Source of the DNA: Pseudomonadota bacterium
Lineage (GTDB): Bacteria > Pseudomonadota > Gammaproteobacteria > Burkholderiales > Burkholderiaceae_C
Direction of reading: 5' to 3'
Length of the DNA: 64,000 nucleotides
Assembly: GCA_963204815.1 (NCBI GenBank)
Contig: CAUJHQ010000061.1
Location: forward strand, 1 to 64,000
Part shown: in pieces, positions 1 to 64,000 of the stretch
How positions within the stretch are numbered: position 1 is the first letter of the stretch
Layout: each line of letters begins with the position of its first letter
Notes under the pieces: model-generated
What the model was told of the DNA's origin: nothing
What the model saw: only the letters and a program-made list of their open reading frames with translations
Database searches by the model: none
Translations under genes and position numbers: made by a program

Positions 1-415
1 GGGCGTAGCCGCCCAGCGCGGCGAGCATCTGGCCGGTCTGGTTGCAGTCGTCGTCGATGGCCTGCTTGCCCAGGATGACGAGGCCGGGCTGTTCCTTGTC
101 GACCAGGGCCTTCAAGAGCTTGGCCACGGCCAGCGGCTGCAGCTCGACGTCGGTCTCCACCAGAATGGCGCGGTCGGCGCCGATGGCCATCGCGGTGCGC
201 AGCGTTTCCTGGCACTGCGTGACGCCGCAGGACACGGCGATGATCTCCGTGGCCACGCCCTTCTCCTTCAGGCGCACCGCCTCTTCGACACCGATCTCGT
301 CGAAGGGGTTCATGCTCATCTTGACGTTGGCCAGGTCCATGCCCGAGCCATCGGGCTTGACCCGCGCCTTCACGTTGTAGTCGAGCACCCGTTTGACGGG
401 CACGAGGATCTTCAT
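1..415 (-). CDS. etfB: electron transfer flavoprotein beta subunit, partial (C-terminus outside window)
   Basis: Reverse translation from ATG at 415: [53 protein letters not shown]..., typical EtfB N-terminus; ATGA overlap with upstream ligase stop. Confidence 0.93.
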
Positions 416-1950
416 GCGAGTTTCTCCTTGGGCAACAGATCGCGGAGCCGGCGACGCAGCAGCTTGCCGGTGGGCGAGCGTGGCAGGTCGTCGACGAGGT
501 GGAGGGCGTCGGGCCGCTTGAAGCGGCCGAGCCGTTGTTCGGTGTGTGCGCGCAGCGCCGCGAGCAGCGCGTCGGGGTCGGCGGCGTGCGAACGTGCAGG
601 CACGACGAAGGCCACCGGCCGTTCGCCGAAGCGTTCGTCGGGCACGCCGACGACGGCCACGTCCCACACGCCCGGCGCTTCGCGCAGCGCGGCCTCGATC
701 TCCTGCGGGTACAGGTTGACGCCGCCGGAGATGATCATGTCGTCCTGCCGGTCGGTGAGATAGAGATAGCCGTCGGCGTCGACGTGGCCGACGTCGCCGA
801 AGGTCTGCCAACCCTGCGGCAGCGTGCGCGCGGCGGTCTTCTCCGGCGCCTTGTAGTAGGCGAAGGGCGCGATGCCGCTGAAGCAGACGAGGCCGGTCTC
901 GCCGACCGGCCGTTCTCGCCCCGCCTCGTCGGCGATGTGCAGCGTGCCCTTGCGCGCGCGTCCCACCGAGCCGGGACGCTGCAGCGCTTCCTCCGAGGTG
1001 ATCAGCGTGAGCCCGATGCCTTCGCTGCCCGAGTAGTACTCCAGCAGGATCTGGCCCCACCAGTCGATCATCGCGCGCTTCACGGCGGGCGGGCAGGGCG
1101 CGGCGCCGTGGATGGCGGTGCGGTGCGCGGGCGCGTGGTGGCGCGCGCGGCGTTGGGCCGGCAGCGCGAGCAGGCGCTGGAACATCACCGGCACCCACTG
1201 GCTGTGCGTGATGGCTTCGCGCTCGATCAGGTCCAGCGCCGTGCCGGCGTCGAAGCGGTCCATCACGAACACGGTGCCGCCGCCGGCGGTGACGGCGAGC
1301 GCCACGCGCAGCGGCGCCGCGTGGTACAGCGGCGCGGTGGAGAGGTAGCGCACGTCGGTGCCGCCGACGCCGAAGAGCGCGATCAGGTCGGCCGCGAAGG
1401 GCGGCGTGCCGCGCCAGTCGGCGGGCAGCAACGGCCGGTGCACGCCCTTGGGCGCACCGGTGGTGCCCGAGGTGTACATCATCAGCGCGCCCGGCGGTTC
1501 GTGTTCGGCGGGCCGCGGCGATGCGGCGGCGGTCTCGGGCCGAAGGTCGTCGAAGCCGGCCAGGCCGCCGCGCAGTGCCAGCCGCTGCACGCCGGCGGGC
1601 CAGTCGACCGTGCCGGCCAGCGCGGCCTGCTCGTGGTCGACGATGACGGCCTTCGCGTCGCAGTCGTCGACCAGGTAGCGCACCTCGGCCGGCGCGAGCG
1701 CGGTCGACACCGGCGTGAGGTACAGCCCGGTGCGCCACGCCGCCCACGCCAGCGCGAGCCCTTCCGGCCGGTTGCCGACCAGCGTGGCAATGTGCTCGCC
1801 GCGCCGCAGCCCGCGCGCGCGCAGCACGGCCGCGAGGCGGTTCGCCAACGCCTCGAGTTCGCCGTAGCTCAGCCGCTCGTCACCGCAGACGAGCGCGCAG
1901 CGCTCCGGCGCGGCGGCCGCGTGGCGCCGAAGGTCCAGCACCTCTTGCAT
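412..1950 (-). CDS. AMP-dependent acyl-CoA synthetase/ligase
   Basis: 512 aa; [14 protein letters not shown]-binding motif, C-terminal [10 protein letters not shown]. Confidence 0.92.
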
Positions 1951-1956
1951 GCGGCC

Positions 1957-2859
1957 TCAGCCGGTCGAGCGCTGCGCCTTTTCCTGCTCGGCCTTGCCGC
2001 GCACGATGGCCTTGGCCTCGGCCCAGTCTTCCGGCGTGAGCTTGCCCAGCGCCGCAAAGGTGGAGGGCGCGGCCAGGTGGTGGCCGCCGTCGATGGCGAT
2101 GTTCTGGCCGGTCAGGTACTCGCAGCCGTCGGCCTGCAGGAAGGTCAGCAGGTTGCAGAGCTCGGGCATGCGGCCGAAGCGGCCCATCGGCACTTCGTCG
2201 GCCGACGCGGCGCCCACGTTGGCCTTCGGGATCGGTGCCAGCTTCTCCCATGCGCTTTCGGTGGGGAAGGGGCCCGGCGCCACCGCGTTGACGCGGATGT
2301 TGTGCTTGCCCCACTCGACGGCGAGCGACATCGTCATCGCGTGCACCGCGGTCTTGGCCATCGTGCTCGGCAGCACGTAGGCGCTGCCGGTCCAGACCCA
2401 GGTGACGAGCATGCTGACCACGCTGCCCGGCAGGCCGTCGCGGATCCAGCGCTTGCCGCAGGCCAGCGTGGAGAAGAGCGCGCCGTCCATCACCGTGCTG
2501 CGCACGGCGGCGAAGCCGCGCGGGCTGATGTCGACCGAGGGCGCGATGAAGTTGGCGGCCGCGTTGTTCACCAGCCCGGTGAGCGGGCCACCGGCCCAGA
2601 TCTTGTCGACCATGGCCTCGATGGCGTCGGCATCGCGCACGTCGCAGAGGTGGTACTCCACCTTGCCGCCGTGCTGGGCCGACTTCATCAGCTCGTCCAC
2701 CGCGCCCTGCAGCACCGCCTCGCGGCGGCCGCAGATGTGCACCGAAGCGCCGTGGGCGACGAAGTGGCGCGCCAGTTCCTTGCCCAGGCCGGTGCCGCCA
2801 CCGGTGATGAGGATGCGCTTGCTCGACAGGACGTCGGCGCGGAAGGTCGAAGGGGTCAT
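1957..2859 (-). CDS. SDR family oxidoreductase, 2,4-dienoyl-CoA reductase-like
   Basis: ITGGGTGLGKELARHF Rossmann motif, NNAAANF, AVEWGKHNIRVNAVAPGPF. Confidence 0.88.
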   Translation of the reverse strand: MTPSTFRADVLSSKRILITGGGTGLGKELARHFVAHGASVHICGRREAVLQGAVDELMKSAQHGGKVEYHLCDVRDADAIEAMVDKIWAGGPLTGLVNNAAANFIAPSVDISPRGFAAVRSTVMDGALFSTLACGKRWIRDGLPGSVVSMLVTWVWTGSAYVLPSTMAKTAVHAMTMSLAVEWGKHNIRVNAVAPGPFPTESAWEKLAPIPKANVGAASADEVPMGRFGRMPELCNLLTFLQADGCEYLTGQNIAIDGGHHLAAPSTFAALGKLTPEDWAEAKAIVRGKAEQEKAQRSTG

Positions 2860-2869
2860 GGGCGGGCCT

Positions 2870-4063
2870 CTAGGCGGGGTTGATGCCGGCGACGCCGTTG
2901 GCGCCCTTGGCCGGCTGGTATTCGGCGAACATCTTGCGGCCGATGATGTGCTTCATCACCTCGATCGAGCCGCCGGCGATCTTGACGATGCGGGCGTCGG
3001 CGTAGGCGCGCGCGATCGGGTATTCCCACATGTAGCCCCAGCCGCCGAACAGCTGCAGGCATTCGTCGACGACCTTGCAGTGCATGTTCGACAGCCACAT
3101 CTTGGCCATCGCCGCGTCCACCGCGTCGAGCTCGCCCTTCATGAACTTGGCGATGCACTGGTCGGTGAACACGCGGCCCACGGTGGCTTCGGTCTGCAGT
3201 TCGGCCAGCTTGAACTGGGTGTTCTGGAAGTCGCCGATCGTCTTGCCGAAGGCCTTGCGGTTGGCGGTGTAGTCCACCGTCCAGCCGATCACGGTCTCGG
3301 CCACCACGGCCGAGCGGATGGCCTGCGCCAGGCGCTCCTGCGCCAGCTTGGTCATCATCAGCTCGAAGCCCTTGCCTTCCTCGCCGAGCATGGCGCTGGC
3401 GGGGATGCGCATCTCGTCGAAGAACAGCTCCGACGTGTCCTGCGCCTTCATGCCCAGCTTGTCCAGGTTCTTGCCGCGGCGGAAGCCCGGCAGGCTGGTG
3501 TCGACGAGGAAGAGGGTCACGCCCTTGGCGCCGGCCGCGCTGTCGGTCTTGGTGGCGAGCACGATGACGTCGCAGAGCTGGCCGTTGGAGATGAAGACCT
3601 TCTGGCCGCTGATGACGAAGTCGTCGCCGTCGCGCACCGCCTTCGTGCGGATGGCCTTCAGGTCGGAGCCGGCGTGCGGCTCGGTCATGCCGAGCGAGCC
3701 GATGGCTTCGCCGCGCACCATCTTCGGCAGCCACTTCTTCTTCTGCGCCTCGCTGCCGAAGCTGGCGATGTAGGTGGCGACGAGGTCGCAGTGGATCATG
3801 AAGCCGGGGCCGGTGAAACCCGAGCGCGCCATCTCCTCGAAGACGACGACGTCGAACAGGTAGTCGGCGCCCGCGCCGCCGTACTGCTCGGGCACCGTGC
3901 AGCACAGCAGGCCGGCGGCGCCGGCCTTCAGCCACAGATCGCGCGGCACGACGCCGCTGTCTTCCCACTTCGCATGGTGCGGGGCGATCTCGTTCTCGAT
4001 GAAGCGACGCACGGTGTCGCGGAACGCCTCGTGGTCCTCGTTGAACAGCTCGCGCTTGAACAT
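2870..4063 (-). CDS. acyl-CoA dehydrogenase
   Basis: 397 aa; GSLGMTEPHAGSD, FGGWGYMWEYPIARAYADARI. Confidence 0.93.
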   Translation of the reverse strand: MFKRELFNEDHEAFRDTVRRFIENEIAPHHAKWEDSGVVPRDLWLKAGAAGLLCCTVPEQYGGAGADYLFDVVVFEEMARSGFTGPGFMIHCDLVATYIASFGSEAQKKKWLPKMVRGEAIGSLGMTEPHAGSDLKAIRTKAVRDGDDFVISGQKVFISNGQLCDVIVLATKTDSAAGAKGVTLFLVDTSLPGFRRGKNLDKLGMKAQDTSELFFDEMRIPASAMLGEEGKGFELMMTKLAQERLAQAIRSAVVAETVIGWTVDYTANRKAFGKTIGDFQNTQFKLAELQTEATVGRVFTDQCIAKFMKGELDAVDAAMAKMWLSNMHCKVVDECLQLFGGWGYMWEYPIARAYADARIVKIAGGSIEVMKHIIGRKMFAEYQPAKGANGVAGINPA

Positions 4064-4075
4064 GGAATCTGCCTC

Positions 4076-5242
4076 TCAGTAGGACTTGGGAAGGTCGAGC
4101 ACCTTCTCGGCGATGAAGCACAGGATCAGCTGCTCGGTGACCGGCGCGATGCGCGTCACCGTCACCTCGCGCAGCAGGCGCTCGACGTGGTACTCCTTCG
4201 CGTAGCCGAAGCCGCCGTGCGTCAGCACGGCCTGCATGCAGGCGTCCTGGCCGGCACGCGCACCCAGGAACTTGGCGGTGTTGGCCTCGGCGCCGCAGGG
4301 CTTGTGGTGGTCATAGAGCCAGGCGCCCTTCATGACCATGTTCCAGGCCGCTTCCAGCGCCATCCAGCGTTCGGCCAGCGGGTGCTGGATGCCCTGGTTC
4401 TGGCCGATCGGGCGGTCGAACACGATGCGCTCGCGGGCGTACTGCGTGGCGCGGCGCAGCGCGTCCTGGCCGATCGCGATGGCCTCGGCGGCCACCAGCA
4501 GGCGCTCGGGGTTCAGGCTGTGCAGGATGTAGCTGAAGCCCTTGCCTTCCTCGCCGATGCGGTCGCTGTCGGGGATGAACAGGCCGTCGATGAAGATGGC
4601 GTTGCTGTCCACCGCCTTGCGGCCCATCTTCGGGATGCGGCGCACCTCGATCTTGCTGCGGTCGAGGTCGGTGTAGAAGATCGTGATGCCGTCGGTGGGG
4701 CGCTTGCAGTCTTCGAGCTTGGTCGTGCGCGTCAGCAGCATGATCTTGCTGGCCACTTGCGCGGTGCTCGTCCACACCTTCTGGCCGTGCACGAGGTAGC
4801 CGCCCGGCACCTTCTGCGCGAAGGTCTTGATGGCGGTGGTGTTGAGGCCGGCGTCGGGCTCGGTGAAGCCGAAGGCGCACTGGTCCTGGCCTTCGACCAG
4901 GCGCGGGATCCAGCGCGCCTTCTGCTCGGGCGTGCCGAAGACGACGATGGGGTGCGGACCGAACAGGTTGATGTGCACCGTGCTCGCCGCCGCCATGCCG
5001 CCGCCGTGGCTGGCGATCTCGTGCATCATGATCGCCGCTTCGGTGACGCCGAGGCCGGCGCCGCCGTATTCCGGCGGCATCGTGATGCCGAGCCAGCCGG
5101 CGTCGGCCATCGCGCGGTGGAACTCACGCGGGAACTCGCCGTCTTCGTCGCGGGCCAGCCAGTATTCGTCGTCGAAACGTTTCACCACGGCGGCCACGCC
5201 GTCGCGGATGGCGGTGTGGTCTTCGCTGACCGAGAAGTCCAT
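4076..5242 (-). CDS. acyl-CoA dehydrogenase
   Basis: 388 aa; FGFTEPDAGLNTT, THGGFGYAKEYHVERLLREV. Confidence 0.92.
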   Translation of the reverse strand: MDFSVSEDHTAIRDGVAAVVKRFDDEYWLARDEDGEFPREFHRAMADAGWLGITMPPEYGGAGLGVTEAAIMMHEIASHGGGMAAASTVHINLFGPHPIVVFGTPEQKARWIPRLVEGQDQCAFGFTEPDAGLNTTAIKTFAQKVPGGYLVHGQKVWTSTAQVASKIMLLTRTTKLEDCKRPTDGITIFYTDLDRSKIEVRRIPKMGRKAVDSNAIFIDGLFIPDSDRIGEEGKGFSYILHSLNPERLLVAAEAIAIGQDALRRATQYARERIVFDRPIGQNQGIQHPLAERWMALEAAWNMVMKGAWLYDHHKPCGAEANTAKFLGARAGQDACMQAVLTHGGFGYAKEYHVERLLREVTVTRIAPVTEQLILCFIAEKVLDLPKSY

Positions 5243-5261
5243 CGAATCTCTCTTTCGTGTT

Positions 5262-6131
5262 CTAGCGCGCCGCGTCCAGCGTGCGCAGCGCCTGCGTGAG
5301 GTGGGGCTTGTCGATCATCACGCCGTCCAGGCTCAGCGTGCCGGCGTCGGGCTGGGCGGCGAAGGCTGCGACGATGCGGCGTGCGTGCTCGAGTTCGGCC
5401 GCGCTCGGCGAGTAGGCGGTGTTGATCGTCTCGACCTGGTCGGGGTGGATCGCGATGCGGCCGCGGAATCCGCGCCGGCGCGAGGCGCGGCAGGCCGCGG
5501 CCAGGCCGGCGGCGTCGCGGAAGTCGGCGTGCAGGGTGTCGATGGCGGGCACGTCGGCGGCGGCCGCGGCGGCCAGGCAGAGCGAGTTCGCCAGCTGGTA
5601 CAGCGGTGACCAGCTGCCGTCTTCGTCCTTGTTGGCGACCGCGCCGATGGCGGCCGACAGGTCTTCGGCGCCCCAGGTCACGCCGGCCAGGCGCGGCCGC
5701 GGGGCGCAGAAGCTCTGCATGTTGAGCACGGCCTGCGGTGTCTCGGTGGCGACCGGCACGATCTTCACGCTGCCGGGCGCGAGGCCGGCGCGCGCCTCGA
5801 GCGCGTCCAGGCCGTGGCCGAGCTGCACGATGCAGGCCGCGCTGCGGGTCTTCGGCTGCAGGATGCCGGCCAGCCCGGGCACGACGACGGCGGCGAGGTC
5901 GCCCATCGCCAGCGGCGTGTCCAGCGGGTTGATGCGCACGAAGAGCTTCGGGCCGATGCTCGCCGCGTGCGCGGCGATGAACTCCGCCGCCATCGTGCGC
6001 GCAACGGACTTGCGCGATTCGGCGACCGAGTCCTCCAGGTCGAGGATCAGCACGTCGGCCGCGCTGCCCACCGACTTGGCGAGCTTGCGCTCGCTGTCGG
6101 CCGGCACGAAGAGCATGGAACGCAGCTTCAT
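5262..6131 (-). CDS. HpcH/HpaI (CitE-like) CoA ester lyase
   Basis: MKLRSMLFVPADSERKLAKS, LILDLEDSV, GVTWGAEDLSAAIGA, AIHPDQV. Confidence 0.9.
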   Translation of the reverse strand: MKLRSMLFVPADSERKLAKSVGSAADVLILDLEDSVAESRKSVARTMAAEFIAAHAASIGPKLFVRINPLDTPLAMGDLAAVVVPGLAGILQPKTRSAACIVQLGHGLDALEARAGLAPGSVKIVPVATETPQAVLNMQSFCAPRPRLAGVTWGAEDLSAAIGAVANKDEDGSWSPLYQLANSLCLAAAAAADVPAIDTLHADFRDAAGLAAACRASRRRGFRGRIAIHPDQVETINTAYSPSAAELEHARRIVAAFAAQPDAGTLSLDGVMIDKPHLTQALRTLDAAR

Positions 6132-6580
6132 GAGGGCTTCCGAAGCATCAGCGCCTGCCGCGTCGTCGTGCAGACCTCTTCGTCACGCTGGTTGAAGCCC
6201 TGGTGCAGGAAGGTCACGATGCCGGCGTTGGGGCGCGACTTGCTTTCGCGGACTTCCTTCACGGTGGTGCGCGAGCGGACCGTGTCGCCGTGGAACACGG
6301 GCTTCGGGAAGCGGGTGTCGGTCATGCCGAGGTTGGCCACCGTGGTGCCCAGCGTGGTGTCCTGCACCGACAGGCCGATCACCAGGCCGAGCGTGAAGAT
6401 GCTGTTCACCAGGGGCTGGCCGAACTCGGTACCCTTGCAGTACTCGGCGTCGATGTGGATCGCGGCGGGGTTGTAGGTGGCGCTGTTGAACCAGACGTTG
6501 TCGGATTCGGTCACGGTGCGGCGGATCTCGTGGTCGAAGACCTGACCCACGGCGAACTCCTCGAACCAGCGGCCTGCCAT
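6128..6580 (-). CDS. MaoC family dehydratase
   Basis: 150 aa hotdog protein; FEEFAVGQVFDHEIRRTVTESDN, ATYNPAAIHID; 4-bp overlap with next gene. Confidence 0.88.
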   Translation of the reverse strand: MAGRWFEEFAVGQVFDHEIRRTVTESDNVWFNSATYNPAAIHIDAEYCKGTEFGQPLVNSIFTLGLVIGLSVQDTTLGTTVANLGMTDTRFPKPVFHGDTVRSRTTVKEVRESKSRPNAGIVTFLHQGFNQRDEEVCTTTRQALMLRKPS

Positions 6581-6623
6581 CGGTATTTCCCCTTTTGATG
6601 CTGTCGTGCGGCAGTGTATGGAT

Positions 6624-6644
6624 GTACACGGTACGCATGTGTAC
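6624..6644. promoter_or_regulatory. operator-like inverted repeat GTACAC-N9-GTGTAC between divergent genes
   Basis: GTACACGGTACGCATGTGTAC; perfect 6-bp arms; intergenic. Confidence 0.55.
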
Positions 6645-6699
6645 TATATCAAAGACCCCCGTCATGCAACTCGGGTCCAACCTTGATGGAGACCGTCTC

Positions 6700-7710
6700 G
6701 TGAGTGACAAGATCAACCGCCAGGTGCTGCTGGCCAGCCGGCCCGAAGGGGTGCCGCAGGCGGCGCACTTCCGCATCGTCGAAACGCCGATTCCGGTGCC
6801 CGGCCCCGGCCAGGTGCTGGTGCGCAACGAATGGCTGTCGGTCGAGCCGGCGATGCGCGGCTGGGTCAACGCCGCCGCCAACTATTCCGAGCCGGTGGCG
6901 GTGGGTGCGGTGATGCGCAGTTTCGCGGCCGGCCACGTGGTGGCGTCGAACCACGCCGACTGGGCCGTGGGCACGCCGGTGACGGGGCTCTTCGGCTGGC
7001 AGGACTACGCGGTGGTCGAGGTGTCGACGATCCAGCGCCGCGTGACCGAGACCGACCTGCCGCTGTCGACCGCGCTCGGCGTCATGGGCATCAACGGCGT
7101 CACCGCGCACTTCGGCCTGCTCGAGATCGGTGCGCCGCGCGCCGGCCAGACGGTGGTGGTGTCGACCGCCGCCGGCGCGGTCGGCTCGGCGGTCGGGCAG
7201 ATTGCGAAGCTGAAGGGCTGCCGCACGGTGGCCATCGCCGGCGGCGAGGTGAAGCGCCGTCTTTGCCTGGAACGCTTCGGCTACGACGTGGCGGTGGACT
7301 ACAAGGCAGCCGGCTTTGCCGCGGCGCTGGCCGAAGCCTGCCGTGGTGGCGTCGACGTCTACTTCGACAACACCGCCGGCCCGATCAGCGATGCCGTGAT
7401 CGCGCACCTGAACGTCGGCGCGCGCGTCGTCGTGTGCGGCACCGCCAGCATCGCGAACTGGAGCCCCTGGCCCGAGGGCCCGCGCGTCGAGCGCCACCTG
7501 CTGGTGAAGCGCGCGCGCATGCAGGGCTTCGTGATCTTCGACCACCCGGAGCACGCCGAGCCGGCGCGCGCCGACCTCGCGCGCTGGCTGCGCGCTGGCG
7601 AACTGCAGTACGTGGAGGAGGTGCTCGACGGCATCGAGCACGCACCCGACGCGATCGCCGGGCTCTACCGGGGCGAGAACCTGGGCAAGCGGCTGATCCG
7701 GTTGTACTGA
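6700..7710 (+). CDS. NADP-dependent MDR oxidoreductase (CurA/prostaglandin reductase-like)
   Basis: NRQVLLASRPEGVPQAAHFRI, VVVSTAAGAVGSAVGQIAKLKG; GTG start with upstream GGAG preferred over the track ATG at 6595, which overlaps the operator. Confidence 0.85.
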   Translation: MSDKINRQVLLASRPEGVPQAAHFRIVETPIPVPGPGQVLVRNEWLSVEPAMRGWVNAAANYSEPVAVGAVMRSFAAGHVVASNHADWAVGTPVTGLFGWQDYAVVEVSTIQRRVTETDLPLSTALGVMGINGVTAHFGLLEIGAPRAGQTVVVSTAAGAVGSAVGQIAKLKGCRTVAIAGGEVKRRLCLERFGYDVAVDYKAAGFAAALAEACRGGVDVYFDNTAGPISDAVIAHLNVGARVVVCGTASIANWSPWPEGPRVERHLLVKRARMQGFVIFDHPEHAEPARADLARWLRAGELQYVEEVLDGIEHAPDAIAGLYRGENLGKRLIRLY

Positions 7711-7729
7711 CGCCCGGTCGATCGTTGCC

Positions 7730-8359
7730 ATGCCGCACTTCCTGCTCATCCGCCACGGCCTGCCGCACGAAGGCCACCCGCAGCGCCCAGGCGACCCGCC
7801 GCTGCACCCGCTGGGCCGGCGCCACGCCGAGCGTCTGGCGCGCCAACTCGCGCGTGAAGGCATCGCCCGCATCGTCAGCAGCCCGCAGCAGCGCGCCATC
7901 GACACGGCGGCGCCGCTGGCTCGGCTGCTTGGCTTGGAGCCCGAGATCCACGAAGGCCTCGCCGAAGTCGACCACGGCGTGGCGCGCTACCGTTCGGTGG
8001 AAACCGTGCGCGCGGAGGAGCCTGAACGCTGGCCGCTTTTCATGAAGTCGCCGGCGCGCTTCTTCGGCCGCGACCCCGAGGAGTACCGCCGCCGCGTGCG
8101 CAGCACCTTCGACGCGATCGTCACCGCGCCGGGCGGCGAGCGCATCGCCGTCTTCTCGCACGGCATGACGATCAAGACCATCCTCTGCGCTGCCCTCGGC
8201 GTCGCCGACGACGCCTATGCGCGGTTCCTGATCGCCCACTGTTCGGTGACGCGCGTGTCGGGCAGCGCACCGGACCGCCTGCGAGTGGACAGCGTCAACG
8301 AATCCATCTGCAAGCCCGCACCCGCTCATGTGGCCGTGGCTGCCCGCGGGGGGCCGTAG
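7730..8359 (+). CDS. histidine phosphatase family protein
   Basis: LLIRHGLPHEG (RHG motif), VFSHGMTIKTI. Confidence 0.88.
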   Translation: MPHFLLIRHGLPHEGHPQRPGDPPLHPLGRRHAERLARQLAREGIARIVSSPQQRAIDTAAPLARLLGLEPEIHEGLAEVDHGVARYRSVETVRAEEPERWPLFMKSPARFFGRDPEEYRRRVRSTFDAIVTAPGGERIAVFSHGMTIKTILCAALGVADDAYARFLIAHCSVTRVSGSAPDRLRVDSVNESICKPAPAHVAVAARGGP

Positions 8360-8364
8360 GCCCC
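8350..8364. terminator. candidate bidirectional stem-loop between convergent genes
   Basis: GGGGCC-GTA-GGCCCC containing the stop of the upstream gene; no clear T-tract. Confidence 0.3.
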
Positions 8365-8841
8365 TCAGCGCACCGGCATGCCGGGCAGCTGCAGCCGGTG
8401 GTCGCTCTCGCTCTCGGGCAGCAGCGGCCCGCGCCGGAACACGCCGCTGGCGCGCGCCACCGCCTTGTCGCCGCAGGTGATGAGGCCCTGCGAGAAGACC
8501 AGGTTCTTCGTCACCTGCAGGATGTCCGCCTCGCCCTGCACCCATTCGCCGAGCGGCGCGCCGTTCATGAAGTCGAGCTGCAGGCTGATGGTGGGCAGGA
8601 ACTGGCGCGGGATGTCGGTCTGGTACTGCGCCGCGCTGGACAGCACGATGTCGGCGAACAGGCTCAGCATGCCGCCGTGGCAGTTGTTGCCCGGGTTGAC
8701 CTGGTGCGGCTCGACGCGGAAGCCGACCTGGAAGTGGCCTTCGTGCCAACGCGCGTAGAGCTGGCCGCTGTGGGTGGCGAAGGCGCTGCCAAGGCGCACG
8801 GGGACGAAGCCTTCTGGCGGTGCGAGAGGGGTGTCGGTCAT
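8365..8841 (-). CDS. PaaI family thioesterase
   Basis: VNPGNNCHGGMLSLFADIVLSSA, GDKAVARASGVFR; ATG at 8841 inside longer track ORF. Confidence 0.87.
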   Translation of the reverse strand: MTDTPLAPPEGFVPVRLGSAFATHSGQLYARWHEGHFQVGFRVEPHQVNPGNNCHGGMLSLFADIVLSSAAQYQTDIPRQFLPTISLQLDFMNGAPLGEWVQGEADILQVTKNLVFSQGLITCGDKAVARASGVFRRGPLLPESESDHRLQLPGMPVR

Positions 8842-10076
8842 AGCGAGCGGGCGATGTCGTCCCACGCCGCGGCGAGCGCGGCGCGGTGTTCGGGGGCGGC
8901 GATGGCGATCAGCGCCTGGGCGCGGGCGCCGAGCGACAGGCCGCGCAGTTCGGCCACGCCGTGTTCGGTGACCACGGCGTCGGCCAGGTGGCGCGGCAGC
9001 GTGACGAGTGCCTGGCGGTCCAGCGCCGGCACGATGCGCGACACGCTGCCGCCCTTGGCGGTGGCCGGCAGGCAGATCAGCAGCCGGCCGCCGGGCGAGG
9101 CGAGCGCGCCCTGCGCAAAGGCGGGCAGGCCGCCGGCGCCGGCCTGCAGCGTGCCGCCGGCGCGTTCGGCGTTGACCTGGCCGAAGAGGTCGACCTCGAC
9201 GGCGCCGTTCACGGCCACGAAGCGCGGCATCGCGCCCAGGCGCGCCGGGTCGTGCGTCTGCGTCACGTCGGTCAGGAAGAGGGTGGGCAGCTGCGCCGCG
9301 AAGTCGCGCAGCGCCGCGTCGCCCAGCACCACGCCGGTGGTGACGGGGGCGTCGCGGTCCAGCGCGCCGGCGTCCCACAGCGTGCGCACCGCCGACGGCA
9401 GCATGCCGCCGTGGAAGCGCAGCCGGCGGTGGTTCGACAGCGCCGCCGCCAGCGACAGCGGCACGCCGCCGATGCCGAACTGCAGCGTGTCGCCGTCGCG
9501 CACCAGCGTGGCGACGTGGGCGCCGATGCGCGCCTCGACCGCGCCCACCTTGGGGTCGGTGAAGTCGTTGAGCGGCGCGTCGGCCTCGACCGCGAGGCCG
9601 ATCTCCGAGCGGTGCACGCGGAAGCTGCTGTTCAGCCGCGGCAGGCGCGGGTTGAAGTGCGCCACGCGCAGTGCGGCGCGCTGCCACACCAGCGGCACGA
9701 AGTCGCAGGCCAGGCCGGGCGCGCACCAGCCGTCGGCGTCTGGTGGCGTGAGCTGGGCGATGGCGACGTCGAACGGCGGCGCGTCGCGCAGCTGGCGTGC
9801 GATGCCCAGGTAGTCCAGCGCCGGCAGCTCGGCGCGCCCTTCGGCGAGGCCGCGGCGCAGCGATGGCGACATGAACCAGCCGAGCTGGCGCGCTTGCGGG
9901 TGCAGCGCCAGGTAGTCGATGCGGTCGATGCCGGGGAACTGCACGCCGGCGAAGGTGACGCCGCGCGCGCGCTCGGGGTCGGCGCGCAACTCGTCGGCGA
10001 GCAGGGCCGATTCGTTGCTGAGCGTGGGCACCCAGACGCGCTGTCCGGGGCCGAGCGCGTCGACGAGGCGCTTCAT
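8838..10076 (-). CDS. acetyl-CoA hydrolase/transferase family protein
   Basis: 412 aa; GDTLQFGIGGVPLSLAAAL, VTEHGVAELRGLSLGARAQALIAIAAPEHR. Confidence 0.9.
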   Translation of the reverse strand: MKRLVDALGPGQRVWVPTLSNESALLADELRADPERARGVTFAGVQFPGIDRIDYLALHPQARQLGWFMSPSLRRGLAEGRAELPALDYLGIARQLRDAPPFDVAIAQLTPPDADGWCAPGLACDFVPLVWQRAALRVAHFNPRLPRLNSSFRVHRSEIGLAVEADAPLNDFTDPKVGAVEARIGAHVATLVRDGDTLQFGIGGVPLSLAAALSNHRRLRFHGGMLPSAVRTLWDAGALDRDAPVTTGVVLGDAALRDFAAQLPTLFLTDVTQTHDPARLGAMPRFVAVNGAVEVDLFGQVNAERAGGTLQAGAGGLPAFAQGALASPGGRLLICLPATAKGGSVSRIVPALDRQALVTLPRHLADAVVTEHGVAELRGLSLGARAQALIAIAAPEHRAALAAAWDDIARSL

Positions 10077-10450
10077 GCGCCGACCCGCGCCGTGCCGGTC
10101 AGGACCTCGCTGCCGGCGGCGGTGCGGCCGCGCAGCATGTACTGCGCAGCGTCGCCTTCCACGCGCTCGAGCGTGGCCGTCAGCTCGATCACCTCGTCGA
10201 CGAGCGCCACCCCGGCGAAGCGCGTCTGCAGCGAACGCACGCTGCCGGCGCCGAAGTGCTGCGTGAGCAGGCGCCCGGCCAGCGCCATCGTCAGCATGCC
10301 GTGCACCACCGGCCGCTCGAAGCCGGCCTGGCGCGCGAACGCCGGGTCCAGGTGCAGCGGGTTGTGGTCACCCGAAGCGGCGGCGTACAGCGCCAGCTGC
10401 ACCGGCGTGACCGGCTCGCTGCGCAGGGTGAGCGTCTCGGGGAAGCTCAC
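10073..10450 (-). CDS. MaoC-like hotdog dehydratase
   Basis: VSFPETLTLRSEPVTPVQLALYAAASGDHNPLHLDPAFA...VVHGMLTMALAGR; GTG start. Confidence 0.84.
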   Translation of the reverse strand: MSFPETLTLRSEPVTPVQLALYAAASGDHNPLHLDPAFARQAGFERPVVHGMLTMALAGRLLTQHFGAGSVRSLQTRFAGVALVDEVIELTATLERVEGDAAQYMLRGRTAAGSEVLTGTARVGA

Positions 10451-10512
10451 TGGACGATCCTCCGCACGATGTGCTCCGGGACGAGCGCTTGGGAGCGGCC
10501 CGGCGCGCTCAT
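10447..10512 (-). other. 21-codon micro-ORF tiled between two hydratase genes
   Basis: MSAPGRSQALVPEHIVRRIVQ*; ATGA overlap with upstream stop and GTGA overlap with downstream start; coding status unproven. Confidence 0.3.
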
Positions 10513-10937
10513 GCCACCGCCGCCACGGCGTTGCGCGACAGCACGGTCTGCGTCGCCGTGGCCACGCGCCGGCCACCGACGGCGTAGTGCGTCTCGATGA
10601 CGATGAAGGTCAGCGCACCGTCCTTCTTGTCGTAGATCTGCGCCACCGAACGCGTGATCTCGACCTCGTCGCCGATGCGCACCGGCGCCGCGTGGTCCAG
10701 GCGCTGTTCGGCATGCAGCACGCCGCGCAGCGGCACGTTCAACAGCTTCATCAGCGCGGCACTGCTGTAGTGCTCGCCTTCCAAGGCCTTCAGGAAGGTG
10801 GGCGGCAGCGGCGAACCCGGCGCCCAGGCGGCCGGGTCGGTCTCGCCGATGGCCTGGCAGAACAGCTTCACGCGCCACGCATCGACGGCCACCGTGGTCG
10901 GCGGCGTCGTGAAGCCGATGCGGCTGCGGTCGATCAT
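10509..10937 (-). CDS. FAS1-like/MaoC N-terminal hotdog dehydratase domain protein
   Basis: MIDRSRIGFTTPPTTVAVDAWRVKLFCQAIGETDPAAW...PPTFLKALEGE. Confidence 0.85.
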   Translation of the reverse strand: MIDRSRIGFTTPPTTVAVDAWRVKLFCQAIGETDPAAWAPGSPLPPTFLKALEGEHYSSAALMKLLNVPLRGVLHAEQRLDHAAPVRIGDEVEITRSVAQIYDKKDGALTFIVIETHYAVGGRRVATATQTVLSRNAVAAVA

Positions 10938-12376
10938 GCCGGCTGGTCGGCCGACCAGGTCCGCGGGCCGCCGCTCCACGCCGGCGACACGCCGGCCAGG
11001 CAGGCCGCGACGTCGCCGAACGCGGGGTCGCCGTCGGTCCAGGCCGATGCGGTGCGCGCCTGCTCGGTCAGCGTCTTGCCGCGCAGCGCCGCGAGGCGGC
11101 TGCCCGGGCCGGGCGTGCGCCAGGGCAGCGACCACAGCTTGCCGACGAGTGCGCCGAGCGCCGCCGCGGCGCCGTCGTCGGCGCCGACGATCTCGATCAC
11201 GCGGCCGTACGGCCCCAGCGGGGCCAGCACCAGCTGGGCGCCGGCGGCCGGGTCGGCCGCTTCGTCCAGCACGCGCAGGGCGGCCGTGTGCGTGGCGCCG
11301 CCGCGGTCGGTGACGACCACGGTGTCGGCGGGCAGCGTGGCGTCGGCCTGCTGCGGCAGCTTGAGCTTGGCCAGCGCCGCCGTCCAGGCCTGGCGCGTGG
11401 CGCTGACCGGGCCCACGCGCAGGCTCTCGACGCCGGCGCCGGCCGGCGGCGCAAGCTCGCGTTCAGCGCGCAGGCGCTCGAGGAACAGCGTGCGCACCAT
11501 GCGGCCCGCGACCGGGCTGAACATCAGGCGCAGGAAGTTGTTCATCTCGGTCGCCGTCGCCTCGGCGAGGGGCTGGCGCGCGCCCTGCAGCACGCTGTCG
11601 ACGATGGCGCTGTAGGCGGGGTAGAGGTCGAAGTCTTCCGCGCCCACGCCATGCCGGGCGGCGATGGCGCGCGCGGTGGCGTCGCTGTGCGCGGGCACGT
11701 CGGCCTGCTCGAGGTTCTTGAACTTCAGTGCGGCGTCGAACGGCGTGCCGTGCAGCGCACGCGCCACCGCCTTCGCTTCGTCCACCAGCTTGGCCAGAGG
11801 GACGACGGACGAGACGATGCCGAGTTTGAGTGCCGTGCCGGGGTCGACCGAGCGACCCGTGAGCAGCAGGTCCATCGCCGGCTCGAAGCCGGCCAGCCGC
11901 GGCAGCCGCTGCGTGCCGCCGGCGCCCGGCAGCAGGCCCCAGCGCACCTCGGGCAGGCCGAGCTGCAGGCGCGGGTCGTCGGCCACCAGCCGCATGCGGC
12001 AGGCGAGCGACAGTTCCAGCCCGCCGCCGAGCGCGAGCCCGTTGACGGCGGCGACAAAGGGCTTGGCCGAGGCCTCCATGCGCACGAACTGGCGGCCCAG
12101 GCGGCCGCACATGTCGAACATCTGCGCGTGCGTGGCGCTGCGCGCGCTGTCGCAGTAGCCGCGCACCATCACGAGGTCGGCGCCAGCCAGGAAGCTGGAC
12201 TTGCCCGAGGTGATGACGCAGCTCTTCACCGCGGGGTCGCGGTCGACCTGGTCCATCAGCGCGTCGAGCGCGTCCATCAGCTCGACCGAGAACACGTTCA
12301 TCGTGCGGTCGGCCATGTCGATGGTGGCCAGCAGGACGCCGTCGGCGTCCAGTGAGGTCGTGATGGGCGCGCTCAT
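10934..12376 (-). CDS. enoyl-CoA hydratase (FadB/FadJ N-terminal-like) with atypical C-terminal extension
   Basis: crotonase motifs KSSFLAGADL, NGLALGGGLELSLACRMRLV, LPEVRWGLLPGAGGTQRLPRL; about 180-aa C-terminus without recognisable NAD-binding motif. Confidence 0.85.
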   Translation of the reverse strand: MSAPITTSLDADGVLLATIDMADRTMNVFSVELMDALDALMDQVDRDPAVKSCVITSGKSSFLAGADLVMVRGYCDSARSATHAQMFDMCGRLGRQFVRMEASAKPFVAAVNGLALGGGLELSLACRMRLVADDPRLQLGLPEVRWGLLPGAGGTQRLPRLAGFEPAMDLLLTGRSVDPGTALKLGIVSSVVPLAKLVDEAKAVARALHGTPFDAALKFKNLEQADVPAHSDATARAIAARHGVGAEDFDLYPAYSAIVDSVLQGARQPLAEATATEMNNFLRLMFSPVAGRMVRTLFLERLRAERELAPPAGAGVESLRVGPVSATRQAWTAALAKLKLPQQADATLPADTVVVTDRGGATHTAALRVLDEAADPAAGAQLVLAPLGPYGRVIEIVGADDGAAAALGALVGKLWSLPWRTPGPGSRLAALRGKTLTEQARTASAWTDGDPAFGDVAACLAGVSPAWSGGPRTWSADQPA

Positions 12377-12381
12377 CGGCT

Positions 12382-13182
12382 TCAGCTCACGAACTTCTTG
12401 AAGTCCGGCTTGCGGCGTTCGTTGAAGGCGCGCACGCCTTCCTTGGACTCCTCGGTCTGGTAGTAGTGCTTGACCGTCTGGATGCCCTGGAAGCTGATGC
12501 CGCGGATGTGCTCGGTGTCGGCGGCGAACGAGCGCTTGACGATGGTGAGCGCCGTCGGGCTCATCTCGTTGATCTCGGCGCACCACTTGTCGACCTCGGC
12601 GTCGAGCTGGTCGTGCGGCACGACCTTGTTCACGAGGCCCATCGCGGCGGCCTCGGTGGCGCTGTAGCGGCGGCACAGGAACCAGATCTCGCGTGCCTTC
12701 TTCTCGCCGACGATGCGGGCCAGGTAGGCCGTGCCCCAGCCCGGGTCGGCCGAGCCGACCTTCGGGCCGACCTGGCCGAAGCTGGCCTTCTCCGACGCGA
12801 TCGTCAGGTCGCAGATGGTGGCGAACACGTTCCCGCCGCCGATCGCGAAGCCCTGCACCTTGGCGATGCTCACCTTGCGCAGGTCGCGCAGCGCGGTCTG
12901 CATTTCCTCGATCGGCATGCCGACCGTGCCGCGCGGGCCGTAGAGGCCGTCTTCGCTCAGATGAACCTTCTGGTCGCCGCCGGTGCAGAAGGCCTTGTCG
13001 CCGGCGCCGGACAGCACCATCACGTTGGCGCTCTTCTCTTCGTCGGCGCGGCGCAGCGCGTCGATCAGCTCTTCCAGCGTCTGGTTGCGGAAGGCGTTGT
13101 AGACCTCCGGGCGGTTGATCGTGATGCGCACGACGCCGTTGCTGACGTCGTACAGGATGTCCTTGTAGTCCTTGGCCATGAT
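12382..13182 (-). CDS. badI: 2-ketocyclohexanecarboxyl-CoA hydrolase (BadI)-like crotonase
   Basis: KAFCTGGDQKVHLSEDGLYGPRGTVGMPIEEMQTALRDLRK, VQGFAIGGGNVFATICDLTIASEKASFGQVGPKVGSADPGWGTAYLARIVGEKKAREIW; matches remembered BadI signature. Confidence 0.8.
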   Translation of the reverse strand: MMAKDYKDILYDVSNGVVRITINRPEVYNAFRNQTLEELIDALRRADEEKSANVMVLSGAGDKAFCTGGDQKVHLSEDGLYGPRGTVGMPIEEMQTALRDLRKVSIAKVQGFAIGGGNVFATICDLTIASEKASFGQVGPKVGSADPGWGTAYLARIVGEKKAREIWFLCRRYSATEAAAMGLVNKVVPHDQLDAEVDKWCAEINEMSPTALTIVKRSFAADTEHIRGISFQGIQTVKHYYQTEESKEGVRAFNERRKPDFKKFVS

Positions 13183-13196
13183 CGAGTCTCTTTCGT

Positions 13197-13946
13197 TCAA
13201 CCGTGCATCGTGAGACCGCCCGAGACGCTGATCGTCTGGCCGGTCATGAAGGCGGCGTCGTCACTCGCGAGGAAGGCGACGAGGCCGGGGTAGTCGTCGG
13301 GCACGCCGATGCGGCCCAGCGGCACGCCACGCACCATGGCGTCGCGGATCTTCTGGCCCTGCTCGCCGGTGCCGACGAAGGCGTCCATCGCCGGCGTGTC
13401 GGTCGGGCCTGGGCAGATGGTGTTGATGGTGACGTTGTTGCGTGCCACTTCGCGCGCCAGGGCCTTCGCGAAGGCGATCGTCGCCCCCTTGCAGCCGCTG
13501 TAGACGACCTCGCCCGAGCTGCCCACGCGGCCGGCGTCGGACGCGATGTTGACGATGCGGCCGCCCTTGCGCGCGTTCATGCCCTGCGCCACGGCGTGCG
13601 TCATGTGCAGCGGGCCGAACCAGTTGATGGCGGTGACCTTCTGCCAGAAGTCCGGCGTCGTCTTCAGGAACGGCATCGGCGTGTCCCAGCCGGCGTTGTT
13701 GACGAGGATGTCGGTGCCCTGGCCGGCCTGCTGCTCGAAGCTGGCGACGGCGGCGGTGACGGCTTCGTACTTCGTGATGTCGCAGCTCACGGCCAGCGCC
13801 TTGCCGCCCGCCTTCTCGATGGCGGCCACGGTCTCGGCGGCGCCGGCGGGGTTGATGTCGAACACCCCCACGGTGCAGCCTTCGGCTGCGAGCCGGGTGG
13901 CGATGGCGCGGCCGATGCCGCTGCCGGCGCCGGTGACGATGGCGGT
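13197..13946 (-). CDS. badH: 2-hydroxycyclohexanecarboxyl-CoA dehydrogenase (BadH)-like SDR
   Basis: DILVNNAGWDTPMPFLKT, NIASDAGRVGSSGEVVYSGCKGATIAFAKALARE, ICPGPTDTPAM, TGQTISVSGGLTMHG; next to badI-like gene. Confidence 0.78.
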   Translation of the reverse strand, partial: TAIVTGAGSGIGRAIATRLAAEGCTVGVFDINPAGAAETVAAIEKAGGKALAVSCDITKYEAVTAAVASFEQQAGQGTDILVNNAGWDTPMPFLKTTPDFWQKVTAINWFGPLHMTHAVAQGMNARKGGRIVNIASDAGRVGSSGEVVYSGCKGATIAFAKALAREVARNNVTINTICPGPTDTPAMDAFVGTGEQGQKIRDAMVRGVPLGRIGVPDDYPGLVAFLASDDAAFMTGQTISVSGGLTMHG

Positions 13947-14044
13947 CTTGCCGCTGAGTCCTCGCATGTCGAAGTTCTCCTGTGCAGGGTCGGGGAGGGT
14001 TCCGGGAAGCGGCCGGCCCACGCGGGCCGGTCGATGCTGTGCCA

Positions 14045-14067
14045 CATGATACGCTAGCGAACGATAA
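14045..14067. promoter_or_regulatory. operator-like element CATGATACGCTAGCGAACGATAA
   Basis: 23 bp identical to 18636-18658; intergenic between divergent operons. Confidence 0.65.
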
Positions 14068-14193
14068 GGCGGCAGGCCCGCGGCGGCTCCGGATCACCCG
14101 GGTTTTCCCCGGTCGCGCAGGGTTCCGGGCGCCGTCGCGACACGCGCTCCCTTCGTGCGCCGCCCGAGCGCGTTTCCCCGCATGGCCTGTGTC

Positions 14194-14211
14194 TTGCACT
14201 AGCGTACGATT
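14194..14211. promoter_or_regulatory. operator-like element TTGCACTAGCGTACGATT
   Basis: shares TAGCG-ACGAT core; 36 bp upstream of ligase ATG. Confidence 0.55.
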
Positions 14212-14246
14212 CCGCCGCCCTCGCGTGCCACCGGAGTCCGTCTGCC

Positions 14247-15818
14247 ATGAGCCAGAACCCGATCCACCCCGCCGTGGCCCAGTGGCTGCAGCGCCCCTTC
14301 GGCACGCTGGACGAGATGGTCCGCGTCCAGGCGCAGGTGCAGCCCGGGCACCCGGCGCTGGTGCTCGACGGCCGCACGCTGAGCTACGCGGACTTCGACC
14401 GCCAGATCGACCGCGTGGCCGCCGCGCTGCAACGCGACGGGCTGCGGCCGCGCGAGGTGATCGCCATCGCCGCCGGCATGTCGCTGGCCTACGCCGCCGT
14501 GTTTTTCGGCGCCCTGCGCGCCGGCCTGGCCGTGGCTCCGCTGGCGCCCGACCAGCGGCCCCAGACGCTGCAGGCCATGGTGGCCGATGCCGGTGCGCGG
14601 CGGCTCTTCATCGACGCTGCGGTCGCGCAGCACCTGGCCGGCGTGGCCGGTGCGTCCGACGTGCCGCGCGTGGCGCTGGACGACGCCGCCCCGGGCGCCG
14701 CGCTGTCGTCGTGGCAGGCGGCCGACGGCGCACGCCCGGCGCCGGTGGCGGTGCAGCCCGACTGGCCCTGCACGCTGATCTATTCGTCGGGCACGACCGG
14801 CCTGCCCAAGGGCATCACGGCGCCGCATTCGTACCGCTGGTCGGCGCTGCAGATGTTCCAGACGCTCGGCTACTCGCCGCAGTCGGTGGTGATGATCTCG
14901 ATCCCGCTGTACTCCAACATGACGCTGTCGAGCTTCCTGCCGTCGTTGGCGATGGGCTGCACGCTGGTGCTGATGTCGAAGTTCGACGCCGGTCGCTGGC
15001 TCGAGCTGGCCGAGCAGCACCGCGCCACCCATTGCATGCTGGTGCCGGTGCAGTACCAGCGGCTGTTGGCGCACCCCGACTTCGACCGCCGCGACCTCGG
15101 CGCCTTCCGCATGAAGTCCTGCGGCAGCGCGCCCTTCGCGGCGTCGATCAAGGCCGACGCGCTGCGGCGCTGGCCGGGCGAGCTGGTCGAGTTCTACGGC
15201 ATGACCGAAGGCGGCGCCGTCTGCGCGCTCGACACGCGCCGCCACCCCGACAAGCTGCACACCGTGGGCCGGCCGTTGCCGGGGCACGAGTTCCGCCTGA
15301 TCGACGACGACGGGCGCGAGTTGCCGCCCGGTGCGGTGGGCGAGCTGGTGGGCCGCTCGGGCGTGATGATGACCGGCTATCACAACCTGCCCGAGAAGAC
15401 GCGCGAGGCCGAGTGGTTCGACGCCGAGGGCCGGCGCTACATCCGCACCGGCGACGTCGGCCGCATCGACGACGACGGCTTCGTCGTGCTGATGGACCGC
15501 AAGAAGGACATGCTGATCTCCGGCGGCTTCAACGTCTACCCGAGCGATCTCGAGGCGGTGCTGTTGCAGCACCCGGCGGTGGCCGAGGCGGCGGTGGTGG
15601 GCGTGCCGTCCGAACGCTGGGGCGAATCGCCGGTGGCCTGCGTGGTGCCGCGCGCCGGCGCCACGGCCGCCGAGGCCGAGCTGATGGCGTGGGTGAACGA
15701 GCGCGTCGCCAAGCCGCAACGGCTGGCCGGTCTGCGCTTCGCCGCGGCGCTGCCGCGCAGCGAGATCGGCAAGGTCCTCAAGCGCGAGCTGCGCGAGCGC
15801 TGGCTGGCGGAGGCGTGA
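14247..15818 (+). CDS. AMP-dependent acyl-CoA ligase
   Basis: 523 aa; LIYSSGTTGLPKGI, FYGMTEGGAVC, C-terminal SEIGKVLKRELRE. Confidence 0.92.
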   Translation: MSQNPIHPAVAQWLQRPFGTLDEMVRVQAQVQPGHPALVLDGRTLSYADFDRQIDRVAAALQRDGLRPREVIAIAAGMSLAYAAVFFGALRAGLAVAPLAPDQRPQTLQAMVADAGARRLFIDAAVAQHLAGVAGASDVPRVALDDAAPGAALSSWQAADGARPAPVAVQPDWPCTLIYSSGTTGLPKGITAPHSYRWSALQMFQTLGYSPQSVVMISIPLYSNMTLSSFLPSLAMGCTLVLMSKFDAGRWLELAEQHRATHCMLVPVQYQRLLAHPDFDRRDLGAFRMKSCGSAPFAASIKADALRRWPGELVEFYGMTEGGAVCALDTRRHPDKLHTVGRPLPGHEFRLIDDDGRELPPGAVGELVGRSGVMMTGYHNLPEKTREAEWFDAEGRRYIRTGDVGRIDDDGFVVLMDRKKDMLISGGFNVYPSDLEAVLLQHPAVAEAAVVGVPSERWGESPVACVVPRAGATAAEAELMAWVNERVAKPQRLAGLRFAAALPRSEIGKVLKRELRERWLAEA

Positions 15819-15874
15819 TCGGCGCGAGCGCTTGGCCCGCGCAGCCCGTATGCGCGCGAGCGCGCGCCCGCGCC

Positions 15875-17080
15875 TCAGGCGCCGTGGCGCCCGACGATGG
15901 CCACCGCGCACACGTTCTGGTGCGGGTGGCCGCCCAGGTTGTGCGTGAGGCCGAGGTCGAAGTCCTTCAGCTGCCGTTCGCCGGCGCGGCGCTGCAGCTG
16001 CAGCCAGATCTCGTAGACCATGCGCAGGCCCGACGCGCCGATGGGGTGGCCGAAGCACTTCAGGCCGCCATCGGGCTGCACCGGCAGCGCGCCGCCGCGG
16101 TCGAAGGTGCCGTCGAGCACGTCGTACAGCGCGCGGCCGGGCGCGCTGAAGCCCAGGTCTTCCATCAGCACGGTCTCGGTGACGGAGAAGCAGTCGTGCA
16201 CCTCGGCCATGCCGATCTGGCGCCGCGGGTCGGTGATGCCGGCGGCCTTGTAGGCGCGCGCCGAGGCTTCGCGGGCGGTCTGGATGCTGGCGCCGTCCCA
16301 GGCCTGGAAGCCGGCTTCCTCGCCGTTGCTGACCGAGAGTTCCAGCGCCTTGAGGGTGACGAGTTCGCGCCCCGGCTGCAGCGCGCGCGCGATCTCCGGC
16401 GTCGTGAGGATGGCGCAGGCCGCGCCGTCGCTCACGCCGCAGCAGTCGAACAGGCCCAGCGGCGCGGCGATCGTCGCCGCCTTCAGCACGTCTTCCTCGG
16501 TGATCTTGTTGCGCAGGTGCGCCTTCGGGTTCAGCGCCGCGTTGTCGTGGCTCTTCACCGACACGTGCGCCATCGCGCGCTTCAGGTCCTTCATGTCGAC
16601 GCCGTGTTTGGCGGCGTAGGCCGAGGCCAGCTGCGCGAAGGCGCCGGGCGCCGTGCTGTTGGGCAGCCAGAGGTCGTTGGCGACGCCGCGCGTGCGCACG
16701 GGCAGGCCGCCGTAGCCGGTGTCCTTCAGCTTCTCGACACCCAGCGCGAGCACGATGTCGTAGGCGCCGGAGGCGACCGCGTAGGCGGCGCCGCGCAGCG
16801 CCTCGGTGCCGGTGGCGCAGGCGTTTTCCACCCGCGTGGCAGCGATGCGCGGCAGCCGCAGCGCCGCGGCCAGCGGGCCGGCGGTCTTGCCGACGTTGTT
16901 CTCCTCGAGGCAGACGCCGAGCCAGGCGGCCTCGATCTGGCCGAGCTCGATGCCGGCGTCGGCCTTCGCCTCGTTGAAGGCCTCGACCATCAACTCGTCG
17001 GCGCCGGCGTCCCAGCGTTCGCCGAAGCGCGAGCAGCCCATGCCGAGGATGGCGACCTTGTCGCGAATGCCGGTGGCCAT
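15875..17080 (-). CDS. SCP2-type thiolase / acetyl-CoA acetyltransferase family
   Basis: TRVENACATGTEALRGAAYAV, AEVHDCFSVTE, KCFGHPIGASGLRMVYEI. Confidence 0.92.
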   Translation of the reverse strand: MATGIRDKVAILGMGCSRFGERWDAGADELMVEAFNEAKADAGIELGQIEAAWLGVCLEENNVGKTAGPLAAALRLPRIAATRVENACATGTEALRGAAYAVASGAYDIVLALGVEKLKDTGYGGLPVRTRGVANDLWLPNSTAPGAFAQLASAYAAKHGVDMKDLKRAMAHVSVKSHDNAALNPKAHLRNKITEEDVLKAATIAAPLGLFDCCGVSDGAACAILTTPEIARALQPGRELVTLKALELSVSNGEEAGFQAWDGASIQTAREASARAYKAAGITDPRRQIGMAEVHDCFSVTETVLMEDLGFSAPGRALYDVLDGTFDRGGALPVQPDGGLKCFGHPIGASGLRMVYEIWLQLQRRAGERQLKDFDLGLTHNLGGHPHQNVCAVAIVGRHGA

Positions 17081-17082
17081 CG

Positions 17083-18582
17083 TCAGCTCCGCTGGGCCGC
17101 CCCGAGGGGCTGAAGCGCCCCCTCGGGGGGCAGCGAACGGACGTGAGCTTGGGGGCTAATTTCCTGTCCTCTCACGGGGGTTGCCTTCCAGAAGTAGCGG
17201 CGGAAGCCGCGTTGGCGGTCGAAGTCCTTGATGCGGTAGACCATGCGCAGCGGCAGGCCGACCGCGAGTTCGCCGTTGTCGGCATCGGCGAACTCCATCA
17301 GCACGCGCGCGCCGTCGTCGAAGTCGACATGGCCGAACTGGAACGGCGGGTGCGGCGTGTAGGCCAGGAAGTCGGTGGTGTGCGACATGACCTTGGCGCG
17401 TGCATCGGCCAGGCTCACCGGGGCCTGCGTCTTCTGCGCCCGGCAGTCGGGGTTGACGCAGACGCCGGTGCGCGGGAACTGCACGGTGCCGCAGGCGCTG
17501 CAGCGGCCGCCTTCGAAGCGCGCGGCGCGCGCGTGGTCGCGCCAGGCGGCGGTGAGCGCGGTCTTGTTGTCCATCTCGGCGCGCATGCCCCATTCGAGGT
17601 CGATCTGGCCGCTGAAGGACAGGTACTTCATGTAGCTCGTCTCGGCCTTGCCTTCGGCCGGCACGCCGCCGGGGCAGGGCACTTCGGTGCGGCGCAGCAG
17701 CAGCGCGTCGCAGCCGCTGCCGAAGGCGGCGACGAGGATCAGCGCGCCCGGCGCCGCGCTGCGCAGCGCGATGTCGAGCATGGCCAGCGGCTGCGCGCTG
17801 CCGAGGTCGCCCACCGTCTCGTGTTCGGTCGACACCAGCGCCGTGGCGGGCACGCCGAGCTTCTTCGCGACCGCCTCGTTCACCTTCGCCAGCGGCGCCG
17901 GCATCACGAAGTGCGCCACGTCGGCGGCGGCGACGCCGGCCTCGGCGAGGCAGGCCTTCAGCGTGCCCAGCGCCACCTTCATGTAGCCCTCGTCGCGCAC
18001 CCAGCGTTCTTCCCAGCCGTAGTCGTGGTCGTGGCCGGCCTCGCGGAAGTGGTCGACGAGGTCGGCGTGCACGCCGCGGTGGGCGACGAACTGCGCGATC
18101 ACCGCGCCCGTGCCGACCCACGCGCCGGCGGCGCCGTCGCCCTGGATCATTTCCTGCGCGCTCGCCGGGCGCGGCGTGCGGCGCTCGGCGGCGAGCACCA
18201 GCGCGGCGGCGGGCTGGCGCAGCGCGGCGGCCAGTTCGGCCAGCGCGGCGCGCGAGGTCGACGCGACGTCGCGCAGCGCGGCGCCTTCGTCGAGGCCGAG
18301 CGCGGCGGCGACGATGCCGGCGTTCAGCCGGTCGGCGAAGGGCAGCGTGGTCGAGGCCAGCGTCAGCTGCGACACCGCGCCGGGGGCGAGCTGGCGCGCC
18401 GCCTCGACGGCCATCGTGACGACATCCTCGTCCCAATGGGCCATGGCGCGGCGGCCCTTGGCCAGGCCGCGCAGGCCGGGCGCCATCCAGCGGTGCAGCG
18501 CGAAGACCTCGCTGCGCTCCAGGCGCAGGCGCGGCACGTAGCGTGTGGTGGCGAGCAGGCCGTGTTCGGCGGTGGTGTTCAT
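17083..18582 (-). CDS. HMG-CoA synthase-like protein fused to C-terminal Zn-ribbon/OB-fold (DUF35) domain
   Basis: 499 aa; N-terminal condensing-enzyme region plus GGRCSACGTVQFPRTGVCVNPDC zinc ribbon and OB-like C-terminus. Confidence 0.82.
   Translation of the reverse strand: MNTTAEHGLLATTRYVPRLRLERSEVFALHRWMAPGLRGLAKGRRAMAHWDEDVVTMAVEAARQLAPGAVSQLTLASTTLPFADRLNAGIVAAALGLDEGAALRDVASTSRAALAELAAALRQPAAALVLAAERRTPRPASAQEMIQGDGAAGAWVGTGAVIAQFVAHRGVHADLVDHFREAGHDHDYGWEERWVRDEGYMKVALGTLKACLAEAGVAAADVAHFVMPAPLAKVNEAVAKKLGVPATALVSTEHETVGDLGSAQPLAMLDIALRSAAPGALILVAAFGSGCDALLLRRTEVPCPGGVPAEGKAETSYMKYLSFSGQIDLEWGMRAEMDNKTALTAAWRDHARAARFEGGRCSACGTVQFPRTGVCVNPDCRAQKTQAPVSLADARAKVMSHTTDFLAYTPHPPFQFGHVDFDDGARVLMEFADADNGELAVGLPLRMVYRIKDFDRQRGFRRYFWKATPVRGQEISPQAHVRSLPPEGALQPLGAAQRS
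17100..17128. repeat. stem-loop repeat CCCCGAGGGG-N9-CCCCTCGGGG at gene 3' end
   Basis: perfect 10-bp stem; encodes the SLPPEGALQPLG tail. Confidence 0.7.
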
Positions 18583-18635
18583 CGTGCTCCGGGACAGCCG
18601 ATCGGCGATGGGGGTTCAGTGTTTATGCTGTGACG

Positions 18636-18658
18636 CATGATACGCTAGCGAACGATAA
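18636..18658. promoter_or_regulatory. operator-like element CATGATACGCTAGCGAACGATAA
   Basis: identical to 14045-14067. Confidence 0.65.
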
Positions 18659-18742
18659 TGGAACAAGACCCGGCACGGGCCGGCGGCACCGGGTTTTCCC
18701 AGGTTGGCCGCCATGGCCCCGGGGCCGGCGCGTGGAGAGCAC

Positions 18743-19657
18743 ATGAACAGGTTGCTGGAAGGCAAGGTGGCGCTGGTCACCGGGGGCGGGCGCGGCGTCG
18801 GGCGCGGCATCGCGCTGGCGCTGGCGGAGGCGGGCGCCAAGGTCGTCGTCAACGACCTCGGCGCCACGCTGGACGGGCAGGCGAGCGGCGAGCAGCCGGC
18901 GCACGAAGTGGCGGCCGCGATCGCGGCGCTCGGCGGCGAGGCGCTGGTCGACGGCGGCTCGGTCGCCGACTGGAACGCTGCGCACCGCATGGTCGAAGCC
19001 GCGGTCGAACGCTTCGGCCGCATCGACATCGTCGTCAACAACGCGGGCATCCTGCGCGACGTGATGTTCCACCGCATGAGCGAAGCCGAGTGGGACGCCG
19101 TGATCGCGGTGCACCTGAAGGGCACGTTCAACGTCAGCCGCGCCGCGGCACCGCACTTCAAGGCGCAGGGGGGTGGTGCGTTCGTGCACATGACGTCCAC
19201 CTCGGGCCTGATCGGCAACCTGGGCCAGGCCAACTACGCGGCGGCCAAGCTCGGCATCGTCGCGTTGTCGAAGTCGATCGCGATGGACATGGCGAAGTTC
19301 GGCGTGCGCTCGAACGCGGTCGCGCCGTTCGCCTGGACGCGCATGATCGACTCCATCCCGGCCGAGACGCCCGAGCAGAAGAAGCGGGTCGACGGCCTGA
19401 AGAAGCTGGTGCCGGAGAAGGTGGCGCCCTTCGTCGTCGCGCTGTGCGCCGACGCGGCGAAGGACGTGACCGGCCAGGTCTTCGGCGTGCGCAACAACGA
19501 GATCTACCTGTTCAGCCAGCCGCGGCCGGTGCGCACGGCGCACCGGGGCGAAGGCTGGACCCCCGAGTCCGTTCTGGAGACCGCCCTGCCGACCTTGCGC
19601 GCCGACTTCCACGCGCTCGACCGCTCGGCCGACGTCTTCACCTGGGACCCCGTCTGA
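18743..19657 (+). CDS. SDR family 3-hydroxyacyl-CoA dehydrogenase-like (MFE-2 type)
   Basis: LVTGGGRGVGRGIALALAEAGAKVVVNDLGATLDG, NNAGILRD, NYAAAKLGIVALSK; ATG 18743 with GGAGAG upstream. Confidence 0.88.
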   Translation: MNRLLEGKVALVTGGGRGVGRGIALALAEAGAKVVVNDLGATLDGQASGEQPAHEVAAAIAALGGEALVDGGSVADWNAAHRMVEAAVERFGRIDIVVNNAGILRDVMFHRMSEAEWDAVIAVHLKGTFNVSRAAAPHFKAQGGGAFVHMTSTSGLIGNLGQANYAAAKLGIVALSKSIAMDMAKFGVRSNAVAPFAWTRMIDSIPAETPEQKKRVDGLKKLVPEKVAPFVVALCADAAKDVTGQVFGVRNNEIYLFSQPRPVRTAHRGEGWTPESVLETALPTLRADFHALDRSADVFTWDPV

Positions 19658-19689
19658 ATCACACTACACGCCGCCAAGGAGACACACGC

Positions 19690-20622
19690 ATGTCCGCACA
19701 GAAGAAGGTCATCATCACCTGCGCCGTCACCGGCGCGATCCACACGCCGTCGATGTCGCCGTACCTGCCGGTCACGGCGCAGGAGATCGCCGACGCCGCG
19801 GTCGGTGCCGTCGAGGCCGGCGCCGCCATCATCCACCTGCACGCACGCGACCCCGTCACCGGCAAGCCCGACCAGCGCCCCGAGGCCTTCGTGCCCTTCC
19901 TGAAGGACATCAAGGCGCGCTCGGACGCGGTGATCAACCTCACCACCGGCGGCTCGCCCTACATGACGGTGCAGGAACGCATGCTGCCGGCCAAGGTGCT
20001 GAAGCCCGAGGTGGCGTCGATGAACATGGGCACGATGAACTTCGGCCTGTTCCCGATGCTGCAGCGCTACAAGGAGTTCAAGCACGACTGGGAACGCCCG
20101 TACCTGGAAGGCAGCAAGGACCTGATCTTCCGCAACACCTACGGCGACCTCGAGACGGTGCTGACCGAACTGTCGGCGAACCAGACGCGCTACGAGTTCG
20201 AGTGCTACGACACCTCGCACCTGTACAACCTGGCCCACTTCGTCGACCGCGGCCTCGTGAAGGCGCCGTTCTTCGTGCAGACGGTGTTCGGCATCCTCGG
20301 CGGCATCGGCAGCCACCCGGACGACGTGATGCACATGAAGCGCACCGCCGACCGCCTGTTCGGCAAGGACTACCGCTGGTCGGTGCTGGGCGCCGGCCGG
20401 GCGCAGATGCCGATCGCGGCGATGTCGGCCTCGATGGGCGGCAACGTGCGCGTGGGCCTGGAAGACAGCCTGTGGATCGGCGCCGGCCAGCTGGCCAAGA
20501 CGAACGCCGAGCAGGTGCGCAAGGCGCGCGAGATCATCGAAGGCCTGGGCCTGCAGGTGGCGACGCCGGCCGAGGCGCGCGAGATCCTGGCGCTGAAGGG
20601 CAAGGACGCGGTCGCCTTCTGA
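19690..20622 (+). CDS. BKACE family (DUF849) beta-keto acid cleavage enzyme
   Basis: KVIITCAVTGAIHTPSMSPYLPVTAQEIADAAVGAVEAGAAIIHLHARDP, NLTTGG, GGNVRVGLEDSLW. Confidence 0.93.
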   Translation: MSAQKKVIITCAVTGAIHTPSMSPYLPVTAQEIADAAVGAVEAGAAIIHLHARDPVTGKPDQRPEAFVPFLKDIKARSDAVINLTTGGSPYMTVQERMLPAKVLKPEVASMNMGTMNFGLFPMLQRYKEFKHDWERPYLEGSKDLIFRNTYGDLETVLTELSANQTRYEFECYDTSHLYNLAHFVDRGLVKAPFFVQTVFGILGGIGSHPDDVMHMKRTADRLFGKDYRWSVLGAGRAQMPIAAMSASMGGNVRVGLEDSLWIGAGQLAKTNAEQVRKAREIIEGLGLQVATPAEAREILALKGKDAVAF

Positions 20623-20650
20623 CCGGCCCCCGGCAGCCGCGGATGCGGGT

Positions 20651-20695
20651 TAGACCTGTGCCGGCGGGCGCCTCCGCGCCACCGGTGCAGGTCTA
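20651..20695. other. imperfect inverted repeat / potential hairpin
   Basis: TAGACCTGTGCCGG ... CCGGTGCAGGTCTA; arms match at 12 of 14. Confidence 0.5.
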
Positions 20696-20750
20696 GAATG
20701 TACGCATCATTACAGTAACGGGTCGACGCCTCGTCGCCGACGTTCACGGC

Positions 20751-21215
20751 ATGCCGACGGATCCGCACAGCATCGATTGGGAGCTTCGGCTCGGTTTCCT
20801 CATCCACGACGTCTCGCGCCTGCGGCGCAGCGCCTTCGACCGCTGCCTGAAGCCGCTGAACGTGACGCGCTCGCAGTGGTGGGTGCTGGCCTACCTGTCG
20901 CGCGAGGACGGCATGACGCAGAGCCAGCTCGCCGAGGAACTCGACCTCGGCAAGGTGGCGGTGGGCGGCCTCATCGACCGGCTGGAGAAATCAGGCCTCG
21001 TGCGCCGCGAGGCCGACGCCACCGACCGCCGCGTCAACCGCGTCTTCCTCGAGCCCAAGAGCAAGCAGCTCATCGCCAAGATGCGCAAGGTGAGCCACCG
21101 CATGAACGCGCAGATCCTCGAAGGCCTGGTCGACGAACGCCTCGAGAGCACCGCGCTCACGCTCGACCAGATGAAGCGCAACCTGCTCACCTACCTGCAG
21201 GGCAGCGAGATCTGA
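20751..21215 (+). CDS. MarR family transcriptional regulator
   Basis: VTRSQWWVLAYLSREDGMTQSQLAEELDLGKVAVGGLIDRLEKSGLVRREADATDRRVNRV. Confidence 0.93.
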   Translation: MPTDPHSIDWELRLGFLIHDVSRLRRSAFDRCLKPLNVTRSQWWVLAYLSREDGMTQSQLAEELDLGKVAVGGLIDRLEKSGLVRREADATDRRVNRVFLEPKSKQLIAKMRKVSHRMNAQILEGLVDERLESTALTLDQMKRNLLTYLQGSEI

Positions 21216-21229
21216 ACGCCTGCTCCGGG

Positions 21230-21259
21230 TTGACCACGATGCGCCGAGTCGCCCATAAT
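21230..21259 (+). promoter_or_regulatory. candidate sigma70 promoter TTGACC-N18-CATAAT
   Basis: hexamers directly abutting the operator at 21260. Confidence 0.5.
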
Positions 21260-21283
21260 CCATACAGTACGGTAGTGAACTAA
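21260..21283. promoter_or_regulatory. operator-like element CCATACAGTACGGTAGTGAACTAA
   Basis: near-identical to 46656-46679. Confidence 0.6.
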
Positions 21284-21337
21284 TTCGGGCGCCACGGGAA
21301 TCCCTCCGCGGGCACGCCCGGCCCAGGAGCCCCCCGC

Positions 21338-22966
21338 ATGACCGCCGGTCGTTTCGATCCCGCCGCCCACGCCCGCGCCATGCGCGAAAGCGGCTTCTGG
21401 CTTGACAGCTCGTACGACGAATTCCTCGTCCGGGCCATCGCCGACACCCCCGACAAGCCGGCCCTGGTGGCCTACCGCGCCGACCGTGAGGGCGCGCGCC
21501 GCTTCAGCTGGCGCGAGTTCGGCGACCTCGTCGCGCGCTGCGCGGCCTCGCTGCGCGCACTCGGCGTGGGCGCGGGCGACATCGTCGGCGTGCAGCTGCC
21601 CAACTGGTGGGAGTTCGTCGTCGTCTCGCTCGCGTGCAACCGCATCGGCGCCGTCGTCAACCCGCTGATGCCGATCTTCCGCGAGCGCGAGATGGGTTAC
21701 ATGCTGGGCTTCGCCGAGGCCAAGGTGCTGGTCGTGCCCAGGTCGTTCCGCGGCTTCGACCACGCGGCAATGGGCCAGGCCTTGAAGCGCGACTGCCCGA
21801 AGCTGCAGCACGTGATCGTCGTCGACGGCGAGGGCGACGACAACTTCGACCGCCTGCTGCTGTCGGGCACGGCGCGCGTCGAACCCACGCCCAAGCGCCC
21901 GCTGCTCGCGCCCGACGCGATGGCGGTCGTGATGTTCACCTCCGGCACCACCGGCTCGCCGAAGGGCGTGATGCACTCGACGAACACGCTGATGGCCTGC
22001 AACCGGTCGCTCGCCGGGCGCTTTGGTCTCGCCACCGACGACGTGATGCTCGCCTGCTCGCCGCTCGGCCACATGACCGGCTACGCGGCGGTGATGCTGC
22101 TGGGCATCAGCCTCGGCTCCACCGTGGTGCTGCAGGACGTGTGGGAAGCGCGGCGCGGCGTGCAGATCATGGCGGACGAAGGCGTCAGCTACACCGCGGC
22201 GTCCACGCCCTTCCTGTCCGACATCTGCGAGGCGGTGGCCTCCGGCTCGCCGCGGCCGGCCAAGCTGCGCAACTTCCTGTGCGGCGGCGCGCCGATCCCG
22301 CCGGTGCTGATCGACCGCGCGGCGCGCGAGCTCGGCCTCACGGTGTGCTCGCTGTTCGGCATGACCGAGTCGCTGTCGAGCACGCTCACCGAGCCGGCGC
22401 GTGCGCACGAGAAATCGTCGACGACCGACGGCCGCGCGCTCGAAGGCGTGGGCGTCAAGGTCGTCGGCCACGACGGCAAGCCGCTGCCGGCCGGCCAGAC
22501 CGGCCGCCTGCTGGTGCGCGGCGCGCAGATGCTGATGGGCTACTACAAGCGCCCGGACATCGAGACCTTCGACGCCGAGGGCTGGTTCGACACCGGCGAC
22601 CTCGCCTACATGGACGACGAGGGCTACATCCGCATCAACGGCCGCACGAAGGACGTGCTGATCCGCGGCGGCGAGAACGTGCCGGTGGTCGAGATCGAGG
22701 CGCTGCTCTACAAGCACCCGTCGGTCGCCGCGGCGGCGCTCGTCGGCTACCCCGATGCGCGGCTGGGCGAACGCGGCTGCGCCTTCGTCGTGCTGCGCCC
22801 GGGCGCCAGCTTCACGCTCGACGACCTGCAGGCCTACATGGCCGAGTGCAAGGTCGCCAAGCAGTACTGGCCCGAGCGCGTGGAGGTCGTGGCCGACCTG
22901 CCGCGCACGCCCAGCGGCAAGATCCAGAAGTTCAAGCTGCGCGAAGTGGTGGCGAAGGCCGGATGA
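21338..22966 (+). CDS. cyclohexanecarboxylate-CoA ligase-like (AliA-like) AMP-forming ligase
   Basis: VQLPNWWEFVVVSLACNRIGAVVNPLMPIFREREMGYMLGFAEAKVLVVPRSFRGFDH; FTSGTTGSPKGVMHS. Confidence 0.85.
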   Translation: MTAGRFDPAAHARAMRESGFWLDSSYDEFLVRAIADTPDKPALVAYRADREGARRFSWREFGDLVARCAASLRALGVGAGDIVGVQLPNWWEFVVVSLACNRIGAVVNPLMPIFREREMGYMLGFAEAKVLVVPRSFRGFDHAAMGQALKRDCPKLQHVIVVDGEGDDNFDRLLLSGTARVEPTPKRPLLAPDAMAVVMFTSGTTGSPKGVMHSTNTLMACNRSLAGRFGLATDDVMLACSPLGHMTGYAAVMLLGISLGSTVVLQDVWEARRGVQIMADEGVSYTAASTPFLSDICEAVASGSPRPAKLRNFLCGGAPIPPVLIDRAARELGLTVCSLFGMTESLSSTLTEPARAHEKSSTTDGRALEGVGVKVVGHDGKPLPAGQTGRLLVRGAQMLMGYYKRPDIETFDAEGWFDTGDLAYMDDEGYIRINGRTKDVLIRGGENVPVVEIEALLYKHPSVAAAALVGYPDARLGERGCAFVVLRPGASFTLDDLQAYMAECKVAKQYWPERVEVVADLPRTPSGKIQKFKLREVVAKAG

Positions 22967-23760
22967 GCGACGCCCTCGTGCTCGAGCGGCAGGACGGCGG
23001 CATCGCCGTGCTGCGCCTGAACCGGCCGGCGGTGCTGAACGCGCTGACCGACGCGCTGGTCGACGAGCTGCACGCCGTGCTCGCCGACCTGGCGAACGAT
23101 GCCACGCTGCGCGTGCTGGTCCTCACCGGCACCGGCCGCGGCTTCTGCGCCGGCTTCGACCTCGGCGAAGCGGCCCACGCGCCAGACGAAGGCGAGCTCG
23201 GCCGCGCCACCGCCTGGACGGTGCGCCAGGAGCGTTTCGCCGGCCTGGTGCTGAAGCTGCGTGCGCTGCGCGCACCGGTGATCGCCGCCGTCAACGGCCT
23301 CGCCAACGGCGGTGGCCTGGCGCTCGCGCTCGGCGCCGAGATCCGCTACGCCGCTGCGTCGGCGCGTTTCAATGCCGCCTTCGTGAAGGTCGGCATGACC
23401 GGCTGCGACATGGGCGTCAGCTGGCTGCTGCCGCGCTGCGTGGGGCTGTCGCGCTCGTTCGAGATGCTGCTGACCGGGCGCCTGGTCGACGCTGCCGAGG
23501 CCGAGCGCATCGGCCTCGTCACCGCCACGGTGCCCGACGACCAGTTGCTGCCGCGCGCGCTGGCGACCGCGCGCGAGATCGCCGCGAACGACGCCTTCGG
23601 CGTCTGGATGACGAAGCGCGGCGGTTGGGCGAATGCCGAGGCGTCGAGCCTGCAGCAGGCCATCGAGCTGGAGAACCGCTCGCAGATCCTCGCGCAGTCG
23701 ACCGGCGGGCTTCAGCGCGCGGCCGAGGCGCTGCTGGCGCGCAAACGCAGCAAGGCGTAG
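22963..23760 (+). CDS. enoyl-CoA hydratase/isomerase
   Basis: GRGFCAGFDLGE, NGLANGGGLALALGAEIRYA; ATGA overlap with ligase. Confidence 0.9.
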   Translation: MSDALVLERQDGGIAVLRLNRPAVLNALTDALVDELHAVLADLANDATLRVLVLTGTGRGFCAGFDLGEAAHAPDEGELGRATAWTVRQERFAGLVLKLRALRAPVIAAVNGLANGGGLALALGAEIRYAAASARFNAAFVKVGMTGCDMGVSWLLPRCVGLSRSFEMLLTGRLVDAAEAERIGLVTATVPDDQLLPRALATAREIAANDAFGVWMTKRGGWANAEASSLQQAIELENRSQILAQSTGGLQRAAEALLARKRSKA

Positions 23761-24707
23761 ACCTCGTCGATCGTCGGCGTGGCCACGCCGGCCAGGTCGC
23801 GCATCGCGGCCACCGATTCGGTCAGCACGTCGATTTCCAGCGGCCGGCCGCGGTCCCAGTCCTGCAGCATCGACATGCGGTGCGCGCCGGCGTTGCGCGC
23901 GGCAGCGATGCGCTCGTCGGTGCTGATGGGCCAGTGGTCGACGCCCAGCGCCTCGGCGACGACCTCGGCCTCGCGCATCATGCGACGCACGATGGCCACG
24001 ACCTCGGGCGATGCGGTCAGCTTGTCGAGCGTGGCGCCGGTCAGCACCGCCAGCGGGTTCCAGCTCAGGCTGCTGATCATCTTGGCCCAGATCCAGGCGC
24101 GGATGTCGGGCACCACCTGCGCGTTCAGGCCGGCCGCGTTCATCGCGTCGGCCAGGCGCTGCAGGCGCGGGCTCGCCGTGCCGTCGGGTTCGCCGATCGG
24201 GAAGCGCAGCAGCTTGCCGTCGTGGTGGATCACGCCCGGCTCGGTGACTTCGGTCGCCACCCAGTAGACGCAGCCCAGCGCGCGCTCCGGCCCGAGCGTG
24301 CGCCACTGCGCGCCACCCGGGTCCAGGCGCTCGACCTGGCGCCCGCCATGCGCGCCGTCCAGCCCGTGGAAATACCAGTACGGGATGCCGGTCGTGGGGG
24401 GCACCACGCTGGTGTCGGGCCCCAGCAGCGAGGCCAGCGCCGGCAGTGCGTCGGCCAGCTGGTGCTGCTTCAGCGCGATGAAGACGATGTCCTGCGGGCC
24501 GAGGTCTTCGGCGCGGTCGGTCGCCTGCACGCGCGCCGCGACTTCGCCCTGCGGCGACACCACGCGCAGCCCGCGTTCGCGGATCGCCGCGAGGTGCGCG
24601 CCGCGCGCGACCACGCTGACCTCGACGCCGTCGACCCGCGCCAGGTGCGCGGCGACGAAGCCGCCGATGGCCCCGGCGCCGAAGATGCAGATTCGCGTGG
24701 GGCGCAT
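23712..24707 (-). CDS. ketopantoate reductase (PanE/ApbA)-like oxidoreductase
   Basis: ICIFGAGAIGGFVAAHLA, SMLQDWDRGRPLEIDVL. Confidence 0.9.
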   Translation of the reverse strand: MRPTRICIFGAGAIGGFVAAHLARVDGVEVSVVARGAHLAAIRERGLRVVSPQGEVAARVQATDRAEDLGPQDIVFIALKQHQLADALPALASLLGPDTSVVPPTTGIPYWYFHGLDGAHGGRQVERLDPGGAQWRTLGPERALGCVYWVATEVTEPGVIHHDGKLLRFPIGEPDGTASPRLQRLADAMNAAGLNAQVVPDIRAWIWAKMISSLSWNPLAVLTGATLDKLTASPEVVAIVRRMMREAEVVAEALGVDHWPISTDERIAAARNAGAHRMSMLQDWDRGRPLEIDVLTESVAAMRDLAGVATPTIDEVYALLRLRASSASAAR

Positions 24708-24720
24708 GGCGCGGTTCCTT

Positions 24721-25605
24721 TCAGGGCGCGAGCGTGCAGAGGCCGCGGTCGAGCAGGCGCACGCCGCGTTCGACCGCGGTGCTGCGGAACTGCACGCGGC
24801 CGTGGCCGTCGTCGAACAGTTCGACGCGCACCGTGTCGCCGGGCAGGCCCGGCGACACGAATCGCGCGGCGATCGAGCGCACGCGCTCGGGGTGGCCCGG
24901 CGCGCAGGCCTTCAGCAGCGCGCGGCAGGCGCGGCCGAGGTTGTTCAGGCCGTGCGCGATGGGGCGCTCGAAACCGGCCTCGCGCGCGATGTCGGGGTCG
25001 GCGTGGATCGGCATCCAGTCCTGGCTGGCGACGCGGTAGAGCAGGGCGGACTGCGCCGAGGTGGCGTACTCCAGCACGGCGGTCGGCTGCGCGCCGTCGG
25101 CGATCAACGGCAGCGGCGCCGTCGCCGCAGCGGGGTCGCCCCAGTCGCCACAGCCGCCGTCGCCGCGCATGAACTGCACGCTCTGCAGGCTGGCGAGGTG
25201 CAGGCCGCTCGTGCGGTCGTACAGCTCGGTGTTCATCTGCAGCACGGCGCCGCGGCCGGCGCCCTTGTCCTGCACGCGCACCATGCGGTGCTGCGTGCGC
25301 ACCTGGCCGGCCGCCGGCAGCGGACGGTGCAGCTGCACGTGCTCTTCGCCGTGCAAGATGCGCTTCCAGTCGATGGCGAGCGCCGGGTCGTCCTGCCAGA
25401 AGGGCTGCCAGCCCAGGATCATGGCCTGCGAGGGCACCACCTGCTGCGGTCGCCCCGGCAGCGCTTCGTAGACGTAGGGCAGCTCGTCGGCATCCAGCGG
25501 GTCGCTGCCCATGCCGAGCGACAGCGCGTAGAGCAGGCTGTCGCGCGCCGTGTAGTCGTGGTCGGTGGGTGCGAAGTCCTGCCGGATGACGCGGTCGAGG
25601 TTCAT
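24721..25605 (-). CDS. double-hotdog MaoC family enoyl-CoA hydratase
   Basis: YALSLGMGSDP...LPYVYE, SQDWMPIHADPDIAREAGFERPIAHGLNNLGRACRALL. Confidence 0.88.
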   Translation of the reverse strand: MNLDRVIRQDFAPTDHDYTARDSLLYALSLGMGSDPLDADELPYVYEALPGRPQQVVPSQAMILGWQPFWQDDPALAIDWKRILHGEEHVQLHRPLPAAGQVRTQHRMVRVQDKGAGRGAVLQMNTELYDRTSGLHLASLQSVQFMRGDGGCGDWGDPAAATAPLPLIADGAQPTAVLEYATSAQSALLYRVASQDWMPIHADPDIAREAGFERPIAHGLNNLGRACRALLKACAPGHPERVRSIAARFVSPGLPGDTVRVELFDDGHGRVQFRSTAVERGVRLLDRGLCTLAP

Positions 25606-26630
25606 GCGGCCACCGTGACGACGACCTTGCCGAACTGCTCGCCGGCGTGCAGGCGGTCGAAGGCGTCGCGCACCTGCGCCAGCGGGTAGCGCTGGTCGAT
25701 CACCGGCTTCAGGCCGCCGCGCCCGAACAGCGCCACGAGCTGGCGGAACTCCTCGATGCTGCCGCCGGTGGAACCGTAGACCTCGAGCTGGCGGATGAAC
25801 ATGCGTTGCAGGTCGGCGCCGGGGTTCGACCCCGTCGTGGCACCGCAGGTGACCAGGCGCCCGCCACGCCGCAGGCTCTTCAGCGAATCGGACCAGCTGG
25901 CTTCGCCGACGCTGTCGATGACCATGTCGACGCCGTCGCCGCCGGTCATCTCCATCACGCGCTTGGCCACCTGCTCGGTGCGGTAGTTGATGCCGCCGCT
26001 GGCGCCCAGCGCCTTCGCGCGCGCCAGCTTCTCGTCGCTGCTGCTGGTGACGAGCACGCGCGCGCCGGCCATCAGCGCCAGCTGCAGGCAGGCCACCGCC
26101 ACGCCGCCGCCGATGCCGACGACCAGCACGGTCTCGCCGGCCTTCAGCGCGCGCTTGCCGAAGAGCATGCGCCACGCGGTGAGGTGGCCCACCATCAGCG
26201 CGCCGGCGTCGACCAGGTCGGCGTCGTCGGGCAGCGGGAAGAAGCAGTTCACCGGCATCGCGATGTACTCGGCCAGCGTGCCGTGGCGGTGCTCGCCCAT
26301 GATGTCGGCGTTCAGGCACAGCGGCTGGTCGCCGGCCAGGCAGAAGCGGCAGTGGCCGCAGTAGGCGTTGGAGTAGAGCACCGCCTTCTGGCCGACCTTC
26401 AGGCCGCTGCCGGCGGGCGCCTCGGCCACCACGCCGGCGGCTTCCACGCCCTGCACCAGCGGCAGCGTGTGCGTGATGCCGACGCCGCTGTCGCGCATGT
26501 ACAGGTCGACGCGGTTCAGGCCGACGGCGTGCACGCGCAGCAGCGCTTCGCCGGCCTTCGGCACGGGTTTCGGAAAGTCGCGCAGGTTCAGGCCCTCGCG
26601 GCCCCGGGTTTCGAGAACGGCAGCTTGCAT
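25602..26630 (-). CDS. zinc-type medium-chain alcohol dehydrogenase/quinone oxidoreductase
   Basis: YCGHCRFCLAGDQPLC, VLVVGIGGGVAVACLQLA. Confidence 0.9.
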   Translation of the reverse strand: MQAAVLETRGREGLNLRDFPKPVPKAGEALLRVHAVGLNRVDLYMRDSGVGITHTLPLVQGVEAAGVVAEAPAGSGLKVGQKAVLYSNAYCGHCRFCLAGDQPLCLNADIMGEHRHGTLAEYIAMPVNCFFPLPDDADLVDAGALMVGHLTAWRMLFGKRALKAGETVLVVGIGGGVAVACLQLALMAGARVLVTSSSDEKLARAKALGASGGINYRTEQVAKRVMEMTGGDGVDMVIDSVGEASWSDSLKSLRRGGRLVTCGATTGSNPGADLQRMFIRQLEVYGSTGGSIEEFRQLVALFGRGGLKPVIDQRYPLAQVRDAFDRLHAGEQFGKVVVTVAA

Positions 26631-26642
26631 GTCGACGGGCCT

Positions 26643-27449
26643 TCAGTTGGGGGTCAGCACCGCGCCACCGCAGACCGAGACGACCTGGCCGGTGACGTAG
26701 CGCGAGAGATCGGTGACGAGGAATTCGAGCACGCCGGCGCAGTCCTCGACCTCGCCGAAGCGGCGCAGCGGAATCTGTTCCAGCTCTTCGGCGCTGCCGA
26801 TGCCGCGCTGCGCGACGGCCTGCGCCACGCGCGCCGTCATCATCACGCCGGGCGAGATGCAGTTGGCGCGGATGCCGTGCGGCCCCAGCTCGCAGGCCAG
26901 GTAGCGCGTGTAGTGCGCCACCGCGGCCTTGCTGGCGGCGTAGGCCGCGATCAGCCCCTGCTTGTAGGTGCTGACGCCGGACTGCGACGCGATGTTGACG
27001 ATGACGCCGCCGCCCTGCCGCTTCATCGCCGGCACCGCGGCCTGGCAGCAGAACTGCATGCTCATGAAGTTGACGTCGAAGAGCAGCCGCGTGTCGGCCT
27101 CCGGCGACTCGGACGCGCGGCTGCGCTCGGCCGGCGTGATCGCGCCGCCGGCGTTGTTGACGATGATGTCCAGGCGGCCGAAGTGCTCGATCACGCGCTG
27201 CACGGCGGCCGTGGCGGCGTCGTGTTTCGACAGGTCGGCCTGCACGCCCAGGCTGCGGCGGCCGAGCAGCTCGATCTCGGCCGGCACGCTGGCGGCGCCG
27301 AGGATTTCGCCGTAGAGCGCGGCACCGTTGAGGTCGAGGTCGACGATGGCGACGTCGGCGCCCAGGCGGGCCAGGCGCAGTGCGTAGGCGCGGCCGAGGC
27401 CGCGGGCGCCGCCGGTCACGAGGGCGGTCTTGCCGGAGAGTGGGGTCAC
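26643..27449 (-). CDS. SDR family oxidoreductase
   Basis: LVTGGARGLGRAYALRLARLGADVAIVDLDL, IVNNAGGAI, YAASKAAVAHYTRYLA. Confidence 0.9.
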   Translation of the reverse strand: MTPLSGKTALVTGGARGLGRAYALRLARLGADVAIVDLDLNGAALYGEILGAASVPAEIELLGRRSLGVQADLSKHDAATAAVQRVIEHFGRLDIIVNNAGGAITPAERSRASESPEADTRLLFDVNFMSMQFCCQAAVPAMKRQGGGVIVNIASQSGVSTYKQGLIAAYAASKAAVAHYTRYLACELGPHGIRANCISPGVMMTARVAQAVAQRGIGSAEELEQIPLRRFGEVEDCAGVLEFLVTDLSRYVTGQVVSVCGGAVLTPN

Positions 27450-27459
27450 GAGGCTTCCT

Positions 27460-28185
27460 TCAGGCGGCGGCCGCGCCCAGGTAGGCGCGGCGCACGAGTT
27501 CGCTGTCGCGCAGATCGCGCGCCGGGCCGTGCCCGATCACGCGGCCTTGCGCCAGCACGTAGGCGGTGTCGGCGATCTGCAGCGCACGCTCGACCATCTG
27601 CTCGACGAGCAGGATCGTCGTGCCCTGCGCACGCAGCTGCACCACGGCGTCGAGCAATTGGTCGATGACGGCGGGCGCGAGGCCGAGCGACGGCTCGTCC
27701 AGCATCAGCAGGCGCGGCGCGTGCATCAGCGCCTGGCCCACCGCCAGCATCTGCTGCTGGCCGCCGGAGAGGATGCCGGCCGGCACGTTCGGCCGCTCGG
27801 CGAGCGCCGGGAAGAGGGCGTACACGCGCTCGTAGCGCGCGGCCGCCTCGCCCTTGGCGAGCTTGCTGCCCCACAGGCCGAGCTGCAGGTTGTCGCGCAC
27901 GCTCTGGCCGCGGAACAGGCGCCGGCCCTCGGCCACGTGCAGCAGCCCGCGGCCGACGATGGCGGCCGGGTCGGCGCCGCCGATGGAAGCGCCGCCGAAG
28001 GTGATCGTCCCCGCCGTCGGCCGCAGCAGGCCCGACAGCGTGCGCAGCAGCGTCGACTTGCCGGCGCCGTTGCTGCCCACCAGGGCGACGAAGCCGCGCT
28101 CGGGCACCTCGATCGACACGCCTTCGAGCACGCCGACATGGCCGTAGCCGGCGTGCAGGCCTTCCACCTTGAGCAACGCGCTCAC
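27460..28185 (-). CDS. livF: branched-chain-type ABC transporter ATP-binding protein
   Basis: GSNGAGKSTLLRTLSG, LSGGQQQMLAVGQALM, LLMLDEPSLGLAP; GTG start. Confidence 0.93.
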   Translation of the reverse strand: MSALLKVEGLHAGYGHVGVLEGVSIEVPERGFVALVGSNGAGKSTLLRTLSGLLRPTAGTITFGGASIGGADPAAIVGRGLLHVAEGRRLFRGQSVRDNLQLGLWGSKLAKGEAAARYERVYALFPALAERPNVPAGILSGGQQQMLAVGQALMHAPRLLMLDEPSLGLAPAVIDQLLDAVVQLRAQGTTILLVEQMVERALQIADTAYVLAQGRVIGHGPARDLRDSELVRRAYLGAAAA

Positions 28186-29990
28186 CGCGATCCTCCGGTG
28201 CCTTCGCGCCCCATGTAGGCGCGCTCCACCTCGGGGTGGCGGAACACCTCGTCGGGCGTGCCGGCGGCGAGCACGCGGCCGCGGTCGAGCACGGTGACCT
28301 GCTGGCTGATGCGGGCGATGAGCTCGAGGTGGTGCTCGACGATCAGCACCGTGGTGCCGAGCGCGGCGATCGACTGGATGAGCGCGCCCAGGCGGTCCAG
28401 TTCGTCCATCGACAGGCCGGCGGCGGGTTCGTCCAGCAGCAGCAGCGCCGGCCGGCCGGCGAGCGCGCGCGCGATCTCCACCAGCCGCTGCTGGCCGTGC
28501 GGCAGGTCGCCCGCCAGTTCGCGCGCCCGCTCGGCCAGGCCGACGAAGCGCAGCAGCGCCATCGCCTCGGCGGTGCTCTCGTCGTGGTCGCGGCGCGCGC
28601 GCGGCAGCGCCAGCGCCACCTCGGCGGCGTTGGCGCGCTCGCGCACGAAGCCGCCCAGACGCACGTTGTCCAGCACGCTCATCTCGGCCAGCAGTTTGGG
28701 CGTCTGGAAGGTGCGGCCGACGCCCAGCCGCGCCACCTGGTGCGGCGCCAGCGCCGCGAGGTCGGTGTCGCCCAGCCGCACCTGGCCGGCGTCGGCGCGG
28801 ATGAAGCCGCTGATGACGTTCAGCGTCGTTGTCTTGCCCGACCCGTTCGGCCCCACCAGCGCATGCGTGCGGCCGGCGGCGGCGGTGAGCGCGCAGCCCT
28901 GCAGCGCCTTCACGCCGCCGAAGTGCTTCTCCAGCCCCTGCAGCACCAGCGGCTGGGCGGCGGCCTCGCGCGTGTGCACGGCGGGCAGGTCGGCGCCGGC
29001 CGTCGGCAGCGGCGGCGGGCGCTGCCAGCGCCGCCACACGGGCAGGCCCATCAGCCCGTGCGGCGCGAACACCATCAGCGCCAGCAGCACCACGCCGTAG
29101 ATCGCGAGCCGCCAGCTCTGCAGCGGGCCCAGCAACTCGGGCAGCAGGAAGAACACCAGCGTGCCGACCACCGGCCCCCACAGCTTGCCGAGGCCGCCGA
29201 CGACGATGCACAGCAGGAAGAAGATCGAGAAGTCGGCGCTGAAGTCCTCGGGCGTGATGACGGTCTTCTGCACCGCGAAGAAGGCGCCGCCGAGGCCGGC
29301 GATGGCCGCGCTGACGGCGAACGCGAACAGCTTGATGCGCCACAGCGACACGCCCGAGGCGGTTGCCGCCAGCGGGTTGTCGCGCGCCGCCACCATGCCG
29401 CGGCCGAAGCGCGAGTGCACCAGGTTGCGCACCAGCCAGAACGCGAGCACGACGCAGACGGCCACCGCCACGTACACCTCCCGCGGCGTCATCGGCCGGC
29501 CGAAGAAGCCCGGTGCCGGGATGCCGACGATGCCGGAGAACCCGCGCGTGAGGCCGCGCCATTCCACCAGCAGGTCCGTCACCACCTGCGCGAACGTGAG
29601 CGTGACGAGCGCGAAGTACCAGGTCGACAGGCGCAGCGCCGGCAGCGCCATCACGAGGCCGGCGCCGGTGGCGACCAGCATGCCGGCGGGCGCGGCGAGC
29701 CAGAAGCTCCACTTGGCGTCGACCATCAGCAGTGCTGTCGTGTAGGCGCCCAGGCCGACCAGCGCGCCGTGGCCGATCGACACCTGGCCGGCATAGCCGG
29801 TGAGGAAGTTCAGGCCGATGGCCACGAGCATCATCACCAGCGCCTGGGTGGCGAGGAAAAGCACGAAGTCGCCGCGGAAGGCGAGCGGCACCGCCAGCAA
29901 CGCGGCGGCCGCGAGCGCCAGCACGGCGCGCGGCAGGCGCCGCGGCGGGGCGGCCGGCGCGGCCAGCGTCTGCGAGGTCGGCGCGTTCAT
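28182..29990 (-). CDS. fused branched-chain-type ABC permease (LivM)-ATPase (LivG)
   Basis: N-terminal GLNFLTGYAGQVSIGHGALVGLGAYT; C-terminal GPNGSGKTTTLNVISG, LPHGQQRLVEIARALAGRPALLLLDEPAAGL. Confidence 0.93.
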   Translation of the reverse strand: MNAPTSQTLAAPAAPPRRLPRAVLALAAAALLAVPLAFRGDFVLFLATQALVMMLVAIGLNFLTGYAGQVSIGHGALVGLGAYTTALLMVDAKWSFWLAAPAGMLVATGAGLVMALPALRLSTWYFALVTLTFAQVVTDLLVEWRGLTRGFSGIVGIPAPGFFGRPMTPREVYVAVAVCVVLAFWLVRNLVHSRFGRGMVAARDNPLAATASGVSLWRIKLFAFAVSAAIAGLGGAFFAVQKTVITPEDFSADFSIFFLLCIVVGGLGKLWGPVVGTLVFFLLPELLGPLQSWRLAIYGVVLLALMVFAPHGLMGLPVWRRWQRPPPLPTAGADLPAVHTREAAAQPLVLQGLEKHFGGVKALQGCALTAAAGRTHALVGPNGSGKTTTLNVISGFIRADAGQVRLGDTDLAALAPHQVARLGVGRTFQTPKLLAEMSVLDNVRLGGFVRERANAAEVALALPRARRDHDESTAEAMALLRFVGLAERARELAGDLPHGQQRLVEIARALAGRPALLLLDEPAAGLSMDELDRLGALIQSIAALGTTVLIVEHHLELIARISQQVTVLDRGRVLAAGTPDEVFRHPEVERAYMGREGTGGSR

Positions 29991-29998
29991 GGGACGGC

Positions 29999-30877
29999 TC
30001 AGACGCTGCGCGCTTCGAGCGAGCTCACCAACCCGCCCGGCCGCGCCAGCAGCACCGCCAGCACCAGCAGCAGGATCACCGCGTTGTGATAGCCGGGCGA
30101 CAGCCAGAGTGCGCTCGCGGCTTCCGCGATGCCGATCATGTAGCCGGCGGCGAGCGCACCGCGGTTGCTGCCCAGGCCGCCGATCGCCGCCGCCGCGAAG
30201 CCCTTCAGCAGCAGCAGGCCGCCGAGCGTGGTCGACGCCGCGAGCACCGGCGCCGCGAGGTAGCCGGTGAGCGCGGCGAACGCGCCGCCGAAGGCGAACG
30301 ACCAGCGGCCGATGGAACGCGGGTCGATGCCGCGCAGCAGCGCGGCGTCGCGGTCCTCGGCGACCGCCATCGCCGCCTTGCCCCACAGGCTGCGGTAGAG
30401 GCGGTCGACGCCGAACACCAGGGCCAGCGTCAGCAGGATCAGCGCGACCTGGTAGCTGGAGACGCTGACGCCGTCGATCGGCAGCATGTCGGTGGACAGC
30501 GGGGGCGGCGCCGGCACGACGATGGGGTCGGGGCCCCAGACCTTGCCGACGAGGTTGGCGATGATCATCGCCACCGCCAGCGTCGTGATGATCCAGGCCG
30601 CGCCGCCGGCACTGCGCCGGAGCACCGGCGCGACGGCGATGCGCTCCTCCAGCAGCGCCAGCAGCGACACCGCCGCCATCGCCGCCGCGAGCGCGGCCCA
30701 CCACGGCCACTTCCACTGCGACAGCAGCAGCGCGCTGCCCATCGCGCCCAGCATCACCAGGTCGCCCTGCGCGAAGTTGAAGACCTTGGTCGGCCGGTAC
30801 AGGATGTTGAAGCCCACCGCGACCAGGCCGTACAGGCTGCCGGCCGTGAGGCCGCCGACGACGAGGTCCAGCAGCAT
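29999..30877 (-). CDS. livH: branched-chain-type ABC permease
   Basis: GLTAGSLYGLVAVGFNILYRPTKVFNFAQGDLVMLGA. Confidence 0.93.
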   Translation of the reverse strand: MLLDLVVGGLTAGSLYGLVAVGFNILYRPTKVFNFAQGDLVMLGAMGSALLLSQWKWPWWAALAAAMAAVSLLALLEERIAVAPVLRRSAGGAAWIITTLAVAMIIANLVGKVWGPDPIVVPAPPPLSTDMLPIDGVSVSSYQVALILLTLALVFGVDRLYRSLWGKAAMAVAEDRDAALLRGIDPRSIGRWSFAFGGAFAALTGYLAAPVLAASTTLGGLLLLKGFAAAAIGGLGSNRGALAAGYMIGIAEAASALWLSPGYHNAVILLLVLAVLLARPGGLVSSLEARSV

Positions 30878-30887
30878 GGCGCGGTCG

Positions 30888-32093
30888 TCAGGCGCGTTCG
30901 CGGAACACGCCCATCGAGCGTGGGTCTCGGCCGGAGGACAAGGTGGCCATCACCATCTGGTCGCCCGTGAGGGCGCAGTGGTTGTCGGGCGTGAAGGCGA
31001 TGCGGCCGATCATGCCGTCGTAGCCCTTCACGGCGTCGAACGCGGCCTTGACGCGTTCGGTGTCGAACTTCTTCTCCGCGTCGACCACCTTCTTCAGCAG
31101 GTGCAGGAAGTCGTAGAACGGGCTGATCGCGGCGTTGATCTCCCAGGTCTTGGCCTCGGGGAAGGTGACCACCTTCTTCGCATGTGCGACCTGGCGCGCG
31201 CCCACCGGCTCGGTGGCGCTGTAGGTCATGGTCTTCAGCAGCGTGGCCGAGGCGAGCTTCAGCACCTCGGGCGCGGCGTTGTCGAGCACGGTGTTGGAGA
31301 ACATCGAATTGCCGCCCAGCAGCGCCGGGTAGTACTTCATCGCCTGCAATCCGGCGGCGGTGAGCAGCACGCCCTGCGCCGGCGAGTTCCACAGCACCAG
31401 CGCGTCGGCGCCGGCGTTGCGGATCTTCGTCAGGTAGACCTTCAGGTCGGTCGCCGTGACGGGGTAGGTCTCGACCGCCACCGGCTCGAGGCCGAACTTC
31501 TTCAGCGCCCGCGTGGTGGCCGCGCCGCCGGCTTCGCCGAGCGCGGTGTTCTCCTGCAGGATGCCGACCTTCTTCAGCTTCAGGTTCTCGACGATGTGGC
31601 GCGCGATCGCCTCGCCCTGGTGGCCGGTGTTGTAGGTGAACTGGTAGTGATAGGGGTACTTGCGGCCGTCGGCGAGCTCTTCGGTCCAGCCGCCGCCGGC
31701 GTGGATGACCTTCGCCGGCGTGGTGGTGGCCACCGCCGACAGCGTGTGCGAACTGCCCACCGGCCCCAGGATGGCCTGCGAGCCGCCGTCGAGCAGCTTG
31801 CGCATCACGGCCGGCTCTTTCGCGGGCGAGCTCTCGTCGTCGGCTTCGATGATCTCGAGCTTGCGGCCGAGGATGCCGCCGGCAGCGTTGATCTCGTCGG
31901 CGGCGATCTTCACGCCCACGTACAGCGGCGCGAACGACGACGCGACCAGGCCGGTCATCGCGCGCGCCGAGCCGATCTTGAAGGTGTCGCCGCTCTGGCC
32001 GAAGGCGAGGCCGGAGCTGCCGAGCAGCAGGCTGCCGCCGGCGGCCAGGACCTCGCGGCGCGAGGGGCTGAGGGAACGGGGTGCTCGGCTCAT
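30888..32093 (-). CDS. ABC transporter substrate-binding protein (Leu/Ile/Val-binding family)
   Basis: Signal region then FKIGSARAMTGLVASSFAPLYVGVKIAADEINAAGGILGRKLEII. Confidence 0.9.
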   Translation of the reverse strand: MSRAPRSLSPSRREVLAAGGSLLLGSSGLAFGQSGDTFKIGSARAMTGLVASSFAPLYVGVKIAADEINAAGGILGRKLEIIEADDESSPAKEPAVMRKLLDGGSQAILGPVGSSHTLSAVATTTPAKVIHAGGGWTEELADGRKYPYHYQFTYNTGHQGEAIARHIVENLKLKKVGILQENTALGEAGGAATTRALKKFGLEPVAVETYPVTATDLKVYLTKIRNAGADALVLWNSPAQGVLLTAAGLQAMKYYPALLGGNSMFSNTVLDNAAPEVLKLASATLLKTMTYSATEPVGARQVAHAKKVVTFPEAKTWEINAAISPFYDFLHLLKKVVDAEKKFDTERVKAAFDAVKGYDGMIGRIAFTPDNHCALTGDQMVMATLSSGRDPRSMGVFRERA

Positions 32094-32147
32094 CGATGTC
32101 TCCTGGCTCCTCGGCATCGTCGCCGACGTGACAGTGAGCGTATAGAA

Positions 32148-32168
32148 AGTGCACCAGTGTACGAATAA
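32148..32168. promoter_or_regulatory. operator-like element AGTGCACCAGTGTACGAATAA
   Basis: related to 14194-14211; upstream of SBP. Confidence 0.5.
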
Positions 32169-32213
32169 TGGAAAACACGGGGCGCCGCCGCGGCGAAAAC
32201 GGGCGGTGCCCGG

Positions 32214-32243
32214 TTGACCCCGCGGCCCGCCGGGCCGCACAAT
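32214..32243 (+). promoter_or_regulatory. candidate promoter TTGACC-N18-CACAAT
   Basis: same geometry as 21230-21259. Confidence 0.45.
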
Positions 32244-32244
32244 C

Positions 32245-32265
32245 GATTCGTAAGGTAGTGAACGA
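32245..32265. promoter_or_regulatory. operator-like element GATTCGTAAGGTAGTGAACGA
   Basis: shares GGTAGTGAAC with 21260-21283. Confidence 0.55.
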
Positions 32266-32343
32266 CCTTCGCCGGTTTGGGCGAGACACACAGCGGCGCC
32301 GGGCATCCCACCGCGCGCCGCGCAGGGCCAGGAGACACACGCC

Positions 32344-33975
32344 ATGGGCACGACCGCTTTCGACCCCGCAACGCACGCCGCGCGCATGCGCGCCGAGGGC
32401 TGGTGGAACGACCGCACCACCGACGCGCTGATCGCCGAGGCCGCGCAGCGCTGGCCGCAGCGCGACGCCGTCGTCGCCTACCGCGCCGACCGGCCGGGGC
32501 CGGCGCCGGTGAAGCGGCTGACCTTCGGTGAACTCGAAGCCTTGGTCGGCCGCGGTGCCGCGGCGCTGCGCGGCCTGGGTGTCGGCGCGGGCGACGTGGT
32601 CTCGGTGCAGTTGCCGAACTGGTGGGAGTTCGTCGTCGTCGCGCTCGCGGCGCGGCGGCTCGGCGCCATCGTCAACCCGCTGATGCCGATCTTCCGCGAG
32701 CACGAGCTGAGCTACATGCTCGCCTTCTGCGAAGCCAAGGTGCTGGTCGTGCCCAAGCAGTTCCGTGGCTTCGACCACGAGCAGATGGCCACCGCGCTGA
32801 AGGCGCGCTGCCCGACGCTGCAGCACGTGCTGGTGGTCGGCGGCAGCGGCGACAACGAGTTCGAGCGCGCGCTCTTCGGCGGCAGCGCGAGCGTGGCGCC
32901 GTCGGCGGCGCAGCGCGCCGACACGCTGGGCGTGCTGATGTTCACCAGCGGCACCACCGGCGAGCCCAAGGGCGTCATGCACAGCGACAACACGCTGGTG
33001 GCCTGCGTGCGCGGCCTGGCCGGCCGCTTCGGCCTGACCGACACCGATGTGCTGCTCGCCTGCTCGCCGCTGGGCCACATGACCGGCTACACGGCGGTGA
33101 TGCTGCAGGGCCTGTGCCTGGGCTGCACCGTCGTGCTGCAGGACGTGTGGGAAGGCGCGCGCGGCGTCGCCATCATGGCCGCCGAGAGTGTCACGCACAC
33201 CGCGGCGGCCACGCCCTTCCTGGTCGACATCTGCGAGGCGGTGGCCGCGGGCGGCCCGAAGCCGAAGCTGCGTACCTTCCTGTGCGGCGGCGCGCCGATC
33301 CCGCCGGTGGTGGTGCAGCGCGCGTCGAAGGAACTTGGGCTCGACGTCTCCAGCCTCTGGGGCATGACCGAATCGCTCGGCAGCACGCTGACCGAGCCGG
33401 CGCGCGCGCACGAGAAGTCGGCCTCCACCGACGGCCGGCCGCTGGACGGCACGCAGGTCAAGGTCGTCGACATCGACGGCAAGCCGCTGCCCACGGGCCA
33501 GACCGGCCGCCTGCTGGTGCGCGGCGCGCAGATGTTCATGGGCTACTACAAGAAGCCCGAGATCCCCACCTTCGACGCCGAGGGCTGGTTCGACACCGGC
33601 GACCTCGCCTACCTGGACGCCGAGGGCTACATCCGCATCAACGGCCGCACGAAGGACGTGCTGATCCGCGGCGGCGAGAACGTGCCGGTGGCCGAGATCG
33701 AGAACCTGCTGCTCAAGCACCCGGCGATCAGCGGCACGGCCGTCGTCGGCATTCCGGACGCGCGCCTGGGCGAACGCGGCTGCGCCTTCGTCACGCTGCG
33801 CCCCGGGCAGGCCTTCGACCTCGCCGAACTGCAGCGCTGGATGGCCGAGTGCAAGGTCGCCAAGCAGTACTGGCCCGAGCGCGTCGAGGTGGTCACGGAA
33901 CTGCCGCGCACGCCGAGCGGCAAGATCCAGAAGTTCGTGCTGCGCGAGAAGGCCAAGGCCTTCGCCCAGCCATGA
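32344..33975 (+). CDS. cyclohexanecarboxylate-CoA ligase-like (AliA-like) AMP-forming ligase, paralog of 21338 gene
   Basis: VQLPNWWEFVVVALAARRLGAIVNPLMPIFREHELSYMLAFCEAKVLVVPKQFRGFDHE; FTSGTTGEPKGVMHSDN. Confidence 0.85.
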   Translation: MGTTAFDPATHAARMRAEGWWNDRTTDALIAEAAQRWPQRDAVVAYRADRPGPAPVKRLTFGELEALVGRGAAALRGLGVGAGDVVSVQLPNWWEFVVVALAARRLGAIVNPLMPIFREHELSYMLAFCEAKVLVVPKQFRGFDHEQMATALKARCPTLQHVLVVGGSGDNEFERALFGGSASVAPSAAQRADTLGVLMFTSGTTGEPKGVMHSDNTLVACVRGLAGRFGLTDTDVLLACSPLGHMTGYTAVMLQGLCLGCTVVLQDVWEGARGVAIMAAESVTHTAAATPFLVDICEAVAAGGPKPKLRTFLCGGAPIPPVVVQRASKELGLDVSSLWGMTESLGSTLTEPARAHEKSASTDGRPLDGTQVKVVDIDGKPLPTGQTGRLLVRGAQMFMGYYKKPEIPTFDAEGWFDTGDLAYLDAEGYIRINGRTKDVLIRGGENVPVAEIENLLLKHPAISGTAVVGIPDARLGERGCAFVTLRPGQAFDLAELQRWMAECKVAKQYWPERVEVVTELPRTPSGKIQKFVLREKAKAFAQP

Positions 33976-34742
33976 CGGTGCGGGCCCACCGCCTGGACGG
34001 CGTCGTCTGCGTCGTCACCGGCGCCGCGCGCGGCATCGGCCTGGCCATCGCCGAGCGGCTGGCCACCGAAGGCGGCCGCGTCGCCGCCTGGGACGTCAGC
34101 GAACGCCGGCTCGAGCCCGCCGTGGCCGAGCTGCGCGCGCGCGGGCTCGACGTGCACGGCTTCGCCTGCGACGTCGGTGCGCGCGCCGCCGTCACCGAGG
34201 CGATGGCCAAGGTCGAGCAGCATTTCGGCGCGCCGGTCGGCGTGCTCGTCAACAACGCCGTCTGGGCGCGCTTCGGCGCGCTGGCCGAGATCGACGACGA
34301 GGTCGCCGACCGCACGCTGGCCGTCGGCCTGAAGGCGCTGATGTGGACCACGCAGGCGGCGGCGCCGCAGATGCGCAGGCGTGGCGGCGGCAGCATCGTC
34401 AACCTGAGCTCGGTGTCGGCGCTGCACCCGCAGGCCTCGTCGATCGTCTACGCCGCGATGAAGGGCGGCGTGCTCGGCCTCACGAAGGCGGCGGCGGTGG
34501 AACTCAGCCCCGACCGCATCCGCGTCAACGCCGTCATCCCCGGCATGGTGGGCACGCCGGCGTCGAAGGCGCAGTTCGACGCTGCCACGCTCGCCGAACG
34601 CGAAGCGGCCATGCCGCTCGGCCGCTTCGGCGACCCCGCCGACATCGCCGGCGCAGTGGCCTTCCTGGCCTGCGACGATGGCGCCTACGTGCAGGGCGCC
34701 GAACTCATCGTCGACGGCGGCTGGACCGTCGGCACGCGCTGA
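33972..34742 (+). CDS. SDR family oxidoreductase
   Basis: VVTGAARGIGLAIAERLA, YAAMKGGVLGLTKAAAVELSPDRIRVNAVIPG. Confidence 0.9.
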   Translation: MTVRAHRLDGVVCVVTGAARGIGLAIAERLATEGGRVAAWDVSERRLEPAVAELRARGLDVHGFACDVGARAAVTEAMAKVEQHFGAPVGVLVNNAVWARFGALAEIDDEVADRTLAVGLKALMWTTQAAAPQMRRRGGGSIVNLSSVSALHPQASSIVYAAMKGGVLGLTKAAAVELSPDRIRVNAVIPGMVGTPASKAQFDAATLAEREAAMPLGRFGDPADIAGAVAFLACDDGAYVQGAELIVDGGWTVGTR

Positions 34743-34801
34743 AGTGAAGCCTCGGTCTCCGGTGGCTGCAATGTCGGCTGAGCCAGTGGCGGCTTTCGGC
34801 G

Positions 34802-35118
34802 CGTTGCGGACGTTCGCGTGCTTGCGTTCGCGCGACGGCCAAGGCCGCCGGGTGCCGGGCTGCGCTCATGTCCCCCGGCCCGGCCTCTGGCCGGGCCTCC
34901 TCCTTTACTTCGCTCCACCCGGCACCCGGCGTCCTCGGCCCGGCACCCACGTGGCGTGCGTCCAGGTTGCGCGCCACCAGCGGTGCCGGAGCGAGTGCCC
35001 GGGGTGCCCCACGGAGCGAAGTAAAGGAGGAGCGGCGGGCGCAGCCCGACGCGGGGGACATGAGCGCAGTGGGGCACCCCGGGCGCTCGCGACCGCCAAC
35101 GAACGAACGTCCGCAACG
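34802..35118. repeat. long imperfect inverted repeat (three perfect blocks of 15, 18 and 20 bp per arm)
   Basis: CGTTGCGGACGTTCG/34802-34816, CTGCGCTCATGTCCCCCG/34860-34877, CTCCTCCTTTACTTCGCTCC/34897-34916 pair with 35104-35118, 35052-35069, 35013-35032. Confidence 0.9.
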
Positions 35119-35225
35119 TGCCGAGTGTCGGCGCTCGGCGCCAGCCAATCTCATTCGTCGCGGGTGTCCTCCACGGCCGCGACCACGTCTCTGCGCCCAG
35201 GGTGGCGCGACGAAAGGACAAGCTC

Positions 35226-36014
35226 ATGAACCGCATGCAGGACAAGCGCTGTGTCGTCACCGGCGCCGGCAGCGGCATCGGCCGCGCCAGCGCGCAACGC
35301 TTCGCCGCCGAGGGCGGGCGGGTGCTGGCCGTGGGCCGCAGCGCCGCCAACATCGACGAGACCGTGGCGCTGATCCGTGCCGCCGGCGGCAGCGCAGAGG
35401 CCATGGTGGCCGATGCAACCGCCGAGGCCGACGTGAAGGCGGTGGTCGATCGTTGCATCGCCGCCTTCGGCGGCATCGACGTCTTCCTGGCCAACGCCGG
35501 CTCGCCGGGCACGAACGCGTCGCTGTTCGAGCAGACCGTCGACGAGTGGAACGAGGTCTGGCGCGACAACGCGCTCAGCAGCATGCTGGCCGTGAAACAC
35601 GCGGCGCCGCCGATGGTGGCGCAGAAGGGTGGCTCGATCATCCTCGTGTCTTCGGCGGCCTCGCTGCGCGCCAACGCGGGCGCCATCTCGTACAGCGCCA
35701 GCAAGGCGGCGGTGAACAGCCTGGCGCAGACGGCGGCGAACGCGCTCGCCGGCACTGGGGTGCGTGTCAACGCCATCCTGCCCGGGCTGGTGGAGACCAA
35801 GATGACGCGCAAGGTCTTCGAATACGCGCGCGAACGCGGCAAGGAAGGCCGCATCGGCCACATGGTGCCGCTGCAGCGCGCCGGCCGGCCGGAGGAGATC
35901 GCCGCGATGGCCACCTTCCTGGCCAGCGACGACGGCTCGTTCGTCACTGGCCAGTTGTACGCGGTGGACGGCGGCGTCAGCAGCACGCACCCGCACGGGA
36001 AGATCCCGGTGTGA
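35226..36014 (+). CDS. SDR family oxidoreductase
   Basis: VVTGAGSGIGRASAQRFAAEGGRVLAVGR, YSASKAAVNSLAQTAA. Confidence 0.9.
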   Translation: MNRMQDKRCVVTGAGSGIGRASAQRFAAEGGRVLAVGRSAANIDETVALIRAAGGSAEAMVADATAEADVKAVVDRCIAAFGGIDVFLANAGSPGTNASLFEQTVDEWNEVWRDNALSSMLAVKHAAPPMVAQKGGSIILVSSAASLRANAGAISYSASKAAVNSLAQTAANALAGTGVRVNAILPGLVETKMTRKVFEYARERGKEGRIGHMVPLQRAGRPEEIAAMATFLASDDGSFVTGQLYAVDGGVSSTHPHGKIPV

Positions 36015-36925
36015 GCGACGGCGCCGCGTTGCAGCGCCGCGCGCTCGGCGCCGGCCTGTTGCTGGTGCTGCTGTGGGGCGCGGCCTTCACGATCCAGAAG
36101 GCGGCCTACGCGGCGATGGGGCCGGGCGGCTTCCTGTTCGGTCGCTCTGCGGTGATGACGCTGTGCGCCGTGCTGCTGCTGCTGTGGCGCCGCAGCCCGC
36201 TGTGGCCGCGGCTGGGTGCCGGCGAATGGCCGGTGCTGCTGCGCTGCATGCTGGTCGGCCCGGTGTTGCACATCCTGCTCATCACCTACGGCATCCACTG
36301 GTCGACGCCGTTCTCCGGCGCGCTCATCATGGCCCTGGGGCCGGTGTGCACGCTGGTGCTGCTGCGCGTGTTGCGTGGTACGCGGCTGCAGCGCCACCAG
36401 GTGATCGGCGTCGCGATGGCCTTCTGCGGCGTGCTGCTCTTCATGAGCCAGAAGCTGCTCGCCGCCGACCTGCGCGCCAGCGGCGGCGACCTGATGATGC
36501 TGGGTGCGACGGTGGTGTTCTCGCTCTACACGATCTGGGTCACGCCGCTCGTCGCCCGCCACGGTGGTGCCGAAGTCATGTGCTGGGCCACCTTGCTGGC
36601 GACGCCGCTGATGCTGGCGCTGACCACCGCGGCCGCGTGGCAGGCGCCCTACCTGGCGCTCGAACCGGCCATCTGGACGGCGTTCCTGTGGACCGTGCTC
36701 GTCTCCGGCTTCTTCGGCTGGATCCTCTGGGGCTGGGTCAACGCCGTGCGCGGCGTGGCGCGCACGGCGCCGCTGCTGTACCTGGTGCCGCCGGTGGCCG
36801 GCGTCGTCGCCTGGCTCACGGTCGGCGAGGCCTACACCGGCACCAAGCTGCTCGGCGCCGCGCTGGCGCTCGCCGGCGTCGCCTGGACGCAGTTCGCGCC
36901 GGTGCCGCCCGCGCCGCCCGCCTGA
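36011..36925 (+). CDS. EamA/DMT family transporter
   Basis: hydrophobic multi-TM protein, LLLVLLWGAAFTIQKAAYAAMGPGGFLFGR, GWVNAVRGVARTAPLLYLVPPVAGVVAWLTVGE; GTG start overlapping upstream stop. Confidence 0.85.
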   Translation: MSDGAALQRRALGAGLLLVLLWGAAFTIQKAAYAAMGPGGFLFGRSAVMTLCAVLLLLWRRSPLWPRLGAGEWPVLLRCMLVGPVLHILLITYGIHWSTPFSGALIMALGPVCTLVLLRVLRGTRLQRHQVIGVAMAFCGVLLFMSQKLLAADLRASGGDLMMLGATVVFSLYTIWVTPLVARHGGAEVMCWATLLATPLMLALTTAAAWQAPYLALEPAIWTAFLWTVLVSGFFGWILWGWVNAVRGVARTAPLLYLVPPVAGVVAWLTVGEAYTGTKLLGAALALAGVAWTQFAPVPPAPPA

Positions 36926-36940
36926 CGCGGACTTCTCCCG

Positions 36941-36971
36941 TTGACATAGATCGTACACACATGTACGGTCT
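36941..36971 (+). promoter_or_regulatory. -35-like TTGACA followed by inverted repeat AGATCGTACA-CACA-TGTACGGTCT
   Basis: arms 36948-36957/36962-36971 match at 9 of 10. Confidence 0.6.
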
Positions 36972-37029
36972 ATGAGCCATATCAATCGACACCCCGGGCG
37001 ACCGGATCGCCCCTGCACAGGAGAACCCG

Positions 37030-38292
37030 ATGGACTTCCATCTGCCCGCCGAGATCACCGCCAAGCTGGCCGAGATCGACGCCTTCATCGAAGCCGAGAT
37101 CAAGCCGCTGGAGCGCGAGAACATGCAGTTCTTCGACCACCGGCGCGAGAACGCCCGCACCGACTGGGAGAACGACGGCCGCCCGCGCGCCGAGTGGCGC
37201 GCGCTGATCAGCGAGATGGAACGCCGCGCCGACAAGGCCGGCCACCTGCGCCTGGGCCTGCCCAGGAGCTGCGGTGGCCAGGCGGCGTCGAACCTGATGA
37301 TCGCCGCCATCCGCGAGCACCTGGCCGCCAAGGGCCTGGGCCTGCACAACGACCTGCAGGACGAGAGCTCCATCGTCGGCAACTTCCCGATCATCCCCGT
37401 GCTCGACGCCTACGGCACGCCGGACCAGAAGAAGTACATCGAGGGCATGATCAGCGGCAAGATGCACCTGAGCTTCGCGCTCACCGAGCCCGGCCACGGC
37501 AGCGACGCGACCTGGCTCGAAACCACCGGCGTGCGCGCGACCGACGGCTCGGGCGACTGGGTCCTGAACGGCATGAAGCGCTGGAACAGCCAGGTCGCGC
37601 GCGCGCACGGCAACCTGGTCTTCGCGCGCACGTCGGGCAAGCCGGGCGACGCGAAGGGCATCACCGCGTTCATCGTGCCGACCGACGCCGCCGGCCACAA
37701 GGTGCTCTACAACCACTGGACGTTCAACATGCCGAGCGACCACGCGGAAACCGAGCTGAAGAACGTGCGCGTGCCCGACAGCGCCATCCTGCACAAGGAA
37801 GGCGAGGGCCTGATGGTGGCGCAGCGCTTCGTGCACGAGAACCGCATCCGCCAGGCGGCGGCGAGCGCCGGCGCCGCGCGCTACTGCATCACCGAGGCGG
37901 CGAAGTACGCACGCTCGCGCATCGCCTTCGGCGAGCCGCTGTCGAAGAAGCAGGCGATCCAGTTCCCGCTCGTCGAGCTCTATGCCGAATGCGAGATGGT
38001 GCGCAACTACATTTTCCGCACCGCCTGGCAGATGGACCGCCAGGACCCGCTGGAGATCAGCGACATGGTCTCGATCTGCAACTTCCGCGCGAACCGCCTG
38101 TGCTGCGACGCCGCCGACCGCGCGATGCAGACCCACGGCGGCATCGGCTACAGCCGCGCGATGCCGTTCGAGCACATCTACCGCCACCACCGCCGCTACC
38201 GCATCACCGAGGGCTCGGAAGAGGTGCAGATGCGCCGTGTCGCGCAGTACCTGTTCGGCTTCGGCGGCAAGAAGGCGAACGCGAGCGCATGA
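37030..38292 (+). CDS. acyl-CoA dehydrogenase (ACAD10/11-like)
   Basis: 420 aa; FALTEPGHGSDATWLETTGV, GGIGYSRAMPFEHIYRHHRRYRITEGSEEVQ. Confidence 0.92.
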   Translation: MDFHLPAEITAKLAEIDAFIEAEIKPLERENMQFFDHRRENARTDWENDGRPRAEWRALISEMERRADKAGHLRLGLPRSCGGQAASNLMIAAIREHLAAKGLGLHNDLQDESSIVGNFPIIPVLDAYGTPDQKKYIEGMISGKMHLSFALTEPGHGSDATWLETTGVRATDGSGDWVLNGMKRWNSQVARAHGNLVFARTSGKPGDAKGITAFIVPTDAAGHKVLYNHWTFNMPSDHAETELKNVRVPDSAILHKEGEGLMVAQRFVHENRIRQAAASAGAARYCITEAAKYARSRIAFGEPLSKKQAIQFPLVELYAECEMVRNYIFRTAWQMDRQDPLEISDMVSICNFRANRLCCDAADRAMQTHGGIGYSRAMPFEHIYRHHRRYRITEGSEEVQMRRVAQYLFGFGGKKANASA

Positions 38293-39338
38293 GCATCGGC
38301 AGAGCCGGGGGCGACATCGATTTCGATGTCGCGGCGCTGGACGCCTACTTGCGCGACTCGCTCGCGCTGGGTGCCGCGCCGCTGGATGTGCGGCGCACCG
38401 AAGGCGGCATGTCCAACCCCACCTACTTCCTGGCGAAGGGCGGCTGGCAGGCCGTGCTGCGCAAGCAGCCGGGCGGCGTGGTCATGCCCTCGGCGCACGC
38501 CATCGACCGCGAGTGGCGCGTGCTCAGCGCGTTGCGCGGCACGGCGGTCCCGGTGCCGGCGCCGCTGCACTACTGTGCCGACCGGACGGTGCTGGGCACG
38601 CCGTTCTACCTGATGGAGAAGCTCGACGGCCGGGTGTTCCACGAGTTCGCCACGCCCGGGCTCGCGCGCGCCGAACGCACGGCGCTGTACGAATCGATGG
38701 TGGCCACCATGGCCGCCATCCACCGCCTGGACGTCGGCGCGCTCGGGCTGGCCGACTACGGCCGCGCCGGCAACTACTTCGCGCGCCAGCTGAAGCGCTG
38801 GTCGGAACAGTGGGCGAAGTTCCGCCGCGACGACGCCGACAACCCGGCGCTCGACCGCGTCGTCGCCTGGCTCGCCGAACGCGTGCCCGCGAGCGAACTG
38901 CAGTCGCTGTGCCACGGCGACTTCCGCATCGGCAACGTGATGTTCCACGCCACCGAGCCGCGCGTCATCGGCGTGCTCGACTGGGAACTCTCGACGCTCG
39001 GCCACCCGCTGGTCGACGTCGCCTTCAACAGCCAGGCCTGGCGCATGGCACCCGACGAGAACGGCGGCCTGCTCGGCCTGCCGCTGACCGAACTCGGCAT
39101 CCCGACCGAAGACGACTACCTCGAGCGCTACTACGCGCTCGCGGGGTCCACCGAACGCATGACCACATTCCACCAGGTGTTCGCGATGTTCCGCGGTGCC
39201 GTCGGCAGCGCCGGCGTTGCCGTGCGCGGCGAACAGGGCAACGGTTTCCTGCCGGACGCCGCACGCATCGGCCGCAAGCTGGCGCTGGCCTATGCCGGCC
39301 GCGGCCTGGCGTTGATCGAAGCGCGGGGCGACCGATGA
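38289..39338 (+). CDS. APH-family phosphotransferase (ACAD10/11 N-terminal / LvaA-like)
   Basis: EGGMSNPTYFL, LCHGDFRIGNVMFH, GVLDWELSTLGHPLVDVAF; ATGA overlap with ACAD. Confidence 0.9.
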   Translation: MSIGRAGGDIDFDVAALDAYLRDSLALGAAPLDVRRTEGGMSNPTYFLAKGGWQAVLRKQPGGVVMPSAHAIDREWRVLSALRGTAVPVPAPLHYCADRTVLGTPFYLMEKLDGRVFHEFATPGLARAERTALYESMVATMAAIHRLDVGALGLADYGRAGNYFARQLKRWSEQWAKFRRDDADNPALDRVVAWLAERVPASELQSLCHGDFRIGNVMFHATEPRVIGVLDWELSTLGHPLVDVAFNSQAWRMAPDENGGLLGLPLTELGIPTEDDYLERYYALAGSTERMTTFHQVFAMFRGAVGSAGVAVRGEQGNGFLPDAARIGRKLALAYAGRGLALIEARGDR

Positions 39339-39997
39339 CGCTGGACGACGCGATCCTGCAGCGCCGCTCGGTGCGCGGCTTCCTGGCACAGGAAGTGCCC
39401 GACGCCACGGTCCGCGAGGTGCTGGAACTGGCGCAATGGGCGCCGTCGAACTGCAACGTGCAGCCCTGGGTGCCGCACGTGGTGTCGGGCGCCGCGCTGG
39501 CCACGCTTCGCGACGCGCTCGTCGCCGCGGCGCTGGCGCAGCAGCCCTTCGACCCCGACTGGCCCGCCGACGGCAAGTACCACGGCATCTATCGCGAGCG
39601 CCAGTACGACGCCGCCGCGCGCCTGTACGGCGCGATGGGCGTCGAGCGGCGCGACCTCGAAGGCCGCCACGCCGCCTACCTGCGCAACCACATGTTCTTC
39701 GACGCGCCGCACGCCGTGTTCATCTTCATGCACGCGCCGTTCGACACCCGCGAGGCGACCGACATCGGCATCTACGCGCAGACGCTGATGCTGGCGCTGA
39801 CCTCGCGCGGCATCGGCTCGTGCGCGCAGGGCGCGCTGGGGCTGTACGCCGGCACCGTGCGGCGCCACCTTGGGCTGCCGGACGACCACCGGCTGCTGTT
39901 CGGCATCTCCTTCGGCTACGAAGACACCGGCGTGCGCGCGAACGCCGCGCGCACGGTGCGCGCGCCGCTGGCCGAAGCCGTCCGGTTCCACCGCTGA
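39335..39997 (+). CDS. nitroreductase family protein
   Basis: AILQRRSVRGFLAQEVPDATVREVLELAQWAPSNCNVQPW. Confidence 0.92.
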   Translation: MTLDDAILQRRSVRGFLAQEVPDATVREVLELAQWAPSNCNVQPWVPHVVSGAALATLRDALVAAALAQQPFDPDWPADGKYHGIYRERQYDAAARLYGAMGVERRDLEGRHAAYLRNHMFFDAPHAVFIFMHAPFDTREATDIGIYAQTLMLALTSRGIGSCAQGALGLYAGTVRRHLGLPDDHRLLFGISFGYEDTGVRANAARTVRAPLAEAVRFHR

Positions 39998-39999
39998 CC

Positions 40000-41232
40000 A
40001 TGAGGACCGTGGCCGTGGTCGGCCCGGGCCTGATGGGCCTGGGCATCACGCAGGTGGCCGCCGCGGCCGGCCTGCAGGTGCTGCTGGTGGGGCGCGATGG
40101 CGCGGCCGCCGCTGCCGGGCGCGCGCGCCTGGCCACGCAGCTGCAGCGCCAGGTCGAACGCCGGCGGCTCGACGCCGCCGCCGCCGAAGCGCTGCTCGCG
40201 CGCGTGGTGGCCGTGGCCGACGACGCCGAGCTCGCGCGCTGCGACCTCGCCATCGAATCGGTGGCCGAAGACCGCGCGGCCAAGCTCGGCGTGCTGCGCC
40301 GGCTGCAGGCCGCGCTGCCGGCCGGTGCGCTGATCGCCACCAACACCTCGGGCCTGCCGGTGAGCGGCCTGGCCGGCGCGCTGGCGCGGCCGGAGCGTTT
40401 CCTCGGCCTGCACTTCGTCTCGCCGGTCGAGCGCATGAAGCTCGTCGAGGTGGTGCGCGGCGAACGCACCGCGCCGGCGACGCTGGCCGCGGGCCTGGCG
40501 TTCGTCGAACGGCTCGGCCAGGTGCCGATCGTGGTGCGCGACGGGCCGGGCTTCTTCACCTCGCGCGTCTTCGCCGCCTACCTCGACGAAGCGCTCGCGC
40601 TGGTGGCCGAGGGCGTGGACCCGGTGCTGATCGACGCCGCCGTCACGGCGCACGGCCGCGCCATCGGCCCGCTGGCGGTGCTGGACGACATCTCGCTGGC
40701 GCTGAACCTGCAGCAGATCCGGCAGGCGCGCGCCGACGGCCTGCCGCCCGAGCGCTGCCGCCCGCTGGCCGAGCCGGTGCTCACCGCGATGCTGCTGAAC
40801 GGCCGCGCCGGCCGGCGCCAGGGCGGCGGCTTCTACGACACCGCCGCCGACGGCACGCGCACGCCCTGGCCGGGCCTGGCCGCGCTGTTCCCGCCGGCGG
40901 CGCTGCAGCCCACATCCGGCGGGCTGTGCCTGCGCCTGCGCTGCGCCGAGGCCATGGACGCGCTGCGCTGCCTGGAACACGGCGTGATCGACAGCGCCGA
41001 CGCCGCCGACACCGGCTCGCTGCTCGGCCTGGGTTTCCCGCAGGCCACCGGCGGCCTGCTGCGCTGGGTCGAGCACTTCGGCCTGCCGCGCTTCGTCGAC
41101 ACCTGCGCCGAGTTCGCACGCGAGCACGGCGCCCGCTTCACGCCGTCGCCCTGGCTGCGCGAGCGCGCCGCGCTCGGCCGCGGCCTCGCCGACTGGCGAA
41201 CCCCCACCCCCGAAAGGACGACCACGCCATGA
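40000..41232 (+). CDS. 3-hydroxyacyl-CoA dehydrogenase (NAD-binding + C-terminal domains)
   Basis: VAVVGPGLMGLGITQVAAAAGLQVLLV, IATNTSGLPVS, GLHFVSPVERMKLVEVV, DGPGFFTSRVFAAYLDEA. Confidence 0.92.
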   Translation: MRTVAVVGPGLMGLGITQVAAAAGLQVLLVGRDGAAAAAGRARLATQLQRQVERRRLDAAAAEALLARVVAVADDAELARCDLAIESVAEDRAAKLGVLRRLQAALPAGALIATNTSGLPVSGLAGALARPERFLGLHFVSPVERMKLVEVVRGERTAPATLAAGLAFVERLGQVPIVVRDGPGFFTSRVFAAYLDEALALVAEGVDPVLIDAAVTAHGRAIGPLAVLDDISLALNLQQIRQARADGLPPERCRPLAEPVLTAMLLNGRAGRRQGGGFYDTAADGTRTPWPGLAALFPPAALQPTSGGLCLRLRCAEAMDALRCLEHGVIDSADAADTGSLLGLGFPQATGGLLRWVEHFGLPRFVDTCAEFAREHGARFTPSPWLRERAALGRGLADWRTPTPERTTTP

Positions 41233-42341
41233 CCGGACCCCTCAAGGGCTTTCGCATCGTCGAGCTCGCCGCCATCGGCCCGGTGCCGTTCTGTGGCGCC
41301 TGGCTCGCCGACCTGGGCGCCGACGTCGTGCGCGTCGACCGCCTGCCGGTGCCGGGCCGCGCGCCCGACCAGCCGCCGCGCTTCGACTTCTACAACCGCA
41401 ACAAGCGCTCGGTCGCGTTCGACCTCAAGCAGCCGGCCGGCGTGCAGGCGGTGCTGAAGATGGTGGCCAAGGCCGACGTGCTGCTCGAAGGCTTCCGCCC
41501 CGGCGTCACCGAGCGCCTGGGTCTGGGCCCCGACACCTGCCTGGCCGCGAACCCGCGCCTCGTCTACAGCCGCATGACCGGCTGGGGCCAGGACGGCCCG
41601 CTCGCCACCGAGGCCGGCCACGACATCAACTACCTCGCGCTCACCGGCGCGCTGGCCAGCATGGGCGCGCCCGGCCTGCCGCCGCCGCCACCCCTGAACC
41701 TGGTGGCCGACCTCGGCGGCGGCGCGATGGTGCTGGCCGTCGGCGTGCTGGCGGCGGCGATGGAGGCGCGCAGCTCGGGCCGCGGCCAGGTGGTCGACAG
41801 CGCCATGGTCGACGGCGTGGCGGTGCTGATGTCGGCCTTCCAGGCCTTCCGCCAGCAGGGCACGTGGACGGCCCACCGCGGCGAGAACATCGTCGACGGC
41901 GGCGCACCGTTCTACGGCACCTACGAGACGGCCGACGGCCGCTACGTCGCGGTCGGGGCGATCGAGCCGCAGTTCTACGCCGCGCTGCTGTCCGTGATGG
42001 AACTGGACCCGGCGGCCCTGCCGGACCAGAACGACCGCAGCGCCTGGCCGTCGATGCGCGAGCGCTTCGCCGCCGTCTTCCGCACCCGCCCGCGCGACGC
42101 CTGGGTGGCCGCCGCGGCCGGCCGCGACGCCTGCCTGTCGCCGGTGCTCACCATCGACGAGGCGCCGTCGCACCCGCAGATGGCGGCTCGGCGCAACTTC
42201 ACGCCCTTCGACGGCGTGCTGCACCCGAGCCCGGCGCCGAAGCTGTCGCGCACCCCGGGTTCGCTGCGGCGCGGCGCGCCGGCCGCCGGCGAACACCAGG
42301 CCGAGGTGCTGCGCGACTGGGGTATCGCTGAAAATACCTAA
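41229..42341 (+). CDS. CaiB/BaiF family CoA-transferase, alpha-methylacyl-CoA racemase-like
   Basis: GFRIVELAAIGPVPFCGAWLADLGADVVRVDR, NRNKRSVAFDLK, LVYSRMTGWGQDGPLATEAGHDINYLALTGAL. Confidence 0.92.
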   Translation: MTGPLKGFRIVELAAIGPVPFCGAWLADLGADVVRVDRLPVPGRAPDQPPRFDFYNRNKRSVAFDLKQPAGVQAVLKMVAKADVLLEGFRPGVTERLGLGPDTCLAANPRLVYSRMTGWGQDGPLATEAGHDINYLALTGALASMGAPGLPPPPPLNLVADLGGGAMVLAVGVLAAAMEARSSGRGQVVDSAMVDGVAVLMSAFQAFRQQGTWTAHRGENIVDGGAPFYGTYETADGRYVAVGAIEPQFYAALLSVMELDPAALPDQNDRSAWPSMRERFAAVFRTRPRDAWVAAAAGRDACLSPVLTIDEAPSHPQMAARRNFTPFDGVLHPSPAPKLSRTPGSLRRGAPAAGEHQAEVLRDWGIAENT

Positions 42342-42345
42342 GCAA

Positions 42346-42365
42346 ACCGTACGCTAGCGTAAGGT
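42346..42365. promoter_or_regulatory. operator-like palindrome ACCGTACGCTAGCGTAAGGT
   Basis: 12-bp perfect core TACGCTAGCGTA with flanking ACC/GGT. Confidence 0.65.
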
Positions 42366-42409
42366 ATCATCGACCGCAGGCGGGGCTTCGCCCGCTGGAG
42401 CATTCGACG

Positions 42410-43564
42410 ATGGTACTGACCGAAGATCAAAGAGCCCTGCAGGAGACCGCCCGCCGCTTTGCGCGCGAACGCCTGCTGCCCGACTACCAGAAGCGCGAGA
42501 AGGACGGCGGCCACCTCGACCGCGGCCTCGTCGCCGAGATGGGCCGCCTGGGCCTGCTGGGCGTGGACCTGCCGGAGGAATTCGGTGGCCTCGGCGTGGA
42601 CGCCGTCACCACCGGCCTCATCGCGGAAGAGCTCGCCTATGGCGACTTCAACGTCAGCGCGGTGCCGGTCGGCATCTCGCTGAACGCGGCCATCCTGATC
42701 CGCCACGCGCAGCCCGAGGTGGTGCGCGAGTGGGTGCCGAAGATGACGCGCGGCGAGGCCGTCGTCGCGATCTGCCTGACCGAACCGCGCGGCGGCTCCG
42801 ATGCGAGCAACCTCGCGCTGAAGGCGCGCAAGGACGGTGACCACTACGTCATCAACGGCGAGAAGACCTCGATCACCTTCGCCGACCGCGCCGACGCCTA
42901 CCTGATCTTCGCCCGCACCGGCCGGCCGGAGGAGGGCGCCAAGGGCGTCAGCGCGTTCTTCATCCCGTACGAGGGCACGAAGGGCATCTCGCGCACGAAG
43001 TTCGACGACGTCGGCAGCGCCGTCATCGGCCGCGGCTCGGTCTTCTTCGACGACGTGCGCGTGCCCGCCAGCCACCGCCTAGGCGACGAGGGCAAGGGCT
43101 TCACGCAGGTGATGCAGGGCTTCGACTACAGCCGCGCGCTGATCGGCCTGCAGTGCGTGGGTGCGGCGCAGGCCAGCCTGGACGAGGCCTGGGCCTATGC
43201 CAAGGAGCGCGAAGCCTTCGGCAAGCCGATCGGCCAGTTCCAGGGCGTGAGCTTCCCGCTCGCCGAGGGCGAGTCGCAGATCGAGGCGGTGCGCCAGCTC
43301 TGCTACCACGCGCTGGCGCTGCGCGACGCCGGGCTGCCGCACACGAAGGAAGCCGCCATGTGCAAGTGGATGGGTCCGCGCAACGCGTTCGACGTCATCC
43401 ACCAGTGCCTGCTGACCTTCGGCCACTACGGCTGGAGCAAGGACCTGCCGCACCAGCAGCGCATGCGCGACGTGATGGGCCTGGAGATCGGCGACGGCAC
43501 GGCGCAGATCATGAAGCTCATCATCGCGCGCGAACGCATCGGCCGCGCGGCGGTGCAGTACTGA
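42410..43564 (+). CDS. acyl-CoA dehydrogenase, cyclohexanecarboxyl-CoA dehydrogenase (AliB)-like
   Basis: AICLTEPRGGSDASNLALKA, FGHYGWSKDLPHQQRMRDVMGLEIGDGTAQIMK. Confidence 0.85.
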   Translation: MVLTEDQRALQETARRFARERLLPDYQKREKDGGHLDRGLVAEMGRLGLLGVDLPEEFGGLGVDAVTTGLIAEELAYGDFNVSAVPVGISLNAAILIRHAQPEVVREWVPKMTRGEAVVAICLTEPRGGSDASNLALKARKDGDHYVINGEKTSITFADRADAYLIFARTGRPEEGAKGVSAFFIPYEGTKGISRTKFDDVGSAVIGRGSVFFDDVRVPASHRLGDEGKGFTQVMQGFDYSRALIGLQCVGAAQASLDEAWAYAKEREAFGKPIGQFQGVSFPLAEGESQIEAVRQLCYHALALRDAGLPHTKEAAMCKWMGPRNAFDVIHQCLLTFGHYGWSKDLPHQQRMRDVMGLEIGDGTAQIMKLIIARERIGRAAVQY

Positions 43565-43586
43565 CCTGACCCGGGGGAGCGCGGAC

Positions 43587-44459
43587 ATGCCGTACCAGTC
43601 GATCTACCGCCCCGGCCTCTTCGCCGGCCAGACCCTCATCGTCACCGGCGGCGGCAGCGGCATCGGCCGCTGCACGGCGCACGAACTGGCGTCGCTGGGC
43701 GCGCACGTCGCGCTCGTCGGCCGCAAGATCGAGAAGCTCGAGGCGGTGCGCGCCGAGATCACCGAAGACGGCGGCAGCGCCAGCTGCCACGTCGCCGACA
43801 TCCGCGAAGAGGCGATGGTGGTCCAGGTCATCGAGGACGTGCTGCGCGAGCGCGGCCGCATCGACGGCCTCGTCAACAACGCCGGCGGCCAGTACCGCAC
43901 GGCGATGAAGACGATTTCCACCAAGGGCTTCGAGGCGGTGGTGCGCAGCAACCTCACCGGCGGCTTCATCTTCATGCGGGAAACGTACAACCGCTGGATG
44001 GAAGCGCACGGCGGCGCCATCGTGAACATCATTGCCGACATCTGGGGCGGCTGGCCGGACTACGCCCACTCCGGCGCCGCGCGCGGCGGCATGCTCACGC
44101 TCAGCGAGACGGCGGCCTGCGAATGGGCCACCTCGGGCGTGCGCGTCAACTGCGTCGCGCCGAGCGGCATCGCCAGCAGCGGCTTCGACACCTACACGCC
44201 GGAAGCGAAGGCGAAGATCCTCGAGTTCCCGCCGCACGTGCCGCTGCAGCGCTACGGCACCGAGGCCGAAATCTCGTCGGCCATCGTCTACCTGCTGTCG
44301 CCTGCGGCGTCCTACATCACGGGCTCGTGCGTGCGGGTGGACGGCGGCACGCCGAACTTCAGGCCCACCTACTGGAAGCTGCAGCCGGTGCGCAACAACG
44401 TGCCGTACGAGGGCTTCCACCGCGCCGTGCTGCCCGACCTGCTGACCAAGGGCCTCTGA
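43587..44459 (+). CDS. SDR family protein, dienoyl/enoyl-CoA reductase-like with atypical active site
   Basis: IVTGGGSGIGRCTAHELASLGAHVALVGR, VNNAGGQYR, YAHSGAARGGMLTLSETAACEWA. Confidence 0.85.
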   Translation: MPYQSIYRPGLFAGQTLIVTGGGSGIGRCTAHELASLGAHVALVGRKIEKLEAVRAEITEDGGSASCHVADIREEAMVVQVIEDVLRERGRIDGLVNNAGGQYRTAMKTISTKGFEAVVRSNLTGGFIFMRETYNRWMEAHGGAIVNIIADIWGGWPDYAHSGAARGGMLTLSETAACEWATSGVRVNCVAPSGIASSGFDTYTPEAKAKILEFPPHVPLQRYGTEAEISSAIVYLLSPAASYITGSCVRVDGGTPNFRPTYWKLQPVRNNVPYEGFHRAVLPDLLTKGL

Positions 44460-44464
44460 GCGCC

Positions 44465-45058
44465 ATGCGGCTGACCCTGGTGCGCCACGGCCGACCCGAC
44501 GAGGGTGACACCGCCCGCCCGCACGACCCGCCGTTGCGCGCCGACGGCCGGCGCCAGGCGCAGGCCGTGGCGGCGCTGCTGGCCGGCGAGGGTGTCACGC
44601 GCGTCGTCGCCAGCCCGCTGTTGCGCGCCCACCAGACCGCCTTGCCGCTGGCCGAACGGCTGGGCCTGCCGGTCGACACCGTCGACGGCTGGGCCGAGGC
44701 CGACCGCCACCTCGCGCGCTACCGCAGCACCGAAACCCTGCGCGCGCAGGGCGAGGCCGAGTGGGCGCGCTTCCTCGCCGACCCCGTGCGCTACCTCGGC
44801 GGCGACCCCGAGGCCTTCCGCGCCGCCGTGCTCGGCGCGCTGCAGGTGTCGATCGACGGCGAGCGCGAGGCGCACGTCGCCGTCTTCACGCACGGCATGC
44901 CGATCAACGTGGTCTTGTCCCACGTGCTCGGCCTGTCGAAGATCATCCACTTCCAGCCGGGCTACGGCTCGGTGACGCGGCTGCGCGCCCGCAATGCCGA
45001 ACGCATCGGCGTGGTCAGCGTCAACGAGAGCGGCCACCACCAGCTTCCCCTCACATGA
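44465..45058 (+). CDS. histidine phosphatase family protein (paralog of 7730 gene)
   Basis: LTLVRHGRPDEGD, VFTHGMPINVVLSHVLG. Confidence 0.88.
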   Translation: MRLTLVRHGRPDEGDTARPHDPPLRADGRRQAQAVAALLAGEGVTRVVASPLLRAHQTALPLAERLGLPVDTVDGWAEADRHLARYRSTETLRAQGEAEWARFLADPVRYLGGDPEAFRAAVLGALQVSIDGEREAHVAVFTHGMPINVVLSHVLGLSKIIHFQPGYGSVTRLRARNAERIGVVSVNESGHHQLPLT

Positions 45059-46086
45059 ACCCGATCGGCGACGACACCACCCTGGCCGCCCGCGTGGCCG
45101 ACTACCTGAGCCGCCAGGTCGGCCATGCCGTCACCGTGGGCCGCATCAAGCGCTTCCCGGTCGGTTTCTCCTGGCTGACCTTCGCGGTGCCGGTGTCCGG
45201 CCTGAAGGGGCCGGGCGACGCGCAGGAACTGATCCTGCGCCTGGGCCCCGACTACGGCCTCTTCGCACCCTACAGTGCCGGCCCGCAGGTGATGGCGATG
45301 CAGTCGCTCGAAGGCAGTGCCGTGCCGCTGCCGCGCGCCTTCTGGAGCAGCGACGACCCGGCCATCCTGGGCGCGCCCTTCATGTTCTGCGAGAAGGTCT
45401 CGGGCGATGCCGTCGTGCCCTGGGTGTCGGCCAGCGAGCCGCCGCTGGACGAAGGCTACCGCCGCCGCCTGGGCACCGACTTCATCGACGCGCTGGCGGC
45501 GCTGCACCGCGTGCGCTGGCAGGACAAGCCGATCGCCGCGCTCGCCGACGGCATCACCGCCGAGAACGCCGCGCAACGCAACGTCGAGCTCTACGAACGC
45601 CTGATCGAAGGCTGGGCGATGCGGCCCTACCCGCTGGCCGAGTGGGGCATCCGTTGGCTCAAGCGCCACAACCCGGTGGCGCCGCGCGTGACCATCGTGC
45701 ACGGCGACTACCGCACCGGCAACTTCCTGGAGCAGGGCGGCCACATCACGTCCATCCTCGACTGGGAACTCGTGCACCTGGGCGATCCGCACGAGGACCT
45801 GGCCTGGGTCAGCCTGCCGATGTACATGGGCGGCAGCAAGTACCTGTGCCGGCTCTGCGAGCCCGAGTGGTTCTACGAGCGTTACGCCGAGCAGTCGGGT
45901 ATCGCCGTCTCGATGGCGTCGGTGCGCTACTACCAGGTGTTCTCGCTGCTCAAGCTGGCGGCCACCCACATGGCGGCGGCGCGCTGCTTCGAGGAAGGCC
46001 GCTTCAACGACATGCGCATGCCGGCGATGGGCAGCCAGATCGCCACCTGCCTGCGCCAGATGGACAAGCTCATCGAGGCCGCCTAG
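45055..46086 (+). CDS. APH-family phosphotransferase (LvaA-like)
   Basis: IVHGDYRTGNFLEQGGHITSILDWELVHLGDPHEDLAWV; ATGA overlap with phosphatase. Confidence 0.88.
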   Translation: MNPIGDDTTLAARVADYLSRQVGHAVTVGRIKRFPVGFSWLTFAVPVSGLKGPGDAQELILRLGPDYGLFAPYSAGPQVMAMQSLEGSAVPLPRAFWSSDDPAILGAPFMFCEKVSGDAVVPWVSASEPPLDEGYRRRLGTDFIDALAALHRVRWQDKPIAALADGITAENAAQRNVELYERLIEGWAMRPYPLAEWGIRWLKRHNPVAPRVTIVHGDYRTGNFLEQGGHITSILDWELVHLGDPHEDLAWVSLPMYMGGSKYLCRLCEPEWFYERYAEQSGIAVSMASVRYYQVFSLLKLAATHMAAARCFEEGRFNDMRMPAMGSQIATCLRQMDKLIEAA

Positions 46087-46095
46087 ACCATCGCC

Positions 46096-46542
46096 ATGAA
46101 CAACTCATTCACCCGCCTGATCGACGGCATGTGCGCCACGCTGCGTGCCGAGGTGCTGACCCGCCTGGACGACGAATTCGCGCGTGGCCAGGTCTTCGGC
46201 GTCATCAACCTGCTGAACACCTTCAAGGTGCGCGCCGACTGGTCGGCGGGCTTCCTGATGCAGCAGCTGGCCGCCCAGCAGGAGGCCTTCGACGCGCTGG
46301 CGAAGCTGCCCGGCGCGCCGGCGCTGCCGCAGGCGCCCCTGCCGCCGGTAACGCCGATCGCCGAGCTGCTGGCGCGGCGCGACGAGGGCAACCGCGCCAT
46401 CGTCGAGCTGCTGCACGCCGAGACGCTGCCCGAGGGCGCCGAAGCCGTGCTGCGCCGCGCCATGCGCGCCGAGGTCGACCTCGAACTGAAGAACTCGCCA
46501 CGGCCGCTGTTCGCCGAAATGTCGAGCGGCCGAGAGGGTTGA
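46096..46542 (+). CDS. hypothetical protein, possible LvaB/DUF6285-like partner of upstream phosphotransferase
   Basis: 148 aa ORF 9 nt after phosphotransferase stop; EVLTRLDDEFARGQVFGVINLLNTFKVRADW. Confidence 0.7.
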   Translation: MNNSFTRLIDGMCATLRAEVLTRLDDEFARGQVFGVINLLNTFKVRADWSAGFLMQQLAAQQEAFDALAKLPGAPALPQAPLPPVTPIAELLARRDEGNRAIVELLHAETLPEGAEAVLRRAMRAEVDLELKNSPRPLFAEMSSGREG

Positions 46543-46655
46543 AGCCCGCCCGCCGTGTGTGCGCTGCCGTCACAGCTGCCGTGAAGTCAGCGCCAGCGGG
46601 CCCGCCATCGGGGTCGCCCCCGTTGACAGCCTCGTTCCACGCGTTAGTCTTCCAT

Positions 46656-46679
46656 CCATACAGTACGCTAGTGAAATAA
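46656..46679. promoter_or_regulatory. operator-like element CCATACAGTACGCTAGTGAAATAA
   Basis: near-identical to 21260-21283; upstream TTGACA at 46623. Confidence 0.6.
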
Positions 46680-46716
46680 CTAGCTCCCACCGCCCGCCCC
46701 GAACCGGAGACAAGCC

Positions 46717-47916
46717 ATGTCGAACATCACCCGCCGCGGCGCTGCCGCGGCCGCCGCCCTCGCGCTTGCCGCGCCGCTTGCGTTCGCGCAGGCTTCCGGC
46801 CCCATCAAGGTCGGCGTGCTGACCATCGACAGCGGCCCGTTCGCCGCCTACGCCAACCTGATCGAGCAGGGCGCCAAGACCGCGGCCGCCATCCTGAACG
46901 CCGAAGGCGGTGCCAACGGCCGCAAGTTCGAGGTCGTCGTCCAGGCCCACAGCGGCACGCCCGCGGCGGCCGTTGCCGCCGCCACGCGCCTGGTGCAGCA
47001 GAGCGGCGTGAGCCTGCTGCTGGGCCAGACGCTCAGCTCGCACTCGCTGGCGCTGGTGCCCAAGCTGGCCGACCTGAACGTCATCTTCATCGACCACTAC
47101 GCCCAGAGCATGGAGCTGATGGGCAAGGGCTGCACGCCGAACTACTTCCGCGTCAACACGCCGGACGGCGTCATCACGAAGGTGATGGAGGATTACGTCA
47201 AGAGCACCGGCGCGAAGACCTGGAACCTGATCTCGCCCGACTACGCCTCCGGCCACAGCTTCAGCAAGTCGTTCCAGGGCCTGGTCGGCTCGATGGGCGG
47301 CAACGTGCAGCAGAACCTGTTCGCACCGATCGGCACTTCCGACTTCGGCACCCACATCTCGCAGCTGTCGAAGCCGGCCGATGCGATCATGGTCACGCTG
47401 TTCATGAGCGACGGCCAGTCCTTCGCCAAGCAGGCCAAGCAGTTCGGCCTGTTCGACAAGTACAAGGTGGTGCTGGGCAACGGCTTCGCCACCGACTTCC
47501 AGCTCGACGCCCACGGCGACAACGTGTTGGGCGTGGTCAACAACCTCAGCTGGACGGCCGACCTGCCGGGCGAGCGCAACGCCAAGTACGTGAAGGAGTT
47601 CGTGCTCGCGACCAAGCGCTTCCCGTTCTACACCGACGCCGACGTGATGGCCGCGCTGGAAGTGTTCCGCGCCGGCGTCGTGAAGGCCGGCTCGACCGAT
47701 GCCGCGAAGGTGCGCAAGGCCCTCGAGGGCCTGAAGATCGACATGATCTTCGGCAAGGGCATCGAGATGCGCGCCGCCGACCACCACCTGATCCGCCAGG
47801 CCGGCATGGCCCAGGTGGTGAAGAGCCCGGGCGGCAAGAACGTCTTCGTGATGAAGGCGGTGAAGTCCGGCCCCGAGATCTACCCGGCGCCGAACCCGGA
47901 GTGCAAGGCCCAGTAA
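46717..47916 (+). CDS. ABC transporter substrate-binding protein
   Basis: 399 aa; Ala-rich signal peptide, FAQASGPIKVGVLTIDSGPFAAYANLIEQGAKTAAAILNAEGG. Confidence 0.92.
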   Translation: MSNITRRGAAAAAALALAAPLAFAQASGPIKVGVLTIDSGPFAAYANLIEQGAKTAAAILNAEGGANGRKFEVVVQAHSGTPAAAVAAATRLVQQSGVSLLLGQTLSSHSLALVPKLADLNVIFIDHYAQSMELMGKGCTPNYFRVNTPDGVITKVMEDYVKSTGAKTWNLISPDYASGHSFSKSFQGLVGSMGGNVQQNLFAPIGTSDFGTHISQLSKPADAIMVTLFMSDGQSFAKQAKQFGLFDKYKVVLGNGFATDFQLDAHGDNVLGVVNNLSWTADLPGERNAKYVKEFVLATKRFPFYTDADVMAALEVFRAGVVKAGSTDAAKVRKALEGLKIDMIFGKGIEMRAADHHLIRQAGMAQVVKSPGGKNVFVMKAVKSGPEIYPAPNPECKAQ

Positions 47917-47942
47917 GCCTGCCGCGCCCGCCCGCGAAACCC

Positions 47943-47965
47943 GGGGCGGCGCGCACCGCCGCCCC
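47943..47965. other. stem-loop between tandem substrate-binding protein genes
   Basis: GGGGCGGC-N7-GCCGCCCC perfect 8-bp stem. Confidence 0.55.
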
Positions 47966-47981
47966 TGCACCCGGAGACCTC

Positions 47982-49181
47982 ATGTCGTACCTCACCCGCC
48001 GCGGCGCCGTCGCGGCCGCCGCCTTCGCCCTCGCCGCGCCGCGCGCGTTCGCGCAGGCGTCCGGCCCCATCAAGGTCGGCCTGCTGACCATCGACAGCGG
48101 CCCCTTCGCCACCTACGCGAACCTGATCGACCAGGGCGCGAAGACGGCGGCGGCGATCCTCAACGCCGACGGCGGCGCCGCCGGCCGCAAGTTCGAGATC
48201 GTCACGCAGGCCCACAACGGCACGCCGGCGGCCGCCGTGGCGGCGGCCACGCGGCTGGTGCAGCAGGGCGGCGTCAGCCTGATCCTCGGCCAGACGCTCA
48301 GCTCGCACTCGCTGGCGCTGGTGCCCAAGCTGACGGACCTGAACGTGCTGTTCATCGACCACTACGCCGAGAGCACCGACCTGATGGGCAAGGGCTGCCA
48401 CCCGAACTACTTCCGGGTCAGCACGCCGCATGCGGTGACGACGAAGCTGATGGAAGACTTCGTCAAGTCCAGCGGCGTCAAGAGCTGGAACCTGATCACG
48501 CCCGACTACGCGTCGGGCCACAGCCTGAGCAAGTCGTTCCAGGCGCTGGTCGGTTCGCTCGGCGGCACGGTGCAGCAGAACCTGTTCGCACCGATCGGCA
48601 CCTCGGACTTCGGCTCCTACATCTCGCAGCTGTCCAAGCCGGCCGACGGCCTGCTCGTCGCGCTGTTCATGAGCGACGGCCAGTCCTTCGCGAAGCAGGC
48701 CAAGCAGTTCGGCCTGTTCGACAAGTTCAAGCTCGTGCTCGGCGCCGGCTTCGCCACCGACTTCCAGCTCGAGGCGCACGGCGACAACGTGCTGGGCGTC
48801 GTCAACTCGCTCAGCTGGACGCCGGAACTGCCGGGCGAGCGCAACGCACGCTACGTCAAGGAATTCGAGCAGATCGCCAAGCGGCGCCCGTTCTACACCG
48901 ACGCCGACATCATGGCCGCGCTCGAGTCCTACCGCGCCGGCGTGGTGAAGGCCGGCTCGACCGACCCCGCGAAGGTGCGCAAGGCGCTGGAAGGCCTGAA
49001 GATCGACATGATCTTCGGCAGCGCCGTCGAGATGCGTGCCGCCGACCACCACCTGATCCGCCAGCACGGCATGGCCCAGGTGGTGAAGGGCGCGGGCGGC
49101 AGGAACGCCTTCGTCATGAAGGCGGTGAAGCCCGGTGCCGAGCTCTACCCGGCACCGAACCCCGAGTGCAAGGTCGCCTGA
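47982..49181 (+). CDS. ABC transporter substrate-binding protein (tandem paralog)
   Basis: 399 aa; FAQASGPIKVGLLTIDSGPFATYANLIDQGAKTAAAILNADGG. Confidence 0.92.
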   Translation: MSYLTRRGAVAAAAFALAAPRAFAQASGPIKVGLLTIDSGPFATYANLIDQGAKTAAAILNADGGAAGRKFEIVTQAHNGTPAAAVAAATRLVQQGGVSLILGQTLSSHSLALVPKLTDLNVLFIDHYAESTDLMGKGCHPNYFRVSTPHAVTTKLMEDFVKSSGVKSWNLITPDYASGHSLSKSFQALVGSLGGTVQQNLFAPIGTSDFGSYISQLSKPADGLLVALFMSDGQSFAKQAKQFGLFDKFKLVLGAGFATDFQLEAHGDNVLGVVNSLSWTPELPGERNARYVKEFEQIAKRRPFYTDADIMAALESYRAGVVKAGSTDPAKVRKALEGLKIDMIFGSAVEMRAADHHLIRQHGMAQVVKGAGGRNAFVMKAVKPGAELYPAPNPECKVA

Positions 49182-49206
49182 CCCGCAACGCCAAGGAAAC
49201 CGCAGC

Positions 49207-50079
49207 GTGGACTTCGCGCAACTCTTCAGCGTCGCACAGCTGGCCAACGCTCTCGCGCTGGCCAGCCTGCTGACCATCCTGGCCAGCGGCCTGGCCCTGA
49301 TCTTCGGCCTTCGCGACGTGATGAACTTCGGTCACGGCGCGCTGTACATGCTGGGGGCCTACCTCGGCTACAGCGTCGGCCAGCAGTTCAGCTTCTGGGC
49401 CGCGCTGGTCATCGTGCCGCTGATCCTGGCCGGCGTGGGCGTGGCCTTCGAGCTCGCCGTGCTGCGGCCGCTGCAGAAGCGCTCGCACATGGACGTGGCA
49501 CTCGTCACCTTCGGCCTCGCGCTGATCATCGGCCCGATGGTGCACAAGATCTGGGGCACCGCGCCGCTGTCGGTGGAGCCGCCGGCGGTGCTGGCCGGCT
49601 CGGTCAGCGTGCTGGGCACGATGTACCCGGTGTACCGGCTGTTCCTCATCGGCATCGGCTTCGGCACCTGCCTGGCGCTGGCCGGCTGGCTGAAGTACAC
49701 GCGGGTGGGCATGCACACGCGGGCGGTCAGCCAGCAGCCGCACGTGGCGCGCATGATGGGCGTCAACACCGACCGGCTTAGCCTGCTCGTCGTCTGCATG
49801 GGCACCGGCTTCGCCGGGCTGGCCGGGGTGCTGGCCGGTCCCTACCTCTCGGTCGACCCCGGCATGGGCGCGACCATCCTCATCAGCTGCCTGATCGTCG
49901 TCGTGATCGGGGGGCTGGGCAGCATCGGCGGCGCCATCGCGGCGGCGTTCGTCTACGGCTTCATCCAGGTCATCGGCACGGTGCTGTTCCCGTCGCTGGC
50001 GGTGCTGGCGCCGTACCTGCTGCTGTTCTTCGTGCTGCTGTGGCGACCGCAGGGCTTCGGCCGCGGCCGGGTGTCGTGA
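49207..50079 (+). CDS. livH: branched-chain-type ABC permease
   Basis: ALASLLTILASGLALIFGLRDVMNFGHGALYMLGAYLGY; GTG start. Confidence 0.92.
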   Translation: MDFAQLFSVAQLANALALASLLTILASGLALIFGLRDVMNFGHGALYMLGAYLGYSVGQQFSFWAALVIVPLILAGVGVAFELAVLRPLQKRSHMDVALVTFGLALIIGPMVHKIWGTAPLSVEPPAVLAGSVSVLGTMYPVYRLFLIGIGFGTCLALAGWLKYTRVGMHTRAVSQQPHVARMMGVNTDRLSLLVVCMGTGFAGLAGVLAGPYLSVDPGMGATILISCLIVVVIGGLGSIGGAIAAAFVYGFIQVIGTVLFPSLAVLAPYLLLFFVLLWRPQGFGRGRVS

Positions 50080-51101
50080 TGAGTGCTGTACAAGGTTCCC
50101 TCCCGTCCGCCGCGTCCGCCAGCACCGGCCGCGCGCCGTGGCTGCGGCCGGCACTGCTGGCCGGGCTGGTGGTGGCGGTGGCCGGCATCTTCCTGCCGGC
50201 GCTGTTCACCAACACCTACTACCTGGGCATGCTGATCAACGGCATGGTGCTCGGCGTGGCCGCGGTGGGCATCGGCTTCCTGATGTACCAGTGCGGGCTC
50301 GTGATGTTCGGCGTCGCCGCCTTCATCGGCCTGCCGGCCTACCTGGTGGGCATCGGGTCGGCGCAGTTCGGCCTCGGGCTCGGCGCCGCGGTGCTGTTCG
50401 CGCTGGCCGGCAGCACGCTGTTCGCGGCGCTGGTGGGCTTGCTCGTCGTGCGCGCGCGGCCGCTGCCGTTCACGATGCTGACGCTGGCGCTGGCGCAGAT
50501 GCTCAAGCAGGTGACGATGCTGCAGTCGATGCGCCCGCTGACCGGCGGCGACGACGGCCTCACGATGACCTTCAACGGCAGCTTCCTCGGCCTCACGCAG
50601 GCCGAGCTGGGCAAGGCGGCGAGCTTCTGGCCGCTGGCCTGGCTGTCGCTGTGCGCGGTGGTGCTGGTGGTGTGGCTGGTGTCGAGCTCGCGCTTCGGCC
50701 AGGTGCTGCGCGCCACGCAGGCCAACGAGGAGCGCATGCGCTTCTCCGGCTTCAACACCTACTGGCCGCGTGTCGCTGCGTTCACGCTGGCGTCCCTGCT
50801 GGTGTCGGTGTCGGGCGTGCTGACGGCGCTGAACAGCGCCTTCGCATCGCCCGAGCTGCTCGACTTCGCGACCGGCGGCCACGCCCTGGTGGCGATGCTC
50901 GTCGGCGGCGCCGCCAACGTGCTGGGGCCGCTGCTCGGCGCGCTGCTCTACACCTGGGGCCAGAGCGCGTTCGGCGCCACCGGCTACCTGGAGCTGCTGA
51001 CCGGCGTGGCGGTCGTCTTCATGATCTGCGCGTTCCCGAAGGGCGCGATGGGCTTCGTGCTGCAGCTGTTCGGCCTGCTGCGCGGCCGCGGGAGGAAGTA
51101 G
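50079..51101 (+). CDS. livM: branched-chain-type ABC permease
   Basis: TNTYYLGMLINGMVLGVAAVGIGFLMYQCGLVMFGVAAFIGLPAYLVG. Confidence 0.92.
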   Translation: MSAVQGSLPSAASASTGRAPWLRPALLAGLVVAVAGIFLPALFTNTYYLGMLINGMVLGVAAVGIGFLMYQCGLVMFGVAAFIGLPAYLVGIGSAQFGLGLGAAVLFALAGSTLFAALVGLLVVRARPLPFTMLTLALAQMLKQVTMLQSMRPLTGGDDGLTMTFNGSFLGLTQAELGKAASFWPLAWLSLCAVVLVVWLVSSSRFGQVLRATQANEERMRFSGFNTYWPRVAAFTLASLLVSVSGVLTALNSAFASPELLDFATGGHALVAMLVGGAANVLGPLLGALLYTWGQSAFGATGYLELLTGVAVVFMICAFPKGAMGFVLQLFGLLRGRGRK

Positions 51102-51803
51102 ATGTTGCGCGTCGAGAACCTGACGGTGGCGTACGGCAGCGTGCAGGCGCTGAGCGACGTCACGCTGGAAGTGTCGTCGCGCGGCGTGCTGCACGGCATC
51201 ATCGGCCCGAACGGTGCCGGCAAGTCGACGCTGATGGACGCCATCACCGGCCGCCGCAAGCCCACGCAGGGGCGCGTGCTGGTCGACGGCGAGGACATCA
51301 CCGCGCGGCCGGTCGAATGGCGGCGCCGCCACAAGGGCATGTCGCGCTCGTTCCAGCGCACCAGCATCTTTCCGGGCCTCACGGTGCGCGAACAGCTCGA
51401 GCTGGTGGCCTCTCAGCTCGGCGAGCCGGGGCTCGACGAGATCGTCGACGCCTTCGAGCTGCGCCCCTCGCTCGACCTGCCGGCCGACAGCATCGCCTAC
51501 GGCGACCAGCGCCGCGTCGACATCGCGCTGGCGATGATCGGCAAGCCCTCGCTGATGCTGCTGGACGAGCCGGCGGCGGGCCTGTCCACCACCGAGACGA
51601 TCTCGCTCTTCGAGCACCTGGTCGCGCTGGTGCGCCACCGTGGCGTGACGGCGCTCGTCGTCGAGCACGACGTGGATGCGGTGTTCCGGTTCTGCGACGA
51701 GGTGTCGGCGCTGGACCTCGGCCGCCTGCTCGTCACCGGCACGCCGGCGGCGGTGCGGTCCGATGCCCGCGTCATCACCGCCTACCTGGGAACGGCCGCA
51801 TGA
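51102..51803 (+). CDS. livG: branched-chain-type ABC ATP-binding protein
   Basis: GPNGAGKSTLMDAITG, IAYGDQRRVDIALAMIGKPSLMLLDEPAAGLS. Confidence 0.93.
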   Translation: MLRVENLTVAYGSVQALSDVTLEVSSRGVLHGIIGPNGAGKSTLMDAITGRRKPTQGRVLVDGEDITARPVEWRRRHKGMSRSFQRTSIFPGLTVREQLELVASQLGEPGLDEIVDAFELRPSLDLPADSIAYGDQRRVDIALAMIGKPSLMLLDEPAAGLSTTETISLFEHLVALVRHRGVTALVVEHDVDAVFRFCDEVSALDLGRLLVTGTPAAVRSDARVITAYLGTAA

Positions 51804-52495
51804 GCTTCCTCCAGATCCGCGGCCTGACGGCCGGTTACGGCAAGTCGGTCGTCCTGCGCGGCATCGACATCGAGGTCGACGAGGGCGAGTCCGTCGCCGT
51901 CGTCGGCAAGAACGGCGCCGGCAAGTCGACGCTGCTGAACTCCTTCTTCGGCGGCACCGCCATCCGCGGCGGCAGCATCGTGCTGGGCGGCGTGGCGATC
52001 GAGAAGCTGCCGGCCTACATCGCGCCCAAGCACGGCGCCACGATCTCGCCGCAGGGGCGCCTGATCCTGCCGCACCTCACGGTGCAGGAGAACCTGCTGC
52101 TCGGTGCCGCCTCGGCGCGCAAGGGGCAGTGGACGCTGGAGCGCATCTACGAGCTGTTCCCCATCCTGCAGGAGCGGCGCCACAAGATGGGCACTGCGCT
52201 CAGCGGCGGCCAGCAGCAGATGCTGGCGGTGGGCCGCGCGCTGATGGGCAACCCGCGCGTGCTGCTGCTCGACGAGCCTTCGGAAGGCCTGTCGCCGCTG
52301 CTCGTCGACGGCCTGGCCGACATCTTCAACAAGATCCGCGAAGCCGGCACCGGCGTGCTCATCGTCGAGCAGCACCTGAGCCTGGTGCGGCGCGTGTCGC
52401 AGCGCTTCGTCGTCATGTCCAAGGGCGAGATCATCGACCGCGGCCTCACGGCCGACATCGACACGCCCAAGCACCAGGCCGCACTGGCCTTCTGA
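51800..52495 (+). CDS. livF: branched-chain-type ABC ATP-binding protein
   Basis: GKNGAGKSTLLNSFFGG, LSGGQQQMLAVGRALMGNPRVLLLDEPSEGLSP. Confidence 0.93.
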   Translation: MSFLQIRGLTAGYGKSVVLRGIDIEVDEGESVAVVGKNGAGKSTLLNSFFGGTAIRGGSIVLGGVAIEKLPAYIAPKHGATISPQGRLILPHLTVQENLLLGAASARKGQWTLERIYELFPILQERRHKMGTALSGGQQQMLAVGRALMGNPRVLLLDEPSEGLSPLLVDGLADIFNKIREAGTGVLIVEQHLSLVRRVSQRFVVMSKGEIIDRGLTADIDTPKHQAALAF

Positions 52496-52505
52496 GCACG
52501 GCCCG

Positions 52506-52532
52506 GGGCGCCGGCATGGCGCCCTTTCATTT
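52506..52532 (+). terminator. intrinsic terminator candidate
   Basis: GGGCGCC-GGCAT-GGCGCCC followed by TTTCATTT. Confidence 0.65.
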
Positions 52533-52542
52533 CCACCGCCAT

Positions 52543-52552
52543 TGCAATTGCA
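52543..52552. promoter_or_regulatory. perfect palindrome TGCAATTGCA upstream of Rieske gene
   Basis: 10-bp palindrome, locally AT-rich, 25 bp upstream of ATG. Confidence 0.35.
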
Positions 52553-52577
52553 CAACCCCCAGCCGGAGACCACCGCC

Positions 52578-53888
52578 ATGAACGCCAAGGCAGCACTGCA
52601 GAAGGACAACGACGATCTCACGCGCGTCGGCCCCGACACCGTGATGGGCACGCTGATGCGCCGCTACTGGCTGCCGGCCATGCTGTCGAGCGAGCTGGAA
52701 GCCGGCGGCGACCCGGTGCGCCTGCTGCTGCTGGGCGAGAAGCTCGTCGCCTGGCGCAGCCCGCAAGGCGCGGTGGGCGTCATGGACCACCGCTGCGCGC
52801 ACCGCAACGCGTCGCTCTTCTTCGGCCGCAACGAGGAAGGCGGCCTGCGCTGCATCTACCACGGCTGGCAGTTCAACACCGCCGGGCGCTGCGTCGACGT
52901 GCCCAACATCGCCAAGGGCGACGACTTCAAGACCCGCGTGAAGACGACGGCGTACCAGGCCTTCGAGCGCCACGGCATCGTCTGGGTCTACATGGGCGAC
53001 CCGGCGGCGGCGCCGCCGGTGCCGAAGATCGAGGTCATGGACGCCGAGGAAGGCGACCTCGAGATCGAGTTCGCGCTGCGCGAGTGCAACTGGATGCAGG
53101 CACTGGAGGGCGACATCGACACCTCGCACCTCGGCTTCCTGCACGTGGGCAACATCGAGCCCGACGACCTGCTGCCCGACGACCCGATGCGCTACGTGGT
53201 GGCCCAGCGCGCCCCCGAGCTCGAGGTGGCCGACGCGCCCTGGGGCACCACCTACTGCGCCACCAAGCGCACGCCCACCGGCGGCCGCTACCTGCGCTAC
53301 GCGAACTTCATGTTCCCCTGCTGGACGCAGGCGCCGCAGGGCCAGTTCGAGAACAACCTGTTCTCGCGCGCCTGGGTGCCGATGGACGACACCCACACGA
53401 TGTCGATCACGCTGCTCTGGAAGCAGCGCGGCAACCTGTTCCGCACGATGGCCAACGGCGAGCCGCTGCCGGGCGTCGCGCCGCTCGCGCTGCTGCCCAA
53501 CACGACCGACTGGCTGGGCCGCTTCCGCTGCGTGCAGAACCCGCGCAACGACTACCTGATCGACCGCGACGCGCAGCGCAGCAACCGCATCTACAGCGGC
53601 ATCGAGAACATCGGCATGCAGGACCAGGCGGTCACGGAGTCGATGGGCCCGATCACCGACCGCACGCGCGAGCAGCTCGCGCCCAGCGACCTGATGATCG
53701 CGCGCACGCGGCGCCGGCTGCTGAAGGCGGCACGCGCGCTCGCCGCCGACGGCACGCAGCCGCCGGGCGTGGACGACCCCTTCGTCTACCGCAAGGCGCG
53801 CAGCGGCGACATGCTGGTCGAAGGCGACGCCGGCTGGCAGGAGACCTACGCCGAGAAGATCCGCGAAGCGGTGCGGCTGGGCGAATGA
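52578..53888 (+). CDS. Rieske non-heme iron aromatic ring-hydroxylating oxygenase, alpha subunit
   Basis: CAHRNASLFFGRNEEGGLRCIYHGW (CxH...CxxH) and EGDIDTSHLGFLH mononuclear iron site. Confidence 0.93.
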   Translation: MNAKAALQKDNDDLTRVGPDTVMGTLMRRYWLPAMLSSELEAGGDPVRLLLLGEKLVAWRSPQGAVGVMDHRCAHRNASLFFGRNEEGGLRCIYHGWQFNTAGRCVDVPNIAKGDDFKTRVKTTAYQAFERHGIVWVYMGDPAAAPPVPKIEVMDAEEGDLEIEFALRECNWMQALEGDIDTSHLGFLHVGNIEPDDLLPDDPMRYVVAQRAPELEVADAPWGTTYCATKRTPTGGRYLRYANFMFPCWTQAPQGQFENNLFSRAWVPMDDTHTMSITLLWKQRGNLFRTMANGEPLPGVAPLALLPNTTDWLGRFRCVQNPRNDYLIDRDAQRSNRIYSGIENIGMQDQAVTESMGPITDRTREQLAPSDLMIARTRRRLLKAARALAADGTQPPGVDDPFVYRKARSGDMLVEGDAGWQETYAEKIREAVRLGE

Positions 53889-54679
53889 CCGCCGGCACCT
53901 TCGAAGGCCGCGTCGTCGCCATCACCGGCGCGGCGCGCGGCATCGGCGAGGCACTCGGCCGTGCCTTCCTGGCGCGCGGCGCGTCGCTCGTCGCACTCGA
54001 CCGACGCTGGGACGACGGCGACCTCTGGGCGCGCACGCTGCGCGACGCCGGCGCGCTGGTGCTCGACGCCGACATCACCGACGACGCCGCGCTCGACGCC
54101 GCGCTGGCCGCGACGCTGGCGCGCTTCGGCCGCGTCGACGTGCTCGTCAACAACGCCGCCATGCGCCAGCGCGATCTCTACCCGGTGGCCGGTGCCTGCG
54201 CCGTGCTCGACACCGAGGACGCGCACTGGGAGCGCATGTTCGCCGTCAACGTGGTGGGCACGCTGAAGGTGACGCGGCGGTTCATCCGGCCGATGCTGGC
54301 GCAGCGCGCCGGCAGCGTGATCCTGGTCAGCGCCAACGGCAGCCTCACGCACGCCGCCGGGCCCGGCGTGGCCACCGGCAACCACCCCGGGCTGCTGAAC
54401 CAGCCCTACGACGCCACCAAGGCCGCGCTCACGAGCCTGGGCTTCTACCTGGCCGAAGAGGTGAAGCCTTCGAACGTGGCCGTCAACACCATCTTCCCAG
54501 GCCCCACGCGCACCACCGGCAGCGACGATCTCGTGCCCGGCCGCGAGGCGCTGGGCCTGAAGATGGAACTGCTGCCGCCCGCGCACGTGGTGCCGCTGTG
54601 CCTGCAGCTCGCGCGTGCCGACGCCGCGAGCAGTGGACGCGCCTACGATGTGGTGCCCTGGAACGCCGCCCATGCCTGA
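53885..54679 (+). CDS. SDR family oxidoreductase
   Basis: AITGAARGIGEALGRAFLARGASLVALDR, VNNAAMRQRDL, PYDATKAALTSLGFYLAEEV. Confidence 0.9.
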   Translation: MTAGTFEGRVVAITGAARGIGEALGRAFLARGASLVALDRRWDDGDLWARTLRDAGALVLDADITDDAALDAALAATLARFGRVDVLVNNAAMRQRDLYPVAGACAVLDTEDAHWERMFAVNVVGTLKVTRRFIRPMLAQRAGSVILVSANGSLTHAAGPGVATGNHPGLLNQPYDATKAALTSLGFYLAEEVKPSNVAVNTIFPGPTRTTGSDDLVPGREALGLKMELLPPAHVVPLCLQLARADAASSGRAYDVVPWNAAHA

Positions 54680-55088
54680 CACCCCGAATGCCGTCACCCC
54701 GCTCGGCCTGCCCGAGATGGACGCCGCGCACGCCGAGTTCGAGGCCTGCGCCGCCGCGCTGCGCAGCGCGGCGCCCGGCGCTCACCGCGGCGCGCTGCAG
54801 GCGCTGGCCGCGCACTGCCGCGCCCACTTCGACGCCGAGCGGCAGCTGATGGAAAGCACCGGCTGCCCGGCCGCCGACTGCCACGTCGACGAGCACGAGG
54901 CGGTGATGAAGTCGCTGCACGAGGTGCTGGCGATGGACGATGCCGAAGCCGCGCCGGTGGTGGCGCGGCTGATCGTCGCGCTCGACGACTGGTTTCCGGC
55001 GCATGTCGACCACCTGGACTCGGCGGTCGCGCACTGGGTGACGAAGCAGCGCCACGGCGGCGTGCCGCTGGTGCTGCGCCGGCCATGA
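54672..55088 (+). CDS. hemerythrin-like protein
   Basis: AHCRAHFDAERQLMESTGCPAADCHVDEHEAVMKSLHEV...FPAHVDHLD. Confidence 0.85.
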   Translation: MPDTPNAVTPLGLPEMDAAHAEFEACAAALRSAAPGAHRGALQALAAHCRAHFDAERQLMESTGCPAADCHVDEHEAVMKSLHEVLAMDDAEAAPVVARLIVALDDWFPAHVDHLDSAVAHWVTKQRHGGVPLVLRRP

Positions 55089-55564
55089 AGCGCGACGACG
55101 CGCGCGCCTTCGACCCCACGGTCTCGGTGGCGGCGCTGCTGAACACGCTGAACAACCGGCTGTCGTCGGGCGCGTCGGACCTGTACCTGCGCCACTTCGG
55201 CGTCGGCATCAACGAGTGGCGCATCCTCACCGTGCTGTGCAGCACGTCGGGCTGCACGGCGGCGTACATCGCCGCGCGCGCGGCGATCCACCTCACGGTC
55301 ATCAGCCGCGGGCTGCGCAGCCTGCAGGGCAAGGGCCTGGTCGACATCGACCGCAGCGCCTGGCAGCGCCTGGCCATGCCCACCGCCGAAGGGCGCGCGC
55401 TGCACGACCGCATCGCCGCCGTCGCGCTGGCGCGCGAGCATTGCCTGCTGCAGGGACTGTCGCCCGCCGAGGTGGACTCGCTGCGCGGCCTGCTCGGCCG
55501 CCTCACCGCCAACGTGGCGGCGGTGGACGCCTACGCGCCCGAAGGCGGGGCCGCCTCGTCGTAG
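55085..55564 (+). CDS. MarR family transcriptional regulator
   Basis: GVGINEWRILTVLCSTSGCTAAYIAARAAIHLTVISRGLRSLQGKGLVDIDRSAWQRL. Confidence 0.85.
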   Translation: MKRDDARAFDPTVSVAALLNTLNNRLSSGASDLYLRHFGVGINEWRILTVLCSTSGCTAAYIAARAAIHLTVISRGLRSLQGKGLVDIDRSAWQRLAMPTAEGRALHDRIAAVALAREHCLLQGLSPAEVDSLRGLLGRLTANVAAVDAYAPEGGAASS

Positions 55565-56265
55565 CCGGGCTGGCCGGGCAGCAGCACGCCGGCCAGGCGG
55601 CCCTGCGCATCGACCTTCACGCGTGGGTGCAGCGGCGGCAGGTGGCGGCGCGACGCGGCCTCGGCCAGCAGCGCGCCGGCGCTGCCGTACGGCACCAGCG
55701 ATTCCACCGTGCGCACGGTCGCGAATTCCATCTGGAAGCCGCCGCCGGCATGGTCGGCCAGTGCCGCCGGCGGGTGCACCCAGGCCAGCGTGGTGGTCTC
55801 GCCTTCGTCGACCTTCGGCACCTGGTCGGGCGGGCAGGGGGCGACGAAGAACAGCGTGTCGAAGCGCTTGGGCAGGCCGAAGGGCGTGACCCAGTGGCTC
55901 CAGGGCTGCAGCACGCTGGTGGCGTACAGCGGCGGCGCCGCGACGTCGGCGCCCAGGCGCAGGTTGCACTCTTCCTCGCATTCGCGCAGCGCGGCCACGG
56001 CGTAGGCGAGCGCGAGCGCGCCGACCCCGGTGACGGCGCCGATGCGGCGTTGCAGCGCGTCGGCGCTCTCGTCGGTGGGCACGGTGGCGTCGGCGGCGTC
56101 GACCGCGCCGCCCGGAAACACATAGGCGCCGGGCATGAAGCTGGCGTTCGGCGAACGCTTCACCATCAGCACTTCGAGGCCGGCGGCGCCGTCGCGCACG
56201 ACGAGCGTGGTGGACGCCGCACGCGGCACGACGGCCGCAGCCGCCACGGGGTCGAGGATCTTCAT
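55531..56265 (-). CDS. NUDIX hydrolase (NUDT19-like)
   Basis: GAYVFPGGAVDAADA...AVAALRECEEECNLRLG degenerate Nudix box with insertion. Confidence 0.85.
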   Translation of the reverse strand: MKILDPVAAAAVVPRAASTTLVVRDGAAGLEVLMVKRSPNASFMPGAYVFPGGAVDAADATVPTDESADALQRRIGAVTGVGALALAYAVAALRECEEECNLRLGADVAAPPLYATSVLQPWSHWVTPFGLPKRFDTLFFVAPCPPDQVPKVDEGETTTLAWVHPPAALADHAGGGFQMEFATVRTVESLVPYGSAGALLAEAASRRHLPPLHPRVKVDAQGRLAGVLLPGQPGYDEAAPPSGA

Positions 56266-57374
56266 CAGATGGGGGGGTGCGCCTGCACCGCTTCGTATTG
56301 GGCGTAGCCCTTGCCGACGCCGTACTCGATGATGCCGTAGCCGACCTCGTCGCCGTCGCGCACCTCGATCACCTGGTCGGCCAGCGTGCGCACCTTGCGG
56401 CGCGTGGCGGGGTCGGTCAGGTCCCAGGTCTCGTGGGCGGTGAAGAGCTTGCCCTTGTCGTCGCCGTGGAACCAGCCGTCGAGGCCGCCGTAGAGGCCGC
56501 CCTTCAGGTAGTAGCGCGTCGGCAGCGCGCGCACCTGCACCGGCCGTTGCTCGCCGCTGGCGAACGTGAGGTTGAAGGTGGCGCGGTCCAGGCTCTGGCC
56601 GTGCGGGTCGTCGTGCCAGGTCACGTCGTGCTGCACCGTCACCAGCTGGTCGCGGCCTGAGGCCTTCTGGCCGAGCGGGCGCACGCGTTCGCCGCTGATG
56701 TAGATGAGGTCGCCGGGCGCGCGCTCCTTGAAGAAGATCACGAGGCCGTGGTCCTTGAACTGCGCCGTCGTCCAGCAGTAGAAGAAGGGCGGGTAGAAGG
56801 TGACCGGCGGGTGGCTCTCGTCGGTGCGCATCTCGGCGCGCACGCCCCAGCTGTGGTCGCGCTGGCCGACGAAGCCCACCAGGTCGATGCGCTTGCCGTC
56901 GTATTCCAGCCAGCCGGTGTAGCGGCCCATCTGCTGGGCGCGGTACATGTGCTCGGTGATGCGGCCCTCGCGCCGGCGCAGGTGGCCGGCCTCTTCGTGC
57001 GGGTTCAGCGTGGCGTGGAACTCGATGTCGAAGCGCAGCCCGGAGTCGTTCTCGCCGAGCACCAGGCGGTGGTGCTTCAGGCCTTCGATCACGGTGATGG
57101 CGAGCGGGCCGACGGTGGTGGTCAAGGGGTCGGGCCGCAGCCGGCGCGAGGCGCGGAAGTTCCACTGCCGGCCCGCCACCGCGACGCCGGCGAAGACGTC
57201 CATCACGTTGCGGTTCGGGTGGTAGCCCAGGCCGATGTCGAAGATCAGCTCGCCGCCGGGCACCGGGTGGCCGGTGTACCAGAGGCGCTCCATCCACGCC
57301 GGGTCGCTGTTGTCGATCTGGTCGAAGGGGGTCGGCAGCTGGTGGCCGATGAGGTCGTCCTGCGGGCTGAGCAT
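56265..57374 (-). CDS. conserved hypothetical protein, possible CrtC/AttH-like (DUF7064/7065-type) fold
   Basis: 369 aa; WYTGHPVPGGELIFDIGLGYHPNRNVMDVFAGVAVAGRQWNFRASRRL, GFVGQRDHSWGVRAEM. Confidence 0.75.
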   Translation of the reverse strand: MLSPQDDLIGHQLPTPFDQIDNSDPAWMERLWYTGHPVPGGELIFDIGLGYHPNRNVMDVFAGVAVAGRQWNFRASRRLRPDPLTTTVGPLAITVIEGLKHHRLVLGENDSGLRFDIEFHATLNPHEEAGHLRRREGRITEHMYRAQQMGRYTGWLEYDGKRIDLVGFVGQRDHSWGVRAEMRTDESHPPVTFYPPFFYCWTTAQFKDHGLVIFFKERAPGDLIYISGERVRPLGQKASGRDQLVTVQHDVTWHDDPHGQSLDRATFNLTFASGEQRPVQVRALPTRYYLKGGLYGGLDGWFHGDDKGKLFTAHETWDLTDPATRRKVRTLADQVIEVRDGDEVGYGIIEYGVGKGYAQYEAVQAHPPI

Positions 57375-57410
57375 GCGGTTGGCTCTCGGGTTGACGCTGA
57401 GGTCTGAACT

Positions 57411-57428
57411 AGTACGGTAGTGTACAGT
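57411..57428. promoter_or_regulatory. operator-like element AGTACGGTAGTGTACAGT
   Basis: between divergent genes, downstream of TTGACG at 57391. Confidence 0.6.
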
Positions 57429-57462
57429 CGACGGACGACCCTTCCATCGGAGACAACCCGCG

Positions 57463-58251
57463 ATGAGCACCGAATCGATCCGCGTCGAACGCGACGGCGA
57501 CCTGGCCATCGTCAGCCTTGCGCAGGCCGCGCGCGGCAACCCGTTCGACGGCACGTTCACGAAGGACTTCAAGGCCGTCGCCGCCGAGCTGTGGGACACC
57601 CCCGGCCTGCGCGGCGTGCTGCTGCGCGCCGACGGCCCCAACTTCAGCGTCGGCGGCGACCTGAAGACCTTCTACCCGGTGCGCCACGAGCTCGGGCCGC
57701 TGGTGCGCCGCTGGACCGGCGACCTGCACATGGGCCTGCAGCGCTTCTGGGCGCTGCCGGTGCCGGTGGTCTGCGCGGCGCAGGGCTTCGCGATGGGCGG
57801 CGGCGTCGGCCTGCTCGCCGGTGCCGACGTGGTGCTGGCCGGCGAGGGCACGAAGTTCGGCTCGGCGTTCGCGCAGCTCGGCTTCAACTGCGATTCCGGC
57901 TCCAGCGCCACGCTGACGGCGCGCATGGGCGCCGCGCGCGCACGCCGCTTCGTGATGCTGGCCGAGATGCTGAACGCGCCGGAGGCGCTGGCCGTCGGCC
58001 TGGTCGACCGCATCGTGCCCGACGCGCAGCTGCAGGACGAGGCGCTCGCGCTGGCGCGCAAGCTCGCGGCCGGCCCGACGCTGGCCTATGGCGAGATCAA
58101 GCGCCTGTTCATGAAGGCCGGCGCGGCCCAGCTGCAGGCACAGCTGGAAGACGAGGCGCTGACGCTGGCGCGCGTGGCCGCCGGCGCCGACGCGCAGGAA
58201 GGCATCGCGGCGATGGTCGAGAAGCGCAAGCCGGTGTTCCAGGGCCGTTGA
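57463..58251 (+). CDS. enoyl-CoA hydratase/isomerase
   Basis: GPNFSVGGDLKTFYPV, QGFAMGGGVGLLAGADVVLA. Confidence 0.9.
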   Translation: MSTESIRVERDGDLAIVSLAQAARGNPFDGTFTKDFKAVAAELWDTPGLRGVLLRADGPNFSVGGDLKTFYPVRHELGPLVRRWTGDLHMGLQRFWALPVPVVCAAQGFAMGGGVGLLAGADVVLAGEGTKFGSAFAQLGFNCDSGSSATLTARMGAARARRFVMLAEMLNAPEALAVGLVDRIVPDAQLQDEALALARKLAAGPTLAYGEIKRLFMKAGAAQLQAQLEDEALTLARVAAGADAQEGIAAMVEKRKPVFQGR

Positions 58252-58261
58252 GGCGCGGCGG

Positions 58262-59023
58262 ATGAGCGCCTACGAACACCTGCTCGTCGAGCGCCACGCC
58301 GACGGCTTCGCGACCATCGTCTTCAACCGCCCGGCGAAGCTGAACACGCTGTCGATCGCGCTGCGCCGCGAGCTCGGCCGCGCCGTCGACGAGCTCGAGG
58401 CCGACCCGGCGATCCACGTGCTGATCCTCACCGGCAGCGGCCGCGCGTTCACCGCCGGGTTGGACCTGGACGAGTGGAGCGCGGCCCCCGCCGCCGGCGC
58501 CTGGGAACACGACGCGGTGGCCGCGATCGAACGCTTCCGCGGCCCGGTGATCGGCGCGATCAACGGCCTGGCCATCACCGGCGGCGTCGAACTCGCGCTC
58601 GCCTGCGACCTGCTCATCGCTGCCAGCGACGCGCGCTTCGCCGACACCCACGTCAAGGTCGGCCTGCTGCCGGGCTGGGGCGGCTCGGTGCGCATGCAGC
58701 AGCGCATCGGCCCGCACCGCGCCAAGGAGCTCGCGCTGACCGGCCGCTTTTTCGGCGCCGAAGAGGCGCTGGCCTGGGGCTTCGTCAACCGCGTCGTCGC
58801 GCCGGAGTTGTTGCGTGCCGAGGCCGAGGCACTGGCGCGCCAGATGGCGGCCAACCCCCCCGAAGGCCTGCGCGCCTACAAGACCCTGCTGAACGACGAG
58901 GCCGGCCTGCCGCTGGCCGAGGCGTTCGTGCTCGAACGTGAACGTGCGCGGGCGGCCAATGTCGGCGTCACGCGCGAAGAGATCGACGCGCGGCTGGCCC
59001 GGCTGCGCCGCCAAGGACGATGA
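58262..59023 (+). CDS. enoyl-CoA hydratase
   Basis: GRAFTAGLDLDEW, NGLAITGGVELALACDLLIA, HVKVGLLPGWGGSVRMQQRIG. Confidence 0.92.
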   Translation: MSAYEHLLVERHADGFATIVFNRPAKLNTLSIALRRELGRAVDELEADPAIHVLILTGSGRAFTAGLDLDEWSAAPAAGAWEHDAVAAIERFRGPVIGAINGLAITGGVELALACDLLIAASDARFADTHVKVGLLPGWGGSVRMQQRIGPHRAKELALTGRFFGAEEALAWGFVNRVVAPELLRAEAEALARQMAANPPEGLRAYKTLLNDEAGLPLAEAFVLERERARAANVGVTREEIDARLARLRRQGR

Positions 59024-59910
59024 CCCACCACCCCATTCCCGCCTGGGACGGCCGCGACCTGCGCGACCTGATCGCACTCGACGCGGTCGAGCCGACCACC
59101 TTCCGCACGCGCTGCGGCGACGCCAACGCGCATGGCCGTGCCTACGGCGGCCAGATCCTCGCCCAGGCGCTGACGGCGGCGGCACGCACCGTGCCCGCCG
59201 GCCGTGCCTGCACGGCGATGCAGTTCATGTTCCTGCAAGGCACGCTCTGGAACGAAGCGCTCGACCTGCAGGTCACCACGTTGCAGGACGGCAAGCGCTT
59301 CTCGGCGCGCCACGTGCGCGGCGTGCAGGCCGGCGGCCGCCTCGTGCTGGACGCGCAGGTCAGTTTCGCGGTGCCGATCGAAGCGCCCGGCCACGGCGCG
59401 CCACCGCGCGTGGCGCTGGAAGACCCGGAGACGCTGCCCACCGTCGACCGCATGCCGGCCGACTGGGCGGCCTCGGTCGAACGGGCGGTCGGCTTCCCGT
59501 TCACGCTGAAGGACGGCATCGACTTCCGCTTCGCGGCGCCGCCGCCGCACCTGCGGCTGGCGCTGCCCGAGCCGCACCTGCGCTTCTGGCTGCGATCGAA
59601 GGCGCCGATGGTCGACGACCCGCACCTGCACGCGGCCGCCTTCGCCTACCTGTCGGACTGGTGGCTCAACTATCCCGGCGTCGGTGGCCACCAGCTCGAA
59701 GCGCAGGAGCACGGCGGCCTGTACGTCGCCAGCCTGAACCACACGATCTGGCTGCACCGCCCGCTGCGCGCCGACGAGTGGCTGCACTTCGACAGCACCA
59801 GCCCGGCGGCGGCGTCCGGCCGCGGCCTGTCGATCGCGCGCGTGCACGACCGCGCCGGCAACCTGCTGGCCAGCGCCACGCAGGAATGCCTGATGGCGCC
59901 GCGCGGCTGA
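59020..59910 (+). CDS. acyl-CoA thioesterase II (TesB family)
   Basis: GGQILAQALTAAARTVPAGRACTAMQFMFLQG, C-terminal double hotdog HTIWLHRPLRADEWLHFDSTSPAAASGRGL. Confidence 0.9.
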   Translation: MTHHPIPAWDGRDLRDLIALDAVEPTTFRTRCGDANAHGRAYGGQILAQALTAAARTVPAGRACTAMQFMFLQGTLWNEALDLQVTTLQDGKRFSARHVRGVQAGGRLVLDAQVSFAVPIEAPGHGAPPRVALEDPETLPTVDRMPADWAASVERAVGFPFTLKDGIDFRFAAPPPHLRLALPEPHLRFWLRSKAPMVDDPHLHAAAFAYLSDWWLNYPGVGGHQLEAQEHGGLYVASLNHTIWLHRPLRADEWLHFDSTSPAAASGRGLSIARVHDRAGNLLASATQECLMAPRG

Positions 59911-59928
59911 CGCGCGGCGCGTCTCAAC

Positions 59929-61113
59929 TCACATCTTGCATTCGGGGCTGGGCGGCAGCGTCGTGCGCGCCGCCGGCTCCACGCTGCGCAGCGCCATCTC
60001 GCCCTTGCCGGGTGCCGCCTTCACGGCCTGCACCACCACCATCGGCCGCACCAGCTGGTGGTCGGCGGCGCGCATCTCGATGTCGCCGACGATGGTGTTG
60101 GCGAGCTTCAAGCCCTTCAGCGCGCCGCGCACCGCGGCCACGTCGGTCGACTTCGCCTTCGTGATCGCCTCGTGCACGAGCATGAACGAGAGGTAGGCGT
60201 CGGCCGCCAGGTAGCTGGGCTTCTTGCTGTACTTGGCCTCGAAGGCTTTCACGAACTCGGCGTTCGCGGCGCCGGGCAGGGTGGCGAAGTAGCTCTGCGC
60301 CGACCACACGCCGACGGTGGTGTCGCCCTGGCCGGCGATCAGGATCTCGTTGACCATCGACGCGCTCAGCACGAGCTTGTACTTGTCGAACAAGCCGAAC
60401 TGCGCCTGCTGCTTGGCCAGGCCGATGCCGGCCGAGCCGGGCATGTACATCACCAGGCCCTCCGCCGGCTTGCTGAGCAGCTGGGCGATGTTGCCGCCGT
60501 GGTCGGTGGTGGACAGCGGCGTGTAGAGCTCTTTGCCGATGCTGCCGCCGAAGCTGGGCAGCGCGGCGGTGAAGTACTTGCTGGCGTTTCGCGCGGCGGC
60601 CATGTCGGCCATCATCAGGTCGAAGGTCTTGATGCCGTTGCGCTGCGCCAGTTCGCGCCACACCTGCACCTGGCTCGCGTCGCTGATGCCGACGCGGAAG
60701 TAGTTCGGGTTGCAGTTCTTGCCGGTGAGGTCGTCCGACGCCGCCGTGGCGTCGAGGAACAGGGCGTTCAGCTCGCCCAGCTTGGCGCTCACCGCCAGCG
60801 AGTTGCCCGAAGGGCTCAGGCTGGTGAAGAACGACACGCCCTGCTGCTGCACCAGCTTGTTGGCGGCGGCGATGGCGCCGGCCGGCGGGCCGTCGTGGTT
60901 CTGGATCACCAGCTCGTACTTGCGGCCGAGCGCGCCGCCCCTGGCGTTCAGCGTCTCGACGGCCAGCGTCGCGCCTTGGTTGATGGCGCTCGAACTCGGC
61001 ACCAGCGGGCCAGCCTCGATGTTCAGTACGCCCAGCTTGATGGTCTGCTGGGCAAAGGCGGCGCCGTGCAGCGCCAGGGCGGCGGCGAGCGCCGCACGAA
61101 TCGTCTTCTTCAT
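59929..61113 (-). CDS. ABC transporter substrate-binding protein
   Basis: signal peptide, FAQQTIKLGVLNIEAGPLVPSSSAINQGATLAVETLNARGG. Confidence 0.92.
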   Translation of the reverse strand: MKKTIRAALAAALALHGAAFAQQTIKLGVLNIEAGPLVPSSSAINQGATLAVETLNARGGALGRKYELVIQNHDGPPAGAIAAANKLVQQQGVSFFTSLSPSGNSLAVSAKLGELNALFLDATAASDDLTGKNCNPNYFRVGISDASQVQVWRELAQRNGIKTFDLMMADMAAARNASKYFTAALPSFGGSIGKELYTPLSTTDHGGNIAQLLSKPAEGLVMYMPGSAGIGLAKQQAQFGLFDKYKLVLSASMVNEILIAGQGDTTVGVWSAQSYFATLPGAANAEFVKAFEAKYSKKPSYLAADAYLSFMLVHEAITKAKSTDVAAVRGALKGLKLANTIVGDIEMRAADHQLVRPMVVVQAVKAAPGKGEMALRSVEPAARTTLPPSPECKM

Positions 61114-61132
61114 CGTCTTCTCCTCTTGAAGT

Positions 61133-62692
61133 TCAGGCGATCTTGCGATCGCGGCCGGCCCAGTGCGGGTCGCGCAGCACGTTCTTGCGCACCTTGCCCA
61201 CCGGCGTGACGGGCAGCGGTTCGGCGCGGAATTCATAGCTGCGCGGCACCTTGTAGCCACCGATGTGGGCGCGGCAGTGGGCGTCGAGTTCGGCTTCGGT
61301 GACGCTCATGCCGTCGCGCGGCACGATGACGGCATGCACGCTCTCGCCCCACTGCGCGCTGGGCACGCCGATGACGGCGGCCTCGCGCACGGCGGGGTGC
61401 ATGAAGAGCACGCGCTCGACCTCGATCGAATAGACGTTCTCGCCGCCGGTGACGATCATGTCCTTGATGCGGTCGGCCACGTAGAGGAAGCCGTCCTCGT
61501 CCATCGTGCCGGCGTCGCCGGTGTGCATCCAGCCGTTCTTCAGCACCGCGGCGGTGGCGTCGGGGTTGTTGAAGTAGCCGTTCATCAGCATGTCGCTGCG
61601 CACGACGATCTCGCCCAGCGTGTCCGGCGGCGCGGTGCTGCCGTCGGGCAGCACGATCTTCACCTCGTTGCCGAAGGCCGGCTGGCCGGCCGAGCGCAGG
61701 CGCTTCGCCTTCGGGCCGCTGGTGAGGTGGTCGCGCCAGCGCAGGATGGTGGCGAAGCCGCCGGTCTCGGTCATGCCGAAGACCTGGAAGAAGCGCCACG
61801 TGGGCAGCTTCTTCATGGCCTGCGTGATCAGCGCCTCGGGCATCGGGCTGCCGCCGTAGACGCAGGTGCGCAGGCTGCTCAGGTCGTACTTGTCGAAGTC
61901 CGGATGGTTCAGCAGCAGGTTGATCATCGTCGGCACGAGCACCGCGTTGGTCACCTTGTGCTCCTGGATGGCCTGCATCACCAGCACGGGGTCGAACTTG
62001 GGCAGCGGCACGTGGGTGCCGCCGGCCATCGTGATGTAGAGGAGCGCGCTCGCGCCGGCGAAGTGGAAGTAGCCGGCCACGTAGGCGAAGCTCAGGTCTT
62101 CCACGTCGGGCAACCAGGCCAGGTAGCCCATCGTCGCGACGAAGAGGCCGCGGTGGCTCATCATCACGCCCTTCGGATGCGCGGTGGTGCCGCCGGTGTA
62201 GAAGATGACCCACAGGTCCTCGCCGCGGCGGCCCGCGTCTTCGAGCGGCGCGCTCTGCGCGACCAGCGTCTCGTAGTCGAGCATGCCGTCGGGGCAGGGG
62301 CCTTCGCCCATCCAGACCAGCGTCTTCACCCACGCGAGCCTGGCCTTCAGCTCGAGCGCCTGCTCGACGAAGCTGTCGTCGACGAACAGCACCGAGGCCT
62401 TCGAGTCGGTCAGCGCGTACTCGTTCTCGGCCACCGACCAGCGGATGTTCAGCGGCGCGAAGGCCCCGCCGGCCCAGGGCACGGCGAAGAAGAGCTCGAC
62501 GTAGCGGTCGGAGTTCATTGCCAGCGCGGCGACGAAGTTGCCGCCCGCGATGCCCAGCGCGCGCAGCGCGCCGGCCAGGCGCGGCACGCGCGTGCCCACC
62601 TCCCGCCAGGTGCGGCGGCGACCGTTGCAGACGGTGGCGGTGCGGTGCGGCTGGCAGGCGACGGCCTGCGTGAGAAAGCGGGTGCCTTGCAT
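61133..62692 (-). CDS. AMP-dependent long-chain-type acyl-CoA synthetase
   Basis: IFYTGGTTAHPKGVMMSH, FGMTETGGFAT, C-terminal TPVGKVRKNVLRD. Confidence 0.92.
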   Translation of the reverse strand: MQGTRFLTQAVACQPHRTATVCNGRRRTWREVGTRVPRLAGALRALGIAGGNFVAALAMNSDRYVELFFAVPWAGGAFAPLNIRWSVAENEYALTDSKASVLFVDDSFVEQALELKARLAWVKTLVWMGEGPCPDGMLDYETLVAQSAPLEDAGRRGEDLWVIFYTGGTTAHPKGVMMSHRGLFVATMGYLAWLPDVEDLSFAYVAGYFHFAGASALLYITMAGGTHVPLPKFDPVLVMQAIQEHKVTNAVLVPTMINLLLNHPDFDKYDLSSLRTCVYGGSPMPEALITQAMKKLPTWRFFQVFGMTETGGFATILRWRDHLTSGPKAKRLRSAGQPAFGNEVKIVLPDGSTAPPDTLGEIVVRSDMLMNGYFNNPDATAAVLKNGWMHTGDAGTMDEDGFLYVADRIKDMIVTGGENVYSIEVERVLFMHPAVREAAVIGVPSAQWGESVHAVIVPRDGMSVTEAELDAHCRAHIGGYKVPRSYEFRAEPLPVTPVGKVRKNVLRDPHWAGRDRKIA

Positions 62693-62721
62693 GGCGCGGG
62701 TCTCCGGAAACGGTCAACTCA

Positions 62722-62752
62722 TACATTAGCGCACGGTGCACTGGCGAATGTA
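62722..62752. promoter_or_regulatory. overlapping operator-like elements TACATTAGCGCACGGT / TGCACTGGCGAATGTA
   Basis: TACATT...AATGTA outer arms; between divergent genes. Confidence 0.5.
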
Positions 62753-62895
62753 GTGGTACTTACCCGGTCCTGTCCGCTGGCCTCGCCGGCGTGTTGCCGG
62801 TGCGGCACAGATGCTGTGCCGGCCGCTGCCTTGGCCGCACCGGCGGGCGGCCGTAGCCTCGTGCCCAGGCACTCAAGCCAGAGGACCCAGCACGC

Positions 62896-64000
62896 ATGAA
62901 CTTCACCGAAGAACAGGTCGCCTTCCGCGACAGCATCCGCCGCATGGTGGCCAAGCACGTGGCGCCGATCGCCGCCGAGGTCGACGAGACCGACCGCTTC
63001 CCGACCGAGCTCGTCAAGCTCTACGGCGAGATGGGGCTGATGCAGTTGTGGATCCCCGAGAAGTACGGTGGCCCCGAAGGCAACCTGACGATGATGTGCA
63101 TCGCCCGCGAGGAGATCAGCCGCGTGTCCCCGGCCTGCGGCTCGATCGCCGGCCTGAACACGATGTTCATCATGCCGCTGCTGCACTTCGGCACCGAGGA
63201 GCAGCGCCAGCGCTTCCTGCCCAAGGTGGCGGCCGGCGGCGTCGTCACCGCCATCGCCATCAGCGAGCCGCAGGCCGGCAGCGACGTCGGCGCGATGCAG
63301 ACGCGCGCCGTGCGTGACGGCGACAGCTACGTCATCAACGGCCGCAAGCAGTGGTGCAGCTACGGCGTCGAGGCCGACTACATCGTCGTCATGGCGCGCA
63401 CCAGCGGCCAGAGCGGCGCCGAGGGCATCAGCGCCTTCGTCGTCGAGCCGAAGAAGATGAAGGGCGTCACCTTCGGCCGCCACGAACGCAAGATGGGCTG
63501 GCGCGGGGCGCCGAACACGCCGATCTTCTTCGACAACGTGCGCGTGCCGGCCGAGAACCTGATCGGCGAGGAAGGCAAGGGCTTCAAGGCGAGCATGCGC
63601 GCGCTCGACCTGAACCGGCCGACCATCGGCGCGCAATGCGTGGGCCTGGCGCAGGGCGCGCTGGACGCCTGCGTGGACTACGCGAAGGAGCGCAAGCAGT
63701 TCAAGCGCGCCATCGCCGAGTTCCAGGGCGTGCAGTTCATGCTGGCCGACATGGCCATCAACATCGAGGCCGGCCGCACGCTGGTCTACGAGTGCGCGCG
63801 CGCCGGCGACAACGGCGAGTGGGAACGCCTGAACCTGCTGGCCAGCATGGCCAAGTGCTTCGGCAGCGACATGGCGATGAAGGTCACGACCGACGCCGTG
63901 CAGGTCTTCGGCGGCTACGGCTACACGAAGGACTACCCGGTGGAGCGCTGGATGCGCGACGCCAAGCTGGCGCAGATCTTCGAGGGCACGAACCAGATCC
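62896..64000 (+). CDS. acyl-CoA dehydrogenase, partial (3' end outside window)
   Basis: MNFTEEQVAFRDSIRRMVAKHVAPIAAEVDETDRFP..., AIAISEPQAGSDVGAM, GGYGYTKDYPVERWMRDAKLAQIFEGTNQI. Confidence 0.95.
   Translation, partial: MNFTEEQVAFRDSIRRMVAKHVAPIAAEVDETDRFPTELVKLYGEMGLMQLWIPEKYGGPEGNLTMMCIAREEISRVSPACGSIAGLNTMFIMPLLHFGTEEQRQRFLPKVAAGGVVTAIAISEPQAGSDVGAMQTRAVRDGDSYVINGRKQWCSYGVEADYIVVMARTSGQSGAEGISAFVVEPKKMKGVTFGRHERKMGWRGAPNTPIFFDNVRVPAENLIGEEGKGFKASMRALDLNRPTIGAQCVGLAQGALDACVDYAKERKQFKRAIAEFQGVQFMLADMAINIEAGRTLVYECARAGDNGEWERLNLLASMAKCFGSDMAMKVTTDAVQVFGGYGYTKDYPVERWMRDAKLAQIFEGTNQI

Follow-up and report, generated by a model that had tools for sequence, protein, structure and literature searches.

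The monoterpene ring-cleavage cluster mrcABCDEFGH was described in Castellaniella defragrans 65Phen, where MrcF, MrcD, and MrcE are proposed to convert perillyl-CoA to isopropenylpimelyl-CoA; MrcD, MrcE, and MrcF were detected in cells grown on alpha-phellandrene, and insertion mutants in mrcF and mrcC do not grow on limonene (PMC4109377). The related bad-ali pathway operates aerobically in Aromatoleum sp. CIB, in which a badHI mutant lost growth on cyclohexanecarboxylate (CHC), so that CHC use there relies on the bad-ali copy; for a badKHI cluster without aliAB in two Aromatoleum strains, a role in monoterpene degradation has already been suggested (PMC9795900). In the lrc operon, a protein of the HMG-CoA synthase (HMGS) superfamily is proposed to cleave branched carbon (PMC12583861). 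HMGS catalysis requires a Cys and a Glu, and PhlA has neither (PMC6392133), while thiolase-fold proteins with DUF35 partners are able to act as retro-aldolases (PMC12329534).

The window analyzed here, that is, the whole stretch of 64,000 nucleotides, belongs to a contig of 70,156 bases in a 4.58-Mb draft genome. A preliminary description had reported adjacent BadI-like and BadH-like genes, and all the peptides it quoted were found in the open reading frames. The two genes, 17 bp apart, head a tight seven-gene minus-strand operon (8365 to 13967) within a catabolic island (Table 1) whose operons have in common a repeated DNA sequence, a candidate control site. The scatter over about 30 kb that had been described thus holds for the AliA/AliB-like genes, which are located elsewhere, but not for BadH-BadI.

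Table 1. Features of the island, by position in the window
Feature	Position	Strand	Remarks
MrcC-type dienoyl-CoA reductase-like SDR	1957-2859	-	61% to T. terpenica, mrc order; Pfam adh_short_C2
MrcB-type acyl-CoA dehydrogenase	2870-4063	-	80% to T. terpenica, mrc order
Acyl-CoA dehydrogenase, CDM25258-type	4076-5242	-	Pfam ACAD; 87% to T. terpenica
HpcH/CitE-type lyase	5262-6116	-	PF03328; ~60% to T. terpenica
MaoC/(R)-specific or mesaconyl-type hydratase	6128-6580	-	PF01575, PF19315; order as CDM25256-25258
Hotdog thioesterase	8365-8799	-	PF03061/TIGR00369
Acetyl-CoA hydrolase/transferase-type CoA-transferase	8838-10076	-	PF13336; 49% to T. terpenica homologue
MrcH-type MaoC dehydratase	10073-10450	-	PF01575; place and order as in T. 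terpenica
MrcG-type MaoC/FAS1_DH dehydratase	10509-10937	-	PF13452; place and order as in T. terpenica
MrcF-type (perillyl-CoA hydratase-like) protein, FadJ-type crotonase with eroded dehydrogenase half	10934-12376	-	Profile, model, Foldseek
MrcE/BadI-type hydrolase, predicted 2-oxo-(4-alkyl)cyclohexane-1-carboxyl-CoA ring opening	12382-13179	-	TIGR03210, tree, residues
MrcD/BadH-type SDR, predicted 2-hydroxy-(4-alkyl)cyclohexane-1-carboxyl-CoA dehydrogenase	13197-13967	-	TIGR03206, tree
Operator-like site TACGCTAGCGAACGATA	14050-14066	.	Between mrc operon and divergent ligase
Acyl-CoA ligase, divergent from mrcDEFGH operon	14247-15818	+	NF004837, 384.6 bits, below cut-off
SCP2-type thiolase, Cys88/His295/Cys297/His345 intact	15875-17080	-	NF004810, 646.6 > 403
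PhlA-PhlB-like fusion: HMG-CoA-synthase-like domain + zf-ChsH2/OB (DUF35)	17083-18582	-	PDB matches
Identical site TACGCTAGCGAACGATA	18641-18657	.	Between HMGS-like/thiolase operon and divergent SDR
SDR divergent from HMGS-like gene	18743-19657	+	Conserved in long clade-A loci
BKACE beta-keto acid cleavage enzyme	19690-20622	+	NF053538, 561.7 > 430
MarR-family regulator	20751-21215	+	PF12802
AliA-like CoA ligase 1	21338-22966	+	Tree: own clade with clade-A ligases (100), within AliA-like
AliA-like CoA ligase 2	32386-33975	+	Tree: clade of ligase 1
Palindromic variant ACCGTACGCTAGCGTAAGGT	42345-42366	.	Upstream of AliB-like gene
AliB-like acyl-CoA dehydrogenase	42410-43564	+	71% to mrc-adjacent ACAD of Azoarcus sp. 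Aa7; AliB-like clade
SDR	43587-44459	+	69% homologues near mrc in Thauera, Denitromonas, Azoarcus

The BadI-like protein (265 amino acids from its ATG, N terminus MAKDYKDILYD) has TIGR03210 (badI) as its best NCBIfam model, with 415.8 bits (E 5.7e-125) against an equivalog cut-off of 467.6. The two best MenB models reach 311 to 330 bits, about 86 bits or more below badI, and the menB cut-off is missed as well (310.9 versus 342.7 bits). In a tree of 64 BadI and MenB rows, the MenB-like rows split from the BadI rows at 100/100; the window protein lies in a 23-row group, clade A (100/100, stem 0.5), which includes the known terpene degrader Thauera terpenica 58Eu (L057) and falls inside the BadI superclade, apart from the BadI of bad-ali clusters (100/100). 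The crotonase therefore groups with BadI and not with MenB (grouping with MenB was what the preliminary description had set as a refutation), and hydrolytic opening of an alicyclic ring, proposed there, describes the chemistry correctly. There is next to no chance that the protein is a naphthoate synthase (MenB) or some other crotonase: its nearest solved structures are indeed MenB, with no BadI chain among the matches listed, but the lead of the badI model, the separate MenB-like clade, and the catabolic gene context all speak against it. Residues S143, D145, and Y240, which we take to be catalytic by analogy with MenB, are unchanged across BadI and MenB in the alignment. Clade-A proteins have a common 3-residue insertion near residue 75 and differ from bad-ali BadI in having N52, V103, and F167 in place of G, P, and Y.

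The BadH-like protein (256 amino acids, ATG at 13967, N terminus MRGLSGKTAIV) gave a parallel result. Its best curated model is BadH (TIGR03206, 329.3 bits), as the description of this SDR as "matching BadH" implied, but the equivalog cut-off of 431.2 is missed, and in the BadH tree the protein falls into the same clade as in the BadI tree (100/99), together with mrc-context loci and T. terpenica 58Eu and outside bad-ali BadH. Naming such genes BadH and BadI by best hit is a common annotation trap, corrected here.

Gene order leads to the mrc cluster. The window order BadH-BadI-hydratase-MaoC-MaoC (13967 to 10073, minus strand) equals mrcD-E-F-G-H, and T. terpenica has the same order; C. defragrans was compared by its published gene order and table, and the sequence identities given here are to T. 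terpenica 58Eu. On one T. terpenica contig, homologues of window genes g4-g3-g15-g14-g13-g12-g11 stand in mrcB-H order, and some 25 kb from these mrc homologues lie genes for the CoA-transferase, the thiolase, and the HMGS-like protein; homologues of the MaoC-CitE-ACAD trio are on another contig (75, 59 to 60, and 87% identical). Identity is 73 to 80% for the MrcB/D/E-like proteins and only 42 to 44% for the MrcF/G/H-like ones, so the substrate may differ. The pathway is thus known in kind, as mrc-type ring opening. The preliminary description missed the mrc cluster, yet it did name perillic acid as a test substrate.

The hydratase adjoining BadI is MrcF-like and not BadK, a role for which several crotonases had been put forward. 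The FadJ profile matches this 480-amino-acid protein only at residues 6 to 300, and the FadB C-terminal match is weak. Its AlphaFold2 model (pLDDT 92.7) retrieved beta-oxidation alpha subunits with Foldseek (E 7e-25, 535 to 598 alignment columns). As judged from profiles and model, the protein is apparently a multifunctional enzyme of the FadJ type with a decayed dehydrogenase half, which is a new observation; in the Nevskiaceae homologues the Rossmann part is wholly deleted. The MrcF marker occurs in at least 2 of 399 genomes of the order, the window's own among them (a lower bound, as at most four candidates were scored per genome).

A scan of genome contigs separated clade A (L035 to L064, 75 to 97% identical) from clade B (L065 to L114, 66 to 71%). 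Among the 25 long clade-A loci, the 480-amino-acid MrcF-like homologue and the SDR divergent from the HMGS-like gene are each present in 23, and each MaoC gene and the CoA-transferase in 20; the 32 long loci of clade B have none or almost none of these genes, carrying AliB-like (28 loci) and AliA-like (22 loci) genes instead. A separate BadI scoring above the TIGR03210 cut-off is encoded in 9 of 30 clade-A genomes. Eight such second loci were extracted; an AliB-like gene stands beside BadH-BadI in seven of them and an AliA-like gene in five, and two (L146 and L147) reproduce the published gene order of Aromatoleum sp. CIB.

These data bear on the plain route from CHC to pimelyl-CoA that had been read from the window, with genuine BadH and BadI acting alongside the AliA/AliB-like genes. 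Trees confirmed the two AliA-like ligases and the AliB-like dehydrogenase as real paralogues, although they stand 7 to 30 kb away and are not adjacent to BadH-BadI. Their presence, the best curated models, the aerobic operation of bad-ali in Aromatoleum sp. CIB (PMC9795900), and the finding of no second BadI in this genome (82.8% complete) at E 1e-90 would all suit the plain route. Nevertheless, we judge it improbable; against it stand the two missed equivalog cut-offs, the separate clades of BadI and BadH, operon partners of the MrcF/G/H type instead of AliB or BadK, and the second, above-cut-off BadI in 9 of the 30 clade-A genomes.

Clade-A carriers include Nevskiaceae and Burkholderiales. 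The cluster was also seen, with 85% BadI identity, in a metagenome-assembled genome (MAG) labelled Labilithrix luteola (Myxococcota; L046), which may reflect either horizontal transfer or misbinning. The BadI-like proteins of Aromatoleum toluolicum and of a MAG of Aquabacterium (L059, L063, L168) group with the Rhodocyclales/Nevskiaceae branch and their BadH proteins with Burkholderiales, and a single contig of A. toluolicum carries two CoA-transferase-thiolase-HMGS-like sets, a picture that looks like recombination.

With up to two mismatches allowed, TACGCTAGCGAACGATA matches the whole genome only at 14050, 18641, and 42345 to 42366, the last being the palindromic variant ACCGTACGCTAGCGTAAGGT. 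The eight best matrix matches in the window, three of them the seeds, are all intergenic in a sequence that is 93% coding. Weaker related sites lie near 6638, 14201, 21274, 32257, 46670, 57419, and 62728; sites of this kind thus stand in the promoter regions of many island operons, including upstream of the AliA/AliB-like genes. Most Burkholderiales relatives have the site as well, at their orthologous SDR/HMGS-like promoter. We infer from this distribution that a putative palindromic operator, not described before, co-regulates several island operons. Common to the mrc, thiolase, and AliB-like promoters, the site links the AliB-like dehydrogenase with the cluster and opens a candidate regulon to testing. 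CAATnnATTG, the operator of BadR, does not occur exactly in the window; a single copy with one mismatch is present, where chance alone would give 4.7. A TetR protein was considered as the regulator and rejected, as none of the 13 TetR genes of the genome is on this contig.

For the HMGS-like/DUF35 fusion, the best PDB match is PhlA, followed by archaeal HMGCS and DUF35. The HMGCS catalytic Cys and Glu are replaced by S110 and T78, and these positions are noncatalytic in all 28 homologues compared. The adjacent thiolase, which among PDB chains comes closest to that of the archaeal HMGCS complex, keeps its four active-site residues in 30 of 30 homologues. Given these losses, the proposal of HMGS-type branched-carbon cleavage needs checking for this type of protein, and such cleavage in limonene-type pathways calls for re-examination. 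The retro-aldolase activity of thiolase-fold/DUF35 proteins leaves that option for the fusion. As no more than a suggestion, a beta-keto acid might be released and cleaved by the thioesterase, the CoA-transferase, and BKACE, which would be suited to these steps. In the eight clade-A loci with a BKACE gene, the protein is 81 to 99% identical (median 94%), a conservation above that of most neighbours.

Several further genes lie in the window. An Rv3169-family protein is encoded at 56265 to 57374; a distant family member stands beside the T. terpenica HMGS-like gene, and the C. defragrans gene at that position is CDM25297, an insertion mutant of which does not grow on monoterpenes. Within the island, at 52548 to 53888, is a Rieske oxygenase whose C-terminal domain is LigXa-like. 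Branched-chain-type ABC transporter sets occupy 46816 to 52495 and 27460 to 31958 (the latter as read from ORF start sequences only), with another substrate-binding protein at 59929 to 61113. A search for P450 genes found a few, elsewhere, and was uninformative. The closest window ligase shares only 38% identity with the T. terpenica ligase of the GeoC region and was rejected as a GeoC orthologue.

Reading substrates and reactions in the host from gene content and analogy, we consider that the cluster probably carries out mrc-type hydration, oxidation, and hydrolytic opening (MrcFDE) of a 4-substituted cyclohexenecarboxyl-CoA of the perillic acid type. An alkyl- or alkenyl-substituted ring acid would be converted to its CoA thioester by an AliA-like or the neighbouring ligase and, where the ring is saturated, given a double bond by the AliB-like dehydrogenase. 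The MrcF-like protein would hydrate the cyclohexene-1-carboxyl-CoA and the BadH/MrcD-like protein oxidize the 2-hydroxyl, after which the BadI/MrcE-like protein would add water to the 2-ketone and cut the C1-C2 bond, giving a substituted pimelyl-CoA. From there, a modified beta-oxidation past the branch point could draw on the MaoC and MrcB/MrcC-like proteins, further dehydrogenases, the thiolase complex, and the CoA-transferase. BKACE might dispose of a beta-keto acid formed at the end, and the palindromic operator may coordinate several of these operons. Substituted alicyclic acids, as the preliminary description had supposed, are accordingly named here as the likeliest substrates.

The same chemistry might act on another alicyclic acid, such as saturated p-menthane acids, fragments of resin acids or sesquiterpenoids, or naphthenic acids. 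This is possible but doubtful. The AliA/AliB-like paralogues, with an AliB-like gene adjoining the shared operator, would fit it, as would the divergence of the MrcF/G/H-like proteins, the Nevskiaceae and Burkholderiales carriers, and the upstream terpene genes, of which none was seen among the gene assignments of the window. Against it are the still high identities of the MrcB/D/E-like proteins to T. terpenica and the homologues, in this island, of many genes that serve the lower pathway in the published one. It is tempting, though no better than tentative, to envisage an operator-coordinated Burkholderiales branch of mrc in which saturated, ring-substituted cyclohexane acids enter via AliA/AliB and the block at the tertiary carbon is passed by the thiolase with the catalytically dead HMGS-DUF35 fusion (or by the CitE-type lyase) and then BKACE, and not by a working HMG-CoA synthase. 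The ring-opening pathway described from terpene-degrading denitrifiers is present also in Comamonadaceae-type bacteria and other lineages.

Compared with known systems, the island shares with the bad-ali clusters of Rhodopseudomonas palustris and Aromatoleum sp. CIB (PMC9795900) the BadH, BadI, AliA, and AliB families and the overall chemistry, but differs in its separate BadI/BadH clades, scores below the curated cut-offs, and operon partners. Like the lrc operon of Syntrophobacteraceae LiM6 (PMC12583861), it combines a BadI-type hydrolase with an HMGS-superfamily protein, thiolases, and a CoA-transferase, whereas LiM6 is an anaerobe with glycyl-radical limonene activation; the loss of Cys and Glu described above was established for the window protein and its homologues. 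The thiolase, HMGS-like, and DUF35 components recall PhlACB and the archaeal thiolase/HMGCS/DUF35 complex (PMC6392133), and the HMGS-like domain lacks both residues as PhlA does; unlike in those systems, the HMGS-like and DUF35 parts are fused and the context is catabolic. Differences from published mrc clusters are the placement of the mrcB- and mrcC-like genes in a separate operon, the added AliA/AliB-like paralogues and BKACE, the diverged MrcF/G/H-like proteins, and the ctm, geo, and ldi genes, which were not seen among the gene assignments of the window. Closest of all in arrangement are the C. defragrans and T. terpenica mrc loci, with the mrcD-E-F-G-H order and MrcB- and MrcC-like genes near; the BadI and BadH clades are those of the T. 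terpenica locus, and the C. defragrans island has homologues here of CDM25256-25258 and of its HMGS-like, thiolase, CoA-transferase, and ETF genes.
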